Shown: positions 1 to 58,463 of the stretch, one piece after another | Numbering within the stretch: the stretch's first letter is position 1 | Layout: each line of letters begins with the position of its first letter | DNA from: a virus | Virus record (IMG/VR): IMGVR_UViG_3300021197_001974 | Span: 1-58,463 of that record | Length of the DNA stretch: 58,463 nt | Reading direction: 5' to 3' (one strand) | Notes under the pieces: generated by a model | What the model saw: the letters and a program-made list of their open reading frames with translations, nothing else | The model's database searches: none | Told to the model about the DNA's origin: nothing | Program-made: the position numbers and the translations under genes

Positions 1-445
1 CATGTCTTGTATATTCTACCTCAAACGAGGGCTCATTGTCAAGCAAATATTTTAAAACTACTTCTTTTGCTTTGGTTCCCTTGGGTATAGTAATACCACA
101 AGATTTACGAGCAGAAGTAGCAGCCAGGTAGTCTGGCTCACGATGAAACACTTGAAAACATATCCATGATATTATACCATTATAGCGGGATAATGTTGAG
201 AGTGTTTTTGCTGATGAGAAGCCCGATCTGAAAGACTGAAGAGATTGTTCAATGTAAATCTCCTCTATCTTATATTTCTTGCCAATATCAATCAGGCGAT
301 CCTCAACCCACGTTGCTTTTGAGATAAGTGTGGGAAAGTGGTTCTTGTTTCTTGTGTCCCAAGCAACAGTATAGACGACCTTGCCGTCTTTGTCAACAAC
401 CGTCGCACCAGTGATGCTGGTGCTGACGTCTAATCCTAAAATCAT
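1..445 (-). CDS. RuvC-like Holliday junction resolvase, partial (C-terminus beyond the left edge)
   Basis: An open minus-strand frame starts at the ATG at 445 and runs off the left edge without a stop, giving 148 residues. It begins MILGLDVSTSITG, the first RNase H-fold strand of RuvC-type resolvases with the expected catalytic Asp at residue 6. A second acidic strand follows (IYIEQSL, Glu near residue 67). Family members cut Holliday junctions or branched DNA, and in large phages such proteins are thought to resolve replication and packaging intermediates. The start overlaps the stop of the upstream structural gene by one base (TAATG). The last catalytic Asp would lie outside the window, so activity cannot be judged. 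Other RNase H-fold nucleases are possible, but the first strand fits RuvC best. Confidence 0.75.
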   Translation of the reverse strand, partial: MILGLDVSTSITGATVVDKDGKVVYTVAWDTRNKNHFPTLISKATWVEDRLIDIGKKYKIEEIYIEQSLQSFRSGFSSAKTLSTLSRYNGIISWICFQVFHREPDYLAATSARKSCGITIPKGTKAKEVVLKYLLDNEPSFEVEYTRH

Positions 446-1647
446 TAAAAATCCAATTTAAGCTTGAAAGTAAGATCCCTATCCTCTGTCTTCTTGACAG
501 GAGTTGCCACCTTCGCGACTGCAATGAGATTCTTATCTTTGTCGAATATCCCCACCTTTGAGATAAAAGTCTGAGGTTTATACGATGCAGTTGTCTCTGC
601 ATATGAAGATTTTATCGTATTTTTAATGGTTTGTTTATCACTTTCTATATATGCAACAGAACTTGAGTGAAATACGAAAGCCGCACTTGTACTTTGATCA
701 ATATATGTTGGGTTATTAGAATAGTTAAGCTCAGCCCTTGGTGCATGCGCAAACATTGTTATTGTTGGTATAAAATTGGTTCCTTTAAATTCCATGCTAT
801 AACTGGCTGATAGTCTTGAATTTGCCACATCTGATTCGGCAGGTATACCATCATTTGCCCCGACAGCATAATACAACCAAGAAGCAGCTGTTGCGCTATC
901 TGCATTGGTAAAATCCAAAGAGGACCCTGGTGAGATTCCCAAGGTCCAGCTTCCCGTTAAGAGCACAAACCCCTCGTTGTACAACACAACACCAGCAACG
1001 CTGCCTGTCCCAGTTCTGCCGTATGGCTCGGTTTGAATTAACTCACCATTTAAATTTTCGTCCCTAAGCCTCCCTATCAAAGTTCCAGATAGATAGAACC
1101 TCAAGTCAACAGATCCTTTTTTTATAGACGAGCCATAAAATATGGAAGGCACGCTAATTAAGTTTACTGCCTTTTGGCTATACTGTCCAAGGGATGAACT
1201 ATAGGCATAATATCGGCTAAGAGTCTGATAATAATCTAGCGTGTTTTGCAGGGCTCCTATCCTGTTTGCCGTGTTGTCGCGTGTTGTGCTAGCTGTAAAA
1301 AATTCCCTTACAATACTAGCGGATAGCGGATAGGTGCTGGTTATAGTGTCACCTGGTTCCGTGGCAAAAAAGGTACCCGTAGTTATCGTCCTAAAAGCCG
1401 TGAGATTGCCAGCCCTAGTGACGAATGGGTATATGAGCCCCGTGAATTCGCTAGATCTGTCAACGTTTAGCTCATATAGGCTTACGTGCCCAGTTGGGAC
1501 ATTTGGAACATTATCGACGTATGTTCCACTGATTTGTGATTGATTGTCAAGATATATCTTTGAATCAAAAATAAGAAACTGCTTCTTGGGATGCGTTTTT
1601 ATTTGATTGTGAAATATATCAGTCTCTTTGAATTTGTAATAAGACAT
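445..1647 (-). CDS. virion structural protein, paralogue of the next upstream gene
   Basis: 400 residues with no signal peptide or membrane segment. The composition is rich in Ser, Thr, Tyr and Gly, as in beta-rich virion proteins. The C-terminal third resembles the neighbouring 362-residue protein: both carry an N-Y-S-x-N-P-T-Y motif, then an ISTVG/ISKVG-like strand, a D-x-x-x-L-[IL]-A-x-A-K segment and a final L-[DK]-[FY] end. The pair therefore probably arose by duplication. Its place at the end of the baseplate and tail gene run supports a structural role, perhaps baseplate periphery or tail fibre. The exact T4 counterpart cannot be named from sequence alone. Confidence 0.7.
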   Translation of the reverse strand: MSYYKFKETDIFHNQIKTHPKKQFLIFDSKIYLDNQSQISGTYVDNVPNVPTGHVSLYELNVDRSSEFTGLIYPFVTRAGNLTAFRTITTGTFFATEPGDTITSTYPLSASIVREFFTASTTRDNTANRIGALQNTLDYYQTLSRYYAYSSSLGQYSQKAVNLISVPSIFYGSSIKKGSVDLRFYLSGTLIGRLRDENLNGELIQTEPYGRTGTGSVAGVVLYNEGFVLLTGSWTLGISPGSSLDFTNADSATAASWLYYAVGANDGIPAESDVANSRLSASYSMEFKGTNFIPTITMFAHAPRAELNYSNNPTYIDQSTSAAFVFHSSSVAYIESDKQTIKNTIKSSYAETTASYKPQTFISKVGIFDKDKNLIAVAKVATPVKKTEDRDLTFKLKLDF

Positions 1648-1668
1648 AACATAGATAACTAGTTTATT

Positions 1669-2757
1669 TTAGTAATCTAGTCGCACTCTAACGTTTAATT
1701 CAATAGAAGGGTCTTTCTTAAGTGGCTCAGAGAGCTTAGCCGTGGCTAATAGCTCATTATCTGGGCTGTATAATCCAACTGTGGAGATGTAGGAAACTGG
1801 TGCGTCCTTGGCTCCCTCTTTCACTCTTATCTTGCTAGCAGTAAGATAAGTGGGATTTGATGAATAGTTGAAGTCATTGTTGTTAGCGCGACAGAAATAA
1901 ACAGTTGAGTTAAGCTCCGTTGTGTTGTTGAAAGACATATTATAAATTCTATGCCTAAAGTCGTTACATGATCCGGAAATTTCTGAACCGCTCAGCACCG
2001 CATCAACAGTTTCACCGAGTCTGTTAAATTGCAGCGGTGCAGATTGAGATAATAGACCTGCAAATACTGAGCCAGTGATGACTGCTATACCAGCCTGATA
2101 GTATAGCAACCCTGCCTTAATCGCAGTGGATGTTCCCGGGGTGTTTTTCAGCTCATCTCCGAGGGCGTTAGTAGCATACAGAATAGCATATTCTCCAGCC
2201 GGGGAGTTAACCTTAAAGCTAGTGGCTGCGTTGGTGTCTGCTAAGGTTACCCTATCATCGGTAAACGGCTTGGCGTATGACCCACTGACTCCCACCTCCA
2301 AAGAGAAGGTACCCTTCTTAACCTCGTCCTTAGTGAGCAATCTAGAGAAGTTCAAGAAAACACACTCTCTTAACTTTGTCCCGCCGGCAGAAAGATCTCC
2401 GTCTTCATCAAACTCTTGGATTGAGCCAGTATGGTCAAAACCCATTAGCACCTGCGCCATTTGGTTATAAATGTTAATCTTCTTTGACTGTTGTGTGACA
2501 GCAGAGGTTCCAGATAGTGGAGAATTTGAAGAATACCCAACCGTTAAATCAAAAATGTGATTTGCCGAGGAGCTTAAATATGGATAATCATATACACTCT
2601 GGAACATTCCATGGGAATAATCTTTGACGTTAACTGCGTCATTTGCCTCAGAATAGGTTCCAGAAACAATTGACCCAGTGATTGGAATTGCCTCATGTAG
2701 AAGGGAGCGCGTTGTGACAACGTCTCCAGAGCCTAGTGTTTTAAATGTAGTAGCCAT
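1669..2757 (-). CDS. virion structural protein, paralogue of the next downstream gene
   Basis: 362 residues starting MATTFKTLGSGDVVTTRSLL. The C-terminal part contains NYSSNPTYL, a STVGLYSPDNELLATAKL stretch and a terminal VRLDY, matching the downstream 400-residue protein in order and spacing. An AAGGAT Shine-Dalgarno-like sequence precedes the ATG at 2757. It lies 11 bases from the gene at 2770-3723. The family occurs, to my knowledge, as an unnamed structural protein in marine T4-like phages. A baseplate or fibre location is inferred from the neighbours. Confidence 0.7.
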   Translation of the reverse strand: MATTFKTLGSGDVVTTRSLLHEAIPITGSIVSGTYSEANDAVNVKDYSHGMFQSVYDYPYLSSSANHIFDLTVGYSSNSPLSGTSAVTQQSKKINIYNQMAQVLMGFDHTGSIQEFDEDGDLSAGGTKLRECVFLNFSRLLTKDEVKKGTFSLEVGVSGSYAKPFTDDRVTLADTNAATSFKVNSPAGEYAILYATNALGDELKNTPGTSTAIKAGLLYYQAGIAVITGSVFAGLLSQSAPLQFNRLGETVDAVLSGSEISGSCNDFRHRIYNMSFNNTTELNSTVYFCRANNNDFNYSSNPTYLTASKIRVKEGAKDAPVSYISTVGLYSPDNELLATAKLSEPLKKDPSIELNVRVRLDY

Positions 2758-2769
2758 CTTTTATCCTTT

Positions 2770-3723
2770 TTATGCTGGTGACTTAATAAATCTGATTGGG
2801 ATATCTATTCTGTACCCAGTCGTTACGCCGGTAACCCGAACGGTGGAATCAATGAATTTAACATTCGTGATATCTGAGCCAGAGGCACCGGGAAGTGTAG
2901 TGGTGCTGCCAAGTCTTGTAAACAAATATGTGCTAGTTGCCAATTCAACAGACGCAGCGACCTTAAATACAAGTCTGGTTCCTCGGGGTCCACTAATTGG
3001 GGATCTAAGGTCTGTGTCAGTTCTATAAGAATTTACAAAGAAGTTATCGTCTGATCTCGCTGTAAGATAGTAGGTTGCAATGCTGTCGTCGTCAATGAAA
3101 GATATTGTAGCAGGAGTTCCGGAGGAATCCACTATGCTACCAAAACGATTATCTATTTCAACCATATAAGAGGTTTCAACCAAATCAGCGTCTAGGGGAT
3201 TCCTATTGGAAATCTCTGAAGTGTTTAGCCCTTGGTCCACTGTAATTGGGGACGGATCGTTCTCAAAAGCGCCTGCACCATGAAAAATACCAGGAATATC
3301 GTTAGTCATCTTGATTGCGTTGGTATTCGCCGGGTCTTGTGTGTTTTGGTCCACGGTCACCAAGTATGAGCCGGAATAAAAATCCTCTCGGTCTTGGTTT
3401 CCCTGAGCTAACAGTAAGACTGGCAAAAACAAAACATTTGTCCTGGGTACAGAGATAAGCTTTGATTTTAAGAAAGAAGCATTATTAGTAAACGCTTCCA
3501 AAATAGGGGTTTGCAAGATCTCTAGATCATAATACGCACTACCACTTGGATGTGCGCCCAGAGAGCTGTTGGTGTTGCGATAAAGGCTGTAGTCAATCTC
3601 ATCGTCACCAAAGGCAAACTTGGTAATTCTAAAACTACCGTCACCCCTTGATAGTCTCTCTCTACCTAAGTCTGTCAATACTGCATCGAGGATGATATCC
3701 CCCGAGTTGTCCAAAAACGCCAT
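2770..3723 (-). CDS. conserved T4-like marine phage virion protein (FGDDEIDY family)
   Basis: 317 residues. The N-terminus contains SGDIILDAVLTDLGRERLSR followed by ITKFAFGDDEIDYSLY. This signature recurs in unnamed structural proteins of marine T4-like myoviruses. No enzymatic motif is visible. It starts after the longest non-coding stretch of the window, with a GAGG ribosome-binding site seven bases before the ATG, so it may head a separate transcript together with the two paralogues downstream. A role in the tail or baseplate is inferred from gene order. Confidence 0.7.
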   Translation of the reverse strand: MAFLDNSGDIILDAVLTDLGRERLSRGDGSFRITKFAFGDDEIDYSLYRNTNSSLGAHPSGSAYYDLEILQTPILEAFTNNASFLKSKLISVPRTNVLFLPVLLLAQGNQDREDFYSGSYLVTVDQNTQDPANTNAIKMTNDIPGIFHGAGAFENDPSPITVDQGLNTSEISNRNPLDADLVETSYMVEIDNRFGSIVDSSGTPATISFIDDDSIATYYLTARSDDNFFVNSYRTDTDLRSPISGPRGTRLVFKVAASVELATSTYLFTRLGSTTTLPGASGSDITNVKFIDSTVRVTGVTTGYRIDIPIRFIKSPA

Positions 3724-3810
3724 ATTAATACCTCGTTGTAAATATAATTAGTGATTTTTCAATCATTTTTCCCATTTTATTTTAAATAGTGTTTTATTAA
3801 AAATACAATA
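3724..3810 (-). promoter_or_regulatory. 87-base AT-rich gap, possible promoter or terminator region
   Basis: This is the longest stretch without a gene and it is strongly AT-rich. On the minus strand it holds a small perfect hairpin (TGATT, loop GAAA, AATCA) and, before it, an imperfect inverted repeat made only of A and T. An ACGAGG ribosome-binding site lies just before the downstream ATG. I see no exact TATAAATA late-promoter box and no U-run after the hairpin. A regulatory role is therefore only a guess from base composition and position. Confidence 0.3.
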
Positions 3811-6800
3811 CTAGCTGCCTGTAGTCAAAATACCACTATTGATTCCAAACACCGCTGACGCAGGGACAAACCTGCCCCCTGAGCCTGGTACGCCCATTGT
3901 GGCGGTTATACCCGGTGATGCCACTGATATATTCGGCAAGGTCACAGGTCTCGTGTTATCGTATTCTTTTGTAAAAGAGATGTTTAGGTCAATCTTCTTG
4001 CCCGTCTTTTTAGATGTCAACCTGATTTTATATTTCTTACCCCATACACTGATGTCGCGATATCCAAGCGGTAGGTCCTCACTGTCTGGCGCGGTCGCCA
4101 ATTCTCCGCCATTAGCCTCCTCAAGCGCTTGAGTGTTTAGCGTCCTCTGCATGATCGCTGGAGTTATTTTTAAGAACCTGTTTACACCTTTTGTTCTCGT
4201 TTTTTGTTCAGCAGGTGTTGCAAACTCAACCACTCTGACAATTGGGTAAATAGCGCCGTCATTGTCCACCATCTCCACCTCGTATATGGGACTGGGCATG
4301 GAAAGGTGTCCGTGAATGTCTATGGCTCGGAACATGTAGTAATACTTTTTATTTTCTACTATTCGGTCTCTTACCCCGGCAGAAGACACATTCCTGAATC
4401 CAGTTACGGCTGTGTCGGTACGCACTGTTCTGATTAGGTTACCTGCAAACTCCCTATAAGACCTCGGGCGGCGCTCCATTCTATATATCTCAAAAGAAAC
4501 GGATGGATCGTCGGTCTCGTATAACACCCTTTGATCATTTGGATCTACGATCATTTGCCTAAGCCTCTCAACATACTCGTCCTCCTCTCGGGAGAACGTA
4601 ATTGGCACATAGCGATGTGAGCCTAGTCCAGTGTTTAGGCTTAGCAAAACCCTATTGGCTTCTCCACGATATGGTATAATCTCTACCTCTGGGGGCATCG
4701 GAGGATCATCAAGCATCGTTCCCCTTAGCACATTCATCCCACTGGTGAAAGAAGAGACATACGGGAGTTCTATAAGTTGAACTGACGGAGTTAACTGCAG
4801 CTCCACTCGTGCAAACAATGGTGGCGGGTTCCCCACAACTGTCATAGCTGGAGCCACCAACTCAACAGGTGTTGTCGGGGTTGCCGGCGCTGTAGCGCCG
4901 AAAGGATTTTCTGGTGTCTCTTCAGAGACAAGTGCTGGCACAGTTACATCAAGCGGCTCAAATCTACCAATTATGTCAAACCCAGGACCGGCGGTTCGCG
5001 GTATATAATCCTCCGGATTAAAATAAAACGTCTTCATAATTCTGGTTTTTGAACCAACTACCAAACGATACGTTAATATTTCATATTCATAAGATTGATT
5101 ATATTTTAATTGAGTGTCTATAACATTGACTATAGATCTCGTTGACACATCGTTTGGCAAGTAAAATGTCTGTATTGGTGTGGATGCCTTGACCCCCGAG
5201 CTGTTAACTTTATACTTGTTTATTTTGAAAAATACATCCTCTGAGTAAGCGCGGAAACCTTGAAGTATCTGCTCGTATGTCCTAGCATGTGTAGCTACCA
5301 ATCTCTCAATAATATCTCTGACCTGGTCTGACGCATAAGAAGCTAGCGCCAAGTCTTCAAGAATAGTGTCGTATTGCGCTGAAGGGTCTGCTCTATAATT
5401 TCTTAAGAACAAGAATTTATCTTGAGCATCGCCGTAAAGCGCGGTTGAACCAGCGGTCTCTCTTCTAGCCCACTCACCCACATTATATACTTTTCTCGTG
5501 GCGCCGCCGCCAATAGTCTTCAATGGTCTTTGCCCCGACAGTGTCGCCGCCATCGCGGACATATCGACTTGCTGGTGGTTTTCTCCGAACTCAGCCATTA
5601 CCCCGTAGGCGGTCTCAGACATTGACCCATCATCAATACGCAGGAAATCAACACACACATCTCTCATTAGGTTGTTCGCTAAAGAGCCAAGAGAAGCTAG
5701 GCGACTGAGCATTGTTGACATAAAATAATTTGGATTAGTTTGGGAGTAGCTAATCTCCGTGAACATGGGGAACAGCTCTTTAAATATATTATAATCTGTG
5801 TGCATCAAGTTCGCTGTTTCAGAAGGTATAATTATATTTCTATATTTTTCCTCTAATATCTCCAAGCCCTCTATTAGAGGATTACCTCCAACAACTGCAC
5901 TTAGGGCATTTGGATAATTTTCTGACCAAATGTCAAAATATTCACCCCTGTCTCTTTCGCCCGCCTTTTGCTGATCGGTCAAATCTGAACTTCCTACACC
6001 GCCGAGCCTGAACGTATTCAAAAAGACTCTTGGAGACTTTTCATAACGATTAAGGGTTATAAAGTCATTGTATATCCAATTTTGATTATAAGCCTCTTGG
6101 TTAATCCTGGGAGAGTTATAGGATACGTCTATCTCATTTCCTAAGAAGTTTGTTATTGTACTCTCTCTATCTGCCTGGGGTCCCAAACCCCTTTCGCTCT
6201 CCAGAAAAAACGTGTACATGTTTGGAACTATAGTTTCCGGAATAATTCCCAATGAAGTTAATCTTTCATAAGCCTCGGTATAAAAATTATAATCATACTT
6301 AACTTCCGAAATCAACTGCCCAGTTGGGTTGTTACCATTAAACGCCAAGAAGCTTTCACGAGGGCTAAATGCCTCCTGGTACTCTAGAGCATGATCAAAA
6401 TATTCTTTTTCGTAATTTCCATAGCCAGCGCTATTTAAGTGCTCAACTAATTCGTCTGTGGTCGCAAAACGACTTTGCTTATACATAATGTCTAACTGAT
6501 AATATCGACAACCATATGGGGGCACTGATTCTTCTATAAACTCATTATTTACGGTAATTTGATTTATAACCGATACTTCATTGCGGGCGGCACTAAAACC
6601 TTCGCGACCGAACTCTCTTAGCCATGCCAAGTGGGGCGGGGTATCAGGCACATCTCTGGTGTACACCCAGCCGGCGGCATAATCATTTCTAATCGGGTCT
6701 CCATTCGGCATGCCCTCGGGAACATTTATGATGTTCTGACGATCCACCACAAACCCGTCTTTTCCTGTTGGGTTACTGGGTAGTGACTCAAAGACAGCTT

Positions 6801-6897
6801 GAGCAATGGGAGTCCCCACACCAATGGGGGTGGATTCTCTAACATCGCCAGCGCCGCCGGCTGTGCCGTCGCGAGGAGGAAGACTAGACCCAGCCAT
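3811..6897 (-). CDS. large virion structural protein with a fibronectin III-like region
   Basis: 1028 residues. The first 30 residues are Gly/Pro-rich and probably flexible. The middle is rich in Tyr, Asn and Glu. Residues about 730-885 look like one or two FnIII-type beta-sandwich units, with a Pro-rich entry, alternating hydrophobic strands and KYYYMFRAIDIHGHLSMPS, which is typical of an FnIII strand F-G turn. Such domains are common on phage tail surfaces. The ATG at 6897 overlaps the stop of the upstream gene by one base. It probably contributes to the outer baseplate or tail. I cannot match it to a numbered T4 protein. Confidence 0.65.
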   Translation of the reverse strand: MAGSSLPPRDGTAGGAGDVRESTPIGVGTPIAQAVFESLPSNPTGKDGFVVDRQNIINVPEGMPNGDPIRNDYAAGWVYTRDVPDTPPHLAWLREFGREGFSAARNEVSVINQITVNNEFIEESVPPYGCRYYQLDIMYKQSRFATTDELVEHLNSAGYGNYEKEYFDHALEYQEAFSPRESFLAFNGNNPTGQLISEVKYDYNFYTEAYERLTSLGIIPETIVPNMYTFFLESERGLGPQADRESTITNFLGNEIDVSYNSPRINQEAYNQNWIYNDFITLNRYEKSPRVFLNTFRLGGVGSSDLTDQQKAGERDRGEYFDIWSENYPNALSAVVGGNPLIEGLEILEEKYRNIIIPSETANLMHTDYNIFKELFPMFTEISYSQTNPNYFMSTMLSRLASLGSLANNLMRDVCVDFLRIDDGSMSETAYGVMAEFGENHQQVDMSAMAATLSGQRPLKTIGGGATRKVYNVGEWARRETAGSTALYGDAQDKFLFLRNYRADPSAQYDTILEDLALASYASDQVRDIIERLVATHARTYEQILQGFRAYSEDVFFKINKYKVNSSGVKASTPIQTFYLPNDVSTRSIVNVIDTQLKYNQSYEYEILTYRLVVGSKTRIMKTFYFNPEDYIPRTAGPGFDIIGRFEPLDVTVPALVSEETPENPFGATAPATPTTPVELVAPAMTVVGNPPPLFARVELQLTPSVQLIELPYVSSFTSGMNVLRGTMLDDPPMPPEVEIIPYRGEANRVLLSLNTGLGSHRYVPITFSREEDEYVERLRQMIVDPNDQRVLYETDDPSVSFEIYRMERRPRSYREFAGNLIRTVRTDTAVTGFRNVSSAGVRDRIVENKKYYYMFRAIDIHGHLSMPSPIYEVEMVDNDGAIYPIVRVVEFATPAEQKTRTKGVNRFLKITPAIMQRTLNTQALEEANGGELATAPDSEDLPLGYRDISVWGKKYKIRLTSKKTGKKIDLNISFTKEYDNTRPVTLPNISVASPGITATMGVPGSGGRFVPASAVFGINSGILTTGS

Positions 6898-9800
6898 TAG
6901 TAGCCTCCCCTTGAGCCACCAGTCGCGGTGGTACCAGGACTACGAGCGGGGGCTGTGGCGGCTCCCAACCGAGAGACCCTTGTGACATCTTTGGCACCTG
7001 GAGGACGTGGTCCCTTGTACATCTTCACCCCTAAGCCACTAATTTCATCAAATGCATCCGAGGGTGGTATTGGGTCTTGTGTCATTGTGTATTGTATCTG
7101 TTCTATGTACATACTGTCTTGTGAGATGACTTGAGATAGGTTTGAGACCTCAACACTTTCAGTGCCCTTCGCTAACGTTTTCAAATTTGTGCTATTATTT
7201 TTTGAAGCAACTGTATTTTTTGCTGATAGGTTATTTCCCATAGTGGGGACATCTTGGCTTTCATCAAAAATTATAAAATATTCATTATTAACCGGAATTG
7301 AATCAAATAGTAAATATTCTCCTAGATTTAAATTTGGGTCATTATTTTTCCTAATTCTGCAAACTAGCGACCCCGCTGTCCGGTCAAGTGCATTAAATGT
7401 AAGTGCTTTCCAAACTGGAGATTTAAGAAAGTCTTCTCTAAATGCGCTCAAATATTCAACCCTTCTTTGCATTCCAAAGTTAAAAATAAATCCATCTGTT
7501 TTAGTATCGTCATTTGTGGTCGCCTTTGCCGCAGCATCATTATACAACCTTTCTTTTCGTAAAGTTAAGAGTTTTTGTTGTTGTGGCATATTTTTTAATG
7601 TATTTGTAATATCTTGTGACGCCTTTTGTGATGGAATAATCCTCTTGCTTATAAAATTATTATCATTTTTCAGGTCAAAAGAGATATCTTGGTCCCCCTT
7701 AATATCAGATATTTTTTGCAAATTGTCAGAGGTATTTATGGTCCTCATAATTTTGGACACCACTACGGCTGTACTCTTGGCTGTTGGCTGTGTCTGCTTT
7801 ACCGTCCGATCCTCAATCGTAGTTCTTTTGTTGGCGAAGGCATTATCTTTGCCCAATATTTTTTGTGAAGATATAGTATTTGTAGCCTTTGGCATACTGC
7901 CTTTTGTCACAGGGGGCTCAAAACCCACTAATTGAGCAGACTTTTGCTGCACCTCTGTAATGTTCTTTATCCTATTTTCAGAGGTGCCCTTACCAGTCTG
8001 ATTTAAGATGCCGAGAGTCTTCTCATCTGGAACTGTCTTTAGTTTGCCGCCTTCGTTCAAAGCTAGCGTGTTTTGAATTACAGAGTTGGTCGCGACGTAA
8101 TCTAGCGAGTCGACTTTCTGAGAGAGCAGATCTGTTCGTTTCCCAGCGATGGACAGTTTGCTTGGACCCAAATCAGCGCCTATTGTAGATTTGTCCAAAA
8201 GTGCCTTGGCATTGTCGCTAGACAAAAACTCAAACTCTTTGACTAACTCTTCTTCTGTAAATAAGTTCTTTCTGTATCTATCCAACTCTTGGTTAACTCT
8301 GTCCCTATATTGAGATTTGGTAACCCTCGTAAGACCAACGGTATTGTCTACAATTCCCAAATAATCAAAGCCAGTGTCCCTTACTATATTTGAATCAAAT
8401 AGTTGCTTAAAAGATGTGTTAATATTCAAAAATAATGATTTATGATTTTGAGAAATGCTACTTTTGTCTTTCGTGTGCGCGAAGCTGGATTCCGAGTTTG
8501 TTCCTCCTAGTTTTTCACTCAGTTCCTCCATCATGGAGATAAACATTTGGATGTCGTCCAGTCTCCCGGTGATGGGCGATAGAACAGAGTAAGATTGCAA
8601 AACTAGCTTACTCTTCTCTGCCGAATCAAGATCAGTGGCAAAACTAAGCGTTTCAGCATATTTCACTATTGAATATAGCCATGGCTGAACGTTTGAAGGT
8701 CCCGTCATCTCTCTTATTTCTTCCAAGATATTTGTTCGGCTAGTTAGGTTTAAAATTGGGTAGGTCTTGTTATCATATTGTTGGCGAACAAATGATCTTC
8801 TAAATTTTTGAGTAACACTATTATAGTTTACTTCCTTAGATGCCTCTACTTGATAATCCTTTAGTAAGGATATGGCTGCCTGTAATTCAGAAAGCTTGTC
8901 TCTAATAAACTCTTTTGCGCCATCTTTTATCTGTATCCTAGCCGAATATTGATAGTTTCCATCGGTAATAGAAGCCATGTTCGCGTCTTCACCCGTAAAT
9001 ATTCTAAAGCTAGACAAGTTCTGTATGTCCATCTCTTCCACGGAGCCAAATAGTTCATATCCATCGGGCGGCAGGTCGTCCCCCTTAACTTCTACAGTCT
9101 TATTGTAAAATTCTCCAGGCAATTTAAATTTCTTTACTTTTTCAAGACTTCCCCCTTTATCTGCCGAGGAGGCAACAATATCTGGTAGTTTTGAATTGTT
9201 ATCGGTTTTTGCCAGATTTTCAACGCCATCTAAACGATTAGAGCCCTTAAACACGGTAACCTTGTCTCTGATGACTGATATATCCACGATTGGGCATGCC
9301 GACAGCAACGCGCGCCTCGTTTCAGAGTTAGACTTTTGAAACAAGCCTGCATATTTAGAGTTGCTTGTCATATATCCCAAATGGTCAAATCCAAAAGCAA
9401 AGACGACGGACCCACCATCCTTCCTAGTGATATAAAGATCTGTGAACAAAGAAGAGGGGATTGTTGTGCTATTAAATATATTGACCTCTTTGCTCCTAGC
9501 TACGTCAAAAATTGTAGTGTCTTGAATCTTTCTATTTATTAATATATTTTTCTGAAGCGCTCGGTGTGAAGCATCGGTATGAAATGCTCCCTCCATATAG
9601 CCCGTTGGTTCATGGAGGTGCACTGGACCAGACCACATCTGCCCATCGGAGGTTGAGAAGAAATAGCTTCTATCAACAAGCTCAAAGTTATCCATGACCC
9701 TTTCAACGCTAACTGGGCTATGGGGCTTGGCGGGACCTTGATAATATTCTATATCTATCTCACATACCGCAAAATATGTTAGATGACCAGTTGATCGTGG

Positions 9801-10343
9801 AATTGAAAAATTTAAAATTTGTTGAAAATTGTCTACTTGGTTTCCGGAAGTGGTATTCTTAACCACCACTGTCTTTCTCTTATCATCAGGCAATTTATCA
9901 AGCGTATACTCTTGTATTTGATAATCTACAAAATCATTATATTTATCAAGAAATTTTCTCAATGGTCTATCAAAATAATCATTAAAAACAAGCTCTTCCG
10001 TTAAATTCCGGTTGGTTGATTGAATGACCCTTAAGGTAATCTTTTCTCGCGCGAGACGATTATCAATCCAGGTAAATCCATAATTATTTCTCTCCGAAAT
10101 GGCGGGGATTAGCACCTCAACCTCTGCAGAAAGAGCCTCTGAGCTAGATGCTGTATCCAGCCTCTTTACTTGCGGCTGATACTTGGTAGTACCGTCAAGG
10201 CGTTTTGTTTTTACAATCTGCGCTGAATTTCCTCTAGAGGTGTCGGTCTTAGAGGAAATCATTGCGGCACGAGACAGTCTAACCTTGCCTACGTAAGCAC
10301 TAGGAGCGGCGGAACTTCTTAAACCCTTTTCATCAACTTTCAT
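6897..10343 (-). CDS. large virion structural protein with a conserved His-rich WSGPVH motif
   Basis: About 1148 residues. I place the start at the ATG at 10343 (MKVDEKGL). A GAGGAG ribosome-binding site lies 11 bases upstream, whereas the earlier in-frame GTG at 10355 directly abuts that site. A GTG at 10346 is the other candidate. Near residues 233-263 there is a striking stretch, MWSGPVHLHE then GYMEGAFHT and SHRAL, with four closely spaced His residues. I have seen similar motifs in marine T4-like structural proteins. The C-terminal third is low-complexity and Lys/Asn/Thr-rich, ending in a Gly/Arg-rich tail. It probably belongs to the baseplate or tail; a His-bound metal site is conjecture. 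Confidence 0.65.
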   Translation of the reverse strand: MKVDEKGLRSSAAPSAYVGKVRLSRAAMISSKTDTSRGNSAQIVKTKRLDGTTKYQPQVKRLDTASSSEALSAEVEVLIPAISERNNYGFTWIDNRLAREKITLRVIQSTNRNLTEELVFNDYFDRPLRKFLDKYNDFVDYQIQEYTLDKLPDDKRKTVVVKNTTSGNQVDNFQQILNFSIPRSTGHLTYFAVCEIDIEYYQGPAKPHSPVSVERVMDNFELVDRSYFFSTSDGQMWSGPVHLHEPTGYMEGAFHTDASHRALQKNILINRKIQDTTIFDVARSKEVNIFNSTTIPSSLFTDLYITRKDGGSVVFAFGFDHLGYMTSNSKYAGLFQKSNSETRRALLSACPIVDISVIRDKVTVFKGSNRLDGVENLAKTDNNSKLPDIVASSADKGGSLEKVKKFKLPGEFYNKTVEVKGDDLPPDGYELFGSVEEMDIQNLSSFRIFTGEDANMASITDGNYQYSARIQIKDGAKEFIRDKLSELQAAISLLKDYQVEASKEVNYNSVTQKFRRSFVRQQYDNKTYPILNLTSRTNILEEIREMTGPSNVQPWLYSIVKYAETLSFATDLDSAEKSKLVLQSYSVLSPITGRLDDIQMFISMMEELSEKLGGTNSESSFAHTKDKSSISQNHKSLFLNINTSFKQLFDSNIVRDTGFDYLGIVDNTVGLTRVTKSQYRDRVNQELDRYRKNLFTEEELVKEFEFLSSDNAKALLDKSTIGADLGPSKLSIAGKRTDLLSQKVDSLDYVATNSVIQNTLALNEGGKLKTVPDEKTLGILNQTGKGTSENRIKNITEVQQKSAQLVGFEPPVTKGSMPKATNTISSQKILGKDNAFANKRTTIEDRTVKQTQPTAKSTAVVVSKIMRTINTSDNLQKISDIKGDQDISFDLKNDNNFISKRIIPSQKASQDITNTLKNMPQQQKLLTLRKERLYNDAAAKATTNDDTKTDGFIFNFGMQRRVEYLSAFREDFLKSPVWKALTFNALDRTAGSLVCRIRKNNDPNLNLGEYLLFDSIPVNNEYFIIFDESQDVPTMGNNLSAKNTVASKNNSTNLKTLAKGTESVEVSNLSQVISQDSMYIEQIQYTMTQDPIPPSDAFDEISGLGVKMYKGPRPPGAKDVTRVSRLGAATAPARSPGTTATGGSRGGY

Positions 10344-10348
10344 CACAA

Positions 10349-11395
10349 TTAACACTCCTCAGAATCTAAATCTGTTTCATAGATATTGAATCTACCAACA
10401 ATTACATCATCATCGCATTCATATGGTATATCGTTAACTTCAACTCCACGAGTTCTCAAGATATTAATTAAATCACAGATCTCCTCACTGGGAATTTCCA
10501 AATCAGTTTGAATATCCATATAGTATCTTACCATATCTATCGTAGTGTCTAGTTCACCCTGTTGTTGTAGTTCGTCGTCGTCAAGTAATATATCGTTGAC
10601 AACATTAGATCTCTCTTTTTCAAAAGACAGCGGGATTAGTAGAGTCTCCGCCCCGTTGGGACCAGTTAACAGCTCATAAACCTCAATATCGTATTCTGTA
10701 TCTGATGAGGCGTTATTTTCATCAATACTCAAGATTATGCCGGGCTCTGATTCCAGTGTATAGACAAATGTTCCGTCTTGGTAAACCTGGCTTATTATAT
10801 AATTTTCAATTTCACCGCCAGCAGTGGACTGCCCTCTGCCGTCTCCAATGACCATTTTATAATTTACATTAAAGTCTAATTGTGGTATTCTCCTGACGTT
10901 GGAATTATCTGTAGAAGATGTTGAGCCGGTAAAATAGTTTATAGCACCGCTTAGCTCCCCCTTTAGAGCCCGAATATCCCAAGAGGGGGCGTTAGTGCTA
11001 CCAAGCTCCATTGTCCCTATAGGCTCATTTAGGGAAAATTCATTTTCATATCGATGTGGAAAGAATGCGCTTTCGGCGGTGCGAATACCACGACCAGGGT
11101 CGTCCGGGTCTAAAACAGCGGCAGCAAAGAAATTAAACAATACTAAACCACGAACCTCCTGTTCGGCTCCTCTGTGTAGTGCCTGGGTTTTTATTTGCAC
11201 TGTGTTCTCTTGGATACGAGCCTCTACGTCATTTTGAATCTCTTGCACCTCGGCTGAGCCAGACGCATCATATAGTATATTATCGTCGTAAAACGCATAA
11301 TAAACTGGCTTAAACATCCCCATTGACATCAAGGTTTCGCCGTACGACGTAAGCTCTAAGTCAATCACCTCTTCTTTTTTGTTAAAGAATTTCAT
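10349..11395 (-). CDS. conserved T4-like marine phage virion protein (MKFFNKKEEVIDLELT family)
   Basis: 348 residues beginning MKFFNKKEEVIDLELTSYGE, followed by GMFKPVYYAFYDDNILYD. This N-terminus is characteristic of a structural protein conserved in marine T4-like phages. The C-terminus is very acidic (many Asp and Glu) and ends in DSEEC. No catalytic motif is apparent. It lies six bases from the giant 2945-residue gene and just before the 1152-residue-class gene, which suggests these proteins assemble together, probably in the baseplate. Confidence 0.7.
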   Translation of the reverse strand: MKFFNKKEEVIDLELTSYGETLMSMGMFKPVYYAFYDDNILYDASGSAEVQEIQNDVEARIQENTVQIKTQALHRGAEQEVRGLVLFNFFAAAVLDPDDPGRGIRTAESAFFPHRYENEFSLNEPIGTMELGSTNAPSWDIRALKGELSGAINYFTGSTSSTDNSNVRRIPQLDFNVNYKMVIGDGRGQSTAGGEIENYIISQVYQDGTFVYTLESEPGIILSIDENNASSDTEYDIEVYELLTGPNGAETLLIPLSFEKERSNVVNDILLDDDELQQQGELDTTIDMVRYYMDIQTDLEIPSEEICDLINILRTRGVEVNDIPYECDDDVIVGRFNIYETDLDSEEC

Positions 11396-11401
11396 CTAAC
11401 A

Positions 11402-14400
11402 TCACTCTCGGCTCATGCCGCCAGTTGTGACAACTGGGGGGCTGTCATCTGATGGGTCGGCAGAGTTTCCCTCAATTGTTATTTCGGCATCTATTTTAAC
11501 TAGTTCTACCAGCGAAAAGAAATCATATGGCCAGTTGTAGCTGTAGTCTGGAATGGCAGACTTTCCAGAGTCTCTTCTGCCAACATCGACTGCAACCGTT
11601 CTATCAAAATTTCCTACCTGATTTACTTCATCAGCAATAATTTTGCTAAAGTAATTTTTATTTGCCCTCTGTTTTACCTTGAAGACCATCCACTGTACCC
11701 TGCTTGGAACATCTGAATCTAGAAGTTCGGAAGCCAATAAGGGGTGGCTAATAGATACCTGCCTTATCATCTCCTCAGATGATAGTCCGTTTCCAGAGAC
11801 AAACTCTTGTGATTCCGGATCAAAGGAGAAGGCAGACCTAGGTGCCAGATTTTGCCATATATCCACCAGATCGTCCTGATTTAACATTTGTTCAAATTCA
11901 AATATATAAGCCGCGTATGGATCCACTGCTTCAGGGTTTGTTATAAAATCCAAAGCCGGTGGGAAAACATATCTTGTCATAGAGTCAATCATACTGGCTA
12001 TAGATCCATTAGTAGGCTTCTTGCCAGATCTAAACTCTCCCAAGGCTTCAGAGACCCTTTCTTTGGCGATTGAAAAGAAAGATCTTTCTCCGGACTGTTC
12101 AACAAATGGTATTGCAACAACTGCCTCTCTTATGATCTTTGCATCACTAACGGAGCCGAGTCGCCTTGGGGCTGAGGAGAAGCCCACCAGATCAACTAGC
12201 GAGCCTGTTGATGCTGGAGATCCATTGAGTGCGTTTTCAATATAATTTTCCGGGATGTCCCCTATTTGGAAAAATATGCCCTTTGACGGGTCATCCGGTA
12301 AAACCCCGTACTGATGCCACATTCCATAGGCTACGCTGGCACTTCCATAAGTGGGGAGAGTCCTCGTGGCATCTTGGAAATTCAACATGGGTGTTTCAAA
12401 TTTAGGTTGTATTACCCACACGCTTTCGTCACTGTCGCTGGCAACCAATGGCTCTCCGCTAATTGGGTCATATGTCAAATTCTTAATTTGTGCTTTTCCG
12501 AATAAGTTGAATGATGCATCAACCTGCATCGCATTGTATTCAACATTATCCAAATGCATTATAGTATTCACATTCATTGATTTCCACGTATCTCCAATAC
12601 GCTTATAGGACACAGCCAAGTTTGCGGGCGAGAATATCTCCTCTAGTGTAATTGGGTTTTCAGTAGTTGAGGTCCTGGGTGCGGTGAAAAACAGATCTGC
12701 CCATGCTTCACCATAATAATAAGGAGGTGTAAACGGCGGATTAATACCATCTCCAGATGTTAGCTGAGTTCGGTTCGCGCCGCCGCCCACAGGTGGTCCA
12801 AAAGCAGAGGGTCTACTGTACATTGTGAATGTCTCTTTCACGTCAGTCTCGTCTCGGGGAATAAATGGATTTCTGTATCCGAGGGTTCCTGTTCTCCAAG
12901 TAGCCACATTAAGACTCTTATATATCTTGAATCTGGCACCATATTGTTCACCTGATTTTACAGATTCAAATCTTTTTTCAGGTTTTGACACCAAGGAGGA
13001 AAACTGTTGCTCTGGCAGGAAGAATTCTGGTACCTCTGCAAAGAAGTTGCTCGCCATCATCTTATATATGTTATCGCCTCTTCCGTCCCAAGAGGCGGTT
13101 ATATTAATAGCACAGCTGGGGTGTGGCTCAAGGTCTATGATATCTTTGTCGGAAATATATTTTTCAGGCTCTATTAGCGCCTCAAACGGAATCCTGTAGT
13201 GGAACCTGCCAGCATTCGGGGCGGAGCCGGAAATATAAGCGTGACTAGTGACTACCTTTGCGGTACCGCCATGTGTTCCAAGGCTAGCGGACATCATTGG
13301 GTAGTCAACCGCTATGCCCGACTTGATCGTATTGTACATCAAACCTGGAGCATAAAAAGGTGCCATGAAGGCTTTCATGCCAGCGCTACCGGTGGCGTGA
13401 GTGCCCTCAAGCCTAACTGCGGGTCCATAGGAGGCAGAAAACTGTCGCCCAAGCTCGGCTGTTCTAGCTGCTGGGTAAAACCCATCATACGGCAAGAATT
13501 TAAGTAGCGCGCTACACTGTAACGTGATATTTGATGGATTAGCTATGTCCGCGTGTTCGTCCCTAACAATGTCAAAGAACTTAAGAAAGTCAGAATTAGT
13601 ATAAGTTGTGTAGAAGTTCTCCTCGCTGCTAACGTCGCGATCTGACAAGCCTCCGGACATGTTAAAGATTGATGCATTGTCCGCGAGGAAATTGCCCCCC
13701 TTTTCGGACATATAATATTTAATGTGATCACTTATTCTAAATTCAGGCACCACAGAATAATCTTTACCAATGCTCCGCATATTGTTAATATAATCATCAT
13801 ATGAGTTATACCATGGATTTTTTCCAGCTTGACCTGGGGCATCCCAGAGTGCTTGACCGCCAAACTCCTGCTCGGGGGATCCTGCCACCTGAGAAAAAGT
13901 GGTTAAATAGTTCGTGCTGTCGAAGAAAACACCAGGGAGTTTTGCGTCAGGCAATGCGCCAACCGAAGATACTACAGAATGAACAAAGTCAACGGTGTGT
14001 CGGCGCGCGTACTGTACAGAAGCTGTAATATTTGCAACGTTTCCGCTGTGTATTTGGCAATAGCTGTTCTGTAGAATGCCAGGACCGCCAGCTGAAGTTA
14101 CCCTACCGTGCATTTTTCTTGTCAAGAAATCTTCATCAGCGTCAAGTGACCACATACTCTGGGTGACCGTGTTCTCGGAGGACCCCTGGGTGCCATTGAT
14201 CTCTATAGACGCAGAAGCCAAAAGGGCTTGATTTGTTTGGGTCCTATCTTCCCTAATATCTCTCCAAAAATTATTAGCATATTCTGGTCGTCCGCGTACG
14301 CTGCTGGAGAAAACATTTCTTGAGGCGGGGTATACTCTCTCGCCATATGTTATAAAATTAAATGAATTTACTGGGCTATCATCATCAAGATCGGCGCCAT

Positions 14401-17400
14401 CAGCATAAAGATCTCTGAGGCGGTCATATGCTTGAGTTTGTTGTTGGTTGACACCGTATTCGTTATTCAGTACCGGGCTGTTGAAAGCATGAAGGCTATT
14501 TGCGTAGCTGCTATAAAAATCAGCAGATTCCTCAGTCTCAATACCCTTATCTGTCAAACTTTTAACATTTACATTTTGTCTAATCGGGCTGAATTTTGTG
14601 ACTATAGGGGGCTCTACAAACTGCTTGACTGTCCCAAATCTTGGCTCTGGGACACTCTCAACAACAGGCAGCGGATAATTGAAATTGTTTTTAGCAACAT
14701 GAGAAATTATGTTCTTCTCCCTTTGTTTGCGCGCGACGGCTGTCTCTCCTCCTCGGATTTGTTTCCAGGAGCTGTAGCCATAGGCTCCATTTCTATGAGA
14801 GTTCAGCGCATTCAGAGTATCAGCTACATTTATGGTTGCTAAATCAGTATTTCTATGGTCACCGGCAGAGGAAGAAGCAATGCTGGTCGTTATGTTTATA
14901 TCATCCTTCACTAGTGTGTTAAGGTTTGCAAAATCCACCTGTATACTATCAGCCGTTACAATACTGGCTGACGCAAAATCTATAGCTTGTGCGACACCGG
15001 CTGAGCTGGAGACCACACTGTCGTTCCAGGCATGACCGTTTATCCTAGCCACCTCATAGGAAGCAGTAATCCAGGAATATTGTAGGTCTGTTCTGGGAAT
15101 TTCATGGGACACAAAAGCGTTGTCCCTGAAGGAACCGGTGGCAGCCTCTCCATATTGATTCTCCCCTGTTCCGCTAAACACCACTCTTTTCAAAGTGTTT
15201 CTGTTGATTTTATGATAAGAGGGCTTAGCGACATACACATCAGACGAGATAGATCCGAATGTCTTGTCATGACCAAATTTTCCAGAGTGATCAGAGAGGA
15301 GTGTGCGCAGACCTCGTCGCTCATTAATTTGATCTTGTACTCTTATAGCGTCAGTTTCGCCACTTCCAGAAGATCTAACCGATAAGTTTCTATAAGTCAT
15401 TGCGTTATAGACTGACTTCTCAGCAGCGGTTATGTCTAGATATCCCAAAGTGTTAACCTCGGGACCTCCGGGGGCAGAAAAACGATTAACAAATATTGAC
15501 TTTGTGGCGGAGCCTGTGCGAATTATGGTACCAAATTGCGCCAAGACCTCATAGCGGGCACTAATATCTAGAGTGTCATCTACTGAATTGAACCTGGTTC
15601 CAAAAACATTGCCCGCCACTGTGCCGACATTGATGCCCAGCAAAGTTGATAGGACGTTAGTTTGTGGTAGTTTTTCTTTAATGCTTAGGGTTGACGGCAA
15701 GGTGATGCCCTCATTGTCTACAAAGTATTTATTATTTACAGATCTTGCAGAAGTCTGAACGACCTCATAATTATCCCTGTAATTTCCGATGGTTGTGGAC
15801 GCAGTTGTGTAGCTTATGTTCCTTATATTAACCGGTCTTTTAGCACCAACATTTCGATATCTTGTAGCAAACTCATTAGCAGTATAAGGGTATGGTCCGC
15901 CTGGATATGGATAATCTGGTCCTACAAAGCCGACTATTGTCCCCTCGCCGCCGGCACCCCAGCCGCCACCATACCTAGTTCCCAAGAACAATAGCCAAGC
16001 CTCCGGTCTGTTACCAGGAGCATCAATATTGTTTGTTGAAGATAGGGTGGAATCGTATCTATTTATGCTGATGTGTCGCGACTGGTGACCGCCAACATGA
16101 GCCTCGGCAAACGGACCCTGCATTGGCACTTCATTGCTATTTCCGTATGTATCTGAATGGAGGTTTGTTAGGATGGTGCCAGTTTTAAAGCTACTGACCA
16201 TTAGAGAGTTATAGCCAGTCGTGACAGTGCCGCTCACTAGGTTAAATGGGGCGGCGATATCTCCCTTTAGTTGCGAGCTATAGGTAGCATTATCTTGCCC
16301 AGAGCCTGCTTCGTCCTCTCTTCTTAGTTTAGCTCTAAAAGAATATTTTCTCTTTTCATTTGGATCAGTTACATCGTCAATATTCTGGAATTCCAAAACA
16401 TCCACATCATCCATTAGCACGGTGTTGAGGGGCATGCCCGCTACTGCACGGGGTCCGTATACAGCTGTTGCATTAAATATTAAATCCCTTCTTTTAGCTG
16501 ACGAGTAGTTAGTCCCGCCGTGCACAATTTTAACTTGATCTTTATTGAAGACAAACGGTCTCTTCTTATCACGATCATATTGGGACTTCAGGGATTCAAA
16601 AATTGTTTGCCGGTCATTATCAACCGCTGTCACTCCCGTAGCCAAACCGCCGGTCTCATCGCGGGCGGCTCTCGTCTTCCAGTACGGAGCATGCTTGTTC
16701 TGAACGTATGGTATTGGCGCGCGACCCAAGACTGGATTTAGCATGTTGCGTGCCCTGGGTGGACTGCTTCTTGTTGCGCCGGCGCCCATCATAGACCCCT
16801 CTAGAGATGGCTCTTTTCTCTCAAGAGTGGGAAACTTTGACCAATACTTGTTTCTTTCTAATACGTGACTCTCAACAAGATTTCGAATATCTTCAGATGT
16901 GTCAGCAGATGCAGCGGCAAGCTGCTGCATAAATATTGATAGTGATGAATCAATCCACTTGTAAAAATCTATAAACTTATCTAGATCCGGCGTATTCTGA
17001 ATATTTGCAAAAAAGAGTGCACGAGCTTTATCCATTAATTTGTAATCTTGACGATATCTGTTAACCGGATCTCCAATTAGGTTATCAAACTCCACTATCG
17101 TAGCAAATGACTGCAACATTTGATCAGATATCACCTGATACATGCTTTTTTCTACTGATAGGAAATGACTAACTGGTCTCTGATCTCTATCAAAGCTTTC
17201 CTCATCCTGATTTAGAATGCTAACCATCTGAGAGGACTGCACAACCTCTGGCAGAGATTGTCGTGCGGCATTGAGATAATTCTTGTCAACAGACTTAGTA
17301 TCCAGCGCGGGGAAGAACTGACCCTTGGCAGTATGCTGCGCCTTTGCTATGTTCCCGTACCACCCATATCTAGATTGCAAATCTGTAGATCCAGATGAAA

Positions 17401-20239
17401 AATCCTCTACTGAAATAAATCCGTCCGCATCAGATCCAGTTACATTTTCAAAACTCCAATTTAATGCTAGTGTCTCAATTTCCGGTATGTAGGTGCCCGT
17501 CATTGACGTCTGAGAGGCGAATGCGTTTCTATATGGATTCAGGGTACCATAATTTTCTGGGTCGCGTGAGTGTGCGCGAATGACCCCATCTGGAATCACA
17601 TCAGCCCAATACCTAATGGCAGATAATTTAATATCACTAGACTGCAACACATTTCCGGTAAAGTTAGTTCTATGTGCCCCAGCAAACACTCGCTTATCAC
17701 TACGTAATAAATTAACCGCGCCCTGGTTTGGAAGTGTCCCAGTTAACAGGAATTCATTACGAACAATATCTAGCTCTGAGTTGATTCCAAAAAATTCAAT
17801 CTTATACCTAGTCGCAGTGTCAATTGAGCCGCTTGTTGACACTCCTGTTATAACATCACCAAGAGGATACTTCTCATTGAAGACTCTTACGGCAAAATTC
17901 CATTTGTTGTTGTCATAAACATCTTTGTATAAGCTACTTGTTAAAGTCGGGAAAGTTGCAACGGAGGATGTTAAGCGGAATCTCACATCGGGCGAGTCGT
18001 CGTCGGCGCGCAGCGCTTGTACTCTGAGGTCGGCATAATCGTTCGTTGGCCAAGTTGTGTCGGCTGCATCAGACCCATCTGCGCTGTGCATACCATAGAG
18101 AGACACCGTAGTTATTATGTTACCTGGAACTGAAGATATTGATGCGCAGATGTCCCCTTTGGCAGGAAACAACATCTCGGATTCTAGAGTGAATCCTAAG
18201 TAATCTTCTTTTCCAAGATCATCGCTATCAGCTGTGCCGGATATAAACGATACACTGTTGGAGTTTGAAGATGCAGTCATCTGGTAGATTGTTGCATCAT
18301 TTCGGCTAAGTGAGTTAAAATCTACTAAGTTCTTGCTTACTACCGCTGATCGGAAATTGTCTTTTAATTCATATGTTACATTATTACCATAAACATTTAA
18401 CCTGACCAGCTCCTCGTCTACTCCATAACAATGAATCAAATTTCTATATGCGTTTTCTGTTCCCTTGGACTTGTTGATATGTATGAGGTTGTTATAGATG
18501 TTTTGATATATTCTATTTTTAATTTCCCTAAAATCTAGATTATATTCCCTATCTTCATCCCGAGATAGAAACTCCTCTAATATGTTCGCATCTATAAACA
18601 TATTCGGAGTATACATGCCCCTCTCCCTAACAAGGGCATTGGCGAAAGACGGAGCTGAATGGCTTGAGCTAAGATATGTTATGTTTTTTAGTCGCGGTAT
18701 TTCTCTTATTTGATTCTGTAGTCTGTCAAAATAGCTTGCTACAATCTGAACTAGATTTTTGAGATCGCCGCTGTTATCATCTTCGGTGATCCAGGCAGGC
18801 AGTGTATTGTAAATTGACGAATTGTTCTGCTCGTCGTAGTAGCTACCAGAGGCTCTTAGGTCGCTCAACAAAGAGGAGACTTCTGGATGGCTGGAGTATA
18901 TGATGGGATCTAAAAATTCAGTGCTAGCTGCCGAAGATGAAACCATTGCAGAGCCTGTATTTCTAGCTGATGTGTTGTATCCGGTCCAAGAGCCGTTTGA
19001 TATTCTACCAGAGTAGTCCAACACAACGGAATCTAGAGTAGAATTGCCCGTTATACCCTCATTAAATTTATAATAAACGCCGAGCGTAGTATTGGCGTCG
19101 TCAGTATTAACGCCTCCCCGAACTTGGGTCCAATAATTTCTTCCAATATTTTGCGGTGTACGTGCCTCTTTCCAGTATCTAAATTCGTCAAGTGAGGCGT
19201 CTAGTTTTCCCCACCCCTCAGTGGGGTAAGTGGTACCCCCAAAAGCCCAAGGGGAAGTCCTTAGAGCACCAATGTTTGCAACCATCCCGCCCGTGACCTC
19301 ATTGATCGTAGATCCCGTTGTTCTGGTGTCGTTTAAGTCTCCATTTACATATAACTTAGCTGTCAGTAAACTGCTAGAAGACAAAAAGGTAATCGCATAG
19401 TGGTTCCAGCTATTATCAGCAACAGAGGCAGTGTTAATATTTGTACCAATTATCTGGTTAATAAGTCCAGCCGGGGCGGTTGGGCTGGAAGTTCCAGAAA
19501 TGTAAGTGACTCTAAAGGGGGATTCATTAGATACTGTTCCTGTTATTTCAACCCTAAGACGCCCATAATCTACAGAGTTTACGTCCTTATAATTCCATAA
19601 ATCAAATATTACCTCAGTCCCAGTCTTCGTAGGCGCAAAAGACTCCTTTTTAAGCCAGAACTCTACTGTTGACCCACTGGCTGGGTTTAATCTTAGATTT
19701 GACCCGCGATTATTAGAAAGGTCGTATATATTGTTTTGATTATGAGAACCACTAAATGCATTTGCGATGGGATCTTCCGAAGACAAGGTGGTATCTGGCG
19801 CCCCAGATAAAGAGATGTATTCATAAGATGCGGTTGCAGTGGCGCCATACGCACCAGAGCTGGCGACCTGAGTGCCCCAACCATCAGCTGACAAGATAAT
19901 ATAGCCATTTGTCCTGGGGTATCTTTTATCTAATACGTAATGATCAAGGAATGATGAGCTTAGAAAATATTGACTGATCTCATTTTGAGATCCGTCATAA
20001 GGATACTCCAAATATACTCTCTTTACAGCGTCTTCATAATACTTTTCCGCAGATCCATATATAGCAAAATTTGACGCTGACGAATAGTCAAGGGGAGGCA
20101 AAAAGACGTCAGCCCTCTTTAGAACTGTGTCCATGTTCTCCCCAGACTCAGCTTCACTGTTTAGCGAATCTGAGGTCTCCGAGGAAATGACGTTTGTTAT
20201 ATTCGTGCTTTTGCGATTGAAACGGTCTTCAATACCCAT
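11402..20239 (-). CDS. giant virion protein with an N-terminal LamG-like carbohydrate-binding domain
   Basis: 2945 residues, by far the longest gene in the window. Residues about 180-370 form a LamG/concanavalin A-like jelly roll, with TVEFWLKKE, a WNHYAITF strand, LYVNGDLNDT and LDEFRYWKEARTPQNIGRNYW, the usual order for this fold. Such domains often bind glycans or mediate adhesion. The rest is beta-rich with many Ser, Asn, Tyr and Arg residues and no recognised enzyme motif. It lies just downstream of the gp6-like wedge gene and a 540-residue structural gene, where T4 keeps its larger wedge proteins (gp7 class, about 1030 residues). I infer a greatly enlarged baseplate or fibre protein, possibly for host recognition. 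It is uninterrupted, with no intein or intron boundary noticed. Confidence 0.75.
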   Translation of the reverse strand: MGIEDRFNRKSTNITNVISSETSDSLNSEAESGENMDTVLKRADVFLPPLDYSSASNFAIYGSAEKYYEDAVKRVYLEYPYDGSQNEISQYFLSSSFLDHYVLDKRYPRTNGYIILSADGWGTQVASSGAYGATATASYEYISLSGAPDTTLSSEDPIANAFSGSHNQNNIYDLSNNRGSNLRLNPASGSTVEFWLKKESFAPTKTGTEVIFDLWNYKDVNSVDYGRLRVEITGTVSNESPFRVTYISGTSSPTAPAGLINQIIGTNINTASVADNSWNHYAITFLSSSSLLTAKLYVNGDLNDTRTTGSTINEVTGGMVANIGALRTSPWAFGGTTYPTEGWGKLDASLDEFRYWKEARTPQNIGRNYWTQVRGGVNTDDANTTLGVYYKFNEGITGNSTLDSVVLDYSGRISNGSWTGYNTSARNTGSAMVSSSAASTEFLDPIIYSSHPEVSSLLSDLRASGSYYDEQNNSSIYNTLPAWITEDDNSGDLKNLVQIVASYFDRLQNQIREIPRLKNITYLSSSHSAPSFANALVRERGMYTPNMFIDANILEEFLSRDEDREYNLDFREIKNRIYQNIYNNLIHINKSKGTENAYRNLIHCYGVDEELVRLNVYGNNVTYELKDNFRSAVVSKNLVDFNSLSRNDATIYQMTASSNSNSVSFISGTADSDDLGKEDYLGFTLESEMLFPAKGDICASISSVPGNIITTVSLYGMHSADGSDAADTTWPTNDYADLRVQALRADDDSPDVRFRLTSSVATFPTLTSSLYKDVYDNNKWNFAVRVFNEKYPLGDVITGVSTSGSIDTATRYKIEFFGINSELDIVRNEFLLTGTLPNQGAVNLLRSDKRVFAGAHRTNFTGNVLQSSDIKLSAIRYWADVIPDGVIRAHSRDPENYGTLNPYRNAFASQTSMTGTYIPEIETLALNWSFENVTGSDADGFISVEDFSSGSTDLQSRYGWYGNIAKAQHTAKGQFFPALDTKSVDKNYLNAARQSLPEVVQSSQMVSILNQDEESFDRDQRPVSHFLSVEKSMYQVISDQMLQSFATIVEFDNLIGDPVNRYRQDYKLMDKARALFFANIQNTPDLDKFIDFYKWIDSSLSIFMQQLAAASADTSEDIRNLVESHVLERNKYWSKFPTLERKEPSLEGSMMGAGATRSSPPRARNMLNPVLGRAPIPYVQNKHAPYWKTRAARDETGGLATGVTAVDNDRQTIFESLKSQYDRDKKRPFVFNKDQVKIVHGGTNYSSAKRRDLIFNATAVYGPRAVAGMPLNTVLMDDVDVLEFQNIDDVTDPNEKRKYSFRAKLRREDEAGSGQDNATYSSQLKGDIAAPFNLVSGTVTTGYNSLMVSSFKTGTILTNLHSDTYGNSNEVPMQGPFAEAHVGGHQSRHISINRYDSTLSSTNNIDAPGNRPEAWLLFLGTRYGGGWGAGGEGTIVGFVGPDYPYPGGPYPYTANEFATRYRNVGAKRPVNIRNISYTTASTTIGNYRDNYEVVQTSARSVNNKYFVDNEGITLPSTLSIKEKLPQTNVLSTLLGINVGTVAGNVFGTRFNSVDDTLDISARYEVLAQFGTIIRTGSATKSIFVNRFSAPGGPEVNTLGYLDITAAEKSVYNAMTYRNLSVRSSGSGETDAIRVQDQINERRGLRTLLSDHSGKFGHDKTFGSISSDVYVAKPSYHKINRNTLKRVVFSGTGENQYGEAATGSFRDNAFVSHEIPRTDLQYSWITASYEVARINGHAWNDSVVSSSAGVAQAIDFASASIVTADSIQVDFANLNTLVKDDINITTSIASSSAGDHRNTDLATINVADTLNALNSHRNGAYGYSSWKQIRGGETAVARKQREKNIISHVAKNNFNYPLPVVESVPEPRFGTVKQFVEPPIVTKFSPIRQNVNVKSLTDKGIETEESADFYSSYANSLHAFNSPVLNNEYGVNQQQTQAYDRLRDLYADGADLDDDSPVNSFNFITYGERVYPASRNVFSSSVRGRPEYANNFWRDIREDRTQTNQALLASASIEINGTQGSSENTVTQSMWSLDADEDFLTRKMHGRVTSAGGPGILQNSYCQIHSGNVANITASVQYARRHTVDFVHSVVSSVGALPDAKLPGVFFDSTNYLTTFSQVAGSPEQEFGGQALWDAPGQAGKNPWYNSYDDYINNMRSIGKDYSVVPEFRISDHIKYYMSEKGGNFLADNASIFNMSGGLSDRDVSSEENFYTTYTNSDFLKFFDIVRDEHADIANPSNITLQCSALLKFLPYDGFYPAARTAELGRQFSASYGPAVRLEGTHATGSAGMKAFMAPFYAPGLMYNTIKSGIAVDYPMMSASLGTHGGTAKVVTSHAYISGSAPNAGRFHYRIPFEALIEPEKYISDKDIIDLEPHPSCAINITASWDGRGDNIYKMMASNFFAEVPEFFLPEQQFSSLVSKPEKRFESVKSGEQYGARFKIYKSLNVATWRTGTLGYRNPFIPRDETDVKETFTMYSRPSAFGPPVGGGANRTQLTSGDGINPPFTPPYYYGEAWADLFFTAPRTSTTENPITLEEIFSPANLAVSYKRIGDTWKSMNVNTIMHLDNVEYNAMQVDASFNLFGKAQIKNLTYDPISGEPLVASDSDESVWVIQPKFETPMLNFQDATRTLPTYGSASVAYGMWHQYGVLPDDPSKGIFFQIGDIPENYIENALNGSPASTGSLVDLVGFSSAPRRLGSVSDAKIIREAVVAIPFVEQSGERSFFSIAKERVSEALGEFRSGKKPTNGSIASMIDSMTRYVFPPALDFITNPEAVDPYAAYIFEFEQMLNQDDLVDIWQNLAPRSAFSFDPESQEFVSGNGLSSEEMIRQVSISHPLLASELLDSDVPSRVQWMVFKVKQRANKNYFSKIIADEVNQVGNFDRTVAVDVGRRDSGKSAIPDYSYNWPYDFFSLVELVKIDAEITIEGNSADPSDDSPPVVTTGGMSRE

Positions 20240-20241
20240 GT

Positions 20242-21864
20242 TTAACTCTCTTCAACTCTAAACCTAAAGGTTTCTGGCTGCTCGCGCCAGCCCGCAACTG
20301 ACCCATTATAATATGAGAACTTAACTTTATACGAATATCCCGGCTCTAGCGTGGACATGTCTAAGTCAAAGTAACTTCCAGAAACGTCAAAGGACATCTG
20401 AGTATGCATATCGCTGCCAGTGCCGAACGGTATCGCACTGTAGCGATCTACGATTCTCTCGACCGCGTAAGAGCCGCTATCAATTATCAATGGCTTGACA
20501 GTTGAAATTGCCCTTGTATAAATGTTGGGATCCCAGTCCTTTTGTCTAGTGAACACTCTAAACCTAACAGTCTCGTTGGCTGCGTAAATTGGCTTTAGAT
20601 TAGTAATCTTTGACACATACCTAGTTGCATCGTTTTGTGGCTGCAGTTCTAAAACAACGGGATCAATGGTCCCGGTATGATATTCGGTACCCTCGGCGCC
20701 GCTACTCCATATATCAAACACTTTCGTCAGCGGCTGCTTAGCAGAGGTTAGCGCCACAGAAGCGGTATATATCCCAGCGGTCGTTGTTACACCGCCAGTG
20801 ACATAGAATGCCGAAGTATCCACAACATGCACAGCGTCCCTAACAAGCTTAAGTTCGCTACCAGTAGGCTGAGAATTGTCCAACGATCCCGACCTAAAAC
20901 TGACATAGATCTTTTGATCTGTTAGGTTTGGTATATTTCTAAGCTGCCCTCTAAAGTAGTTGTACAAAAATAGCGTCTGCATGTTCTCTTCTGCTGTCGC
21001 GACAGAGCTGCTATAGAAGAAGTTAGCCCGATTATCTTTGTTTGAAGAATCCCAGCGAGCTTCCAAAACAGGTCTCTTGAAGAAGAATTCAGAACTTCTA
21101 GCAAAAAATTTCTTTGTATAGTATGACCTAAAAGACCCAGTCACATTGGCTGGCACAGTTGTGGTAGAATCTGTCGTGTTTGTGTAAGATTCAAATGAAC
21201 CAGATAATTTGATTATTACGCCGTAATTCTTTTTTGAACCTAGGCTTCCTGCAGGGGTGCTAGCACCTTCTGACTCAAGCCATTGCTCGGCAAGTTCGGT
21301 AATGTCTACCTCTAGATCCTCAGTCCCATCCTCAAATGCAACAGTGAAGGAGGAGGAAGTGTCCGTATGGAAGTCCCCTCCGGGATAGCGCCAGGAGACA
21401 GCGCCACCGGCACTACTAGATCCTATTCTAAGCCAGTTAGCCCCAAGACCGTCGCGAGTGATATCGGTGTAGTTATCCATATCAATGCCCTGACCCTCTT
21501 GCCAACTATCAAAGCCAGTCCAGGCACCAGCGATCGTAGATTGACTAACAGCGTGCACAGTTAAATTAAAATCTCTAGGGACAGTAAACGGGGTCGGTGC
21601 GTTGAACATCTTTAGATAAAAGCTGACATTGCCTGATTGTGGGATGACGCCCGAGATGCGGTCAGTTCCGATTTCATCAGCTGGAAATTGAATTAAGATT
21701 CTTGAAAGCTCGGCAGAACCCGTGCTTGCTTGACCATAAATGGAAAACACCTCTAAAGAGTCGGCACGACCCATATTGGACCCAGTGCCGCGAGTCGTCA
21801 GGTTTTCCTTAAAAGCATTTGAAATTGTTGTGTCCGCAGCTGCGGAATATCTTTTAATCGCCAT
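20242..21864 (-). CDS. virion structural protein with a DNRLRE-like N-terminal region
   Basis: 540 residues beginning MAIKRYSAAADTTISNAF. Residues about 1-210 resemble the DNRLRE-type beta domain found in surface proteins: an initial ADTTI strand, ELSRILIQFP, FYLKMFNA, and an LEVDITELAEQWL element matching that family's conserved D-[IV]-T-x-x-[AV]-x-x-W strand. The C-terminal 150 residues look like another beta-sandwich unit. The stop lies two bases from the start of the giant downstream gene, and its start overlaps the stop of the gp6-like gene by one base. Baseplate or wedge-associated function is inferred. Confidence 0.7.
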   Translation of the reverse strand: MAIKRYSAAADTTISNAFKENLTTRGTGSNMGRADSLEVFSIYGQASTGSAELSRILIQFPADEIGTDRISGVIPQSGNVSFYLKMFNAPTPFTVPRDFNLTVHAVSQSTIAGAWTGFDSWQEGQGIDMDNYTDITRDGLGANWLRIGSSSAGGAVSWRYPGGDFHTDTSSSFTVAFEDGTEDLEVDITELAEQWLESEGASTPAGSLGSKKNYGVIIKLSGSFESYTNTTDSTTTVPANVTGSFRSYYTKKFFARSSEFFFKRPVLEARWDSSNKDNRANFFYSSSVATAEENMQTLFLYNYFRGQLRNIPNLTDQKIYVSFRSGSLDNSQPTGSELKLVRDAVHVVDTSAFYVTGGVTTTAGIYTASVALTSAKQPLTKVFDIWSSGAEGTEYHTGTIDPVVLELQPQNDATRYVSKITNLKPIYAANETVRFRVFTRQKDWDPNIYTRAISTVKPLIIDSGSYAVERIVDRYSAIPFGTGSDMHTQMSFDVSGSYFDLDMSTLEPGYSYKVKFSYYNGSVAGWREQPETFRFRVEES

Positions 21865-23660
21865 TATTTAACAGTTCCTATTATATCAGCGTTTGGATAT
21901 TTTAATTCAAATATGACATTTCGCGGAGCCTCCACAAAACGATTTTGAGAATCAGTATTTTGCAGGACATTGTAGCTGATACCCGAATATTGCCCACCAA
22001 ACATATTAAGAATCTGGGTGTTTCTAACAGAAGCTACACCGGAGACGCTCATAATTATTCTTCTCATCTCACTTAAATCAAAGCTCTCGCCTATATCAAA
22101 TTTACGACTATATCTATCCTTAAGGGCATTGTTTATATTCCTAAAAACCCTGCTGCTTTCTACTCCAGGAAATATTACCACGGAATACTTTAATTGTATA
22201 TTTATGACCTTTGCATCTAAGATATCGATTGTGTCATTGATCATTTTATACTGACCAAGCCATGTTTTTAAGTTTTGTTTAATTTGATCATTTGTAGAAA
22301 CCAAAAACCCGCTATTATCTTGTGATATCACATACAAATTTAAATTTCTACGAAAAGAATCAGAATCTCGGTAAATGCCGCATCTGGCTACAGAGCCAAA
22401 ACTTCTCGGCATAGAATAGATAAGAGACTTGTAGTCTTGCTCGGTTACAGCCCTATTTTGAGCAGCAATATTATCTAAGATGTGTTGCCGAAGTTCCTCT
22501 ATTGATGGATTTGACGTATCGCCGCTGATTGGATCTAAGTTTGTAACCCCCAAGGAGTTAGTGACGTCTCTTCTGCTAGATGAGTTTAAGGAAATTGGGT
22601 CTTGGAATTCAAGCACCGAATCTATTATTCTAGTAACACTACCAGCGGAGGCATTGGCGTTCCTAGCGTTGTTTCTCCTATACCTTATGGTTAAGGTTGT
22701 GTTTGACGGAGCGATTCCAAATTTGTCAGAGTCTAATAGCTTGGACGGATCAAACGATGTATCCGAAATATAACTTCTTCCTAGTCTTTGTGTCACAACA
22801 TCAGTTGGGTCTGCAACAGATGACCTGTTTGTCTCAGAGTCTGATCCATACCCAAATTGCAACAATGTCCTCCTTCTAGACCTTTTTACAACAAATCTGC
22901 GAGGGACCACAAATGGCTTGACTATGGCTGCTGGACCGCTTCTAGATTCGCGAGCACGGTTGGGTATTCCACGATGTATTACATTCTGAGACAAGAAAGG
23001 CACCTGATAGTACACATGACCTTCGCTATCAACGACGGACAACACCTCCACGATATCCGTGGCAGACAAATTGACCTTTAAAAATCTTTCAAAGTTTCCT
23101 ACTTCTATAGTTTCCGTGCCAAGCTCCCCCGAAACAACCGGTCCAAATGCTTGCACGCCAAAGAAAGAGCGCGTACCATCGTCGACGTTTTGGTCAAGCC
23201 CAACTACTTCGTTCCTAGGGTCACTAAAATCCACATCTTCCAAAAGAATAAAGGTGGTGCCACCAGAGGAAGATACAGTAGTGCCCTTCTTCAGTATAGG
23301 CAGGTAATCTTGGTCAGGACCCTCGCCTATGACGTTTGCTGGCACCTTCACATAAAAGGCACATACGCCGTAAGCTGACGAGGCTCCCGAGAAGTGATAT
23401 CCAGCCTGCTCGCCATGGTTAATAACATTAGAGTATTCTACCGCCGAGTTGGCAAAAGACTCGTTAACTTGATAATCTATGTAAAAAGACAAAATATCAC
23501 CTATGTAGGCGACCGTGTCTATCATCAAGGAGCCGAAAGACGCTTCGCTAAAATCCCTAAAGGTATCGGGATAATATCTCTTGGCATAGTCTACAAGATC
23601 CCTCTTGATTGTCTCAAAATCACGACTAGTGTATTTAATTGGGACTTTATTGCTGGACAT
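21864..23660 (-). CDS. gp6: baseplate wedge protein, T4 gp6-like (baseplate J family)
   Basis: 598 residues, close to T4 gp6 (660). The N-terminus has the hallmark order: IKYTSRDFETIKRDLVDYA, then TFRDFSEASFGSLMIDTVAYIGD, then FYIDYQVNESFANSA. A baseplate J-like core follows, and the C-terminal part contains ITEQDYKSL-like and VNIQLKYSV segments seen in the family. In T4, gp6 forms the ring that joins baseplate wedges and controls the change during sheath contraction. It lies directly downstream of the gp25-like gene, the same pairing as in T4-like marine phages. Confidence 0.88.
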   Translation of the reverse strand: MSSNKVPIKYTSRDFETIKRDLVDYAKRYYPDTFRDFSEASFGSLMIDTVAYIGDILSFYIDYQVNESFANSAVEYSNVINHGEQAGYHFSGASSAYGVCAFYVKVPANVIGEGPDQDYLPILKKGTTVSSSGGTTFILLEDVDFSDPRNEVVGLDQNVDDGTRSFFGVQAFGPVVSGELGTETIEVGNFERFLKVNLSATDIVEVLSVVDSEGHVYYQVPFLSQNVIHRGIPNRARESRSGPAAIVKPFVVPRRFVVKRSRRRTLLQFGYGSDSETNRSSVADPTDVVTQRLGRSYISDTSFDPSKLLDSDKFGIAPSNTTLTIRYRRNNARNANASAGSVTRIIDSVLEFQDPISLNSSSRRDVTNSLGVTNLDPISGDTSNPSIEELRQHILDNIAAQNRAVTEQDYKSLIYSMPRSFGSVARCGIYRDSDSFRRNLNLYVISQDNSGFLVSTNDQIKQNLKTWLGQYKMINDTIDILDAKVINIQLKYSVVIFPGVESSRVFRNINNALKDRYSRKFDIGESFDLSEMRRIIMSVSGVASVRNTQILNMFGGQYSGISYNVLQNTDSQNRFVEAPRNVIFELKYPNADIIGTVK

Positions 23661-23691
23661 TGGGTATTCCTCTGATTAATAAATAGTTATT

Positions 23692-24078
23692 TTATGGAGT
23701 TATTGGCAACAACAACGTGTTTGATGTCTTTAAAATGTTGTTGTAATAAATTATTTGTATCCCCAGGGTGTTCTCTTGAACGTTTTCATTGGTCAAGGCA
23801 GAGGAAAATTTCACATCCTGAATGGTTATGTATGGTAGATACTTCTCTTGTTGCTGCAGCAATGAACTTTTAAATCTCTCAAATGTCTCTTGGGTCATCT
23901 GTTCAAACAAAAATCTTCGTGCCCCTACACCAAATTCAGGATCCATAATACGCTCACCTGGCATTGTAAGAACCAGCATTTTTAAATTTTGCGTAGCTAC
24001 ATCATTATAATCTTTTAGCAACTCAAAACCATCCTGACGATCTCTCGTGATTGGCAAACTTACAGATATTCCTGACAT
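23692..24078 (-). CDS. gp25: baseplate wedge protein, gp25/GpW-gp25 family
   Basis: 128 residues, the usual length (T4 gp25 has 132). It carries the family core NLKMLVLTMPGERIMDPEFG followed by GARRFLFEQMT, including the conserved turn before the Phe-rich helix. Family members (phage gp25, GpW, and TssE of type VI secretion) sit in the inner wedge and help start sheath polymerisation. A GAGGGTG ribosome-binding site precedes the ATG. It is followed, 31 bases on, by the gp6-like partner gene. Confidence 0.9.
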   Translation of the reverse strand: MSGISVSLPITRDRQDGFELLKDYNDVATQNLKMLVLTMPGERIMDPEFGVGARRFLFEQMTQETFERFKSSLLQQQEKYLPYITIQDVKFSSALTNENVQENTLGIQIIYYNNILKTSNTLLLPITP

Positions 24079-24123
24079 TTTTCACCCTCTTTCTTAATTA
24101 GTGGCTGCTATAATTTTATCTTA

Positions 24124-27100
24124 TCACTTTGAATATGAGGCGCCGCCGATGGCGTCCTTTGCTGTGCCAGTTGCTTTCCCATTGGTCGTCTGCTTTGTGG
24201 CACCGGTATCTTTTTCTGTATTTTCTGGAGCCGTTATGGTATCAGTTATAACCTCATAACTATCCTCTGCCTCTGTGGAGTCTTCTCTCTCTAGGCAGAG
24301 TGGGTCCTCAAAGATGAGCCTAGACTGCATTCGCGGAGATAAATTATCTCGCCAGGTATCAGCATCAGTGGACTCGGCATATCTTCCAGTGTTGTCCTCT
24401 GCATCCTCAAAGGGATTATACGAGAAATCATTTGACCTGTACAGGAGATTAAATAATCTTTTCAATTCTCTTTTCATCCTTGGGAAGGTGCTCTTATTCC
24501 ACAGATAAAATGAATCGGGAGGAATCGGTATGGGTGCAGCCGGGACCACGTCCGGGAATGGGTACTCATATGTCCAGCCGTCGTCTCTACCGACTGAATA
24601 TGGTATTGCCTCAACGTTAAAAATAGAGTTTAATGACTGCATGACTGGAAGTGGTATAGAATACCCAAAGATTGATTTAAATTCTGGTGAATTGATCAAC
24701 AACTGAGCTAGCGCTGGCCACTCAAACTCATCGCTGCGCGAGATGTTTTGAGAAGATATCTCATCAATAGTTGCAGTAAAATCTTCGATGAGAGTGCCGC
24801 CGAATTCAGATTCAATGTTTTGAGAAAAAACAATTGGAATGGAAATCCTATCCCTAGTTTCAGAACTAGGATCAACCGTTGAAAGCGGGTGAGAATAGAG
24901 CCTAGTTGCAATATCTGAGGTGCTCAAAATTGGAATCAAGCCGCCCTCAGTTTCTTCAAGGCTCGTTATCGTCTGATCTCCAAGCACATACACTAACCTC
25001 AAACCATATTTGAAACTACTGAAATGTGTTGAAATGCCTTCTACGAGGAAGCCAGGTATTGCAGTGGCTGCCTCGACCATCTTGTCGCCGGCTTCAGCTA
25101 ATCCATAAATTGCTCCGGGGCTGAATATGGTCTCCAACGTTGCATATTCTGGACCGTCTGGATTTAACACAGGTCTTAGGTAAGATTGCAAGACAAAGAA
25201 ATCGCTTTCACTAAAGTCCAATTCTTCCTCAATTAGGTGGCGCCTTGCACCACCAAGGACATCTTGCATAAATCTTGGTATATCAAAAATGTTCCTCTCA
25301 CCTATTGAGTAAGAGTTCTTGATAAAATCTAAATTAATGTCATCGACCCAGCCTCCTGCGGGTGTTGGGAATATATCTTCTATAACATCAGATATTCTGT
25401 TTAGCTCATCCTTAACTAGTTCTTTCAATACAACCATGGCTTGCTGCTCAGTGTCCCTTATTGCTTCAATGTTTCTTACTCTTCGCAACCTCTTTAAGGT
25501 TAGGAGCCCCCCAAATTCCTGCCTTGCTGCTTTTAAGTCTCTCTTTTGGGGATATTCATAGTTTTCAGACATTAGGCTGATATCTATTAAGGCAGAATCC
25601 ACTTCGGCTGTAACATTTGCGGCGCCGCCGTCAACTCTTCGCAGATACAATTGAACACATTGCTCCAAAAACTCATGCCAATACCCATATGTTTTTAGCT
25701 CATCTGGCACCGGAATCGGGAACGGCAGAGGAATGGGCGGGGGAAACGATCCAAGTGGAGCGGGGGCGCCACGATTGGGGGGTTGATCTCTCAATCCAAC
25801 TTTCATGTTTTGAGCTATGTAATCAGCATAAATGTCAGAATACACTGATGGGGAATTTGTTTTAAACTTGCCAAATGAGGCGTAGCCTTTAATCATTGTC
25901 TCTATCACGTATATCCTAATTGTTGTTAAAACATTTCCCTCTATACAGGCGCCGGTGCCCCTACCATATATGTGAGAGTATGGAGCCTCTCTTACAGTGC
26001 GGGGATTCTTATTTAGTCTCTCATCTTCATTGGAGAGACCATACGCCTCCAGTGTCCTCTCTTTAATAGACGGTATGTCTAAAAGGTCTTTCTTCTCTGG
26101 GCAGCAGTAAGACCGGTCGCCCCTCTTAGGCAGCAATATGTCTTTCAACTCAAGCCAGCCACCTTTTCTTGGAGGTATAATGAAATAGTTACCGTCATTT
26201 AGATATATTACCTCATACCCAGCTTCAATCAATTCAGTGCTAACAGCTGGGACAATATCGCTGTCTCTCACGCTTTCAAGATTATACCTTCCGTAACTAA
26301 ATGCATTTCTATTAGAGACGATAGAGCTAGAGAGGGACCTTAGAACCGTTTGCTTGACAACAGAGTGAAGTTGCACTAAATTAGTTGTCACGGCGCCAAA
26401 GTTTGAGCCATAAATGCCCGGCGAAAGAGGAGACAAGCCGCTTAATGTCAAGTTATGTAAAATTGTAGATAAGCCAACGCCCATGGTATTATTTCCAAGG
26501 CGATACCCGGCAGAAAAATATACACTTGGTGAGGAGCCCCCAACAGTAGTGTTTAGGTATTCTTCTATTTGTGAATAAACAACGTCTTTATCATAAGCCG
26601 TCATGTTTATGCTGGTTCGCGAATCACCTGCACCAAGATTACCCACATAATTTGTTAATCTAGCTTGCCCTGATTCAAAATCATAAACTATTTTAAATAT
26701 TTTTTGGGTTGGAATGTCCGGGGCGTAATAGGTTAGCGTGACCTTGTTTTGAAAAGCCTCGCCGGGGACATACTCCGAAAAAGATAAGTATTCGCCGCTT
26801 TCAAATAGATCTTGAAGCTCCTTGGCAACCGTTGAGGGCTTCTCTGTCGTGACTGATCTAGGTTCTGCATCTTCGCCAACCTCAACCGGTATATCTGTCT
26901 CGCTATCGCCGAAGAAGGCTTGGCGCAAGTCTCTTATCATTTGATCAACAGCGAATGGTCCACCAAATGGCAGCAACAAGAGAAGAGGTCCACTAGCAGC
27001 TACAACCGCGTTACCAAATGCAAAATGCTGCCCAGTTAGCGAAACACTCTTTTTATTTGAAAGTAGCATATTCAGCAACCCAGCATTTCTGTTCAGCCCG

Positions 27101-30100
27101 ACTGGCGATAACAAGCCATGAGCGTATGACTCGTAAAATGGATCAAACATTCCGTCAACAATTTGTTCTATTAACACCAAGTTTGTCGGGTCGTCTTTTG
27201 GTACAACATTAGACATTGCCTGTTGTATAGTTTCGGTTAATGAGCCGTCTAGACCACTTGACATCGTAGAAGCCAGATCTGACACTATGTCCTTTATTCT
27301 CTTTTGAAAGGATTCTACCTGGCTCTGAATTTGCTCTTCAGATATTCCCTCTCCACATTCCTCTCTTAGGGCATTCTCTAGACCAGCTAGATCTGGCTGT
27401 ATATCGCAAGTTGTTGTGATCAAATCCCGGTCGGCTCCAAATATTTCTAGTCCGTCCCGGGCTTCAGTTAAAAATTCTGACGGGAAGGCGGTGCCTAGGT
27501 TCTGAAAGAACGAGAGTATTGAATCCCTATCATACAAAATGCTAGAAAACTCTTGACACTCATTTCTGACTACACTCAATACAGCCTCTATTACATTGTC
27601 ACCAGGTGTACCCTCCAGTAAATCAATTAACTGGTCCATCCTTAGTCTATTTGAGAGCGCGTCAATTATAGAACAAGAGGTCCCAGAAGCAACAAAATCT
27701 TGCGCCTGTTCGCGAGACGCGCCAGTCAAGGAGGAGAAGAGGGAAGCTATTTCGTCTGGCAAGTTTGCACCAGTATCCGAGTCACCACAGAATGCATCCG
27801 AGAATAGGTCATTCAAATTAGCTGGTGGAGTATACACTTGCATCGCAGCATTTCCGGCTATTGAGCCCTCTATCGCTGCCGAAATATTGCTTCTTGCGGC
27901 GTCACATACAGCACCCTTTAGTATTTGCGTTGCTTTGCTTATAATCTGCAGCAACGTTTTTACTAAGATTTTTATTAATAAAGATTTTAGAGTCTTTATA
28001 AGAGCGTCAACAAATGCAGCTTTTAAGGTTTGCGTGTTTAGGGAGGAGTTGAGCATCAGCTCTATATCTGGGAGGGTTAGTCTTTGTAGCCCACCGATAA
28101 TATCACATATATCGCCCTTAAGTCCATTCTGTATGTTTTGTTGTATCGTTGATAGATTAACTGTCTGGTCGCCTGATTTTGCCTCTAATCTGATACTACA
28201 AGCCAGCACGTTTGGCAGTGATTTAAGAAGTGTCCCAATCACTGGAATATCTCCTGTTAACTCTAGCAGCTGATCAAAATCTAGAGCCTCTGAAATTCCT
28301 TCAACAAATTCGTTAATTGCAAACGCCAACATGTCTGCAGCCAAGCCCCCAACCAAACGACCAAACGCACTAGAGTTAACTCCGGGAGAATTATTTTCAA
28401 GCCTTTCTAATTCGGTAGATATTTGATCTCGAGGCGGAATATTGTCCAAACCCTCGTCGCGAACCGACTCTAAAGTTGGAGCGGTGTCTGCCTCCATATC
28501 TTTGTAAGCTTGAGTAAAGCCTGCCCAAAATGAGCCTTCATCAAACCCAGACGGTGGAACAAAGTTAGTATTAAGTTGCATGGCTTCAAGGGCTGCCTCG
28601 TACCCAGCCGTATAGGAATTTACATGCTTAGTTCTGGTTTGCTCCTCAGAAGGGGGCGTAAATTGTTGTCCATCATACAGCACTCTTCCAGATCTTCTAG
28701 CATTCTCTGCTTGAGTATTTTGTTCCTGCATATCCCATGGAAACCCCACGGGTCCGGTATATCCTGTCTCGCGCGCATATTCGCGAATTCTTTGATTATA
28801 GGACTCTCTAAACGAAGCTTGAGCATCCGATGGCATCGCATCATATATATTTTTTAGAACTCTAGTGTCAATCTTCTTTAAAGAAGCCTTTATTGCAACC
28901 GTAAGCATTGTCTCTGGGGATATTCCACAAACATCATTTTTAGCAACAAATTCAATTGTTTTAGAAACAAGACCAAAAAGCCCGCAGGCTGTCATCTTAT
29001 TAAACAAGCCTTCCCAGGCGGCAGAGATGGTGTCCTCACCCTCGTCTATATTTTTGATAATTTTGTCTATGTCTCTTATTACTGGATCTTGCAAGACAGT
29101 TGTCTTTAGACCCTCGGCGCTTAACATGTTGCCTATTTCTGCAACAGAGGCATCTAATTCTCTTTCCGTCTTAAGAAGCTGCTCGTTGGATAAGCATAGA
29201 TTACTTGAGAATCGCGATGCTAGTTCGTCGCCCGCATCAACCAATGCGTCCATTATTGAATTTTCAATATCTGAAAGCAATCCACCAGAACAATTGGCAG
29301 GTAGTAATGTTGCTTCTGGTAGACTTGAACGATAGGCTATATGAACCACGGGATAGTGATAAGATTGTGCCCAATCTATTACACTTAGTTCTTGACTATG
29401 CTCATAATTTAAAATTATTTGTTCCAGGTTGACCAAATAAAAGATCATAGTTGGGTCGTTTAAAGGTGCATCTTGAGCGAGTAGATTGGAGTTTAATTCC
29501 GTTAGTTCTTCTCCAGCTTGACCTGCAAAGAGGGAAATAAGTTTGTAGCTATCATCATAAAATAGCTGCAAACTATCGACCGTGACCTCTTCACCTTGAA
29601 CTTCAAACTCTGACCCAGAGGGGTCGGCTTTTCCCCCTATCGGAAGCGAATATCTATTGCTTTTTAGAAAATCTACAATTGAACTCTTTAGCGACAAAAC
29701 ATACTGAGATTCCTGAAGAAGGCTTACTTCTCGCGTTGTGCCGCTAACTGTTATCTTTGTCTTGTCGGATGCCCACATTCTAGACTGCTGGGGACCTAAG
29801 ATTTTCAAGATCAACTGCAATGTATCCAAATTAGACAATAAACTAGAGGCTGACAGGGTAACACTGTTACCTATGATCTGCGATTGGCTGCTGCTAGCTG
29901 GAGTCCTATCCTGCAGGTTTAGCGACCTTACCAGTCCAAACGGAAACTTGTACAATAGCTTTAAATCAACATTTGGGGCTTTATCAAAATCATAATATGA
30001 TCCATTAATGATAAAATTTCTTAATATATTAAACTGCTCTTCTGTGGCTTCTTTGTTTAAAAAATCTAGCAGACTAGTGACTGCCCCATTGACAAATTCT

Positions 30101-31227
30101 TCAACTCTGGATGGAAGCTCATCTGCTGCGGGACACCCATATGGGGTCTGTATAGGAATATAATATTCGCATACTCTAGAATTCAGGAATGACGACATCG
30201 TAGCTGTCCATTCCGGTACCGATGTCGCTGAGTCGGGGCTGCATGTCTCTCTTCTATCGTACCTATCGGATGGATCATCCTCCGGACAAGGGGGAGCTAC
30301 ATTTGCCACAGCTGCTGGCAATGTTGAAGCCGGTGACGTACCAACATCTTCCGCCGCTGTGGTGTCGCTGCCGGCGGGCACTGAGCCCTCTGTTTCCCTA
30401 AATATAACCCTGCCGCTGGGATCTGCCTCTGATTCCGCGCTACGTGATGCTAAGAGACACCAACCACTCGGTATCATGGAGCCAGGTAAAATCTCACAAG
30501 CGCTCTCAATTGTATTAGCCCTGGGACGACCGGGGTCGCCGTCTGGATATATTAGCGCATCCCTGACAGGATCATATTTAAAATATCTTGCCCACAATTT
30601 TGCGTCAGATATTGCAGCCTTCAGGGTATAGGTTTCTATTGTGGTGCCGCGCTTAACTCTACTTGAAAAATCGCGCCATTCGTCAGCCAAATATACAGTA
30701 CCGGCGCTGGTATCTGCATACCAAAGATCGCGAGAAATGTGCCCTCTGTCAATCTGACCAACCCAAAAATCAAGAACGTAGTTCATTCGCGTTGTTATTT
30801 GCGCTATAACTGTGCGGGCTGACTCTTTAGACATCCCTATAAATTCTTCTTGGGTTATGTAGCCGTCAAGAATACCCAAAGCCAGTGTTCCTTCGCCGGC
30901 ATCGGTTCCTTCGCCATAATATGTCGGGTCGCGGCTTAGAAAAGCGTCTAAATAGCTTGTCGAATATACCCCACCATCTGGGTCAATTGGCAATGCCGGA
31001 ATGATTAGACCGACATCGCCGGTGTTTGACCTCCACACCTCCGCATAATCATATCCAGATTCGGCTGTGGCGAGGAGAGCGGGAGGAAGCCCGATACCCG
31101 TAAAGTCCCTGTTACTAAAATAGATCATTGGGAAAACATATTGTTTCCACCACATGTAGCGAATGCTATCAACACTTGAATCTTCAAGAGCCGTATATCT
31201 ATCTGGACGCCCTATTGCGATTGCCAT
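24124..31227 (-). CDS. giant virion protein of unknown function, baseplate region
   Basis: 2367 residues with no recognised domain. The N-terminus starts MAIAIGRPDRYTALEDSSVD and is rich in Trp and Tyr. A Leu/Ile-rich amphipathic segment lies near residues 1065-1105 (ALIKTLKSLLIKILVKTLL) and another hydrophobic patch near 1410 (GPLLLLLPFGGPFAV). The last 40 residues are low-complexity, rich in Thr and Glu. Many Cys residues are spread through the first two thirds, which is unusual for a phage tail protein. It lies between the spike-like gene and the gp25-like gene, so an inner baseplate or hub role is likely. A tape-measure function is possible given the size and hydrophobic segments, but I see no long continuous coiled coil. 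Confidence 0.6.
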   Translation of the reverse strand: MAIAIGRPDRYTALEDSSVDSIRYMWWKQYVFPMIYFSNRDFTGIGLPPALLATAESGYDYAEVWRSNTGDVGLIIPALPIDPDGGVYSTSYLDAFLSRDPTYYGEGTDAGEGTLALGILDGYITQEEFIGMSKESARTVIAQITTRMNYVLDFWVGQIDRGHISRDLWYADTSAGTVYLADEWRDFSSRVKRGTTIETYTLKAAISDAKLWARYFKYDPVRDALIYPDGDPGRPRANTIESACEILPGSMIPSGWCLLASRSAESEADPSGRVIFRETEGSVPAGSDTTAAEDVGTSPASTLPAAVANVAPPCPEDDPSDRYDRRETCSPDSATSVPEWTATMSSFLNSRVCEYYIPIQTPYGCPAADELPSRVEEFVNGAVTSLLDFLNKEATEEQFNILRNFIINGSYYDFDKAPNVDLKLLYKFPFGLVRSLNLQDRTPASSSQSQIIGNSVTLSASSLLSNLDTLQLILKILGPQQSRMWASDKTKITVSGTTREVSLLQESQYVLSLKSSIVDFLKSNRYSLPIGGKADPSGSEFEVQGEEVTVDSLQLFYDDSYKLISLFAGQAGEELTELNSNLLAQDAPLNDPTMIFYLVNLEQIILNYEHSQELSVIDWAQSYHYPVVHIAYRSSLPEATLLPANCSGGLLSDIENSIMDALVDAGDELASRFSSNLCLSNEQLLKTERELDASVAEIGNMLSAEGLKTTVLQDPVIRDIDKIIKNIDEGEDTISAAWEGLFNKMTACGLFGLVSKTIEFVAKNDVCGISPETMLTVAIKASLKKIDTRVLKNIYDAMPSDAQASFRESYNQRIREYARETGYTGPVGFPWDMQEQNTQAENARRSGRVLYDGQQFTPPSEEQTRTKHVNSYTAGYEAALEAMQLNTNFVPPSGFDEGSFWAGFTQAYKDMEADTAPTLESVRDEGLDNIPPRDQISTELERLENNSPGVNSSAFGRLVGGLAADMLAFAINEFVEGISEALDFDQLLELTGDIPVIGTLLKSLPNVLACSIRLEAKSGDQTVNLSTIQQNIQNGLKGDICDIIGGLQRLTLPDIELMLNSSLNTQTLKAAFVDALIKTLKSLLIKILVKTLLQIISKATQILKGAVCDAARSNISAAIEGSIAGNAAMQVYTPPANLNDLFSDAFCGDSDTGANLPDEIASLFSSLTGASREQAQDFVASGTSCSIIDALSNRLRMDQLIDLLEGTPGDNVIEAVLSVVRNECQEFSSILYDRDSILSFFQNLGTAFPSEFLTEARDGLEIFGADRDLITTTCDIQPDLAGLENALREECGEGISEEQIQSQVESFQKRIKDIVSDLASTMSSGLDGSLTETIQQAMSNVVPKDDPTNLVLIEQIVDGMFDPFYESYAHGLLSPVGLNRNAGLLNMLLSNKKSVSLTGQHFAFGNAVVAASGPLLLLLPFGGPFAVDQMIRDLRQAFFGDSETDIPVEVGEDAEPRSVTTEKPSTVAKELQDLFESGEYLSFSEYVPGEAFQNKVTLTYYAPDIPTQKIFKIVYDFESGQARLTNYVGNLGAGDSRTSINMTAYDKDVVYSQIEEYLNTTVGGSSPSVYFSAGYRLGNNTMGVGLSTILHNLTLSGLSPLSPGIYGSNFGAVTTNLVQLHSVVKQTVLRSLSSSIVSNRNAFSYGRYNLESVRDSDIVPAVSTELIEAGYEVIYLNDGNYFIIPPRKGGWLELKDILLPKRGDRSYCCPEKKDLLDIPSIKERTLEAYGLSNEDERLNKNPRTVREAPYSHIYGRGTGACIEGNVLTTIRIYVIETMIKGYASFGKFKTNSPSVYSDIYADYIAQNMKVGLRDQPPNRGAPAPLGSFPPPIPLPFPIPVPDELKTYGYWHEFLEQCVQLYLRRVDGGAANVTAEVDSALIDISLMSENYEYPQKRDLKAARQEFGGLLTLKRLRRVRNIEAIRDTEQQAMVVLKELVKDELNRISDVIEDIFPTPAGGWVDDINLDFIKNSYSIGERNIFDIPRFMQDVLGGARRHLIEEELDFSESDFFVLQSYLRPVLNPDGPEYATLETIFSPGAIYGLAEAGDKMVEAATAIPGFLVEGISTHFSSFKYGLRLVYVLGDQTITSLEETEGGLIPILSTSDIATRLYSHPLSTVDPSSETRDRISIPIVFSQNIESEFGGTLIEDFTATIDEISSQNISRSDEFEWPALAQLLINSPEFKSIFGYSIPLPVMQSLNSIFNVEAIPYSVGRDDGWTYEYPFPDVVPAAPIPIPPDSFYLWNKSTFPRMKRELKRLFNLLYRSNDFSYNPFEDAEDNTGRYAESTDADTWRDNLSPRMQSRLIFEDPLCLEREDSTEAEDSYEVITDTITAPENTEKDTGATKQTTNGKATGTAKDAIGGASYSK

Positions 31228-31236
31228 AATATTATC

Positions 31237-32163
31237 CTAATTTGTCTTGTTGAACTGGCTTCCAAACCATTTTTTACCAGTGGGGCTAAGACGTGTCATA
31301 ACAAAGTTATTACCTAGCTTGATTCCCTGCTTGTACAGCTTAGAATTGACCTGGTCCTGTTTTTTCATTTCCATCGCCGGCGCGAGACCGGTCAGCTGTG
31401 GCGACACGGTTCCTATCTGAGGGTGGACATGGTTAGCTAAGGCTAAGTTAACTTGAGTCTGGATTGACGAAAGTTGGTCAACAATCCCTCTAAGCGCCAT
31501 GATCTCATCCACCATGACTTGTAGAGTTTGCGCCAGGGCATATGCCTTAACCATAGGCTCCAGAGGATTTTTACCGACATCGTTGCCTCCGATTAGCTCT
31601 ATACCAGTAATGGTATCAATTGGCTGCCCCTTTGAGTTGATCTCAGCACCTTCGGCGTTGTTTTTTGCTTTTCCAGAAACTATTTTAACTCCTTGGCGAC
31701 CTATAATCCTAATACCGTCAGCCTTTATACCAATTCCAGAGGTACCCTCCAATTGAGTGTCTCCAACAAGACCAAAGTTTGAATCAATATCTGTTCTCTG
31801 ACTTATGTAAACGCGCGCAGCGTCAGTGTTAAAACTAGGATGAACATTGGTGTCGCTTTTTGGTCCAGCCTTGGTGTTTCCCATCCTACCAACGACTATA
31901 TCAATCATACCAGCTTGAGTATTGCCCTTACCGCCGTAACCAGAGCTTAGTGAGTTTGGTCGGTCGCGACCTAAGATGATATAATTGTTATTATCTCCTT
32001 GGATAATCTTTTCGCACGCAGCGGGAATAAATTTGGGTATAGGCTCTTTTATTGTATTACAGTTAACACCCTGAGTCAAAGGACTGTCTTCTATCGAGAT
32101 TCTTTTTTGATTGTCTTTTTCAGATTTGGAAAATCCTGAAAAGTCTCTTGCACCTCTACTCAT
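31237..32163 (-). CDS. probable baseplate spike or hub protein with beta-helix-like repeats
   Basis: 308 residues. The centre has short alternating strands and Gly turns typical of a trimeric beta-helix (IDIVVGRMGNT, ARVYISQRTDID, GIGIKADGIRIIG, GVKIVSG). A predicted helical stretch with a NHVHP motif follows near residue 245, and the end resembles the S-x-x-x-x-x-S-x-[FY]-N-x-T-N tail of marine T4-like spike-type proteins. It sits next to the M23 peptidase gene. T4 gp5 joins an OB domain, a lysozyme and a beta-helix in one chain; here these functions may be split over two genes. A GAGGAG site seven bases before the ATG supports the start. Confidence 0.5.
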   Translation of the reverse strand: MSRGARDFSGFSKSEKDNQKRISIEDSPLTQGVNCNTIKEPIPKFIPAACEKIIQGDNNNYIILGRDRPNSLSSGYGGKGNTQAGMIDIVVGRMGNTKAGPKSDTNVHPSFNTDAARVYISQRTDIDSNFGLVGDTQLEGTSGIGIKADGIRIIGRQGVKIVSGKAKNNAEGAEINSKGQPIDTITGIELIGGNDVGKNPLEPMVKAYALAQTLQVMVDEIMALRGIVDQLSSIQTQVNLALANHVHPQIGTVSPQLTGLAPAMEMKKQDQVNSKLYKQGIKLGNNFVMTRLSPTGKKWFGSQFNKTN

Positions 32164-32186
32164 TGTAGTCTCCTCATGTATATCGC

Positions 32187-33383
32187 TTACCCAGTTGCAG
32201 CCTGACCTGCAACTGGAACAGAATTGGTGTCAGATGTCTCTGTAGAAATCTGCGGCTCCGAACCTTCGGCGAAAGATGATAATGGTAAAAACTCTCTTGG
32301 ATTGCGAGCACCACCATCTTGAATAACTTCAAAGTGCAGATGATATGGGTATTGCGCACCCTCTGCTGAACGTCCAGTGTTTCCGCTGGTGCCTATCCTT
32401 ACGTTCGGATCAACAATCGCATTGTTTAAGTTCATTAAAAGTTGGTTGTTGACATGTAGATAGCGAACTACTATTCCTGCGCTAACATATGGCTCCTCGG
32501 TCGCGACGAGCCTGAGAATCCACCCTCCAGCGCTAGTGCTGCCGCCTTCTATATAAAGCCTGCCTTTAAAGGGAGAATATAATGGTTCGTCTCTAACAGC
32601 AAAGTCAATTCCTTGGTGTAGCCTCTCCCCCGTGCCGTCATTTTTTGTCCTTATACCAAATTCGCTTGCAACAGGATAGGCGCCGCGAAGTGGAGAGTGT
32701 TGAAACTCATATCTTCCGGGTAGTACGTTTCTTCTACGTGCACGCTCGGCGGGCTGCATTCGCGGTCCAGGTAACGATGAGTCTCCAACAGTAGCTAGCT
32801 GAGAAACCTCAGAAGGAGATAAGTCTGTAAAAACTCTCTTAACTTGATCAGCGTCGTCGCCCTCCCCTACGGTCACTTGTGCAGTCTGGCTTTTTGAGAT
32901 TATCTTACCATCAACTTGCTTGCCGGCGTCGGGTCCTTGTAGAAAAGTAACCTCTACTATGTCCCCTGCATTCAGGCTATCCACCTCGGACTTACGTACT
33001 AGAAATAATGGGTGCTGCTTAATCTTTGCTGCCTCTTCCTCGCCTGTGGGAGCTGGAACGATCTTTGGTTTCGGTATGTGGCAGTGCACCTCTGGAATTC
33101 GTACTCTGGCTGCCAGGAAAGCACTCGGAGGCTCTCCAGAGCCATCCAAAAAGCTTCTTTGTCTTATTTCCGCTAGTGCCTCCCTTGAAGACTCCACTTT
33201 TAGAACAACACCTTTAAACACCTTTGTGCCTTTAAAAATGTTCTTTGTGTAGCTTTCTTCGGCACCTTCCTTTAGAGTCTTAAACGTCATCTCCTTGTCC
33301 GGAGATGTCGCACGGCGTGGCACATGAGTCTCAGACCCAACAGGGTTCATTGGAGAATCTAGAGATAAGAGTTTTTCACCCAT
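32187..33383 (-). CDS. tail-associated M23 zinc endopeptidase with OB-like domain
   Basis: 398 residues. Residues about 55-165 resemble the OB-fold of gp5-type hub proteins (AARVRIPEVHCHIPKPK, then AGDIVEVTFLQG). Residues about 225-365 form an M23/LytM domain with the zinc ligands H256 and D260 (HQGID) and the HLH motif at 348-350, plus H310 in RYLH. M23 enzymes cut peptide cross-links in peptidoglycan, so this is probably the baseplate enzyme that locally opens the host wall during DNA injection. Its ATG overlaps the stop of the small upstream gene by one base. Unlike T4 gp5, the catalytic domain is a peptidase rather than a lysozyme. Confidence 0.85.
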   Translation of the reverse strand: MGEKLLSLDSPMNPVGSETHVPRRATSPDKEMTFKTLKEGAEESYTKNIFKGTKVFKGVVLKVESSREALAEIRQRSFLDGSGEPPSAFLAARVRIPEVHCHIPKPKIVPAPTGEEEAAKIKQHPLFLVRKSEVDSLNAGDIVEVTFLQGPDAGKQVDGKIISKSQTAQVTVGEGDDADQVKRVFTDLSPSEVSQLATVGDSSLPGPRMQPAERARRRNVLPGRYEFQHSPLRGAYPVASEFGIRTKNDGTGERLHQGIDFAVRDEPLYSPFKGRLYIEGGSTSAGGWILRLVATEEPYVSAGIVVRYLHVNNQLLMNLNNAIVDPNVRIGTSGNTGRSAEGAQYPYHLHFEVIQDGGARNPREFLPLSSFAEGSEPQISTETSDTNSVPVAGQAATG

Positions 33384-33676
33384 TACTCACCTTCTCCTTT
33401 AATCATATCAAACAGATCATCTTTGTCTTTATCTGTCAAGCCTAAATTACCAGCCGTGCTCTCTCTTTTATGAATAATCGCACTGACCTTCACGAGCTGC
33501 TCGTTGGACCTCTGCAAGGTTTCAACGTATTTTGCCGCAGTTTGTCCCACTTCTTTGTGACTGTGCTGGTCCTGAGACATATATTGCATAACATCAGATA
33601 GAAGTTCTTTTGTAACTTCACGGTCCTGCCTTATGTTCTCTATTACCTCGGTAAGATACGTATCTAAGTCTTTCAC
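33383..33676 (-). CDS. small helical protein downstream of the sigma factor
   Basis: About 97 residues if it starts at the GTG at 33676 (M-KDLDTYLTEVIENIRQ). That start lies one base after the sigma gene's stop (TGA-A-GTG), matching the tight spacing elsewhere. The longer reading from the GTG at 33730 would overlap the sigma gene by 53 bases, unlike the other junctions. The protein is charged and mostly helical (TKELLSDVMQYMSQ, then AAKYVETLQRSNEQLVKVSA) and probably forms a coiled coil. No membrane segment is seen. The function is unknown. It ends in a one-base overlap with the M23 peptidase gene. Confidence 0.65.
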   Translation of the reverse strand: MKDLDTYLTEVIENIRQDREVTKELLSDVMQYMSQDQHSHKEVGQTAAKYVETLQRSNEQLVKVSAIIHKRESTAGNLGLTDKDKDDLFDMIKGEGE

Positions 33677-33677
33677 T

Positions 33678-34370
33678 TCACCCAATGTCCCCGCGATTCC
33701 ACTTACCCTTGAAAACACGATACCTAACACGCATCTTATTTAAGTTGTTAACAACCTGTTTAGTGTTAAGTCCTGTGATTTCGCGAATATATAGATAAAT
33801 AGCTTTTTTGTTAAAAATTTCAATATCTTCGGGACTCGATAGAAGTATCTTTACTGCTTCTAGCACCTTTTTTTCGTTTTCTTTTAAATTACCCGTATCC
33901 CAAGTCTCAATCTCAGTCCACAAGAAATTCCAAAATTCTACCTCTTCGCGCTTGTGGTGGTAAGGGTTGTAAGACGCAAGATACTTTTGTTCAACTTCCC
34001 CCGTTATATTCTCAAAGTCAGCCTCTCTCTTAGACCTTATCTTTGTCTTCTTAACCTTATGAATAAACCAGTTTTTGGTTATTACTGAGAAGTAAGAGAA
34101 GGCTTTAGAGCCCTTATTCGGGTCATATTTGTCAAGGATTGTAGTTAGCCAAACTTTACATTCTTCACGCAAAGAATCAATATTTGGGAGAGAAGTAAAT
34201 TTGTAAGTGAAGACAACCTTATCTACCATCTCGCTAAATGCTGGCTCAATGTATTGAATATAAAGTTCTGTTCGCACCCTTACATCGCGTGTATTTGCAT
34301 ATTCAACAATCGCTCGTTCGTGCACTTTAGTGAAATAATAATTTTTACTTTTTGTTTTCCTACGAGCCAT
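33678..34370 (-). CDS. gp55: RNA polymerase sigma factor, T4 gp55-like (late transcription)
   Basis: 230 residues, longer than T4 gp55 (185). The N-terminus YYFTKVHERAIVEYA and the segment ELYIQYIEPAFSEMVDKVVF are typical of marine T4-like gp55. Residues about 82-105 (KYDPNKGSKAFSYFSVITKN) correspond to sigma-70 regions 2.2-2.3, which bind the core polymerase and the -10 element. No region 4 is apparent, as expected for gp55. This protein would direct host RNA polymerase to late promoters, probably including those for the structural genes just downstream. It overlaps the upstream membrane-protein gene by 11 bases. Confidence 0.85.
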   Translation of the reverse strand: MARRKTKSKNYYFTKVHERAIVEYANTRDVRVRTELYIQYIEPAFSEMVDKVVFTYKFTSLPNIDSLREECKVWLTTILDKYDPNKGSKAFSYFSVITKNWFIHKVKKTKIRSKREADFENITGEVEQKYLASYNPYHHKREEVEFWNFLWTEIETWDTGNLKENEKKVLEAVKILLSSPEDIEIFNKKAIYLYIREITGLNTKQVVNNLNKMRVRYRVFKGKWNRGDIG

Positions 34371-34656
34371 CGTCCTCTTCCTCCTCCTGATCTAGTGAAA
34401 AATTGTCATAAAACTCTTGTACATCAAGTAAAAGTTGTTTTGAGTGCTTAATGAGGCTCTCTAGGGTGTCATCTCCATAAAACATTTCAAGCTCATAAAC
34501 AGAGTTTAAGTGTTGGTCAAAGGTTGTTAGCTTTTCCTCCAAGACAATTACATTTTCATTAAAAAAAGTAAATTGTGAGGCTAGCCGTCGCAAATACCAA
34601 ATAAGCAAAATGTTTAATAAAAACGAGATTGCTAAAAATATTGATAACGTTATCAT
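34360..34656 (-). CDS. small membrane-anchored helical protein, conserved in marine T4-like phages
   Basis: 98 residues. Residues 2-22 form one N-terminal transmembrane segment (ITLSIFLAISFLLNILLIWY) followed by basic RRL, predicting an N-out, C-in anchor. The rest is a coiled coil with the motif VYELEMFYGDDTLESLIKHS and an acidic tail (EEEEDD). I recognise this arrangement as an unnamed protein near gp55 in marine T4-like phages. The function is unknown. The start overlaps the upstream zinc-ribbon gene by four bases (ATGA). Confidence 0.7.
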   Translation of the reverse strand: MITLSIFLAISFLLNILLIWYLRRLASQFTFFNENVIVLEEKLTTFDQHLNSVYELEMFYGDDTLESLIKHSKQLLLDVQEFYDNFSLDQEEEEDDGS

Positions 34657-34913
34657 TTAACTTTATACTCTTGATCCTTCATTTTTTTCTTTTCATGCCT
34701 AATCTCTTCCCTCACGTCTTTTATATATTGTTTAACAATTTTTCCTGGCTTATCTTTGCCAAAATTATTGTTTCTTTTTATGTTTAAAGCGTTTGAGATT
34801 ACCTTAGTGACGGGGGAGCTGCATTTCTCGCAACTATCAACCGTTTCTGACATAGAGTGAAATATTTCAAATGTTATTTCACATTTGTCACAACGATAGG
34901 TATAGGTCGGCAT
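34653..34913 (-). CDS. FmdB-type zinc ribbon protein
   Basis: 86 residues beginning MPTYTYRCDKC. Zinc ligands are C8, C11, C28 and C31 (CDKC and CEKC), with the family's typical FEIFHSMSE stretch between them. The rest is a highly basic tail (KKKMKDQEYKVK). FmdB-family members are small putative regulators. In phages their targets are unknown. The position beside the gp55-like sigma gene suggests a transcription-related role, which is inference. Confidence 0.85.
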   Translation of the reverse strand: MPTYTYRCDKCEITFEIFHSMSETVDSCEKCSSPVTKVISNALNIKRNNNFGKDKPGKIVKQYIKDVREEIRHEKKKMKDQEYKVK

Positions 34914-34915
34914 TA

Positions 34916-35152
34916 CTAGCTAGTTGGCTTAGCAACTAGGCTTTCGTCTTCCTCATCAAGGAGTACCATACCGCTTGCGCCTAGCTTGACAATTGGAGGG
35001 TTCTTCACCACAAGACCTTCGGCGGTTGGAACAAAGTCCAGCCCCTTTAGGACTGGAACAATATCTGACTGATCCATCAAGGAACGTTGAAGTGCCATCA
35101 TAACAGCACCAAGAGCTTGATCTGATAGATTAAAACTTGTTAGCTCTGTCAT
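34916..35152 (-). CDS. conserved small phage protein of unknown function
   Basis: 78 residues: NLSDQALGAVMMALQRSLMD, then DIVPVLKGLDF, EGLVVKNPPIVKL and an acidic LDEEDES end. The sequence resembles unnamed proteins of marine T4-like phages; no domain is recognised. A strong GGGAGG ribosome-binding site lies eight bases before the ATG at 35152, inside the end of the upstream 55-residue ORF, which overlaps it by four bases. Confidence 0.7.
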   Translation of the reverse strand: MTELTSFNLSDQALGAVMMALQRSLMDQSDIVPVLKGLDFVPTAEGLVVKNPPIVKLGASGMVLLDEEDESLVAKPTS

Positions 35153-35316
35153 CCGTTCTTTCCTCCCGTAATTAGGTTGATAACCTTTTTCATATCAGAC
35201 TCCATTATTTGTTGTGTCCTCTTAAGATTGTCTTCTAGGGATACAATCTTGTCGTTTAGGGCGCTTAGACGACTACGGAGTCGCGCGACCTCATTTGTTA
35301 CTTTAGTGTCACTCAT
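35149..35316 (-). CDS. short coiled-coil ORF (55 residues)
   Basis: A minus-strand ORF fills the space between the two neighbouring genes. It starts MSDTKVTNEVARLRSRLSAL and continues as a heptad-like helix (NDKIVSLEDNLKRTQQIME) to a GGKNG end. A good ribosome-binding site (GAGAGGAAAATTAGAT before the ATG) is present. The stop overlaps the downstream start (ATGA), and the ORF begins two bases after the stop of the dehydrogenase gene. These features strongly suggest a real gene, easily missed because of its length. It could oligomerise or act as a small scaffold or regulator. The function is unknown. Confidence 0.65.
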   Translation of the reverse strand: MSDTKVTNEVARLRSRLSALNDKIVSLEDNLKRTQQIMESDMKKVINLITGGKNG

Positions 35317-35318
35317 AT

Positions 35319-36164
35319 CTAATTTTCCTCTCTTTTTTTAGAAACTGCTCGTCCTGCCATAAATTCCCAATCCCTATTTAGGCGAACTTCTAGGTTTTTC
35401 TCCCAGGACGCCTTTAGGACAGTCGGGTTTACAGAGTTTGACTTTGCAAAGTTTATTAAAGCATTAATATCTTTTGGAAAACAAGTTCCACCGAAGCCTG
35501 GATTATTATCCGGTCCCGGAACTCGCAAATGAGATTGACCCAAGCGATCATCTAATAGAGCCAATTGCATAACCCTATAATAATTGATGTTGGCAGAATC
35601 GCAAATTTGTTTGATCTCGTTTGCAAATGAAACTTTAGTAGCCAAAAAGGTATTGATAAAGTATTTTACCATTTCAGCAGTCTTTAGTTCAGTCTGAACA
35701 TAGATTTTGTTTGGAAAAACTTCCTTGACTGCTTCAACACAAGCCTCAGTGTCATTTGAATTTCCCCCAAATATCATGCGATTTGAGTTTTTAAAATCTT
35801 GGATAAAATTTCTCTCAGTTAAAAACTCGGGACTAAATACAATTCTCATTTGCGGGTACTGTGTTCTTATTGTATCGCAGGTTCCAGGGACAACGGTTGA
35901 CTTGAGAACAACCACATTGTTGCGATAATTTAAATTTATCTCTTTCATAACAGAAAAAATAATTGATAAATCACAAGATCCGTCTGGTTGCATGGGGGTT
36001 GGTAAAGCCACGAATATTATATCAGCGTTTTCGCACACCTCTCTAACGCTGTCACAAGTCTTTCTTTCTGGGTTTAAGTCAAAAACAAAAAATTCATAAC
36101 GTTGTTTTAGATTTTCATATATAGCATTACCAACAAAACCATTTCCTATAAGACCCATTTTCAT
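35319..36164 (-). CDS. UDP-glucose/GDP-mannose 6-dehydrogenase family protein, short form
   Basis: 281 residues against 390-450 for the family. The N-terminal NAD domain (GNGFVG at 7-12, then FVALPTPM and VVLKSTVVPGT) and the central domain (AEMVKYFINTFLATKVSFANE) are intact. The catalytic Cys228 lies in GFGGTCFPKDINAL with Lys231. The C-terminal UDP-binding domain, about 110 residues, is missing. The stop is clean and followed by a different gene, so this is not a frameshift. The full enzymes oxidise the C6 alcohol of a nucleotide sugar to a uronic acid in two NAD-dependent steps. Here substrate binding must differ or use a partner. ATGA overlap with the upstream epimerase gene. Confidence 0.85.
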   Translation of the reverse strand: MKMGLIGNGFVGNAIYENLKQRYEFFVFDLNPERKTCDSVREVCENADIIFVALPTPMQPDGSCDLSIIFSVMKEINLNYRNNVVVLKSTVVPGTCDTIRTQYPQMRIVFSPEFLTERNFIQDFKNSNRMIFGGNSNDTEACVEAVKEVFPNKIYVQTELKTAEMVKYFINTFLATKVSFANEIKQICDSANINYYRVMQLALLDDRLGQSHLRVPGPDNNPGFGGTCFPKDINALINFAKSNSVNPTVLKASWEKNLEVRLNRDWEFMAGRAVSKKREEN

Positions 36165-37048
36165 AAGCTCAGCTCCTCCTTTAGAAGTTCAAAACACTGC
36201 GAGATCCCGCTTTTAATATCCCAGGATGCCTCCCAACCTATATTGCTTAGGTCGCTTGTTTCTGCCTTGGTGTATAAGACGTCTCCCTCCCTAGGGAGTG
36301 CGTATTCAAACTTAATATTTGGAAAACTGTTAAGTATGATGTCCTTGATTTCATTTAGAGAAATATTTTGACCAGTTCCGACATCATAATGCCTCCCGTT
36401 AAAATTTTCTTCATAATTCATCGCAAAGAGGTTTGCGGATACCACATCTTGTACGTGAACCATGTCACGACGCTGTTCTCCATCTCCAGTAATATAAGGG
36501 TCCTTGACGTCCCTAATATATTGCATCCAATTGGCAATAGCTGTGCCGTATGCACCACCTGTTTTTTGACACGGAGAATACACATTAAAATATCTTAATG
36601 ATACCGTGTCCAGTCCATATAACTCAGAATATAACTTACACTCCCACTCGGAGACCAGCTTTTGCAGACCGTAAGGGCTATTTGGACCATCCCCGTTTCC
36701 CACAACTGATGATGAATCGGAGTAAATTACTCTTTTTGTTCCCATGTGCCTTGCGAAGTTCAAGACGTATGTGGTAGCCAAGACGTTATTTATCATAGTC
36801 TCAACAGGTTTTTCTACGCTATACACGACTCGTGGTATGCAGGCTAAATGAAATATATATTCTGGCTTAAAATTAGAATAATACGGATGAAAGCCCCCAT
36901 CAGCATCCTGCCTTAAACAGACTAAGATATCCTTTGGTACATCTTGTTGCAAATCAATTCCAATAACTTCATGCCCCTGCTCTTGCAGGCTTGCGTATAC
37001 TTTGGATCCAATGTATCCCTTGTGTCCCGTAACTAAACATCTAGACAT
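36161..37048 (-). CDS. NAD-dependent nucleotide-sugar epimerase/dehydratase (extended SDR)
   Basis: 295 residues. GxxGxxG is present at the N-terminus (LVTGHKGYIG), and the catalytic set is SDSSSV plus YGLQK (Y-x3-K). The motif LRYFNVYSP and the GTGQNISL segment near residue 230 are typical of UDP-glucose 4-epimerase-like and related enzymes. The exact substrate cannot be read from sequence. It directly precedes the truncated 6-dehydrogenase in the transcript and overlaps the gmd gene by eight bases. Confidence 0.85.
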   Translation of the reverse strand: MSRCLVTGHKGYIGSKVYASLQEQGHEVIGIDLQQDVPKDILVCLRQDADGGFHPYYSNFKPEYIFHLACIPRVVYSVEKPVETMINNVLATTYVLNFARHMGTKRVIYSDSSSVVGNGDGPNSPYGLQKLVSEWECKLYSELYGLDTVSLRYFNVYSPCQKTGGAYGTAIANWMQYIRDVKDPYITGDGEQRRDMVHVQDVVSANLFAMNYEENFNGRHYDVGTGQNISLNEIKDIILNSFPNIKFEYALPREGDVLYTKAETSDLSNIGWEASWDIKSGISQCFELLKEELSL

Positions 37049-38024
37049 TACAGCTCACCTCTTTCTTAACCCTTCTTAAATCCTCCTCATACATCATCTC
37101 AGCCAGTTCCCTAAGATTAACAGTATGTTCCCACCCAAGCTTGTCGCGAGCCTTTACGGGGCTTCCTAGCAAGACGGGGACCTCATGTGGGCGGAACAGC
37201 CTGGATTGAATCCTAACGTGCTCATTCACGCTTAATCCAGCGACATCGAATACAATATTTAGAAATTCTCTAACCGTATAAGCACTACCGGTGGCTACAA
37301 CATAATCATCTGGACTGTCTTGCTGTAACATTAGCCACATTGCCTTAACGTAATCGCCAGCAAAGCCCCAGTCTCTCTTGGCATCAAGGTTGCCAAGATA
37401 CAATGTATCTTGTACTCCCAATTTAATCCTCGCGGCAGCAAGAGTTATCTTGCGTGTTACGAAAGTTTCCCCACGGCGGGGAGATTCGTGATTAAACAGG
37501 ATACCAGAAGAGGCGTGCAGTCCATACGACTTTCTATAGTTTCTTACTAAATTATGTGCGAATACCTTTGCACATGCGTAAGGGGAAGCTGGCAATAGCC
37601 TGGTATTTTCATTTTGTGGATACTTTGGATTATCACCGAACATCTCGGAAGAGGAAGCTTGGTAGAATCTGGTGTCTGGGCTTATATGCCTTATGGCATC
37701 CAAAATTCTCAAGGTCCCCATTGCAATTCCATCAACAGTGTTTTCAGGTATCTCAAAAGATACTCGTACATGTGATTGCGCAGCGAGGTTATAAAATTCA
37801 TCGGGCTTGTGCTCGGATAGCAGTCTCCAAATGCACCCTGCATCATTAAGGTCAAAATATCTCATCTGAAAATTCTCATTATCGTAGAAGCCATCAATTC
37901 TTTCAGTGCAGATCAGAGATGTCCTTCTCTTTAGACCTATCACTCTGTAATCTTTCTCTAGCAGCAGCTCTGCCAAATACGAGCCGTCTTGCCCGGTGAT
38001 ACCGGTGATCATAGCAGTCTTCAT
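37041..38024 (-). CDS. gmd: GDP-mannose 4,6-dehydratase
   Basis: 327 residues (family about 345-370). It has ITGITGQDGSYLAELLLEK with the NADP-binding Gly-rich loop, AAQSHVRVSFE, the catalytic SSSEMFG and YACAK, and FNHESPRRGETFVTRKI, a Gmd signature. LGNLDAKRDWGFAGDYVKAM is also diagnostic. The enzyme turns GDP-D-mannose into GDP-4-keto-6-deoxymannose, the first step to GDP-L-fucose and other 6-deoxy sugars. Its start overlaps the stop of fcl (ATGA), as in many bacterial GDP-fucose operons. All catalytic residues are present. Confidence 0.96.
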   Translation of the reverse strand: MKTAMITGITGQDGSYLAELLLEKDYRVIGLKRRTSLICTERIDGFYDNENFQMRYFDLNDAGCIWRLLSEHKPDEFYNLAAQSHVRVSFEIPENTVDGIAMGTLRILDAIRHISPDTRFYQASSSEMFGDNPKYPQNENTRLLPASPYACAKVFAHNLVRNYRKSYGLHASSGILFNHESPRRGETFVTRKITLAAARIKLGVQDTLYLGNLDAKRDWGFAGDYVKAMWLMLQQDSPDDYVVATGSAYTVREFLNIVFDVAGLSVNEHVRIQSRLFRPHEVPVLLGSPVKARDKLGWEHTVNLRELAEMMYEEDLRRVKKEVSCNV

Positions 38025-38959
38025 TTTATTCCTCTCAAATTAGGATAGTTGTCAACAAACCAATCGCAGGTTAGTTTTATACCCTTGTCAAAGCTTGTAT
38101 AATCTTGCTCTTTCCAGCCTAGGGCTAATAAAGCTTCATTGCTACTTGGTTTTCTTAGTTGCCCGCTTGGTTTGGAATCATCCCAGATAACTTCTCCATC
38201 ATATTTAAAATAAGAGCAAACGGACTCAACGACTGCTTTTATACTTCTCTCCTGAGTCAGTCCAATGTTAATCGGATGCTCCCCATTGTAATTTTCTAAT
38301 AGAAAGAACAATATTTTAGATATATCCGAGGCATAGGTGAATTCCCTTAACGGCTCTCCAGTTCCCCAGAAGGTAGGCACTTTATTAGTTTTCACAGCAT
38401 CGTATACTTTTCTAATTATGGCTGGTATAACGTGACCATTCTCTAGGTCAAAATTGTCATGCAGTCCGTAAAGGTTATTGGGAACTGCGCAAATGTAGTT
38501 ACACCCGTATTGCTTCCTAAGAGCCCTAGAATAAACGTCTACCATTCTCTTTGCATATGCATATCCAAAGTTGCTGGAGTGTGGTCTTCCGCTATGAAAT
38601 TGATCTGGGGTAAGTGGGTATTCTGCCTTATCTGGATATACGCAAGTAGATAATAGCGAAACAACTTTGGGTACGCTGTTCTTTTGAGAATAGTTTAGCA
38701 GATTTGTATTGATCAGAATATTATCTTTGTAAAAGTCTGCTATGTAATCATCGTTTCCTTTGACACCACCGACTCTTGCAGCAAGATGTATTATCGCGTT
38801 CGGATTACTATCCCTGATTAAGGTATTCGTTTGAAAAGGATCTCTGAGGTCACAGTCTTTGGATCCAACTAATATAAACTCATGCTTTGTATCAATGTCT
38901 TGAAATCCATGCCCCACCATGCCGGTGCCGCCGGTGACCAATATCCTTTTTTTGATCAT
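38021..38959 (-). CDS. fcl: GDP-L-fucose synthase
   Basis: 312 residues, the usual length. It has GGTGMVGHGF, AARVGGVKGN, LSTCVYPDKAEYPLT, YAYAK (Y-x3-K), PNNLYGLHDNFDLENGHVIP and WGTGEPLREFTY, the full set of family motifs. The enzyme epimerises and reduces GDP-4-keto-6-deoxymannose to GDP-L-fucose with NADPH. It lies immediately upstream of gmd, so the phage encodes the complete two-enzyme route from GDP-mannose. A four-base overlap joins it to the Mpo1-like gene upstream. Confidence 0.95.
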   Translation of the reverse strand: MIKKRILVTGGTGMVGHGFQDIDTKHEFILVGSKDCDLRDPFQTNTLIRDSNPNAIIHLAARVGGVKGNDDYIADFYKDNILINTNLLNYSQKNSVPKVVSLLSTCVYPDKAEYPLTPDQFHSGRPHSSNFGYAYAKRMVDVYSRALRKQYGCNYICAVPNNLYGLHDNFDLENGHVIPAIIRKVYDAVKTNKVPTFWGTGEPLREFTYASDISKILFFLLENYNGEHPINIGLTQERSIKAVVESVCSYFKYDGEVIWDDSKPSGQLRKPSSNEALLALGWKEQDYTSFDKGIKLTCDWFVDNYPNLRGIK

Positions 38960-39246
38960 ATTTTTATTTTGCCCAGTAAGATATCTCTAAACATCAGCCA
39001 ATCAGAAATCTTTGCCTTTATTGGGCTAGAGAATGCAGCCGGCTCATTTTTTTCATAAAAGTAGTGACCGCTCCACGCAAACGGATAAATAATGAATGGG
39101 GCTGTCAAGAGAAGTAGCCAAAGTCCATTATATAAAACACCAGCTACATAAAGTATTGTAACACATTGCCCAATAAAATGTAACCTCCTGCAAATTTTAT
39201 TTTGATGTAAACTCAGATAATACTGATAATATTCTTTTAGGTCCAT
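38956..39246 (-). CDS. Mpo1/DUF962-like small membrane protein
   Basis: 96 residues. The family core is clear: YYLSLHQNKICRRLHFIGQC at the N-terminus, a Leu-rich hydrophobic centre with probably two membrane segments, and then SGHYFYEKNEPAAFSSP. The conserved His residues at 14, 23 and in GHYF and the E-K-N-x-P motif are kept. Short bacterial DUF962 proteins have the same length. In yeast, Mpo1 is an iron(II)-dependent dioxygenase that shortens 2-hydroxy fatty acids by alpha-oxidation. It is unexpected in a sugar cluster, being placed between fcl and a fucosyltransferase-like gene. A role in membrane lipids or lipid-linked glycans is only a guess. Confidence 0.82.
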   Translation of the reverse strand: MDLKEYYQYYLSLHQNKICRRLHFIGQCVTILYVAGVLYNGLWLLLLTAPFIIYPFAWSGHYFYEKNEPAAFSSPIKAKISDWLMFRDILLGKIKI

Positions 39247-40064
39247 TTAAACCACCCTTCCAGCCCAACATCGCTTAAATTTTTGTTTGAATCTCCCTTC
39301 CAAGGACGCCAAGGTCCGTACACTCCAACTTTCTTTGCTTCACTAAGTGTCGCTGCCCACCAACATAGAGTCCCGTGTTGAAACAATATGTTCCCAAAAC
39401 CTCTTATAAAATTAAAATCCTCTGCTACAGTTCCTTTTTTTAGTTGTGGAGAAAACTGCCCCAATCCCTTCACTATTGAATTGAAGTAATCAACCGACCT
39501 TTGAGCTGAAACTCTTTTGTCATCTGGAACATCGACATGAAACTTCATATTCTGCAGATCACTTACTGTGATCTTGTCCCAGTACGGCATATCCGTGACA
39601 ATATATAAATTATTAAAATCAAACTGATTTATTGCATTAATGTAGCTCTCCACCTGTGGCTTAGTATCAAACTCGTTTTTATAAAGCAGGCGGTCACCTG
39701 CGCGAAAATGCAATATCAAATCATCACTGTGGTCGCTATTTATTGCTGGAAGCCAGGACTTGATTAGACTTATGTTTTCTTTAAAAAATTTATAGTTCTC
39801 GAAGTAACCCCTCACAATCAGGTCCCTATTAGATAGTCTCTTGTCAAAACACTGAATGTAGTTTATGTCGTTAACCTCTGGTGCACCTGGGGGCAGCTTG
39901 CCGCCCACCTTAACACCTAGTTTGCCCAACTCCTCTATGCCATAATAGTCTTCAGTGGGTGGCACCACTACAAGGTCTTGATGCAAATACGTGGCTAGCA
40001 ACCTAGCTGCCACATATTGAAACATATTGTTTCCAAATCCATTTGTTAGTTGTACGTAAATCAT
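39237..40064 (-). CDS. GT11-like fucosyltransferase
   Basis: 275 residues. The sequence carries the GT11 pattern: GFGNNMFQYVAARLLA at 9-24 (family G-G-L-G-N-Q-M-F-Q-Y), RGYFENYKFF at 85-94, LHFRAGDRL at 118-126 (family H-x-R-R-G-D) and YIVTDMP near 154-160. GT11 enzymes move L-fucose from GDP-fucose, usually to the 2-position of galactose. The second Arg of the RRGD motif is Ala here (RAGD), which could change activity. Two genes downstream are fcl and gmd, so donor synthesis and transfer are encoded together. The acceptor is unknown. Confidence 0.72.
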   Translation of the reverse strand: MIYVQLTNGFGNNMFQYVAARLLATYLHQDLVVVPPTEDYYGIEELGKLGVKVGGKLPPGAPEVNDINYIQCFDKRLSNRDLIVRGYFENYKFFKENISLIKSWLPAINSDHSDDLILHFRAGDRLLYKNEFDTKPQVESYINAINQFDFNNLYIVTDMPYWDKITVSDLQNMKFHVDVPDDKRVSAQRSVDYFNSIVKGLGQFSPQLKKGTVAEDFNFIRGFGNILFQHGTLCWWAATLSEAKKVGVYGPWRPWKGDSNKNLSDVGLEGWFKWT

Positions 40065-40837
40065 GATACCTGATCTACCATGTTACCATTAGAGTCTATC
40101 AGCTTTGCCAGCCTGTCCCTATAGGGGAAGTCTGTTACGGGCTTTGTTTTGTCATACTGGTAAAACGGTAAACAAATACTTGGTACATATCCGAGCTTGA
40201 TACCAGTGTTTGACAAATATTCTTCTAATGCTACTTCGGGACAATCAAAATTGTTGTCAGTGCGTGATTCGTCCGCATCTTTTTGATACACAAACGAACA
40301 ATACTTGTTAAAAGTGCTTGGACTGGAAAATGAAAAGAACCAAGGGTCGCGATGACCACTTGGATATATTGTTGTATAAACAAGATCATCCTGTATTTGA
40401 AATCTGGAAACGTCAACTGGCGCTGGAAACATGGAGTTATCTGGGCGACATCTTACAACAACATCATAATCGGAGGAATAGTCCATAGCCATCTTATATG
40501 CCATTCTGATGTTTGTCATCTGATTGTTCATTCTTTTCTTAAAATATCCTAGTGTTCCAAAGTTACTATCATCTAAGGACTCATTGTCGTTAATTTGCAC
40601 ACCTTTTAGAAAAGAGCCATAAATCTTCTCAGTGTCGCGCAGGATCTCGTCGTGACCATATGTGTTGGTTATGTTATATTTTTGAGTAACATTGGCACCG
40701 ACAGTGTGTAGAGTGTTTTTACTGCATGCATAAACAAACACATCAGCATTGTTTGGTTCTATAATATTCTTAATGTGGTTTAGGGCATTTATTTTGTAAT
40801 CTCTTAATTGTCCAGCTATTGTCACAGCAACTTTCAT
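40061..40837 (-). CDS. putative glycosyltransferase (IAGQLRDY family)
   Basis: 258 residues starting MKVAVTIAGQLRDYK. A segment ADVFVYACSKN, a central YDVVVRCRPDNSMF and later LVYTTIYPSG are seen. The V-x-R-[CTL]-R-P-D type motif occurs in unnamed glycosyltransferase-like proteins of viral and bacterial surface-sugar clusters. I see no standard DxD motif. Assignment as a transferase rests on the motif and on neighbours (methyltransferase upstream, fucosyltransferase-like downstream), both joined by ATGA overlaps. The donor and acceptor are unknown. Confidence 0.55.
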   Translation of the reverse strand: MKVAVTIAGQLRDYKINALNHIKNIIEPNNADVFVYACSKNTLHTVGANVTQKYNITNTYGHDEILRDTEKIYGSFLKGVQINDNESLDDSNFGTLGYFKKRMNNQMTNIRMAYKMAMDYSSDYDVVVRCRPDNSMFPAPVDVSRFQIQDDLVYTTIYPSGHRDPWFFSFSSPSTFNKYCSFVYQKDADESRTDNNFDCPEVALEEYLSNTGIKLGYVPSICLPFYQYDKTKPVTDFPYRDRLAKLIDSNGNMVDQVS

Positions 40838-42033
40838 AATACACGAACCTCCGGAAAGTATTTGATAAATCTTATTTCGTCAGAATCAACGATGTCTCTC
40901 GTCTTGCTGCTTATTTCTTTAAAGAAGTTCCAAGCCAAAGGTACAACAACAGTGTCAGGAACACTCTCATTCTGCAAAACCTTTGGATCCCTTATTGGTA
41001 TATTCCGTCCGGGTGTAAGCAAGTCCCACTTTAGCGGGTTGTCGTCAACAATATAGTCAAGCGATATTGACCCAAAATTTAAAAAAGTATTACCTTTGGC
41101 TGCGGCACCATAGCCCACAATTTTACAATTTTTCTGCTTAAAGTCTGCAATCGCAGCTTGCAAGTCTGTTGCTATTGTATGACATTTTTCTGCGTACTTG
41201 GTATAGGTCTCCAGCTCAAACAAGCCAGCCTCTCTCTCAATGGCGATTTGCCTAATTGATTTCTCCTCGCTATGCTCTCCCTTTTTAAGCACAAATACAT
41301 AACTCGTGCCATGGATATCGGTCTTAAAGACATCAGCCAGAGAAAACCCATTTATATTCGCACATTTTTTCATAGAACTTGTGTTAAAAAATGATAAGTG
41401 CTCGTGATAGATCGTGTCAAATTCATTGTTGGTAATCATATCTGCTTGAGATGTCTGTATCATAAGCACACTCTCTTCGTTCATCACGAGCGCACAGGCT
41501 GATAAAAACTCATGCACGTTATCAACGTGAGCAAAAACGTTTTGAGCAATTAGCACATCATACACACGATTCATTTTCGTAGCAACACCTGGGGACCAGT
41601 AGTCACATACAACATCGTGATTTTTATTACTTAGAGAGTGTAGGTTTTCTGCCGGGTCAACGCCAAAAGTATCCCAGCCACGTTCCTTAAATTTATCCAA
41701 CTGAGTTCCATCATTACAAGCTATGTCTAAAATGCTGGCGCCATTTGGTCTAGTCTTCTCGCAAATCTTTGCAAATTCAACAAAATAGTCGTGTAGCGTT
41801 TTACTTGTCCCGCTAACGTATAGGTAATCTTTAAACATTAAGTTTGGATCAACAACTACACTAAGTTGCAGGTGAAAGCAATCTTCACATAAATTTAGAA
41901 CAAGCGGAAAAGACTGCTGCTCAACGCCGTTATGATAACTATTTGCCAGCGGCTGATCGTTGAGGTCTAAAACTTGCCTTAAGTTTTTGCTAGAGCAGAC
42001 CCTACAACTAGTTTTTTCAGTATAACTTTGCAT
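40834..42033 (-). CDS. NDP-hexose C-methyltransferase (SAM-dependent, zinc-binding N-terminus)
   Basis: 399 residues. An N-terminal zinc site is formed by C10, C13, C49 and C52 (CRVC and CEDC). The SAM-binding motif ILDIACNDGTQL lies at 101-112, and IYHEHLSFF follows near residue 210. The C-terminal domain has GYGAAAKGNTFLNF and YIVDDNPLKW. This domain order matches the sugar C-methyltransferases such as TylCIII/NovU-type enzymes that methylate 4-keto-6-deoxyhexoses to make branched-chain sugars. The substrate is probably a 4-keto sugar made by one of the SDR enzymes nearby. It overlaps the upstream SDR gene by 17 bases. Confidence 0.85.
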   Translation of the reverse strand: MQSYTEKTSCRVCSSKNLRQVLDLNDQPLANSYHNGVEQQSFPLVLNLCEDCFHLQLSVVVDPNLMFKDYLYVSGTSKTLHDYFVEFAKICEKTRPNGASILDIACNDGTQLDKFKERGWDTFGVDPAENLHSLSNKNHDVVCDYWSPGVATKMNRVYDVLIAQNVFAHVDNVHEFLSACALVMNEESVLMIQTSQADMITNNEFDTIYHEHLSFFNTSSMKKCANINGFSLADVFKTDIHGTSYVFVLKKGEHSEEKSIRQIAIEREAGLFELETYTKYAEKCHTIATDLQAAIADFKQKNCKIVGYGAAAKGNTFLNFGSISLDYIVDDNPLKWDLLTPGRNIPIRDPKVLQNESVPDTVVVPLAWNFFKEISSKTRDIVDSDEIRFIKYFPEVRVL

Positions 42034-42949
42034 CTGATCGGTTTCCTTTATTCATACTATGAAAATTTTCTACTATTGAGTTTACAATGCTCTGTACTGT
42101 TTCATTGAATTCAAAGTTAAAAACTTCTTCAAATTTGGACGAATCAATTAGAAAATTATACGCCTTTGTCTGCAACTTAACGTTGGTTATCGTTTCCGGA
42201 AGCTTGTCGACTATTTCTAGATCAGCACCAGTGCACTCTGCTACAACCTTAGAAATCTTTTCCGCTGTTGAGTTGAATGATGCCAGGTTGTAGATGCCCT
42301 TATTATCTTGAGTTCCGTTTACAATAATCTCCTTAACTGCTCTACATAAGTCCTGTATTCCTAGAATTGGACGATGAACCTCGGGATTAAAACAGAATAC
42401 TTTTCCGTTCTTGATCGCATTAAAGGTCATTGCATTGATCATTATATCGTTTCTTAGGTTAGGCGAGGCACCATTGACTGTTCCGAAACGAAGTCCAAAT
42501 ACTTTCTTGCTGGACAGAGAGGCATAGGAGTCAATTTCATGCTTAGACAGGTCATAGTAATTGTTTGGTCTAAATTCAATGTAGGACTCGTCTACGATAT
42601 TATGCTTCGTGTCTCCGTAGACAGAAGAGCTGCTAGCATATATAAACGTTTGAGTGTCGCCAATCTTGTCTAACAAATTGACAAAATTAAAAACGTTGTT
42701 CTTGGCAGTTGGAACCATATTTTCCACACACATCTTAACACTTGAATGACCAGCCAAAAGAACCACCACATCGTAAACGGAGATTTCAGCCGGTGTCAGG
42801 TCATTAAAGTCTTTTAATGTATTTTGATCAACACCATGGTTACCATACCACTCTAGATCAACCGAAGACACGTCAAACTCATCTTGCAAAAATTTTCCAA
42901 GATGAGTTCCAATATAACCGCAGCCTCCTATAATTAATACTTTTTTCAA
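42017..42949 (-). CDS. NAD-dependent epimerase/dehydratase (extended SDR)
   Basis: 310 residues. It has IIGGCGYIGTHLG (Gly-rich loop), SSSSVYG and YYDLSKHE (Y-x3-K), with a C-terminal sugar-binding region containing HRPILGIQDL. The protein belongs to the extended SDR family of sugar-nucleotide epimerases, dehydratases and ketoreductases. Its place beside a C-methyltransferase suggests action on a 4-keto sugar intermediate, perhaps as the reductase that ends a branched-sugar pathway. Two bases separate it from the upstream SDR gene. Confidence 0.82.
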   Translation of the reverse strand: MKKVLIIGGCGYIGTHLGKFLQDEFDVSSVDLEWYGNHGVDQNTLKDFNDLTPAEISVYDVVVLLAGHSSVKMCVENMVPTAKNNVFNFVNLLDKIGDTQTFIYASSSSVYGDTKHNIVDESYIEFRPNNYYDLSKHEIDSYASLSSKKVFGLRFGTVNGASPNLRNDIMINAMTFNAIKNGKVFCFNPEVHRPILGIQDLCRAVKEIIVNGTQDNKGIYNLASFNSTAEKISKVVAECTGADLEIVDKLPETITNVKLQTKAYNFLIDSSKFEEVFNFEFNETVQSIVNSIVENFHSMNKGNRSDAKLY

Positions 42950-42951
42950 AA

Positions 42952-43884
42952 TTAATTCCTATATCTGTTTTGTACCTTGACAAGGGGAAATACTCTGAGA
43001 AGTCCATCAATTCCCTCTTCTACTGTTATCGTTGTGTCAAACCCCAGGCGATTAATCTTGTCATATGATACAACATAGTCCCTCTTATCGGCATCATTAT
43101 CAAAATCAGCATAATGAACATAACACCCAGTTCTCTCTTGGATCATCTTACATACGTCCCCCTTTGAGTAATTCATACTATTGGAGCCAACATTATAAAC
43201 CTCTCCACTCATTTTATCACAGTTCTCAATTGCAAATTTAAAAACTCTAGCGATGTCTTGTACGTGAATGAATGTTCTCATAAAATGAGATTCATAGATC
43301 GCAATATATTTTTGCACATACGCAGAGTAAGACAGGTCATTAATGAGTAGGTCCAATCTAAGTCGTGGGCTCACACCAAAAGCAGTTGCAAACCTAAAAG
43401 CTGCGCTGTTATCATACCTTAAGACCTCCTCTTCTCCTAAAGTCTTACTCCTCCCGTAAATACTAAGAGGACTTAGAGGCGTCTCCTCTGTGCATACGCC
43501 GTCCACCGTGCCGTAATTTGACCCTGTAGAGCCGTATAACAGGAACTGAGAGCCGTCAAGTCCCTCAACAACATATTTGGTGCCTTCGTGATTGACCCTG
43601 TAGGAATGTGCTTCATCGCGGCGGCAAGCGGTATATCCGACAATTGCAGCCAAGTGGATGACAACATCATGCCCCCTCATGGATTGATGTAGCAGCTCTT
43701 TATCCAGAATGTCACCCTTGATAAAATTAAAGTTTGGATTTGAAAAATTGTGTATAAGTCCGTCCCCGTCAGCTAAAAGATTGTCGTATACGGTTACGTG
43801 ATACCCTGAATTTAGTAAGAGTGGAGTTATGGTGGTGCCAAGATATCCGGCGCCTCCAGTGATAAATACTTTTTGGTTTCTCAT
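42952..43884 (-). CDS. NAD-dependent epimerase/dehydratase (extended SDR)
   Basis: 310 residues. Key elements are FITGGAGYLGTTI, VIHLAAIVGYTACRRDE, GSTGSNYG and YGRSKTLGEE (Y-x3-K). HLAAIVGYTACRRD-like segments occur in SDR enzymes grouped with C-methyltransferases in surface-sugar clusters. It follows another SDR gene by six bases and precedes a second by two, making a tandem run of three. The sequences differ clearly, so they are not recent duplicates. The substrate is not determined. Confidence 0.82.
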   Translation of the reverse strand: MRNQKVFITGGAGYLGTTITPLLLNSGYHVTVYDNLLADGDGLIHNFSNPNFNFIKGDILDKELLHQSMRGHDVVIHLAAIVGYTACRRDEAHSYRVNHEGTKYVVEGLDGSQFLLYGSTGSNYGTVDGVCTEETPLSPLSIYGRSKTLGEEEVLRYDNSAAFRFATAFGVSPRLRLDLLINDLSYSAYVQKYIAIYESHFMRTFIHVQDIARVFKFAIENCDKMSGEVYNVGSNSMNYSKGDVCKMIQERTGCYVHYADFDNDADKRDYVVSYDKINRLGFDTTITVEEGIDGLLRVFPLVKVQNRYRN

Positions 43885-43890
43885 TATGTT

Positions 43891-44808
43891 TTATAGCCTT
43901 TCCTCGTAATATGAAACTGTGTTCTGTATGCCCTGTCTGTGATCGTAAAAAATAAAATTGGTAAACAGTTGATCAAACTGAGTTCTGCCTAGAATCTTAA
44001 CAGCATCGCCATCAGTGTAGCTTTCATCGCAAATAATTTCTCCAGTATAACCGCATGCCTCTTTGATCATATGAGCAGACTCCGCGATGGAATAACCTGT
44101 GCCCTGTCCGATATTAACTGGATATTCCAAGTGGTCAATCTCCATGGCTCGCACGAGCGCCTCAATAAAGTCTTCAACATAAGCCCACTCTCTAACTGGG
44201 GTTCCGGTGCCCCAGATAACAAACTTATCATCGCCGGCTCTCTTTGCCTTTAACATGCGTATGATCATACCGTTTAGGGCGTGAGTCTTGTTTGGATCAC
44301 AAGAGTCCCCAGGTCCATAAGTATTTGGGAACAAAAGATTAATTGTCTTTACGCCGTGCTGCTTATAATAGCATTGTGATAGATAGTATATTGATCGCTT
44401 TGAATTTCCAAAAGAAAAGATGGACGGGTGAACCTCACCAGACAGCCAATTTTCCTCATTCTGGACAGAACTAGACCCTGGATAGGAACAATTTGAAAAT
44501 GGGTTAATTATCTTACTGTGTGGGGATTCTTCCTTAACTGCACGATACAAATTTAGAGCCATCTGAACATTGTCGTTATACACATTAGCCGCGTACTCGT
44601 TAACGTAATGGATACTACCTCCGTGTGACGCTAGGTTGAAAATAATGTCTGGCTGAACCTCTCTTAATCGTAGACTTAAAGATTCATAGTTTAAAATATC
44701 AGTTCCCTCTGAGCGTGAGCAGGTATGAATGTTGTGTTCAGTCTCCTCAAGACGCGCCAGAAGATTCTTTCCAATAAAACCAGTTGTTCCTAAAATTAAT
44801 ATGTTCAT
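43891..44808 (-). CDS. GDP-fucose synthase-like SDR with Phe in place of the catalytic Tyr
   Basis: 305 residues. The Rossmann loop is GTTGFIG at 7-13. PFSNCSYPGSSS and WGTGTPVREWAYVEDFIEAL resemble GDP-fucose synthase-like SDRs. The Y-x3-K motif reads F133-G-N-S-K137, because codon TTT replaces the usual Tyr. Without the Tyr hydroxyl, normal acid-base catalysis should be lost or taken over by another residue, so it may be an altered-function or partner protein. It is otherwise full length. The ATG overlaps the upstream acyltransferase stop by four bases. Confidence 0.75.
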   Translation of the reverse strand: MNILILGTTGFIGKNLLARLEETEHNIHTCSRSEGTDILNYESLSLRLREVQPDIIFNLASHGGSIHYVNEYAANVYNDNVQMALNLYRAVKEESPHSKIINPFSNCSYPGSSSVQNEENWLSGEVHPSIFSFGNSKRSIYYLSQCYYKQHGVKTINLLFPNTYGPGDSCDPNKTHALNGMIIRMLKAKRAGDDKFVIWGTGTPVREWAYVEDFIEALVRAMEIDHLEYPVNIGQGTGYSIAESAHMIKEACGYTGEIICDESYTDGDAVKILGRTQFDQLFTNFIFYDHRQGIQNTVSYYEERL

Positions 44809-45374
44809 CTATTACTCCCTAAATTTAATTTAAAATTCATCATAGCTTCTTGATTGCCCCTCTCTCCTAGGTCTCTACAATTGTGCCCAACGTAAAGATG
44901 ATATGGTAGCAGTCTATTGACTCCCTTTACCATAGTATATCCACCAACTGCGACTCCTTCAGGAATCTTGGCGTAAGGCAATATGCAGCTATGTGCGCCG
45001 ATTGTTACGTAATCTCCTATTAATATGTCGCCGACTTCGCCACCAAACTGCTGTTCTTCGGGGACCGATGGTAAATCCAGGGAGCACATTCGATAATCAC
45101 TTGAGGCGCAGTGAAGTGAGCAGCCATTTGAGATAGTGGAGTAATCTCCCATCACTAGAGTTCCTTTTCCACCAGAGATGGATACATTAGACGCTATGTG
45201 ACAGTTTTTGCCAATTTCTGCAGCACAAGAAATGTAAGTAAAATCATCAATTATTGTATTATCGCCGATGCTAACCTTCTCTGGCTGTCGGATCCGAACT
45301 GTCTTCCCTATTATTACATTTTTTCCAACATGTTTTAGTTTTGACAGATCAAAAAATATATTATTGTTTAACAC
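44805..45374 (-). CDS. hexapeptide-repeat (left-handed beta-helix) acyltransferase
   Basis: About 189 residues. The start chosen is the GTG at 45374 (M-LNNNIFFDLSKL), with an AGAGGGAG ribosome-binding site five bases upstream. It overlaps the MBL gene by 14 bases. An upstream ATG at 45428 would give 207 residues and a 68-base overlap; ATGs at 45398 and 45392 are intermediate options. The chain shows left-handed beta-helix turns (VIIGKTVRI, VSIGDNTIID, AEIGKNCHIA, ILIGDYVTIG) and VAVGGYTMVKG near the end. Such trimeric enzymes transfer acetyl or other acyl groups to amino or hydroxyl sugars. With the aminotransferases nearby, N-acylation of an amino sugar is a reasonable guess. Confidence 0.82.
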   Translation of the reverse strand: MLNNNIFFDLSKLKHVGKNVIIGKTVRIRQPEKVSIGDNTIIDDFTYISCAAEIGKNCHIASNVSISGGKGTLVMGDYSTISNGCSLHCASSDYRMCSLDLPSVPEEQQFGGEVGDILIGDYVTIGAHSCILPYAKIPEGVAVGGYTMVKGVNRLLPYHLYVGHNCRDLGERGNQEAMMNFKLNLGSNR

Positions 45375-46704
45375 GCTGCTCCCTCTGATAAACATATCCA
45401 TACATCGCCAGCCAACGAACCGCCGCACGAATATTGGTATCTCTTGGTGTCGTTGTCACCGTACCTGCGTATCCAATGTATAGATTTTCCCAGTTTATTC
45501 TACCGGATACCAGTTCACCCAGCAAACCAGCTGGCGCTGTAAATTCTGCCGTTCTGCCGTCAAAAGACTCACTAGGACCTATGACTATCTCTGAACTGCA
45601 GTCCATGTCAGAGGCGCTAAAAGCCACTTTGCAGCCAACAATATCAACATTAAACTCTATAAAGTGAACTCTTTTTTCTACAAAAGTGCGAAAACCTCGT
45701 AAAAAATTACCCAATCCTTGTTGCAAGTATTCACTGGTTGGAGCTTCATAATTTTTATATGAATCGCACCCGTTAACCCGACCATACTTCTCATAAAAAT
45801 TATAGGACTCTGATTTTAGTGTCTCTTCGGATAGAGATATGCCAGGAAATTGATTACGCACTTCGATAAAATCAAATGTATCCCCTGGCATCATGTCTAG
45901 CACTGTGGTCTTGTAGTCTCTATAATTGCAGAGGTTTCTTACATGAGCATTTGTTTTAAAGGATGTTCTTTCCCGAAGATCGTCGTTGTCTTTTATAAAT
46001 GCAGCTGCATATCCAGCATAGTTCAAGAATTTGCCGGCGCCTAGACGATGAGCGTTTAGCAGGCTTCCATCTATTATGTTGTCCACGCGCTCGTTATGTA
46101 TTCGCAGCTTCTCCTCTTTTGTGTAATCCGTATAAATATTTGGGTACCCATCAGCTAAGTTGCATTGTGACATATACAAAACATCGCTGCTTGCGAACTT
46201 ACTGGTGTCTCTCTTTAGCCTAGCATATGTTTCGCCCTCTAGTCTTTGCCAATTATCATTAGCATGGATTATAAAGTTCTTTGGTGTCTCTACAGTCAAT
46301 ATTGCATCGTCGGCAGAGATATCATCGTTAATGTATGACTTTATTGTAAAAGCACCACATTTCATCCCCTCTATTGAAGCTTGATCAATATTTGTAAAGC
46401 CGCCCTTCTTAACTCTACTCAAAACACCCTTTGAGCGATACTCGGGTATGATGATTCTTGTGTCTTTGGGGAAAAGTGACAAAAAATCATCATCTAGGTG
46501 ATCATCGTGACCGTGGGATATAAGAATGCTAAAATTTGGGCTCTGCTTAGCCAATGCCACTAAATAAGCAGGGTGCACGCTCACCGGAGGAGTTGGAAGC
46601 CAGCTCCCAAAAGCCGGCTTTTCAAACCACGGGTCAGTTAAGAGAAAATGTTCCCCCTCCTGAATCAGCACTGAGCTATGAGTTATTAACTTTATACTCG
46701 CCAT
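45361..46704 (-). CDS. MBL-fold metallo-hydrolase in a sugar cluster
   Basis: 447 residues. The N-terminal beta-lactamase-like domain has TDPWF near 24-28 and the metal motif H64-G-H-D-D-H69, followed by FIIHANDNWQ. It resembles UlaG-type lactonases and the metallo-beta-lactamase part of CMP-sialic acid hydroxylase-like proteins, but without an N-terminal Rieske domain. The C-terminal 200 residues contain a separate beta-rich part (AEFTAPAGLLGELVSGR, then WENLYIGYAGTV). The substrate is unknown. The start overlaps the half-size aminotransferase gene by 29 bases, which suggests linked expression and perhaps a shared pathway. Confidence 0.75.
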   Translation of the reverse strand: MASIKLITHSSVLIQEGEHFLLTDPWFEKPAFGSWLPTPPVSVHPAYLVALAKQSPNFSILISHGHDDHLDDDFLSLFPKDTRIIIPEYRSKGVLSRVKKGGFTNIDQASIEGMKCGAFTIKSYINDDISADDAILTVETPKNFIIHANDNWQRLEGETYARLKRDTSKFASSDVLYMSQCNLADGYPNIYTDYTKEEKLRIHNERVDNIIDGSLLNAHRLGAGKFLNYAGYAAAFIKDNDDLRERTSFKTNAHVRNLCNYRDYKTTVLDMMPGDTFDFIEVRNQFPGISLSEETLKSESYNFYEKYGRVNGCDSYKNYEAPTSEYLQQGLGNFLRGFRTFVEKRVHFIEFNVDIVGCKVAFSASDMDCSSEIVIGPSESFDGRTAEFTAPAGLLGELVSGRINWENLYIGYAGTVTTTPRDTNIRAAVRWLAMYGYVYQREQRVKQ

Positions 46705-47392
46705 CGCTAAAAATCTTCTTTGTTGTTAGGTCGTGATAATCTAAATGGGTGCATCCATCCGGGTGAACCTCTGCCAATTGATCAAATAAAAGGATTCCTC
46801 TTGCAGCGTCCTCTGGAGTCATATACATGTTCCAACCTATTAGCTCAAATTCGTCCTTATCATAGGGCACCTCAAGGTGTCTGCCCTCGAATGCTGCGAC
46901 CCTAAGCCACCGACTAGCTTCAGGGTCGTCGGTTAAAATCATACCGCCCTTACCAATCGGCAGTCTCTTTTTAATTTGAAATGAGAGACACTGTAGTGTG
47001 CCCTTCTCGTACATGTCTTTTGTAAATCTAACCGCGCTATCAACAACGGGGTATGGATCCAAATAATAGATCCCGCTCCACTCGTAGTCTTTGAATTTTA
47101 TATCGCACCCAGCTAAAACTGCTGCCATTGGGGCGGAGACATACGTTCGCGATGGAAACGTAATCTCATCCGTTGCTTTAAGATACTTTAAAGACAAAAA
47201 CAAAGCATCAGTGCAACTGTCAACCGCAACAGCATACTTGCTGCCAGCATACTCGGCAATCTTATTCTCAAAGATGGTGACTGCATCTCTGGGGTCATTG
47301 ATATCGTATCCAGACTCCTTTAACATATTAATTTCAGGTCGCTGGAAATGATTGGGCAACTTGCCCAGTGGCCAAGGATTGTATTCACTCAT
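46676..47392 (-). CDS. half-size DegT/DnrJ/EryC1/StrS aminotransferase-like protein
   Basis: 238 residues against about 370 for the family. PLP-binding parts are present: DSCTDALFLSLKYL at 58-71, VVDSAVRF with D118, and LSFQIKKRLPIGKGGMIL at 136-153, which holds the likely Schiff-base lysine (141 or 142). The segment between the first and second motif is shortened by some 40 residues, and the C-terminal domain is reduced to about 80. The frame is open and joined to both neighbours, so it looks like a real compact variant. A transaminase on a keto sugar is possible; a non-catalytic role cannot be excluded. Confidence 0.72.
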   Translation of the reverse strand: MSEYNPWPLGKLPNHFQRPEINMLKESGYDINDPRDAVTIFENKIAEYAGSKYAVAVDSCTDALFLSLKYLKATDEITFPSRTYVSAPMAAVLAGCDIKFKDYEWSGIYYLDPYPVVDSAVRFTKDMYEKGTLQCLSFQIKKRLPIGKGGMILTDDPEASRWLRVAAFEGRHLEVPYDKDEFELIGWNMYMTPEDAARGILLFDQLAEVHPDGCTHLDYHDLTTKKIFSDGEYKVNNS

Positions 47393-48336
47393 TTTTGTAT
47401 TCTTTCAATTTCGGATATCAAATTTAATGCCATGTGCTTCCATGTGTATTTATTAATAATCATATCATAAGCATTGTCAACTATTAAGGATCTTTCGTCT
47501 TCGTTGTCAAGATAGTAGGACAACTTATCTGTAAAGTCAGATAGATCATTTTCATACGTCACACAATTAACACCATCAACAAATAATCCACCATATTGTT
47601 CTGGCATGTTGTTACACATTAGCAAAGTTTTTGAAAGCATCACTTCAAAATATCTTGGGCTCACATCTTCTGTGGGACCTGTGGTTGCCAGCCACACGTT
47701 ACATTCATTAATTTTTTTAGCGTAATCCTCTACAGAGCTGATTCTATAATTCAACGTGTTGCTGGAATTCCAAAACGCATTAAACTCACTACCCCTCAAG
47801 ACTTCTTGGATCCTAGTTCTCAAATTTTTGGTTGGTCCTTTAATCTTATTATTCCCATGAAGGGCGCCAGAAAAGCCTATATCGTAAGTTTTCGGAACGT
47901 CTCGTGGGTGAAAGATCTGTGGACTGGCTGTAAACCAAGATCTGATTGATTTTGTTTCGGCGACCTCGCCATGCTTTTTATAAGTTGACTGCGAATCAAG
48001 GAGCAAATCAGCTTTATTAATCTTACAAAAATGTAATTTTTCTGACAGTAGTGATTGTGGCTTATGAAGCATACACACGACTGGGATATTTATGTTGTCT
48101 AGTCCAACAATTTTGCCATAAACGCCTGGGTTTCCTTGTGCAAAATACCCTAACCCGAATATTATGCAATCAACCGTGCCGTCAATACGGCTTAGCAAGT
48201 CATATATATTAGGCACTGGACCCTGGTAAACAAGCACCGTTGCCAGTTCTCGCAACTCTCTATATAAATCCCCATAATACTGATATTGATGAGAGTCGCT
48301 GATCATACCTCCCGAATCAATATAGAGAATGTTCAT
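47389..48336 (-). CDS. GT-B glycosyltransferase (CgeB-like)
   Basis: 315 residues. The C-terminal half has YDIGFSGALHGN, then VSPRYFEVMLSKTLLMCN and a final helix with DNAYDMIINKYTWKHMA, which is typical of CgeB-like and GT1/GT4-type transferases. The R-x-[FY]-E-x-x-[AL] motif binds the nucleotide-sugar donor. It overlaps the aminotransferase and the GT15-like genes by four bases each. The acceptor and donor are not determined. Confidence 0.75.
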   Translation of the reverse strand: MNILYIDSGGMISDSHQYQYYGDLYRELRELATVLVYQGPVPNIYDLLSRIDGTVDCIIFGLGYFAQGNPGVYGKIVGLDNINIPVVCMLHKPQSLLSEKLHFCKINKADLLLDSQSTYKKHGEVAETKSIRSWFTASPQIFHPRDVPKTYDIGFSGALHGNNKIKGPTKNLRTRIQEVLRGSEFNAFWNSSNTLNYRISSVEDYAKKINECNVWLATTGPTEDVSPRYFEVMLSKTLLMCNNMPEQYGGLFVDGVNCVTYENDLSDFTDKLSYYLDNEDERSLIVDNAYDMIINKYTWKHMALNLISEIERIQK

Positions 48337-49223
48337 CGTGAGTTATCTTTCACACCAGGGGCATAATCTTGAAGATGTCGTAGTGCGCCCTGCTCGTGAT
48401 AACCCTCGTCAACAGTCTTAAGATCGTATATATGGTCGCCGCGATGTATTAGATAGAACAAACTATTGATGTCGTTATCGCCCCATCTATATTTATAAAT
48501 TCCGCCATATCTGTTAACCGCTGTAATCCACTGCTTCCACTCTTCACTCTGAAACATTTTTAACTTTATTACATAAGAGTCTGCGACAGGATAAGAGTGA
48601 AAGCTTTGATCGCTCTCCGGGTCTGTTAGCAAATTTTGCATAAATTTTGATTTTGGGGTTATATCATAATGCTTAATGTAGCTTTGAATAAATTTCCACA
48701 AATTGACTCTTGTATCAAAATTACCTTGATGTGGCTTTCTAATCGTTTGATCTACTATCTTCATCGCCCCCATATCTTCGGGGCGGCTTTCCATAATTTC
48801 AAAAAAGTTATATGGAACATCTTTTACAAACATCGACTCGTCATCAATGCTCATAGCATAATCAAATTCTTCAAAATCAGTATTGGGGTATCCATAAAAA
48901 TTACTCATGAAGTGGCACATATGGAGGTACCCCTTTCTTGATGGGGGAAATTGTGTCCTAGAATACCAAATTTCATTTCTATTATAGAAAAGCTCGTCCT
49001 CTTTTAGATGCTCAGGTGTCTTGTAGGGTAGTGATCTAAATAACACATTTTGACCCGTATCTCCAACAATTTGACTTTGCAGCTCGGGAGAGTCATAAAT
49101 GTCGTCAAAATAAAAAACATAAACTGGGTAGTCGTGTTTGTGATTGAACTTTTCCCAGAGAGATTGTAAACAGGGCTTAATACACTTCACCCTAGAAGAG
49201 ATAACAGTAATACACGCTTTCAA
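48333..49223 (-). CDS. GT15-like alpha-1,2-mannosyltransferase homologue
   Basis: 296 residues. The order of motifs matches the GT15 (Kre2/Mnt1) family of fungi: KGYLHMCHFMSNFY at 97-110 (family Y-R-x-M-C-R-F-x-S-G-x-F), DYAMSIDDESMFVKDVPYNF at 121-140 (family Y-W-R-x-E-P-D...C-D-x-x-Y-D-x-F), IYKYRWGDNDINSLFY at 242-257 (family E-R-W-G-D-A-x-x-H-S) and GYHEQ at 274. Fungal enzymes add mannose from GDP-mannose to O- and N-glycans in the Golgi. No signal anchor is present here, as expected for a cytosolic phage enzyme. GDP-mannose is also the substrate of gmd in this cluster. Confidence 0.75.
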   Translation of the reverse strand: MKACITVISSRVKCIKPCLQSLWEKFNHKHDYPVYVFYFDDIYDSPELQSQIVGDTGQNVLFRSLPYKTPEHLKEDELFYNRNEIWYSRTQFPPSRKGYLHMCHFMSNFYGYPNTDFEEFDYAMSIDDESMFVKDVPYNFFEIMESRPEDMGAMKIVDQTIRKPHQGNFDTRVNLWKFIQSYIKHYDITPKSKFMQNLLTDPESDQSFHSYPVADSYVIKLKMFQSEEWKQWITAVNRYGGIYKYRWGDNDINSLFYLIHRGDHIYDLKTVDEGYHEQGALRHLQDYAPGVKDNSR

Positions 49224-49224
49224 A

Positions 49225-50121
49225 CTAGCCTCCTTGATTTAAATAACTTAGTGCTAGTGTCGCGTCCTCTAAACCACACAGGGCGCCTTTATGTCCTGTT
49301 TTTATATAATTAACAAAAGAAGATAGCTGACTATCCAAGGCATCTTCCCTCTTAACGTACAAAGGCTGTGTCTTGTAGCTTGAGTTGTCAATACTCTCGT
49401 ATTTTATTGCACTAAGGTTCAACAGATCAACCTCATAATAGCATGTTTCTGTTAGAATCTTAATCTTTCTTTCTCGGAATGGTAGCATCCAGCTAGTGAG
49501 CATATTAGCACAAGTGCCATCTTCAAATTTAACCATAAACGCAGCAGTATCTTCATTATCAGTAACGTTATTACTAGAAGCTTGTGTGCAGCTTGAGATT
49601 TGCTTTTGTGTTAGTAGGCGAACTAGATCCATGTCGTGAATCCCCAAATCTAGCTTAACACCAACATCCATAATCCTGCCGGGATAAGGGCTCATCCTAG
49701 TTGTAGCGCAGTGCAATATATTTTGACCCTCTAATTCTGGAAGGATGGCTTGGATCGCCGGGTTAAATCTTTCAATGTGTCCAACTGCTGCTAGGCAATT
49801 GTTCTTTTCCGAGAGGGAATGCATTCTTTTCGCTTCATCTACATTGTGTGCGATAGGCTTCTCAACGAAAAGATTAAAACCCCGACTTAAAACCTTTGTT
49901 GCAATAGCCGAGTGCGTAGAAGTTGGGGTCGCGACAACGACAAAATCTAATTTTTCCTTATTAAGCATTTGATCAACATCTGTATAGAAGTTAACACTGG
50001 ATCCTTCTAAGCTCTTTTGGTCACAATCTACGACGGCTACCAAATCAACTAATTCTGAATTTGCCATAACTCTATAGTGCTTTTGACCCATTGAACCAAG
50101 TCCAACTAATCCTGACCTCAT
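49225..50121 (-). CDS. Gfo/Idh/MocA-family sugar oxidoreductase
   Basis: 298 residues. It has GLVGLGSMGQKHYRVM (NAD loop), VVATPTSTHS, FVEKPIAHN with the conserved E-K-P, and GHIERFNPA near residue 120. These match sugar dehydrogenases of the WlbA/WbpB type that oxidise the C3 of a UDP-sugar. The gene lies one base from the GT15-like gene and overlaps a DegT aminotransferase by four bases. That pairing (oxidation then transamination) is the known order for 3-amino sugars. The substrate itself is not shown. Confidence 0.87.
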   Translation of the reverse strand: MRSGLVGLGSMGQKHYRVMANSELVDLVAVVDCDQKSLEGSSVNFYTDVDQMLNKEKLDFVVVATPTSTHSAIATKVLSRGFNLFVEKPIAHNVDEAKRMHSLSEKNNCLAAVGHIERFNPAIQAILPELEGQNILHCATTRMSPYPGRIMDVGVKLDLGIHDMDLVRLLTQKQISSCTQASSNNVTDNEDTAAFMVKFEDGTCANMLTSWMLPFRERKIKILTETCYYEVDLLNLSAIKYESIDNSSYKTQPLYVKREDALDSQLSSFVNYIKTGHKGALCGLEDATLALSYLNQGG

Positions 50122-51221
50122 AGCGATACTAGCTCCTTAACAACATGTAAAAGCTCTTCTTGTTTTAAGTCTGGATATATTGGCAGGGCTAAGACTTCAT
50201 TGCAAGCTTTTTCGCACACAGGAAAATCTCCCTGGGTATATCCAAGGCTAGAAACACAAGGTTGTGTATGTATCGGATATGGATAATAAACAGCGCAGCC
50301 AATACCCTTGTCTGTCAATAGTTTTTTCATTGTGTCTCTATCTTCTACCCTTATGACATACTGATTATATACATGTCGACACTCTGCTAATTTATGTGGA
50401 GTTGCAATATTTGAAAACCTATTGAGATGTTCATTGTAAAAAGAGGCGTTATTTGCGCGACGATCACTCCACTCGTCAATATACTTTAGCTTAACATTCA
50501 AAATACCAGCCTGGAGTGCATCTAGTCTAAAGTTGCCCCCAATGTGATCATAGTGATAGGGGTTGCTCATATCAATGCCGTGCTGTCGTGTGCGCAACAT
50601 CTTGTTATATAGAACCTCATCATTAGTAGTAACCATTCCTCCATCACCAAAAGCCCCTAGATTCTTTGCAGGGAAAAAACTAAAGCAACCCAGAGTCCCC
50701 ATGGATCCAGCGCGCCTATCGTTCCAAATTGCCCCAACTGCCTGCGCGGCATCCTCAATAATGTCCAGGTCGTGCCTATTGGCTATATCAAGGATTGCGT
50801 CCATGTTTGCACATTGTCCAAATAGGTGAACAGGTATGATTGCCTTTGTCTTATCAGTGATGGCATTTTCTATTTTTGTTGTGTCAATGTTAAATGTCTT
50901 TTCACAAATATCAACAAAAACTGGTGTGGCGCCTCTTCTTATGATCGCCTCCACTGTGGCAAAAAAGGTAAAAGGAACTGTGATTACTTCGTCACCAGGA
51001 CCAATATCTAGAGCGACTAAAGACATAATAAGGGCGTCAGTGCCAGAACTGCAACCAACAGCAAACTTCGTGCCGCAGTATTTTGCAAAATTTTGTTCAA
51101 ACTCCTGAACCACTGGTCCATTGACGAACATTTGTGTTTCCATAATTGATTCTACGACTGGCAGTAGCTCGCTCTTTAGGTCCTTATACTGTCTGGTTAA
51201 GTCTAATAATTTTATGTTCAT
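50118..51221 (-). CDS. DegT/DnrJ/EryC1/StrS sugar aminotransferase (WbpE-like)
   Basis: 367 residues, full length. PLP motifs are CSSGTDALIMSL, EDAAQAVGA with D157, and FSFFPAKNLGAFGDGG with Lys186. The chain starts LLDLTRQYKDLKSEL, typical of the WbpE/WlbC group that forms 3-amino sugars from 3-keto sugars. It is paired with the oxidoreductase just downstream. With the hexapeptide acyltransferase (44805-45374) and the 6-dehydrogenase (35319-36164) it could make an acylated 3-amino uronic acid. That pathway is inferred from gene content, not shown. Confidence 0.9.
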   Translation of the reverse strand: MNIKLLDLTRQYKDLKSELLPVVESIMETQMFVNGPVVQEFEQNFAKYCGTKFAVGCSSGTDALIMSLVALDIGPGDEVITVPFTFFATVEAIIRRGATPVFVDICEKTFNIDTTKIENAITDKTKAIIPVHLFGQCANMDAILDIANRHDLDIIEDAAQAVGAIWNDRRAGSMGTLGCFSFFPAKNLGAFGDGGMVTTNDEVLYNKMLRTRQHGIDMSNPYHYDHIGGNFRLDALQAGILNVKLKYIDEWSDRRANNASFYNEHLNRFSNIATPHKLAECRHVYNQYVIRVEDRDTMKKLLTDKGIGCAVYYPYPIHTQPCVSSLGYTQGDFPVCEKACNEVLALPIYPDLKQEELLHVVKELVSL

Positions 51222-52129
51222 TGGCTTACAATCTCCGTTAAAAACTTCTTATATTTTTTTGCAACACCATGCATGCCAACATCATCTAGCTTGTTCCACA
51301 CATTGTTCACTTTGTTTTCAAAATTTAGGACGGGAGGCTTATAAAGCTCAACAGGGTTAAAATCCCATTCCTCTTCTTCAATAATGATTGAGTCGGGACC
51401 AGCAATTTCTTTTGTGCCGCCAGCAGACGTGCAAATCACAGTACATCCGGCAGCTCTCGCGTCAACAACTACATTTGGACAGTGATCCAGCCACGCTAAG
51501 TGTAGGAAATATTTTGACCTTTTATAGATAGAAGTTAGATCATGTACACCTATATTGCCAACGTAATACACTCTATCGTTTATGATTGGATCTTCCGTTA
51601 TCTGTCCAGCCACAATTAGGCAATCCTTTTCGCCCGCGTGCTCAAGAAAATATCTAATATTTTCATTTAGTCTTTTGTGAGGTCTCCAGGAGGCTGCGCA
51701 GCACCAAAGTGTGTCATACTTGTCCAATATGTCGCCCTGAATAGGCTCGACTTGGCTGATATATTCAACATCAGCACCATTGTGAATAACCCTATAGCTC
51801 TTATGTCCTCCAAAATACTTTGTTATCAATTTTCTATTAAAGTCAGATTGAAACACCACGCCGTTTGCATTGTTGTAGGTCCTCTGTATGTTAGTATTTT
51901 GAAGTAGATAATCTTGAGAACTATTGAAATAGATCCCATCTAATCTTTGAACTAGGGGAACCTCATCAAAGTTTCCCCTATATGACTCAATAAAACAAAG
52001 CCTAGCATCTGGAAACCTGTCTTGTTGGAAGGTGACGTCTAGACTTTGTAGATATCTTAAAATTTTGCCAGCAAAATGATTGGGACCGGAGGTGCTACTT
52101 AAATTAACATTCTCAAAATGCACATTCAT
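51218..52129 (-). CDS. GT4-type glycosyltransferase
   Basis: 303 residues. The protein has VIHNGADVEYI, then LWCCAASWRPHKRLNENI (the P-x-K-[GR] donor-binding strand), VYYVGNIGVHDLTSIYKRSKYFLHLAWLD (split over several strands), and CPNVVVDARAAGCTVICTSAGG, the E/D-A-x-A-x-G donor loop with Asp for Glu. This is the standard GT-B, GT4 layout. The N-terminal domain is short, and an SGPNHFAG acceptor loop is seen near residue 14. It is joined to the aminotransferase gene by a four-base overlap. Confidence 0.82.
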   Translation of the reverse strand: MNVHFENVNLSSTSGPNHFAGKILRYLQSLDVTFQQDRFPDARLCFIESYRGNFDEVPLVQRLDGIYFNSSQDYLLQNTNIQRTYNNANGVVFQSDFNRKLITKYFGGHKSYRVIHNGADVEYISQVEPIQGDILDKYDTLWCCAASWRPHKRLNENIRYFLEHAGEKDCLIVAGQITEDPIINDRVYYVGNIGVHDLTSIYKRSKYFLHLAWLDHCPNVVVDARAAGCTVICTSAGGTKEIAGPDSIIIEEEEWDFNPVELYKPPVLNFENKVNNVWNKLDDVGMHGVAKKYKKFLTEIVSQ

Positions 52130-52130
52130 A

Positions 52131-53750
52131 TTAATACTTCCTTGCGTACTTTTTCTTTTTTCTTATCTTCTTCATAAGATCATGTTGCTTTTGTGCTTTT
52201 GTTTTGTTTATCGCGTTAGGGTTTTGTGTATTATAGACATAGGTTACCTCGGGAACGTACATCGCCTTATCCCCAGCCATCTCCAACATGGGGAACATCA
52301 TGGCTTGATCATAGGTCATCTCAAAGAACTTGCCATCATCGTCCTTAAGATCCTCGGGGTCAACATCTCTCCACAGTGAATATCGGTATGTCTTCAAATG
52401 TGATGCTCTCCAGGTATCCTCTCTGAAAGAGTTACTTTCTATCACATGCTTAGGGTACTCACTAGCTTCTGCTCCGATTGTTGCCCTAGGAAATTCCACA
52501 AAACTTCCGTATGTTAACATGCAGCCATCGTTGTAATATTCATTTAATCTAGAAAGCACGTTTCTGCTTGATAGCCAGTCGTCGCCATCTAATACTACAA
52601 TAACATCTTCGGGGTTTGGGTCTGATTGTACAATTAGGTCATATATGTTTTGAAGTGCGTATTTCTTTTCTTTGTTCTGGACGGCATGAAAATTTTCAAG
52701 ATGTGAGATAGCCTGCAGGCACCTTTCGTAAGTGCCATCTGTGGAGATGTCATCGCCGATGAAGCAAGAGAAATTGCTATAATTTTGTGCCTTTACGCTC
52801 TCTACTGCTTGGGCAATCCATCCCTCAGAGTTATAAACTGGTATTATAACCTTGAAGTGGGTGTTTTCATTTGCCTTTTGTTGTTTTTTTGGCACTGGTA
52901 GGTGTGAATTGGTGATTGTTTCGTTCCAAAATTCATTCGTCCTAGACCGAAGATAGTTCCAAGTCTTCTTTACATCGCCATTAAACCACTCTTCGTCTTT
53001 GTGCTGCACATTATCATTAAAAATAGTCTCACAGCCTAACAATTTAGCTTCAATAGCAGTTCTTGGGCATGTGTCTGCACCTCGGGGGAGAAATATAAAC
53101 CCTCGCGACTTGGCAAACTTGTTTAACATCTCTTGGTAGTTTAGACCCTTGAAGACTTCAAAATTTAAATTGTTACTTTTTGCATACTGTATGGAGTCTT
53201 GGGTGCCCTTAATCCAAGATGGTGAGTCTTGAATAAGCCACACATCTTCCTTGTTTGAGGTGTCCAAATTTTGTATATAATCTAAGGTCATTGAGTTAAA
53301 TACGGAACTAAGAACCTTGGTGCCATTTTTTTGCAAAAAGGGATATTTGCTCAAATATCTATCGCGCTGACCCGTTGACATAAACCATAGATTTTTTGCT
53401 TTTGCAAAAAATATTGATACAACTTTACCTCGTGGGCTATTTTCACAATCGCAAGACCCCTCCGCCACAACATGTTTTTCGGGTGATCTATACTTACAAT
53501 ATTTATAGTCGTATTCCACTGCACAATAATTTAAGGTTTTTGCACAAAACATCAACAAATCAGTTGATAAATTTGCAATATTTCCAAAAATCCAAAACTT
53601 GTTCGAATGTAGTTCAACTATATTCTTATTGAGTTCGTGAGATCGTACCTTTATGATAGGCAGGAGACCCCCATCTAAAATAGCCTGGGTCGTGAGTTCT
53701 GCTCCACCGACGTAATCTTCAGCAAAGGCGTCAGACACGCAAATAATCAT
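52131..53750 (-). CDS. two-domain glycosyltransferase (GT-B-like N-terminus fused to GT2)
   Basis: 539 residues. The first 290 look like a GT-B/GT4-type unit (GGAELTTQAIL near the N-terminus, then FIFLPRGADTCPRTAIEAKLLGC, with an E-A-x-x-L-G-C donor loop). Residues 297-520 form a GT2 domain: VIIPVYNSEGWIAQAVESV, GDDISTDGTYE and LDGDDW, whose D-x-D lies near residue 392. The tail is very basic (KKIRKKKKYARKY). Two transferases in one chain often act one after another on a growing glycan. The gene joins its neighbours by a one-base overlap upstream and one base of space downstream. Confidence 0.82.
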   Translation of the reverse strand: MIICVSDAFAEDYVGGAELTTQAILDGGLLPIIKVRSHELNKNIVELHSNKFWIFGNIANLSTDLLMFCAKTLNYCAVEYDYKYCKYRSPEKHVVAEGSCDCENSPRGKVVSIFFAKAKNLWFMSTGQRDRYLSKYPFLQKNGTKVLSSVFNSMTLDYIQNLDTSNKEDVWLIQDSPSWIKGTQDSIQYAKSNNLNFEVFKGLNYQEMLNKFAKSRGFIFLPRGADTCPRTAIEAKLLGCETIFNDNVQHKDEEWFNGDVKKTWNYLRSRTNEFWNETITNSHLPVPKKQQKANENTHFKVIIPVYNSEGWIAQAVESVKAQNYSNFSCFIGDDISTDGTYERCLQAISHLENFHAVQNKEKKYALQNIYDLIVQSDPNPEDVIVVLDGDDWLSSRNVLSRLNEYYNDGCMLTYGSFVEFPRATIGAEASEYPKHVIESNSFREDTWRASHLKTYRYSLWRDVDPEDLKDDDGKFFEMTYDQAMMFPMLEMAGDKAMYVPEVTYVYNTQNPNAINKTKAQKQHDLMKKIRKKKKYARKY

Positions 53751-55030
53751 TACTCACCACTCATTAGGGATGCAAACATGTCATCTATTTCTCTCTGGTC
53801 AGAGGTAAAGGAAAATTCAGTTGATACTAAATCTACAAAATTCTTATACATACCGTCTTCGCTAAAGTTTTCTTTAATGTGTTTCTGTAGTGCATTAGCC
53901 ATCTTTACATGTCGGCGATAATTGACCACAGCATCCCTAATTTTCTTCTTATAACTGACCTCCTTGGCGTAACTCCACATCGCATTTTCATCCAAAACAC
54001 CACCCCAGACTGCTTCTGGTTGAATCGGGGATAAATCATAGTCAACGGGCAAGAAGCAGGGAAGAGTTTTCTTTACACTCTTTCCTTTTCTCTTAACTTT
54101 TCTGGGTGCAACCAGAAAGTCTAGATGACCGCTCCAGTTTGGTGCCACGACCAAGACCCCATTATATGCAGCTTCAAAAATAGGTAGCCCAAAGCCTTCT
54201 CCGTGTGCCAAAGAAACCATACATTTAATTTTTGAATTTTGATATAGACCATTCATCTCTTCAAGGGTCATATAACCATGTAGTAGGTGGACCTTACACT
54301 TTCTATCAGGATAATCTCTTAATATTTCATTTAACTTATCCTGCGTTAAAAGTTTATCTACATGACAGTTCTTCATGATGTTTGTTTTGACAACAAGTCC
54401 CACTTCATCATCTTTAAATTCTTCAATCCACCACCTAACAGTGTTTTCTAGGTTTTTTCTGATACCCCACTGGGCGACGACCAAAAAATTAAAATCATAT
54501 TCTAGGTTTAAATTGATATCAACAGCTGTACAACTTCTTACCGGATAATGTGCAACTCCAACTGGTGTTTGAACACTAACATCTACAATCTCTTCAGTTT
54601 CGGTATTCTTAGCCTTAAAGACAGTGTTAACGATTACTTCCCGCGAAAAATTAGAAATCGTTACGATCTTATCCATTAAGGCGCACTTTTCAATCCACTG
54701 GGGAGCGATTCGGGTTGTCTCTATTCCTGCAGTATATCCAATGTTTATGGGCGCGAGCTTTTCCCATTCATTTGGAATCGTAATCTGCAAAGATGCGTCA
54801 AACTGTATTCCAGATTGAGTTGCTGATATGGTTTTTCTTATCAATTGATCAATCCAATCGCGATCTGGGTCATTAGGCATGAGCCAGCTGCTCTTTCCCC
54901 AGTTTGTTGGATGAAGGTAGACATCAAAGAGGTCTGGGCGTGTTAACAAAGACCTAAGCGCGAATCTAGACTGTTCCCCATAACCAGTCTGTGAGAGAGC
55001 TGGTCCTCTAACAAGAATTGATTTTGTCAT
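53750..55030 (-). CDS. GT4-type glycosyltransferase
   Basis: 426 residues from the ATG at 55030 (MTKSILVRGPALSQTGYGEQ). This start gives the ATGA overlap typical of the block; an in-frame start at 55051 would add seven residues. It has an N-terminal acceptor loop (SQTGYGEQ), HLLHGYMTLEEMNGLYQNS, and SLAHGEGFGLPIFEAAYNGV, with the E-x7-E donor motif. A run of Lys and Arg near residue 305 is unusual. GT4 enzymes of this type build surface or particle glycans. The donor is not predicted. Confidence 0.85.
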   Translation of the reverse strand: MTKSILVRGPALSQTGYGEQSRFALRSLLTRPDLFDVYLHPTNWGKSSWLMPNDPDRDWIDQLIRKTISATQSGIQFDASLQITIPNEWEKLAPINIGYTAGIETTRIAPQWIEKCALMDKIVTISNFSREVIVNTVFKAKNTETEEIVDVSVQTPVGVAHYPVRSCTAVDINLNLEYDFNFLVVAQWGIRKNLENTVRWWIEEFKDDEVGLVVKTNIMKNCHVDKLLTQDKLNEILRDYPDRKCKVHLLHGYMTLEEMNGLYQNSKIKCMVSLAHGEGFGLPIFEAAYNGVLVVAPNWSGHLDFLVAPRKVKRKGKSVKKTLPCFLPVDYDLSPIQPEAVWGGVLDENAMWSYAKEVSYKKKIRDAVVNYRRHVKMANALQKHIKENFSEDGMYKNFVDLVSTEFSFTSDQREIDDMFASLMSGE

Positions 55031-56295
55031 TTTAGTTCTATCATCTCCCAAGTGTTATAATTTTTTCTAGTATCCCAAGATCCATATTTCTCTACCACGC
55101 CATCAATAACCTTTTCCCATTTAGATCCAAAGTCTTTGAACCCATAGTTTTTTAGTACGTGTTCTCTGCCCGCTGAGCCGAGAAGTTGACGTTCTTCCTT
55201 GGAAAAATTATAAAATGTCCTCAATGCAGCGACAAACTGCTTTTCTGATATTCTATCCTCATAGATATATGGAACCTCCTGTGAGCCGATGATAGACTGC
55301 GAGGACGGCTTAATTCCAATTCCAAACCAGGTCTCTCCATTTGTTACTTGTTCCTGCAAGCCTCCTGTCATATTGACAATTATCGGAGTTTCGCATGCCA
55401 AAGATTCAAAAGTCGCGAGACCGAAACCCTCAGCATCTGAAATGTTTATAGTGCAGTCTGCCATGTTATACAGCATCGCGAGATGATCTGGTGGGATCTT
55501 CTGGGAAGAGAGCATAATCTCTCCATTGGTTAAGTTTAATCTTTGCAGAATATGAACTAGATCTTGTCCATGTGGATCTTTTGGATCTGTGTGCATGATC
55601 AAGCGAGCCTTATCGTGTCCAACTTCATCTAAAAAGCTCTTAAACCACCAGATAAGACTACCACTTTGCTTTCTTCTCGCGTTCCTATTGTTCCAGAAGA
55701 AGATCATCCTATCATCGTCGTCGTCGACCATAAGAGTTGATCTCTTAAAGCCAGCAACATCTTCTGGCGATAACTTTTTAAATATATCTGTGTCTACAGC
55801 GTGCGGTAGGTAATGCTCATCAACTTCTGGCGACACTGTTCTTACAATATCGCTGGTGACTTTGGAGATTGATGCGATTACATCATTAGAATCATACCAT
55901 CTTTTGTTAAAGTATGGATGAGGGTAATTATCCCATACATGATAATAGACCATCGGCACTACCGACCTAATTTCATTTTCCATTTCCCATAACCACCCGT
56001 AAAACCTCGGATCTGTCATGAACCAAAGAATATCCGGCTTATGGTTGATCAAGAAGGACCTAACCATATCCGGATTTCCATATCCATCTACTGGATATAC
56101 AATAAAATCGTTATTCCATGGCTCCACCATTGATGGAGAATAATTTTGATGTTTAATCGCCCCAGCCAAACAAATAAAGCGATACTTACCAGTCTTAAGC
56201 ATCGCCTCAATAAAATATTTAGTTTGTGTGCCAACCCCAGATGGTGATAGGGGGTGATCAGAGATGACCATAATGGTCTTTTTGTCTTGTGTCAT
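55027..56295 (-). CDS. GT4-type glycosyltransferase
   Basis: 422 residues. An acceptor-loop motif HPLSPSGVGTQT is near the start, LPHAVDTDIF is central, and IFFWNNRNARRKQSGSLIWW begins the C-terminal domain. The donor motif INISDAEGFGLATFESLACETP shows the family's E-x7-E. Close relatives are frequent in marine T4-like phages. It is the first glycan-block gene to be transcribed, three bases after the nuclease gene, and it overlaps the next GT4 gene by four bases. Confidence 0.86.
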   Translation of the reverse strand: MTQDKKTIMVISDHPLSPSGVGTQTKYFIEAMLKTGKYRFICLAGAIKHQNYSPSMVEPWNNDFIVYPVDGYGNPDMVRSFLINHKPDILWFMTDPRFYGWLWEMENEIRSVVPMVYYHVWDNYPHPYFNKRWYDSNDVIASISKVTSDIVRTVSPEVDEHYLPHAVDTDIFKKLSPEDVAGFKRSTLMVDDDDDRMIFFWNNRNARRKQSGSLIWWFKSFLDEVGHDKARLIMHTDPKDPHGQDLVHILQRLNLTNGEIMLSSQKIPPDHLAMLYNMADCTINISDAEGFGLATFESLACETPIIVNMTGGLQEQVTNGETWFGIGIKPSSQSIIGSQEVPYIYEDRISEKQFVAALRTFYNFSKEERQLLGSAGREHVLKNYGFKDFGSKWEKVIDGVVEKYGSWDTRKNYNTWEMIELK

Positions 56296-56298
56296 TTA

Positions 56299-57069
56299 TT
56301 ACCTACAATGTTCAGTTTTGTGAAACTCGCATCCCCGACATGACAGTCGGTTCTTGATATGCTTCTTTTTCTGTATATTGTATATGGCTTTGTTCAATAA
56401 TTTAAGGGCATTTTCAGTTTTTCTTGGTCCGCTGGTGACTCGGAAGATCTCAACATGATCTTTTTTAGCTGTTCGTTTAATCAAAGCGAAATGGGTTTCA
56501 ACCATCTTCGGGTCGATATTGTGCTTGCGAGCAAAGTGATGCTTATAGAGTGTAAGTTGATATGTAACCATCGGGTCGGAGCGGCGGCGCGAGTCCCATC
56601 CCCAAGACGTCGTCTTCCAATCAATGACATGATATTTACCGTCCGCAGTCTTCACCACAAGGTCAATGAACCCCTTAAATAGGTATTCCACGCCCTCTAT
56701 GGGCTCGTAGAGCCTCTCCTCTGCCGAAACCACCTCATAGTCCCCGAAATACTCTGACAGGGCAGGAACAGGCATCCCAGCCAGTTCTTTACCCTGAGTC
56801 TCCATTTCTGTGACGAGTGATTGTTTAAGCTCTACCCCGTCAATGAGAAGACCCTCAATCTCTTTCTCAAAAGCCTTGGTGAATAGTTCGCTTTCCTTGC
56901 CTGCAGGCAGTGTGCCTAAGACCCGCTGTTCACAGACCTCGTGAATAGCGCTACCAAAGGCGGTATGCTCGCTGCCGACAAAGCCCTTGAGCTTGTCGAT
57001 ATTTACTAGCTTGTGGTAATAGGCGCACTTCGCCCAGTTCTTGAGTTCAGAGAATGATATGTGTTGCAT
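56299..57069 (-). CDS. Cas4/RecB-like PD-(D/E)XK nuclease
   Basis: 256 residues. Nuclease motifs are FGSAIHE with His43, FKGFIDLVV with Asp136, VIDWKTT with Asp150 and Lys152, and the QLTLY helix at 171-175. C15 with C244, C247 and C255 (CRGC then EHC) form a four-Cys set like the iron-sulfur site of Cas4 and AddB proteins. These enzymes cut DNA ends, often as exonucleases in recombination. Here it probably serves phage recombination or replication. No Cas genes or arrays are present, so a CRISPR role is unlikely. Confidence 0.87.
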   Translation of the reverse strand: MQHISFSELKNWAKCAYYHKLVNIDKLKGFVGSEHTAFGSAIHEVCEQRVLGTLPAGKESELFTKAFEKEIEGLLIDGVELKQSLVTEMETQGKELAGMPVPALSEYFGDYEVVSAEERLYEPIEGVEYLFKGFIDLVVKTADGKYHVIDWKTTSWGWDSRRRSDPMVTYQLTLYKHHFARKHNIDPKMVETHFALIKRTAKKDHVEIFRVTSGPRKTENALKLLNKAIYNIQKKKHIKNRLSCRGCEFHKTEHCR

Positions 57070-57071
57070 TT

Positions 57072-57380
57072 TTATTTTTTTGAATTAGTTGTTTTTTTAG
57101 CACGAGGTTTTGCGACTCTTTTAGGAGGGCGTTTCTTAAAAACCCAAGTACCTTTGTGTTTAGAGTTTTTATCTGAATTCGTAACAAACGTCTCTTCTAA
57201 AAGCTCTCCGATGTCATAGCCATGATTTAGTAGATGGTCCATAACGCTGTTTGTTCGTACTTTATAGGTCTTGTCAAAGTCTCTATTTCTCTTTGGAAGC
57301 TCCACCTCACATACTATTTTATCACTTTCTTCAAAAATGTCAATAGCTATTTTTTCCATTAACCTAATAATTCGTGTCAT
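57072..57380 (-). CDS. small basic protein of unknown function
   Basis: 102 residues. The body is mixed alpha/beta (IAIDIFEESDKIVCEVEL, then VMDHLLNHGYDIGELLEE). The last 25 residues are very rich in Lys and Arg (KKRPPKRVAKPRAKKT), suggesting nucleic-acid binding, which is inference. The ATG at 57380 overlaps the upstream stop by one base (TAATG); a second ATG at 57359 is possible. I do not recognise a family. Confidence 0.6.
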   Translation of the reverse strand: MTRIIRLMEKIAIDIFEESDKIVCEVELPKRNRDFDKTYKVRTNSVMDHLLNHGYDIGELLEETFVTNSDKNSKHKGTWVFKKRPPKRVAKPRAKKTTNSKK

Positions 57381-58078
57381 TATAGTTCCTCTAATTCATC
57401 TATCTTGATGTAACATGACGGCGAGAGCTTCTTCACATACTCCCTTTCTTTTAAGAAGAAATACTCAAAACTCTCTGCAAAATATTCGGACAAGGACGTG
57501 ATACTATAGGGGGTCAAAAACAATCCAATTGTTAACTGGGTCAACAAGGGGTACCCAACCTCTTGAAACAAGAACATATCAAAGTCCTGTGAATACTCTG
57601 TCTCCATAAAATCTTTTGGAAGGACTTGAAAGCCCTCTGCCTTTAGAAGGTAGAAAAGTCTTTGCCTTTTGCCTAAAAACTCGCGAGCAATCTTCTGATC
57701 TCCATAGATCTCACTACCATATGTTTTTTCTGCTAAGTGGGATATCTCATGTACCATATCATCAATGAAATCTTCGTTATCATCCTGATCATTTGAGATA
57801 TATATCGCACCTTCGCGATAGAAAGCATTTATCTGTCTCTCCTTGAACTCTGGAAAGGTCCCTATAAATACCGAGTCAAGTCCGTAAGAGAAATGTCGTG
57901 GGACTGTTTTTTCAATCCTGTCTAAACAATATGGGAGGTCAATCTCCTCTGGCAGCGGGTCTTTAACCAGGACCACTGCATCATCGTATAGAGTAAACTC
58001 TTTATGTGCTTGAAGTGCCTTTGTCGCAGTTTCGGTTATATAGATCTCAAGGTGTCGTCTGGTTATGTTTATTTTCAT
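57380..58078 (-). CDS. putative HEXXH metalloprotease (anthrax lethal factor-like gluzincin)
   Basis: 232 residues. The zinc motif is H110-E-I-S-H114 in DMVHEISHLAEKTYG. A third ligand is likely in LSEYFAESFEYFFL at 196-209, whose E-[FY]-F-A-E-[AS]-F pattern resembles the last zinc helix of lethal factor-type peptidases. No signal peptide is seen, so it should act in the host cytosol. Possible roles are processing of a phage protein or cutting a host target. The start overlaps the upstream gene by 32 bases, and no better start is visible. Confidence 0.72.
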   Translation of the reverse strand: MKINITRRHLEIYITETATKALQAHKEFTLYDDAVVLVKDPLPEEIDLPYCLDRIEKTVPRHFSYGLDSVFIGTFPEFKERQINAFYREGAIYISNDQDDNEDFIDDMVHEISHLAEKTYGSEIYGDQKIAREFLGKRQRLFYLLKAEGFQVLPKDFMETEYSQDFDMFLFQEVGYPLLTQLTIGLFLTPYSITSLSEYFAESFEYFFLKEREYVKKLSPSCYIKIDELEEL

Positions 58079-58340
58079 TTTGATTTAATTCAAGATCACA
58101 CAAGGCTTGGTGGTATCCGCGAAGAAAGTTTTCACCGGCGACCGCCATGGTAAATTCAGGAAAATCTTTTGCTAAAGTCTCCACTATCATCTCAACAGTT
58201 ACATTGCCATCTTCAGGATTATGCTTCTCGCCTACGTAGTTTACGAGCCAAATTTTTAATTCGTTGTCGCCCTCAACTGTTTCTCTTAGCTCCGGGTTGT
58301 CCCACTCATCAAGCCCCTCTGTTTTAATTTCTTCTTTCAT
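58047..58340 (-). CDS. conserved acidic phage protein of unknown function
   Basis: 97 residues, acidic over the first half (EGLDEWDNPELRETVEGD). The C-terminal half has VEMIVETLAKDFPEFTMAVA followed by ENFLRGYHQAL, a motif I associate with unnamed small proteins of marine T4-like phages. No enzymatic residues are evident. The ATG overlaps the stop of the PhoH-like gene by one base (TAATG). Confidence 0.65.
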   Translation of the reverse strand: MKEEIKTEGLDEWDNPELRETVEGDNELKIWLVNYVGEKHNPEDGNVTVEMIVETLAKDFPEFTMAVAGENFLRGYHQALCDLELNQNENKHNQTTP

Positions 58341-58463
58341 TATAATATTTTGGCTGCCAATGTTGCAACCTTTGACCTTTCTCCTCGTCGTAGGGTGACA
58401 TGTCCTGATAGGTCGAATGATTTAAATTTTTCAACCGCATATGTTAGTCCATTGGATGTCTGG
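58340..58463 (-). CDS. phoH: PhoH-like ATPase, C-terminal end only
   Basis: An open frame enters from the right edge and ends at the TAA at 58340-58342, giving the last 40 residues. The end reads SNGLTYAVEKFKSF, then GHVTLRRGERSKVATLAAKI. This G-L-x-Y-x-V-E-[KR]-F-K ... G-H-V-x-L-x-[RK]-G-E-R-S pattern is the normal C-terminus of PhoH/YlaK-type P-loop ATPases, which are very common in marine phages. The Walker motifs lie outside the window. The stop overlaps the next start by one base. Confidence 0.72.
   Translation of the reverse strand, partial: QTSNGLTYAVEKFKSFDLSGHVTLRRGERSKVATLAAKIL

What the first reader, a model, noticed from the sequence alone, without database searches (positions are those of the whole stretch)
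48333..49223. GT15 (Kre2/Mnt1-type) mannosyltransferase homologue in a phage
Three separated blocks match the fungal alpha-1,2-mannosyltransferase family, including the K/Y-x-x-M-C-x-F block and the R-W-G-D-x-x-x-x-S block. GT15 is known mainly from fungi. A phage copy without a membrane anchor, in a cluster that also uses GDP-mannose, would extend the family and raise the question of its origin.
Basis: partly seen in the sequence, partly recalled or inferred. Interest (0 to 1): 0.75.

Follow-up and report, generated by a model that had tools for sequence, protein, structure and literature searches.

The report
Yeast-type mannosyltransferase gene in marine phages
A sugar-adding enzyme of a family known mainly from yeast and other fungi (GT15, Kre2/Mnt1 type) is encoded by this uncultured bacterial virus, by 34 other viral contigs, and by about 1% of SAR11 bacterial genomes, where it sits among genes that build surface sugars, so the family is wider than fungi and the viral gene does not look like a recent loan from them.

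Summary
The ORF is 48333-49223 on the MINUS strand (296 aa, TTG start after a perfect AGGAGG). It matches Pfam GT15 alone (E 4e-14, twice the cut-off). Its predicted structure (pLDDT 89) has fungal GT15 structures as its eleven best hits. Most donor-site and catalytic residues are kept; the metal Glu is Asp, giving a DD(E/D) motif.

It is a phage gene: six GT15-bearing contigs also carry a T4-type capsid gene. Thirty-four other viral contigs have GT15; none of 50,697 GenBank phage records does. The nearest cellular relatives found are chromosomal surface-glycan genes of SAR11 bacteria (about 1% of genomes) and one Omnitrophota genome. A recent fungal origin is not supported; the deep root is unresolved.

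A PF13524 glycosyltransferase lies nearby in 26 of 28 phage loci and in a SAR11 and an Omnitrophota locus. The window also encodes GDP-mannose 4,6-dehydratase and other glycosyltransferases, but no multi-spanning export protein. Most likely it is a soluble, retaining GDP-sugar transferase in a phage-borne surface-glycan pathway. In the window's branch two donor-sugar contacts changed (Arg to Ser/Thr, Asn to Asp), so the donor may not be mannose. Donor, acceptor, linkage and role are untested.

The parts
48333..49223 (-). GT15 (Kre2/Mnt1-type) glycosyltransferase, 296 aa, TTG start
   Evidence: PF01793 E 4.4e-14; PDB profile search Kre2 1.7e-12; AlphaFold2 pLDDT 89.4 and Foldseek top 11 all GT15
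49229..49234 (-). Shine-Dalgarno sequence AGGAGG, five bases before the TTG start
   Evidence: read from sequence
48837..48845 (-). DDE motif (residues 127-129), metal-site equivalent of the fungal EPD/EPN motif
   Evidence: alignment to Kre2/Ktr4; D127 and D128 invariant in the branch
48477..48488 (-). RWGD motif (residues 246-249); Asp equivalent to Asp350 of Candida Mnt1
   Evidence: invariant in all GT15 rows aligned
47389..48336 (-). Partner glycosyltransferase PF13524, overlapping GT15 by ATGA
   Evidence: Pfam E 4e-14; homologue near GT15 in 26 of 28 phage loci, one SAR11 and one Omnitrophota locus
49225..50121 (-). GFO/IDH/MocA oxidoreductase, nearest to UDP-GlcNAc 3-dehydrogenase models (below cut-off)
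50118..51221 (-). DegT/PseC/WecE-type sugar aminotransferase (below equivalog cut-offs)
51218..52129 (-). GT4-like glycosyltransferase
   Evidence: PF00534
52131..53750 (-). Protein with a GT2 domain in its C-terminal half
   Evidence: PF00535 residues 301-421
53750..55051 (-). GT4-like glycosyltransferase
   Evidence: PF00534
55027..56295 (-). GT4-like glycosyltransferase
   Evidence: PF00534
37041..38024 (-). GDP-mannose 4,6-dehydratase (Gmd)
   Evidence: TIGR01472 446.9 bits, cut-off 415
38021..38959 (-). GDP-L-fucose-synthase-like epimerase/reductase (below equivalog cut-off)
   Evidence: NF047922 243 bits, cut-off 500
40834..42033 (-). Sugar C-methyltransferase, with a homologue in the SAR11 GT15 locus
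   Evidence: PF08484; homologue in L030
21864..23660 (-). T4-type baseplate wedge protein; shows that the contig is a contractile-tailed phage
   Evidence: phrog_219 E 4.5e-26

Best explanation
The gene encodes a genuine GT15 enzyme: a soluble, GT-A-fold, metal-dependent, GDP-sugar-using, anomer-retaining glycosyltransferase, carried by a T4-like phage. SHOWN by computation: family membership, fold, conservation of most GDP-site residues and of the catalytic Tyr and Asp, phage context, and a conserved neighbouring PF13524 glycosyltransferase. INFERRED: it binds GDP plus Mn(2+) through D127 and usually H276, and transfers a mannose-like sugar with retention onto a growing oligosaccharide, next to or after the PF13524 enzyme. 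The glycan pathway is largely phage-encoded (Gmd, epimerases, aminotransferases, a C-methyltransferase, other glycosyltransferases). The most likely purpose is to change or replace the surface glycan (O-chain type) of the infected cell, using the host's lipid carrier and export machinery, so that competing phages cannot adsorb. The phage branch shares ancestry with SAR11 and Omnitrophota glycan-locus genes, with no sign of recent transfer from fungi. Separate confidences: GT15 membership 0.96; active GDP-sugar glycosyltransferase 0.8; donor GDP-mannose rather than a GDP-deoxysugar 0.5; host surface-glycan remodelling 0.5.
For: Family: Pfam, PDB sequence search, fold, profile-profile with fungal sequences 97.9% probability. 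Active site (with residue roles from PMC4546622 and PMC11077754): the Tyr equivalent to Kre2 Tyr220, the RWGD Asp, the acceptor-side Arg and the guanine-side Arg are invariant in the window's branch; the metal Glu is Asp; the metal His is present in 22 of 27. Phage context: baseplate wedge gene on the window; GT15 and T4-type capsid gene on the same contig in six cases, including 186-203 kb contigs. Partner: PF13524 gene near GT15 in 26 of 28 phage loci, one SAR11 and one Omnitrophota locus; a similar-looking gene lies directly upstream of GT15 in the second phage group. Gmd on the window passes the equivalog cut-off; a Gmd-like gene is in the SAR11 locus and directly follows GT15 in phage contig L080. 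The bacterial copy is chromosomal: prfA, ispG, secA, dnaX and aroA on the same 59-kb contig. Tree. Function by analogy: SAR11 myophages carry glycosyltransferases in a host-recognition island, proposed to alter the host O-chain and block coinfection (PMC7029224).
Against: The donor-sugar Arg (Arg234 in Candida Mnt1) is Ser, Thr or Val, and the donor-sugar Asn (Asn316) is Asp, in the window's branch but not in the other phage branches, so mannose may not be the donor. The Tyr that stacks on the acceptor, the Glu called Glu329 in Kre2 and two disulfide cysteines have no equivalent. No initiating transferase, flippase or polymerase was seen in the glycan cluster, so export must rely on the host or the acceptor must be inside the cell. 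The host is not established: the nearest cultured relatives by capsid and baseplate are distant. No biochemical data exist.
Confidence: 0.55

Rival explanations
1. Virion decoration: the cluster builds a glycan on phage structural proteins (tail fibre or capsid) in the cytoplasm, and GT15 elongates that glycan.
For: The cluster lies beside very large ORFs of 2945 and 2367 aa and baseplate genes, its enzymes look soluble and there is no export gene (99), which a cytoplasmic protein acceptor would explain without host machinery.
Against: The bacterial relatives sit in chromosomal surface-glycan loci (25, 88, 92), and the number of precursor enzymes (Gmd, epimerases, aminotransferases, C-methyltransferase) looks like a polysaccharide pathway.
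Confidence: 0.27
2. The enzyme transfers a different GDP-sugar, such as GDP-L-fucose or another GDP-6-deoxysugar made by the phage's own Gmd and fucose-synthase-like protein, not mannose. (This concerns the donor and is compatible with either destination of the glycan.)
For: Gmd and an Fcl-like gene are on the same contig; the two donor-sugar contacts changed together only in this branch (82).
Against: The RWGD Asp that holds O6 of the donor in retaining GT-A enzymes (PMC11077754) is invariant (82), which fits a sugar with a 6-hydroxyl. Gmd-like genes also neighbour GT15 in loci that keep the Arg and Asn (25, 82, 92).
Confidence: 0.35
3. Recent horizontal transfer from a fungus to this phage lineage.
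For: The family is known mainly from fungi, and one other phage protein (L080) matches yeast Ktr4 at E 1.7e-24.
Against: The window protein has 17-20% identity to the fungal structures; it is over 40% identical to other phages, and its branch is nearer to SAR11 genes than to fungi. Bacterial members are chromosomal. An ancient fungal rooting at this branch is not rejected (AU p 0.16).
Confidence: 0.03
4. Another GT-A family (for example GT8 or GT6), with the GT15 match a by-product of the shared fold.
For: GT-A families share the fold, and GT8 is reported as the commonest glycosyltransferase family in SAR11 myophages (PMC7029224).
Against: Pfam finds GT15 only, in all 25 members; Foldseek falls from TM about 0.7 (GT15) to 0.46 (UGGT) and about 0.42 (GT6).
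Confidence: 0.02

Closest known systems
Kre2p/Mnt1p and Ktr4p (GT15, Saccharomyces; 1s4n, 5a07) and CmsA/Ktr4 (Aspergillus; 7boo)
   Same: Profile match, GT-A fold (TM 0.66-0.72), Tyr of the YxxM loop, RWGD Asp, guanine-side Arg, an acid at the metal site and mostly its His.
   Different: 17-20% identity; no membrane anchor or stem; DD(E/D) instead of EPD/EPN; donor-sugar Arg to Ser/Thr and Asn to Asp; no equivalents of the cysteines in LYCDI and NLCHFW; different acceptor-side residues.
SAR11 (Pelagibacterales) chromosomal GT15 relatives, L030, L034, L035, L094
   Same: Same FxxxRxGYLHM-like block, DDD/DDE motif and RWGD; surface-glycan loci; in L030 a PF13524 glycosyltransferase and a Gmd-like gene nearby.
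   Different: About 30% identical; Arg and Asn at the donor-sugar positions kept in some copies; longer C-terminal tail.
Phage group B (L052-L054, contigs up to 203 kb) and phage C (L080)
   Same: GT15 in large tailed-phage genomes, beside glycosyltransferase or Gmd-like genes.
   Different: Group B is 45-48% identical to the SAR11 protein, with two GT15 genes in two contigs; L080 keeps the fungal-type NFEI block and RxDxD and matches yeast Ktr4 at E 1.7e-24.
Surface-glycan islands of pelagimyophages and cyanomyophages (PMC7029224)
   Same: T4-like marine phages with many glycosyltransferases and deoxysugar genes in a host-recognition island.
   Different: That paper names GT8 as the commonest family; the full-text searches made here found no paper that reports GT15 in a phage.

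Membership tests
GT15 (Kre2/Mnt1 family) | Sequence similarity to the family profile above the curated cut-off | tested here: met
   PF01793 53.1 bits against 25, E 4.4e-14, no other Pfam hit; 25 of 25 relatives
GT15 (Kre2/Mnt1 family) | GT-A fold closest to Kre2/Ktr4 | tested here: met
   Foldseek top 11 all GT15, E 1e-13 to 3e-12; next family E 2e-8
GT15 (Kre2/Mnt1 family) | Catalytic-site Tyr (Kre2 Tyr220) and RWGD Asp | tested here: met
   Y99 and D249 invariant in the branch
GT15 (Kre2/Mnt1 family) | Mn site: Glu of the EPD/EPN motif plus a His | tested here: inconclusive
   Asp replaces Glu (27 of 27) and His is present in 22 of 27; the ligand type is kept but the motif is DD(E/D)
GT15 (Kre2/Mnt1 family) | Donor-sugar contacts Arg234 and Asn316 (Candida Mnt1 numbering); bear on specificity, not on membership by sequence | tested here: not met
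   Ser/Thr/Val and Asp in the window's branch
GT15 (Kre2/Mnt1 family) | Type II membrane protein with stem (a trait of the fungal Golgi members, not of the catalytic family) | tested here: not met
   Highest 19-residue hydropathy 0.98
GT15 (Kre2/Mnt1 family) | Alpha-1,2-mannosyl transfer from GDP-mannose | not testable with these tools
   needs an enzyme assay
GT8 or GT6 (other retaining GT-A families) | Profile or fold match better than to GT15 | tested here: not met
   no Pfam hit to either; fold matches much weaker

The most novel reading that the evidence does not exclude
GT15 is an old prokaryotic and phage glycosyltransferase family, of which the fungal Golgi enzymes are one derived branch with an EPD metal motif. 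Marine T4-like phages and SAR11 bacteria carry diverse members, and the window's branch has moved to a donor sugar other than mannose.
Probability: 0.25. Interest if true: 0.75.

Novelty: new variant of a known kind. Interest (0 to 1): 0.55.

Why it matters
GT15 enzymes build the mannan coat of fungi and are antifungal targets; papers state that the family is absent from higher eukaryotes and humans (PMC4546622, PMC11077754). A viral and bacterial branch gives soluble, anchor-free members with a DXD-like metal motif, useful for mechanism and for the origin of the fungal enzymes. It also gives a marker gene for a class of phages that carry their own surface-glycan pathways and share genes with SAR11, among the most abundant bacteria in the sea.

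Tried and rejected
Rejected: another GT-A family; recent fungal transfer (identity, tree; but ancient rooting unresolved, AU p 0.16); cellular contamination of the viral bins (capsid and GT15 on the same contigs); SAR11 copy being a prophage (housekeeping genes on its contig). Led nowhere: phage and plasmid records by tblastn with the window protein, and phage records with three other queries, no match; PHROGs and NCBIfam have no model that matches it; fungal-type patterns in viral contigs gave nothing; a single-sequence scan with the SAR11 protein gave nothing though its alignment did; relatives of a virus record are not drawn. One SAR11 hit (L093) was not read into the tree because my script's motif rule did not extract its frame. 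A first residue mapping misplaced the Tyr220 equivalent; it was corrected by spacing to the Met and by the joint alignment. The alignment of Arg11 to the guanine Arg rests on motif anchoring and one fungal sequence.

Full report
1. Observation. The interval 48333-49223 holds an intact ORF of 296 aa on the minus strand; on the plus strand the same interval is broken by stops. It has a perfect Shine-Dalgarno sequence five bases before its TTG start and overlaps the next gene by ATGA, so it is read as part of a tightly packed array; minus-strand ORFs add up to 99.6% of the window's length.

2. Family. Pfam gives one family only, Glyco_transf_15, E 4.4e-14, twice the cut-off, over residues 6-257. 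A single-sequence search of the PDB finds Kre2 (4.5e-6) and Aspergillus Ktr4 (0.005); a profile from 25 relatives finds Kre2, Aspergillus Ktr4 and yeast Ktr4 at 1.7e-12 to 2e-10 and nothing else. All 25 relatives match PF01793 and no other family. The AlphaFold2 model has mean pLDDT 89.4 and pTM 0.88. Foldseek against the PDB ranks eleven GT15 chains first (TM on query 0.66-0.72), then UDP-glucose:glycoprotein glucosyltransferase (0.46) and GT6 enzymes (about 0.42). Against predicted viral structures the best hit is weaker (TM 0.57, a Megaviridae environmental protein).

3. Active site. Residue roles are taken from two papers on fungal enzymes (PMC4546622 for Ktr4p; PMC11077754 for Candida Mnt1). 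In the joint alignment the window's branch of 27 proteins keeps, without exception, the Tyr of the YxxM loop (Kre2 Tyr220), the Asp of RWGD (Asp350 in Mnt1, holds O4 and O6 of the donor), the Arg of RWGD (acceptor contact), an Asp aligned with the guanine-binding Asp, and an Arg at the place of the guanine-stacking Arg. The metal-binding Glu is Asp in all viral and bacterial rows, within DD(E/D), or DTD in L080; the three fungal sequences have EPD, EPN and EPK. The metal His is present in 22 of 27. Two donor-sugar contacts differ in this branch alone: Arg to mostly Thr, Ser or Val, and Asn to Asp (26 of 27). Group B phages, L080 and the Omnitrophota protein keep both; of three SAR11 copies one has Arg (one Lys, one Phe) and two have Asn. 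This is the main reason to doubt that the donor is plain GDP-mannose.

4. It is a phage gene. The window has a T4-type baseplate wedge protein (phrog_219, E 4.5e-26) and a weak match to a late sigma factor. Twenty-eight IMG/VR contigs encode close relatives, and a search with the bacterial alignment added six more, of which L080 is divergent. T4-type capsid protein (PF07068) lies on the same contig as GT15 in six cases: contigs of 194, 185, 106, 70, 203 and 186 kb. The 50,697 GenBank phage records have none: tblastn with the window protein, L080, L053 and L031 gives no match. The nearest cultured relatives by baseplate and capsid are Flavobacterium phage immuto and Microcystis phage Mel-JY01, at about 30-46% identity, so the host is not known.

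5. Bacterial members. Profile searches found PF01793 above cut-off in 2 of 297 Pelagibacterales genomes (3 at E 0.001), 1 of 237 Omnitrophota, 1 of 399 Pseudomonadota and 1 of 385 Alphaproteobacteria (the seed itself in the last three), and in none of 14 control genomes. With the bacterial alignment, 4 of 397 Pelagibacteraceae match. The SAR11 gene is chromosomal: its 59-kb contig carries prfA, ispG, secA, dnaX and aroA, and the gene lies among sugar genes that include a Gmd-like and a C-methyltransferase gene.

6. Neighbours. The PF13524 glycosyltransferase 47389-48336 has a homologue near GT15 in 26 of 28 phage loci, often the next gene, and in the SAR11 and Omnitrophota loci; in group B a similar-looking gene lies directly upstream of GT15 (by eye). 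The window also codes for GDP-mannose 4,6-dehydratase (446.9 bits, cut-off 415), a GDP-fucose-synthase-like protein, sugar epimerases, aminotransferases, a C-methyltransferase and further glycosyltransferases. Among the cluster proteins only the 96-aa Mpo1-like one looks membrane-bound: no initiating transferase, flippase or polymerase was seen. The window is a fragment, so this absence is limited to it.

7. History. The tree places the window's branch (99/99) as sister to group B plus SAR11, then Omnitrophota; the three fungal enzymes are joined by a branch of about 3 changes per site. L080 groups with fungi (99/95) but on a very long branch. SAR11 copies form one group beside group B phages, which fits exchange between SAR11 and phages in either direction. 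A tree in which the window's branch and the fungi are joined is not rejected (AU p 0.16). So recent transfer from fungi is not supported, and the deep root is open. Only three fungal sequences were at hand.

8. Mechanism. Most likely the protein binds a GDP-sugar and Mn(2+), and transfers the sugar with retention to a glycan made by the phage's own pathway. Whether that glycan is placed on the cell surface or on the virion is not decided; for SAR11 myophages a change of the host O-chain to block coinfection has been proposed (PMC7029224). I give 0.5 to the surface and 0.27 to the virion.

9. Novelty. Full-text searches of open-access papers found no report of GT15 in a phage; one soil paper calls PF01793 eukaryote-associated (PMC11237643). 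CAZy and subscription journals could not be searched, and uncharacterised bacterial GT15 entries may already be listed there. I therefore rate it a new variant of a known kind.

Noticed in passing
L080:7842-8675 (IMGVR_UViG_3300042465_007929): A phage contig (UvsX-like, DnaB-like helicase and primase genes nearby) encodes a GT15 far closer to the fungal enzymes (yeast Ktr4 E 1.7e-24), with NFEI and RxDxD blocks, and directly followed by a Gmd-like gene. It may be the best lead to the link between fungal and prokaryotic GT15.
   Followed up: partly
L053:7995-8900 and 9623-10708: Two GT15 genes in one phage contig of 203 kb, also seen in L054's contig, separated by one small gene.
   Followed up: partly
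window 38956-39246: 96-aa Mpo1-like protein (PF06127, E 9e-30), a membrane protein family named after a yeast dioxygenase, inside the sugar cluster; homologues in 7 of the phage loci.
   Followed up: no
window 39237-40064 and 40061-40837: Two neighbouring proteins without any Pfam or NCBIfam match, conserved in 17 and 13 of the GT15 phage loci.
   Followed up: no
window 35319-36164: Shortened UDP-glucose-dehydrogenase-like ORF (281 aa; profile positions 70-295 of 413): seems to lack the start and the C-terminal domain.
   Followed up: no
window 46676-47392: Shortened DegT-type aminotransferase (238 aa), a second one beside the full-length 50118-51221.
   Followed up: no
L031:7944-9641: The Omnitrophota GT15 is fused to a C-terminal methyltransferase domain (PF13578).
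   Followed up: no
window 11402-20239 and 24124-31227: Two very large ORFs (2945 and 2367 aa) near baseplate genes; the second has no PHROG match.
   Followed up: no
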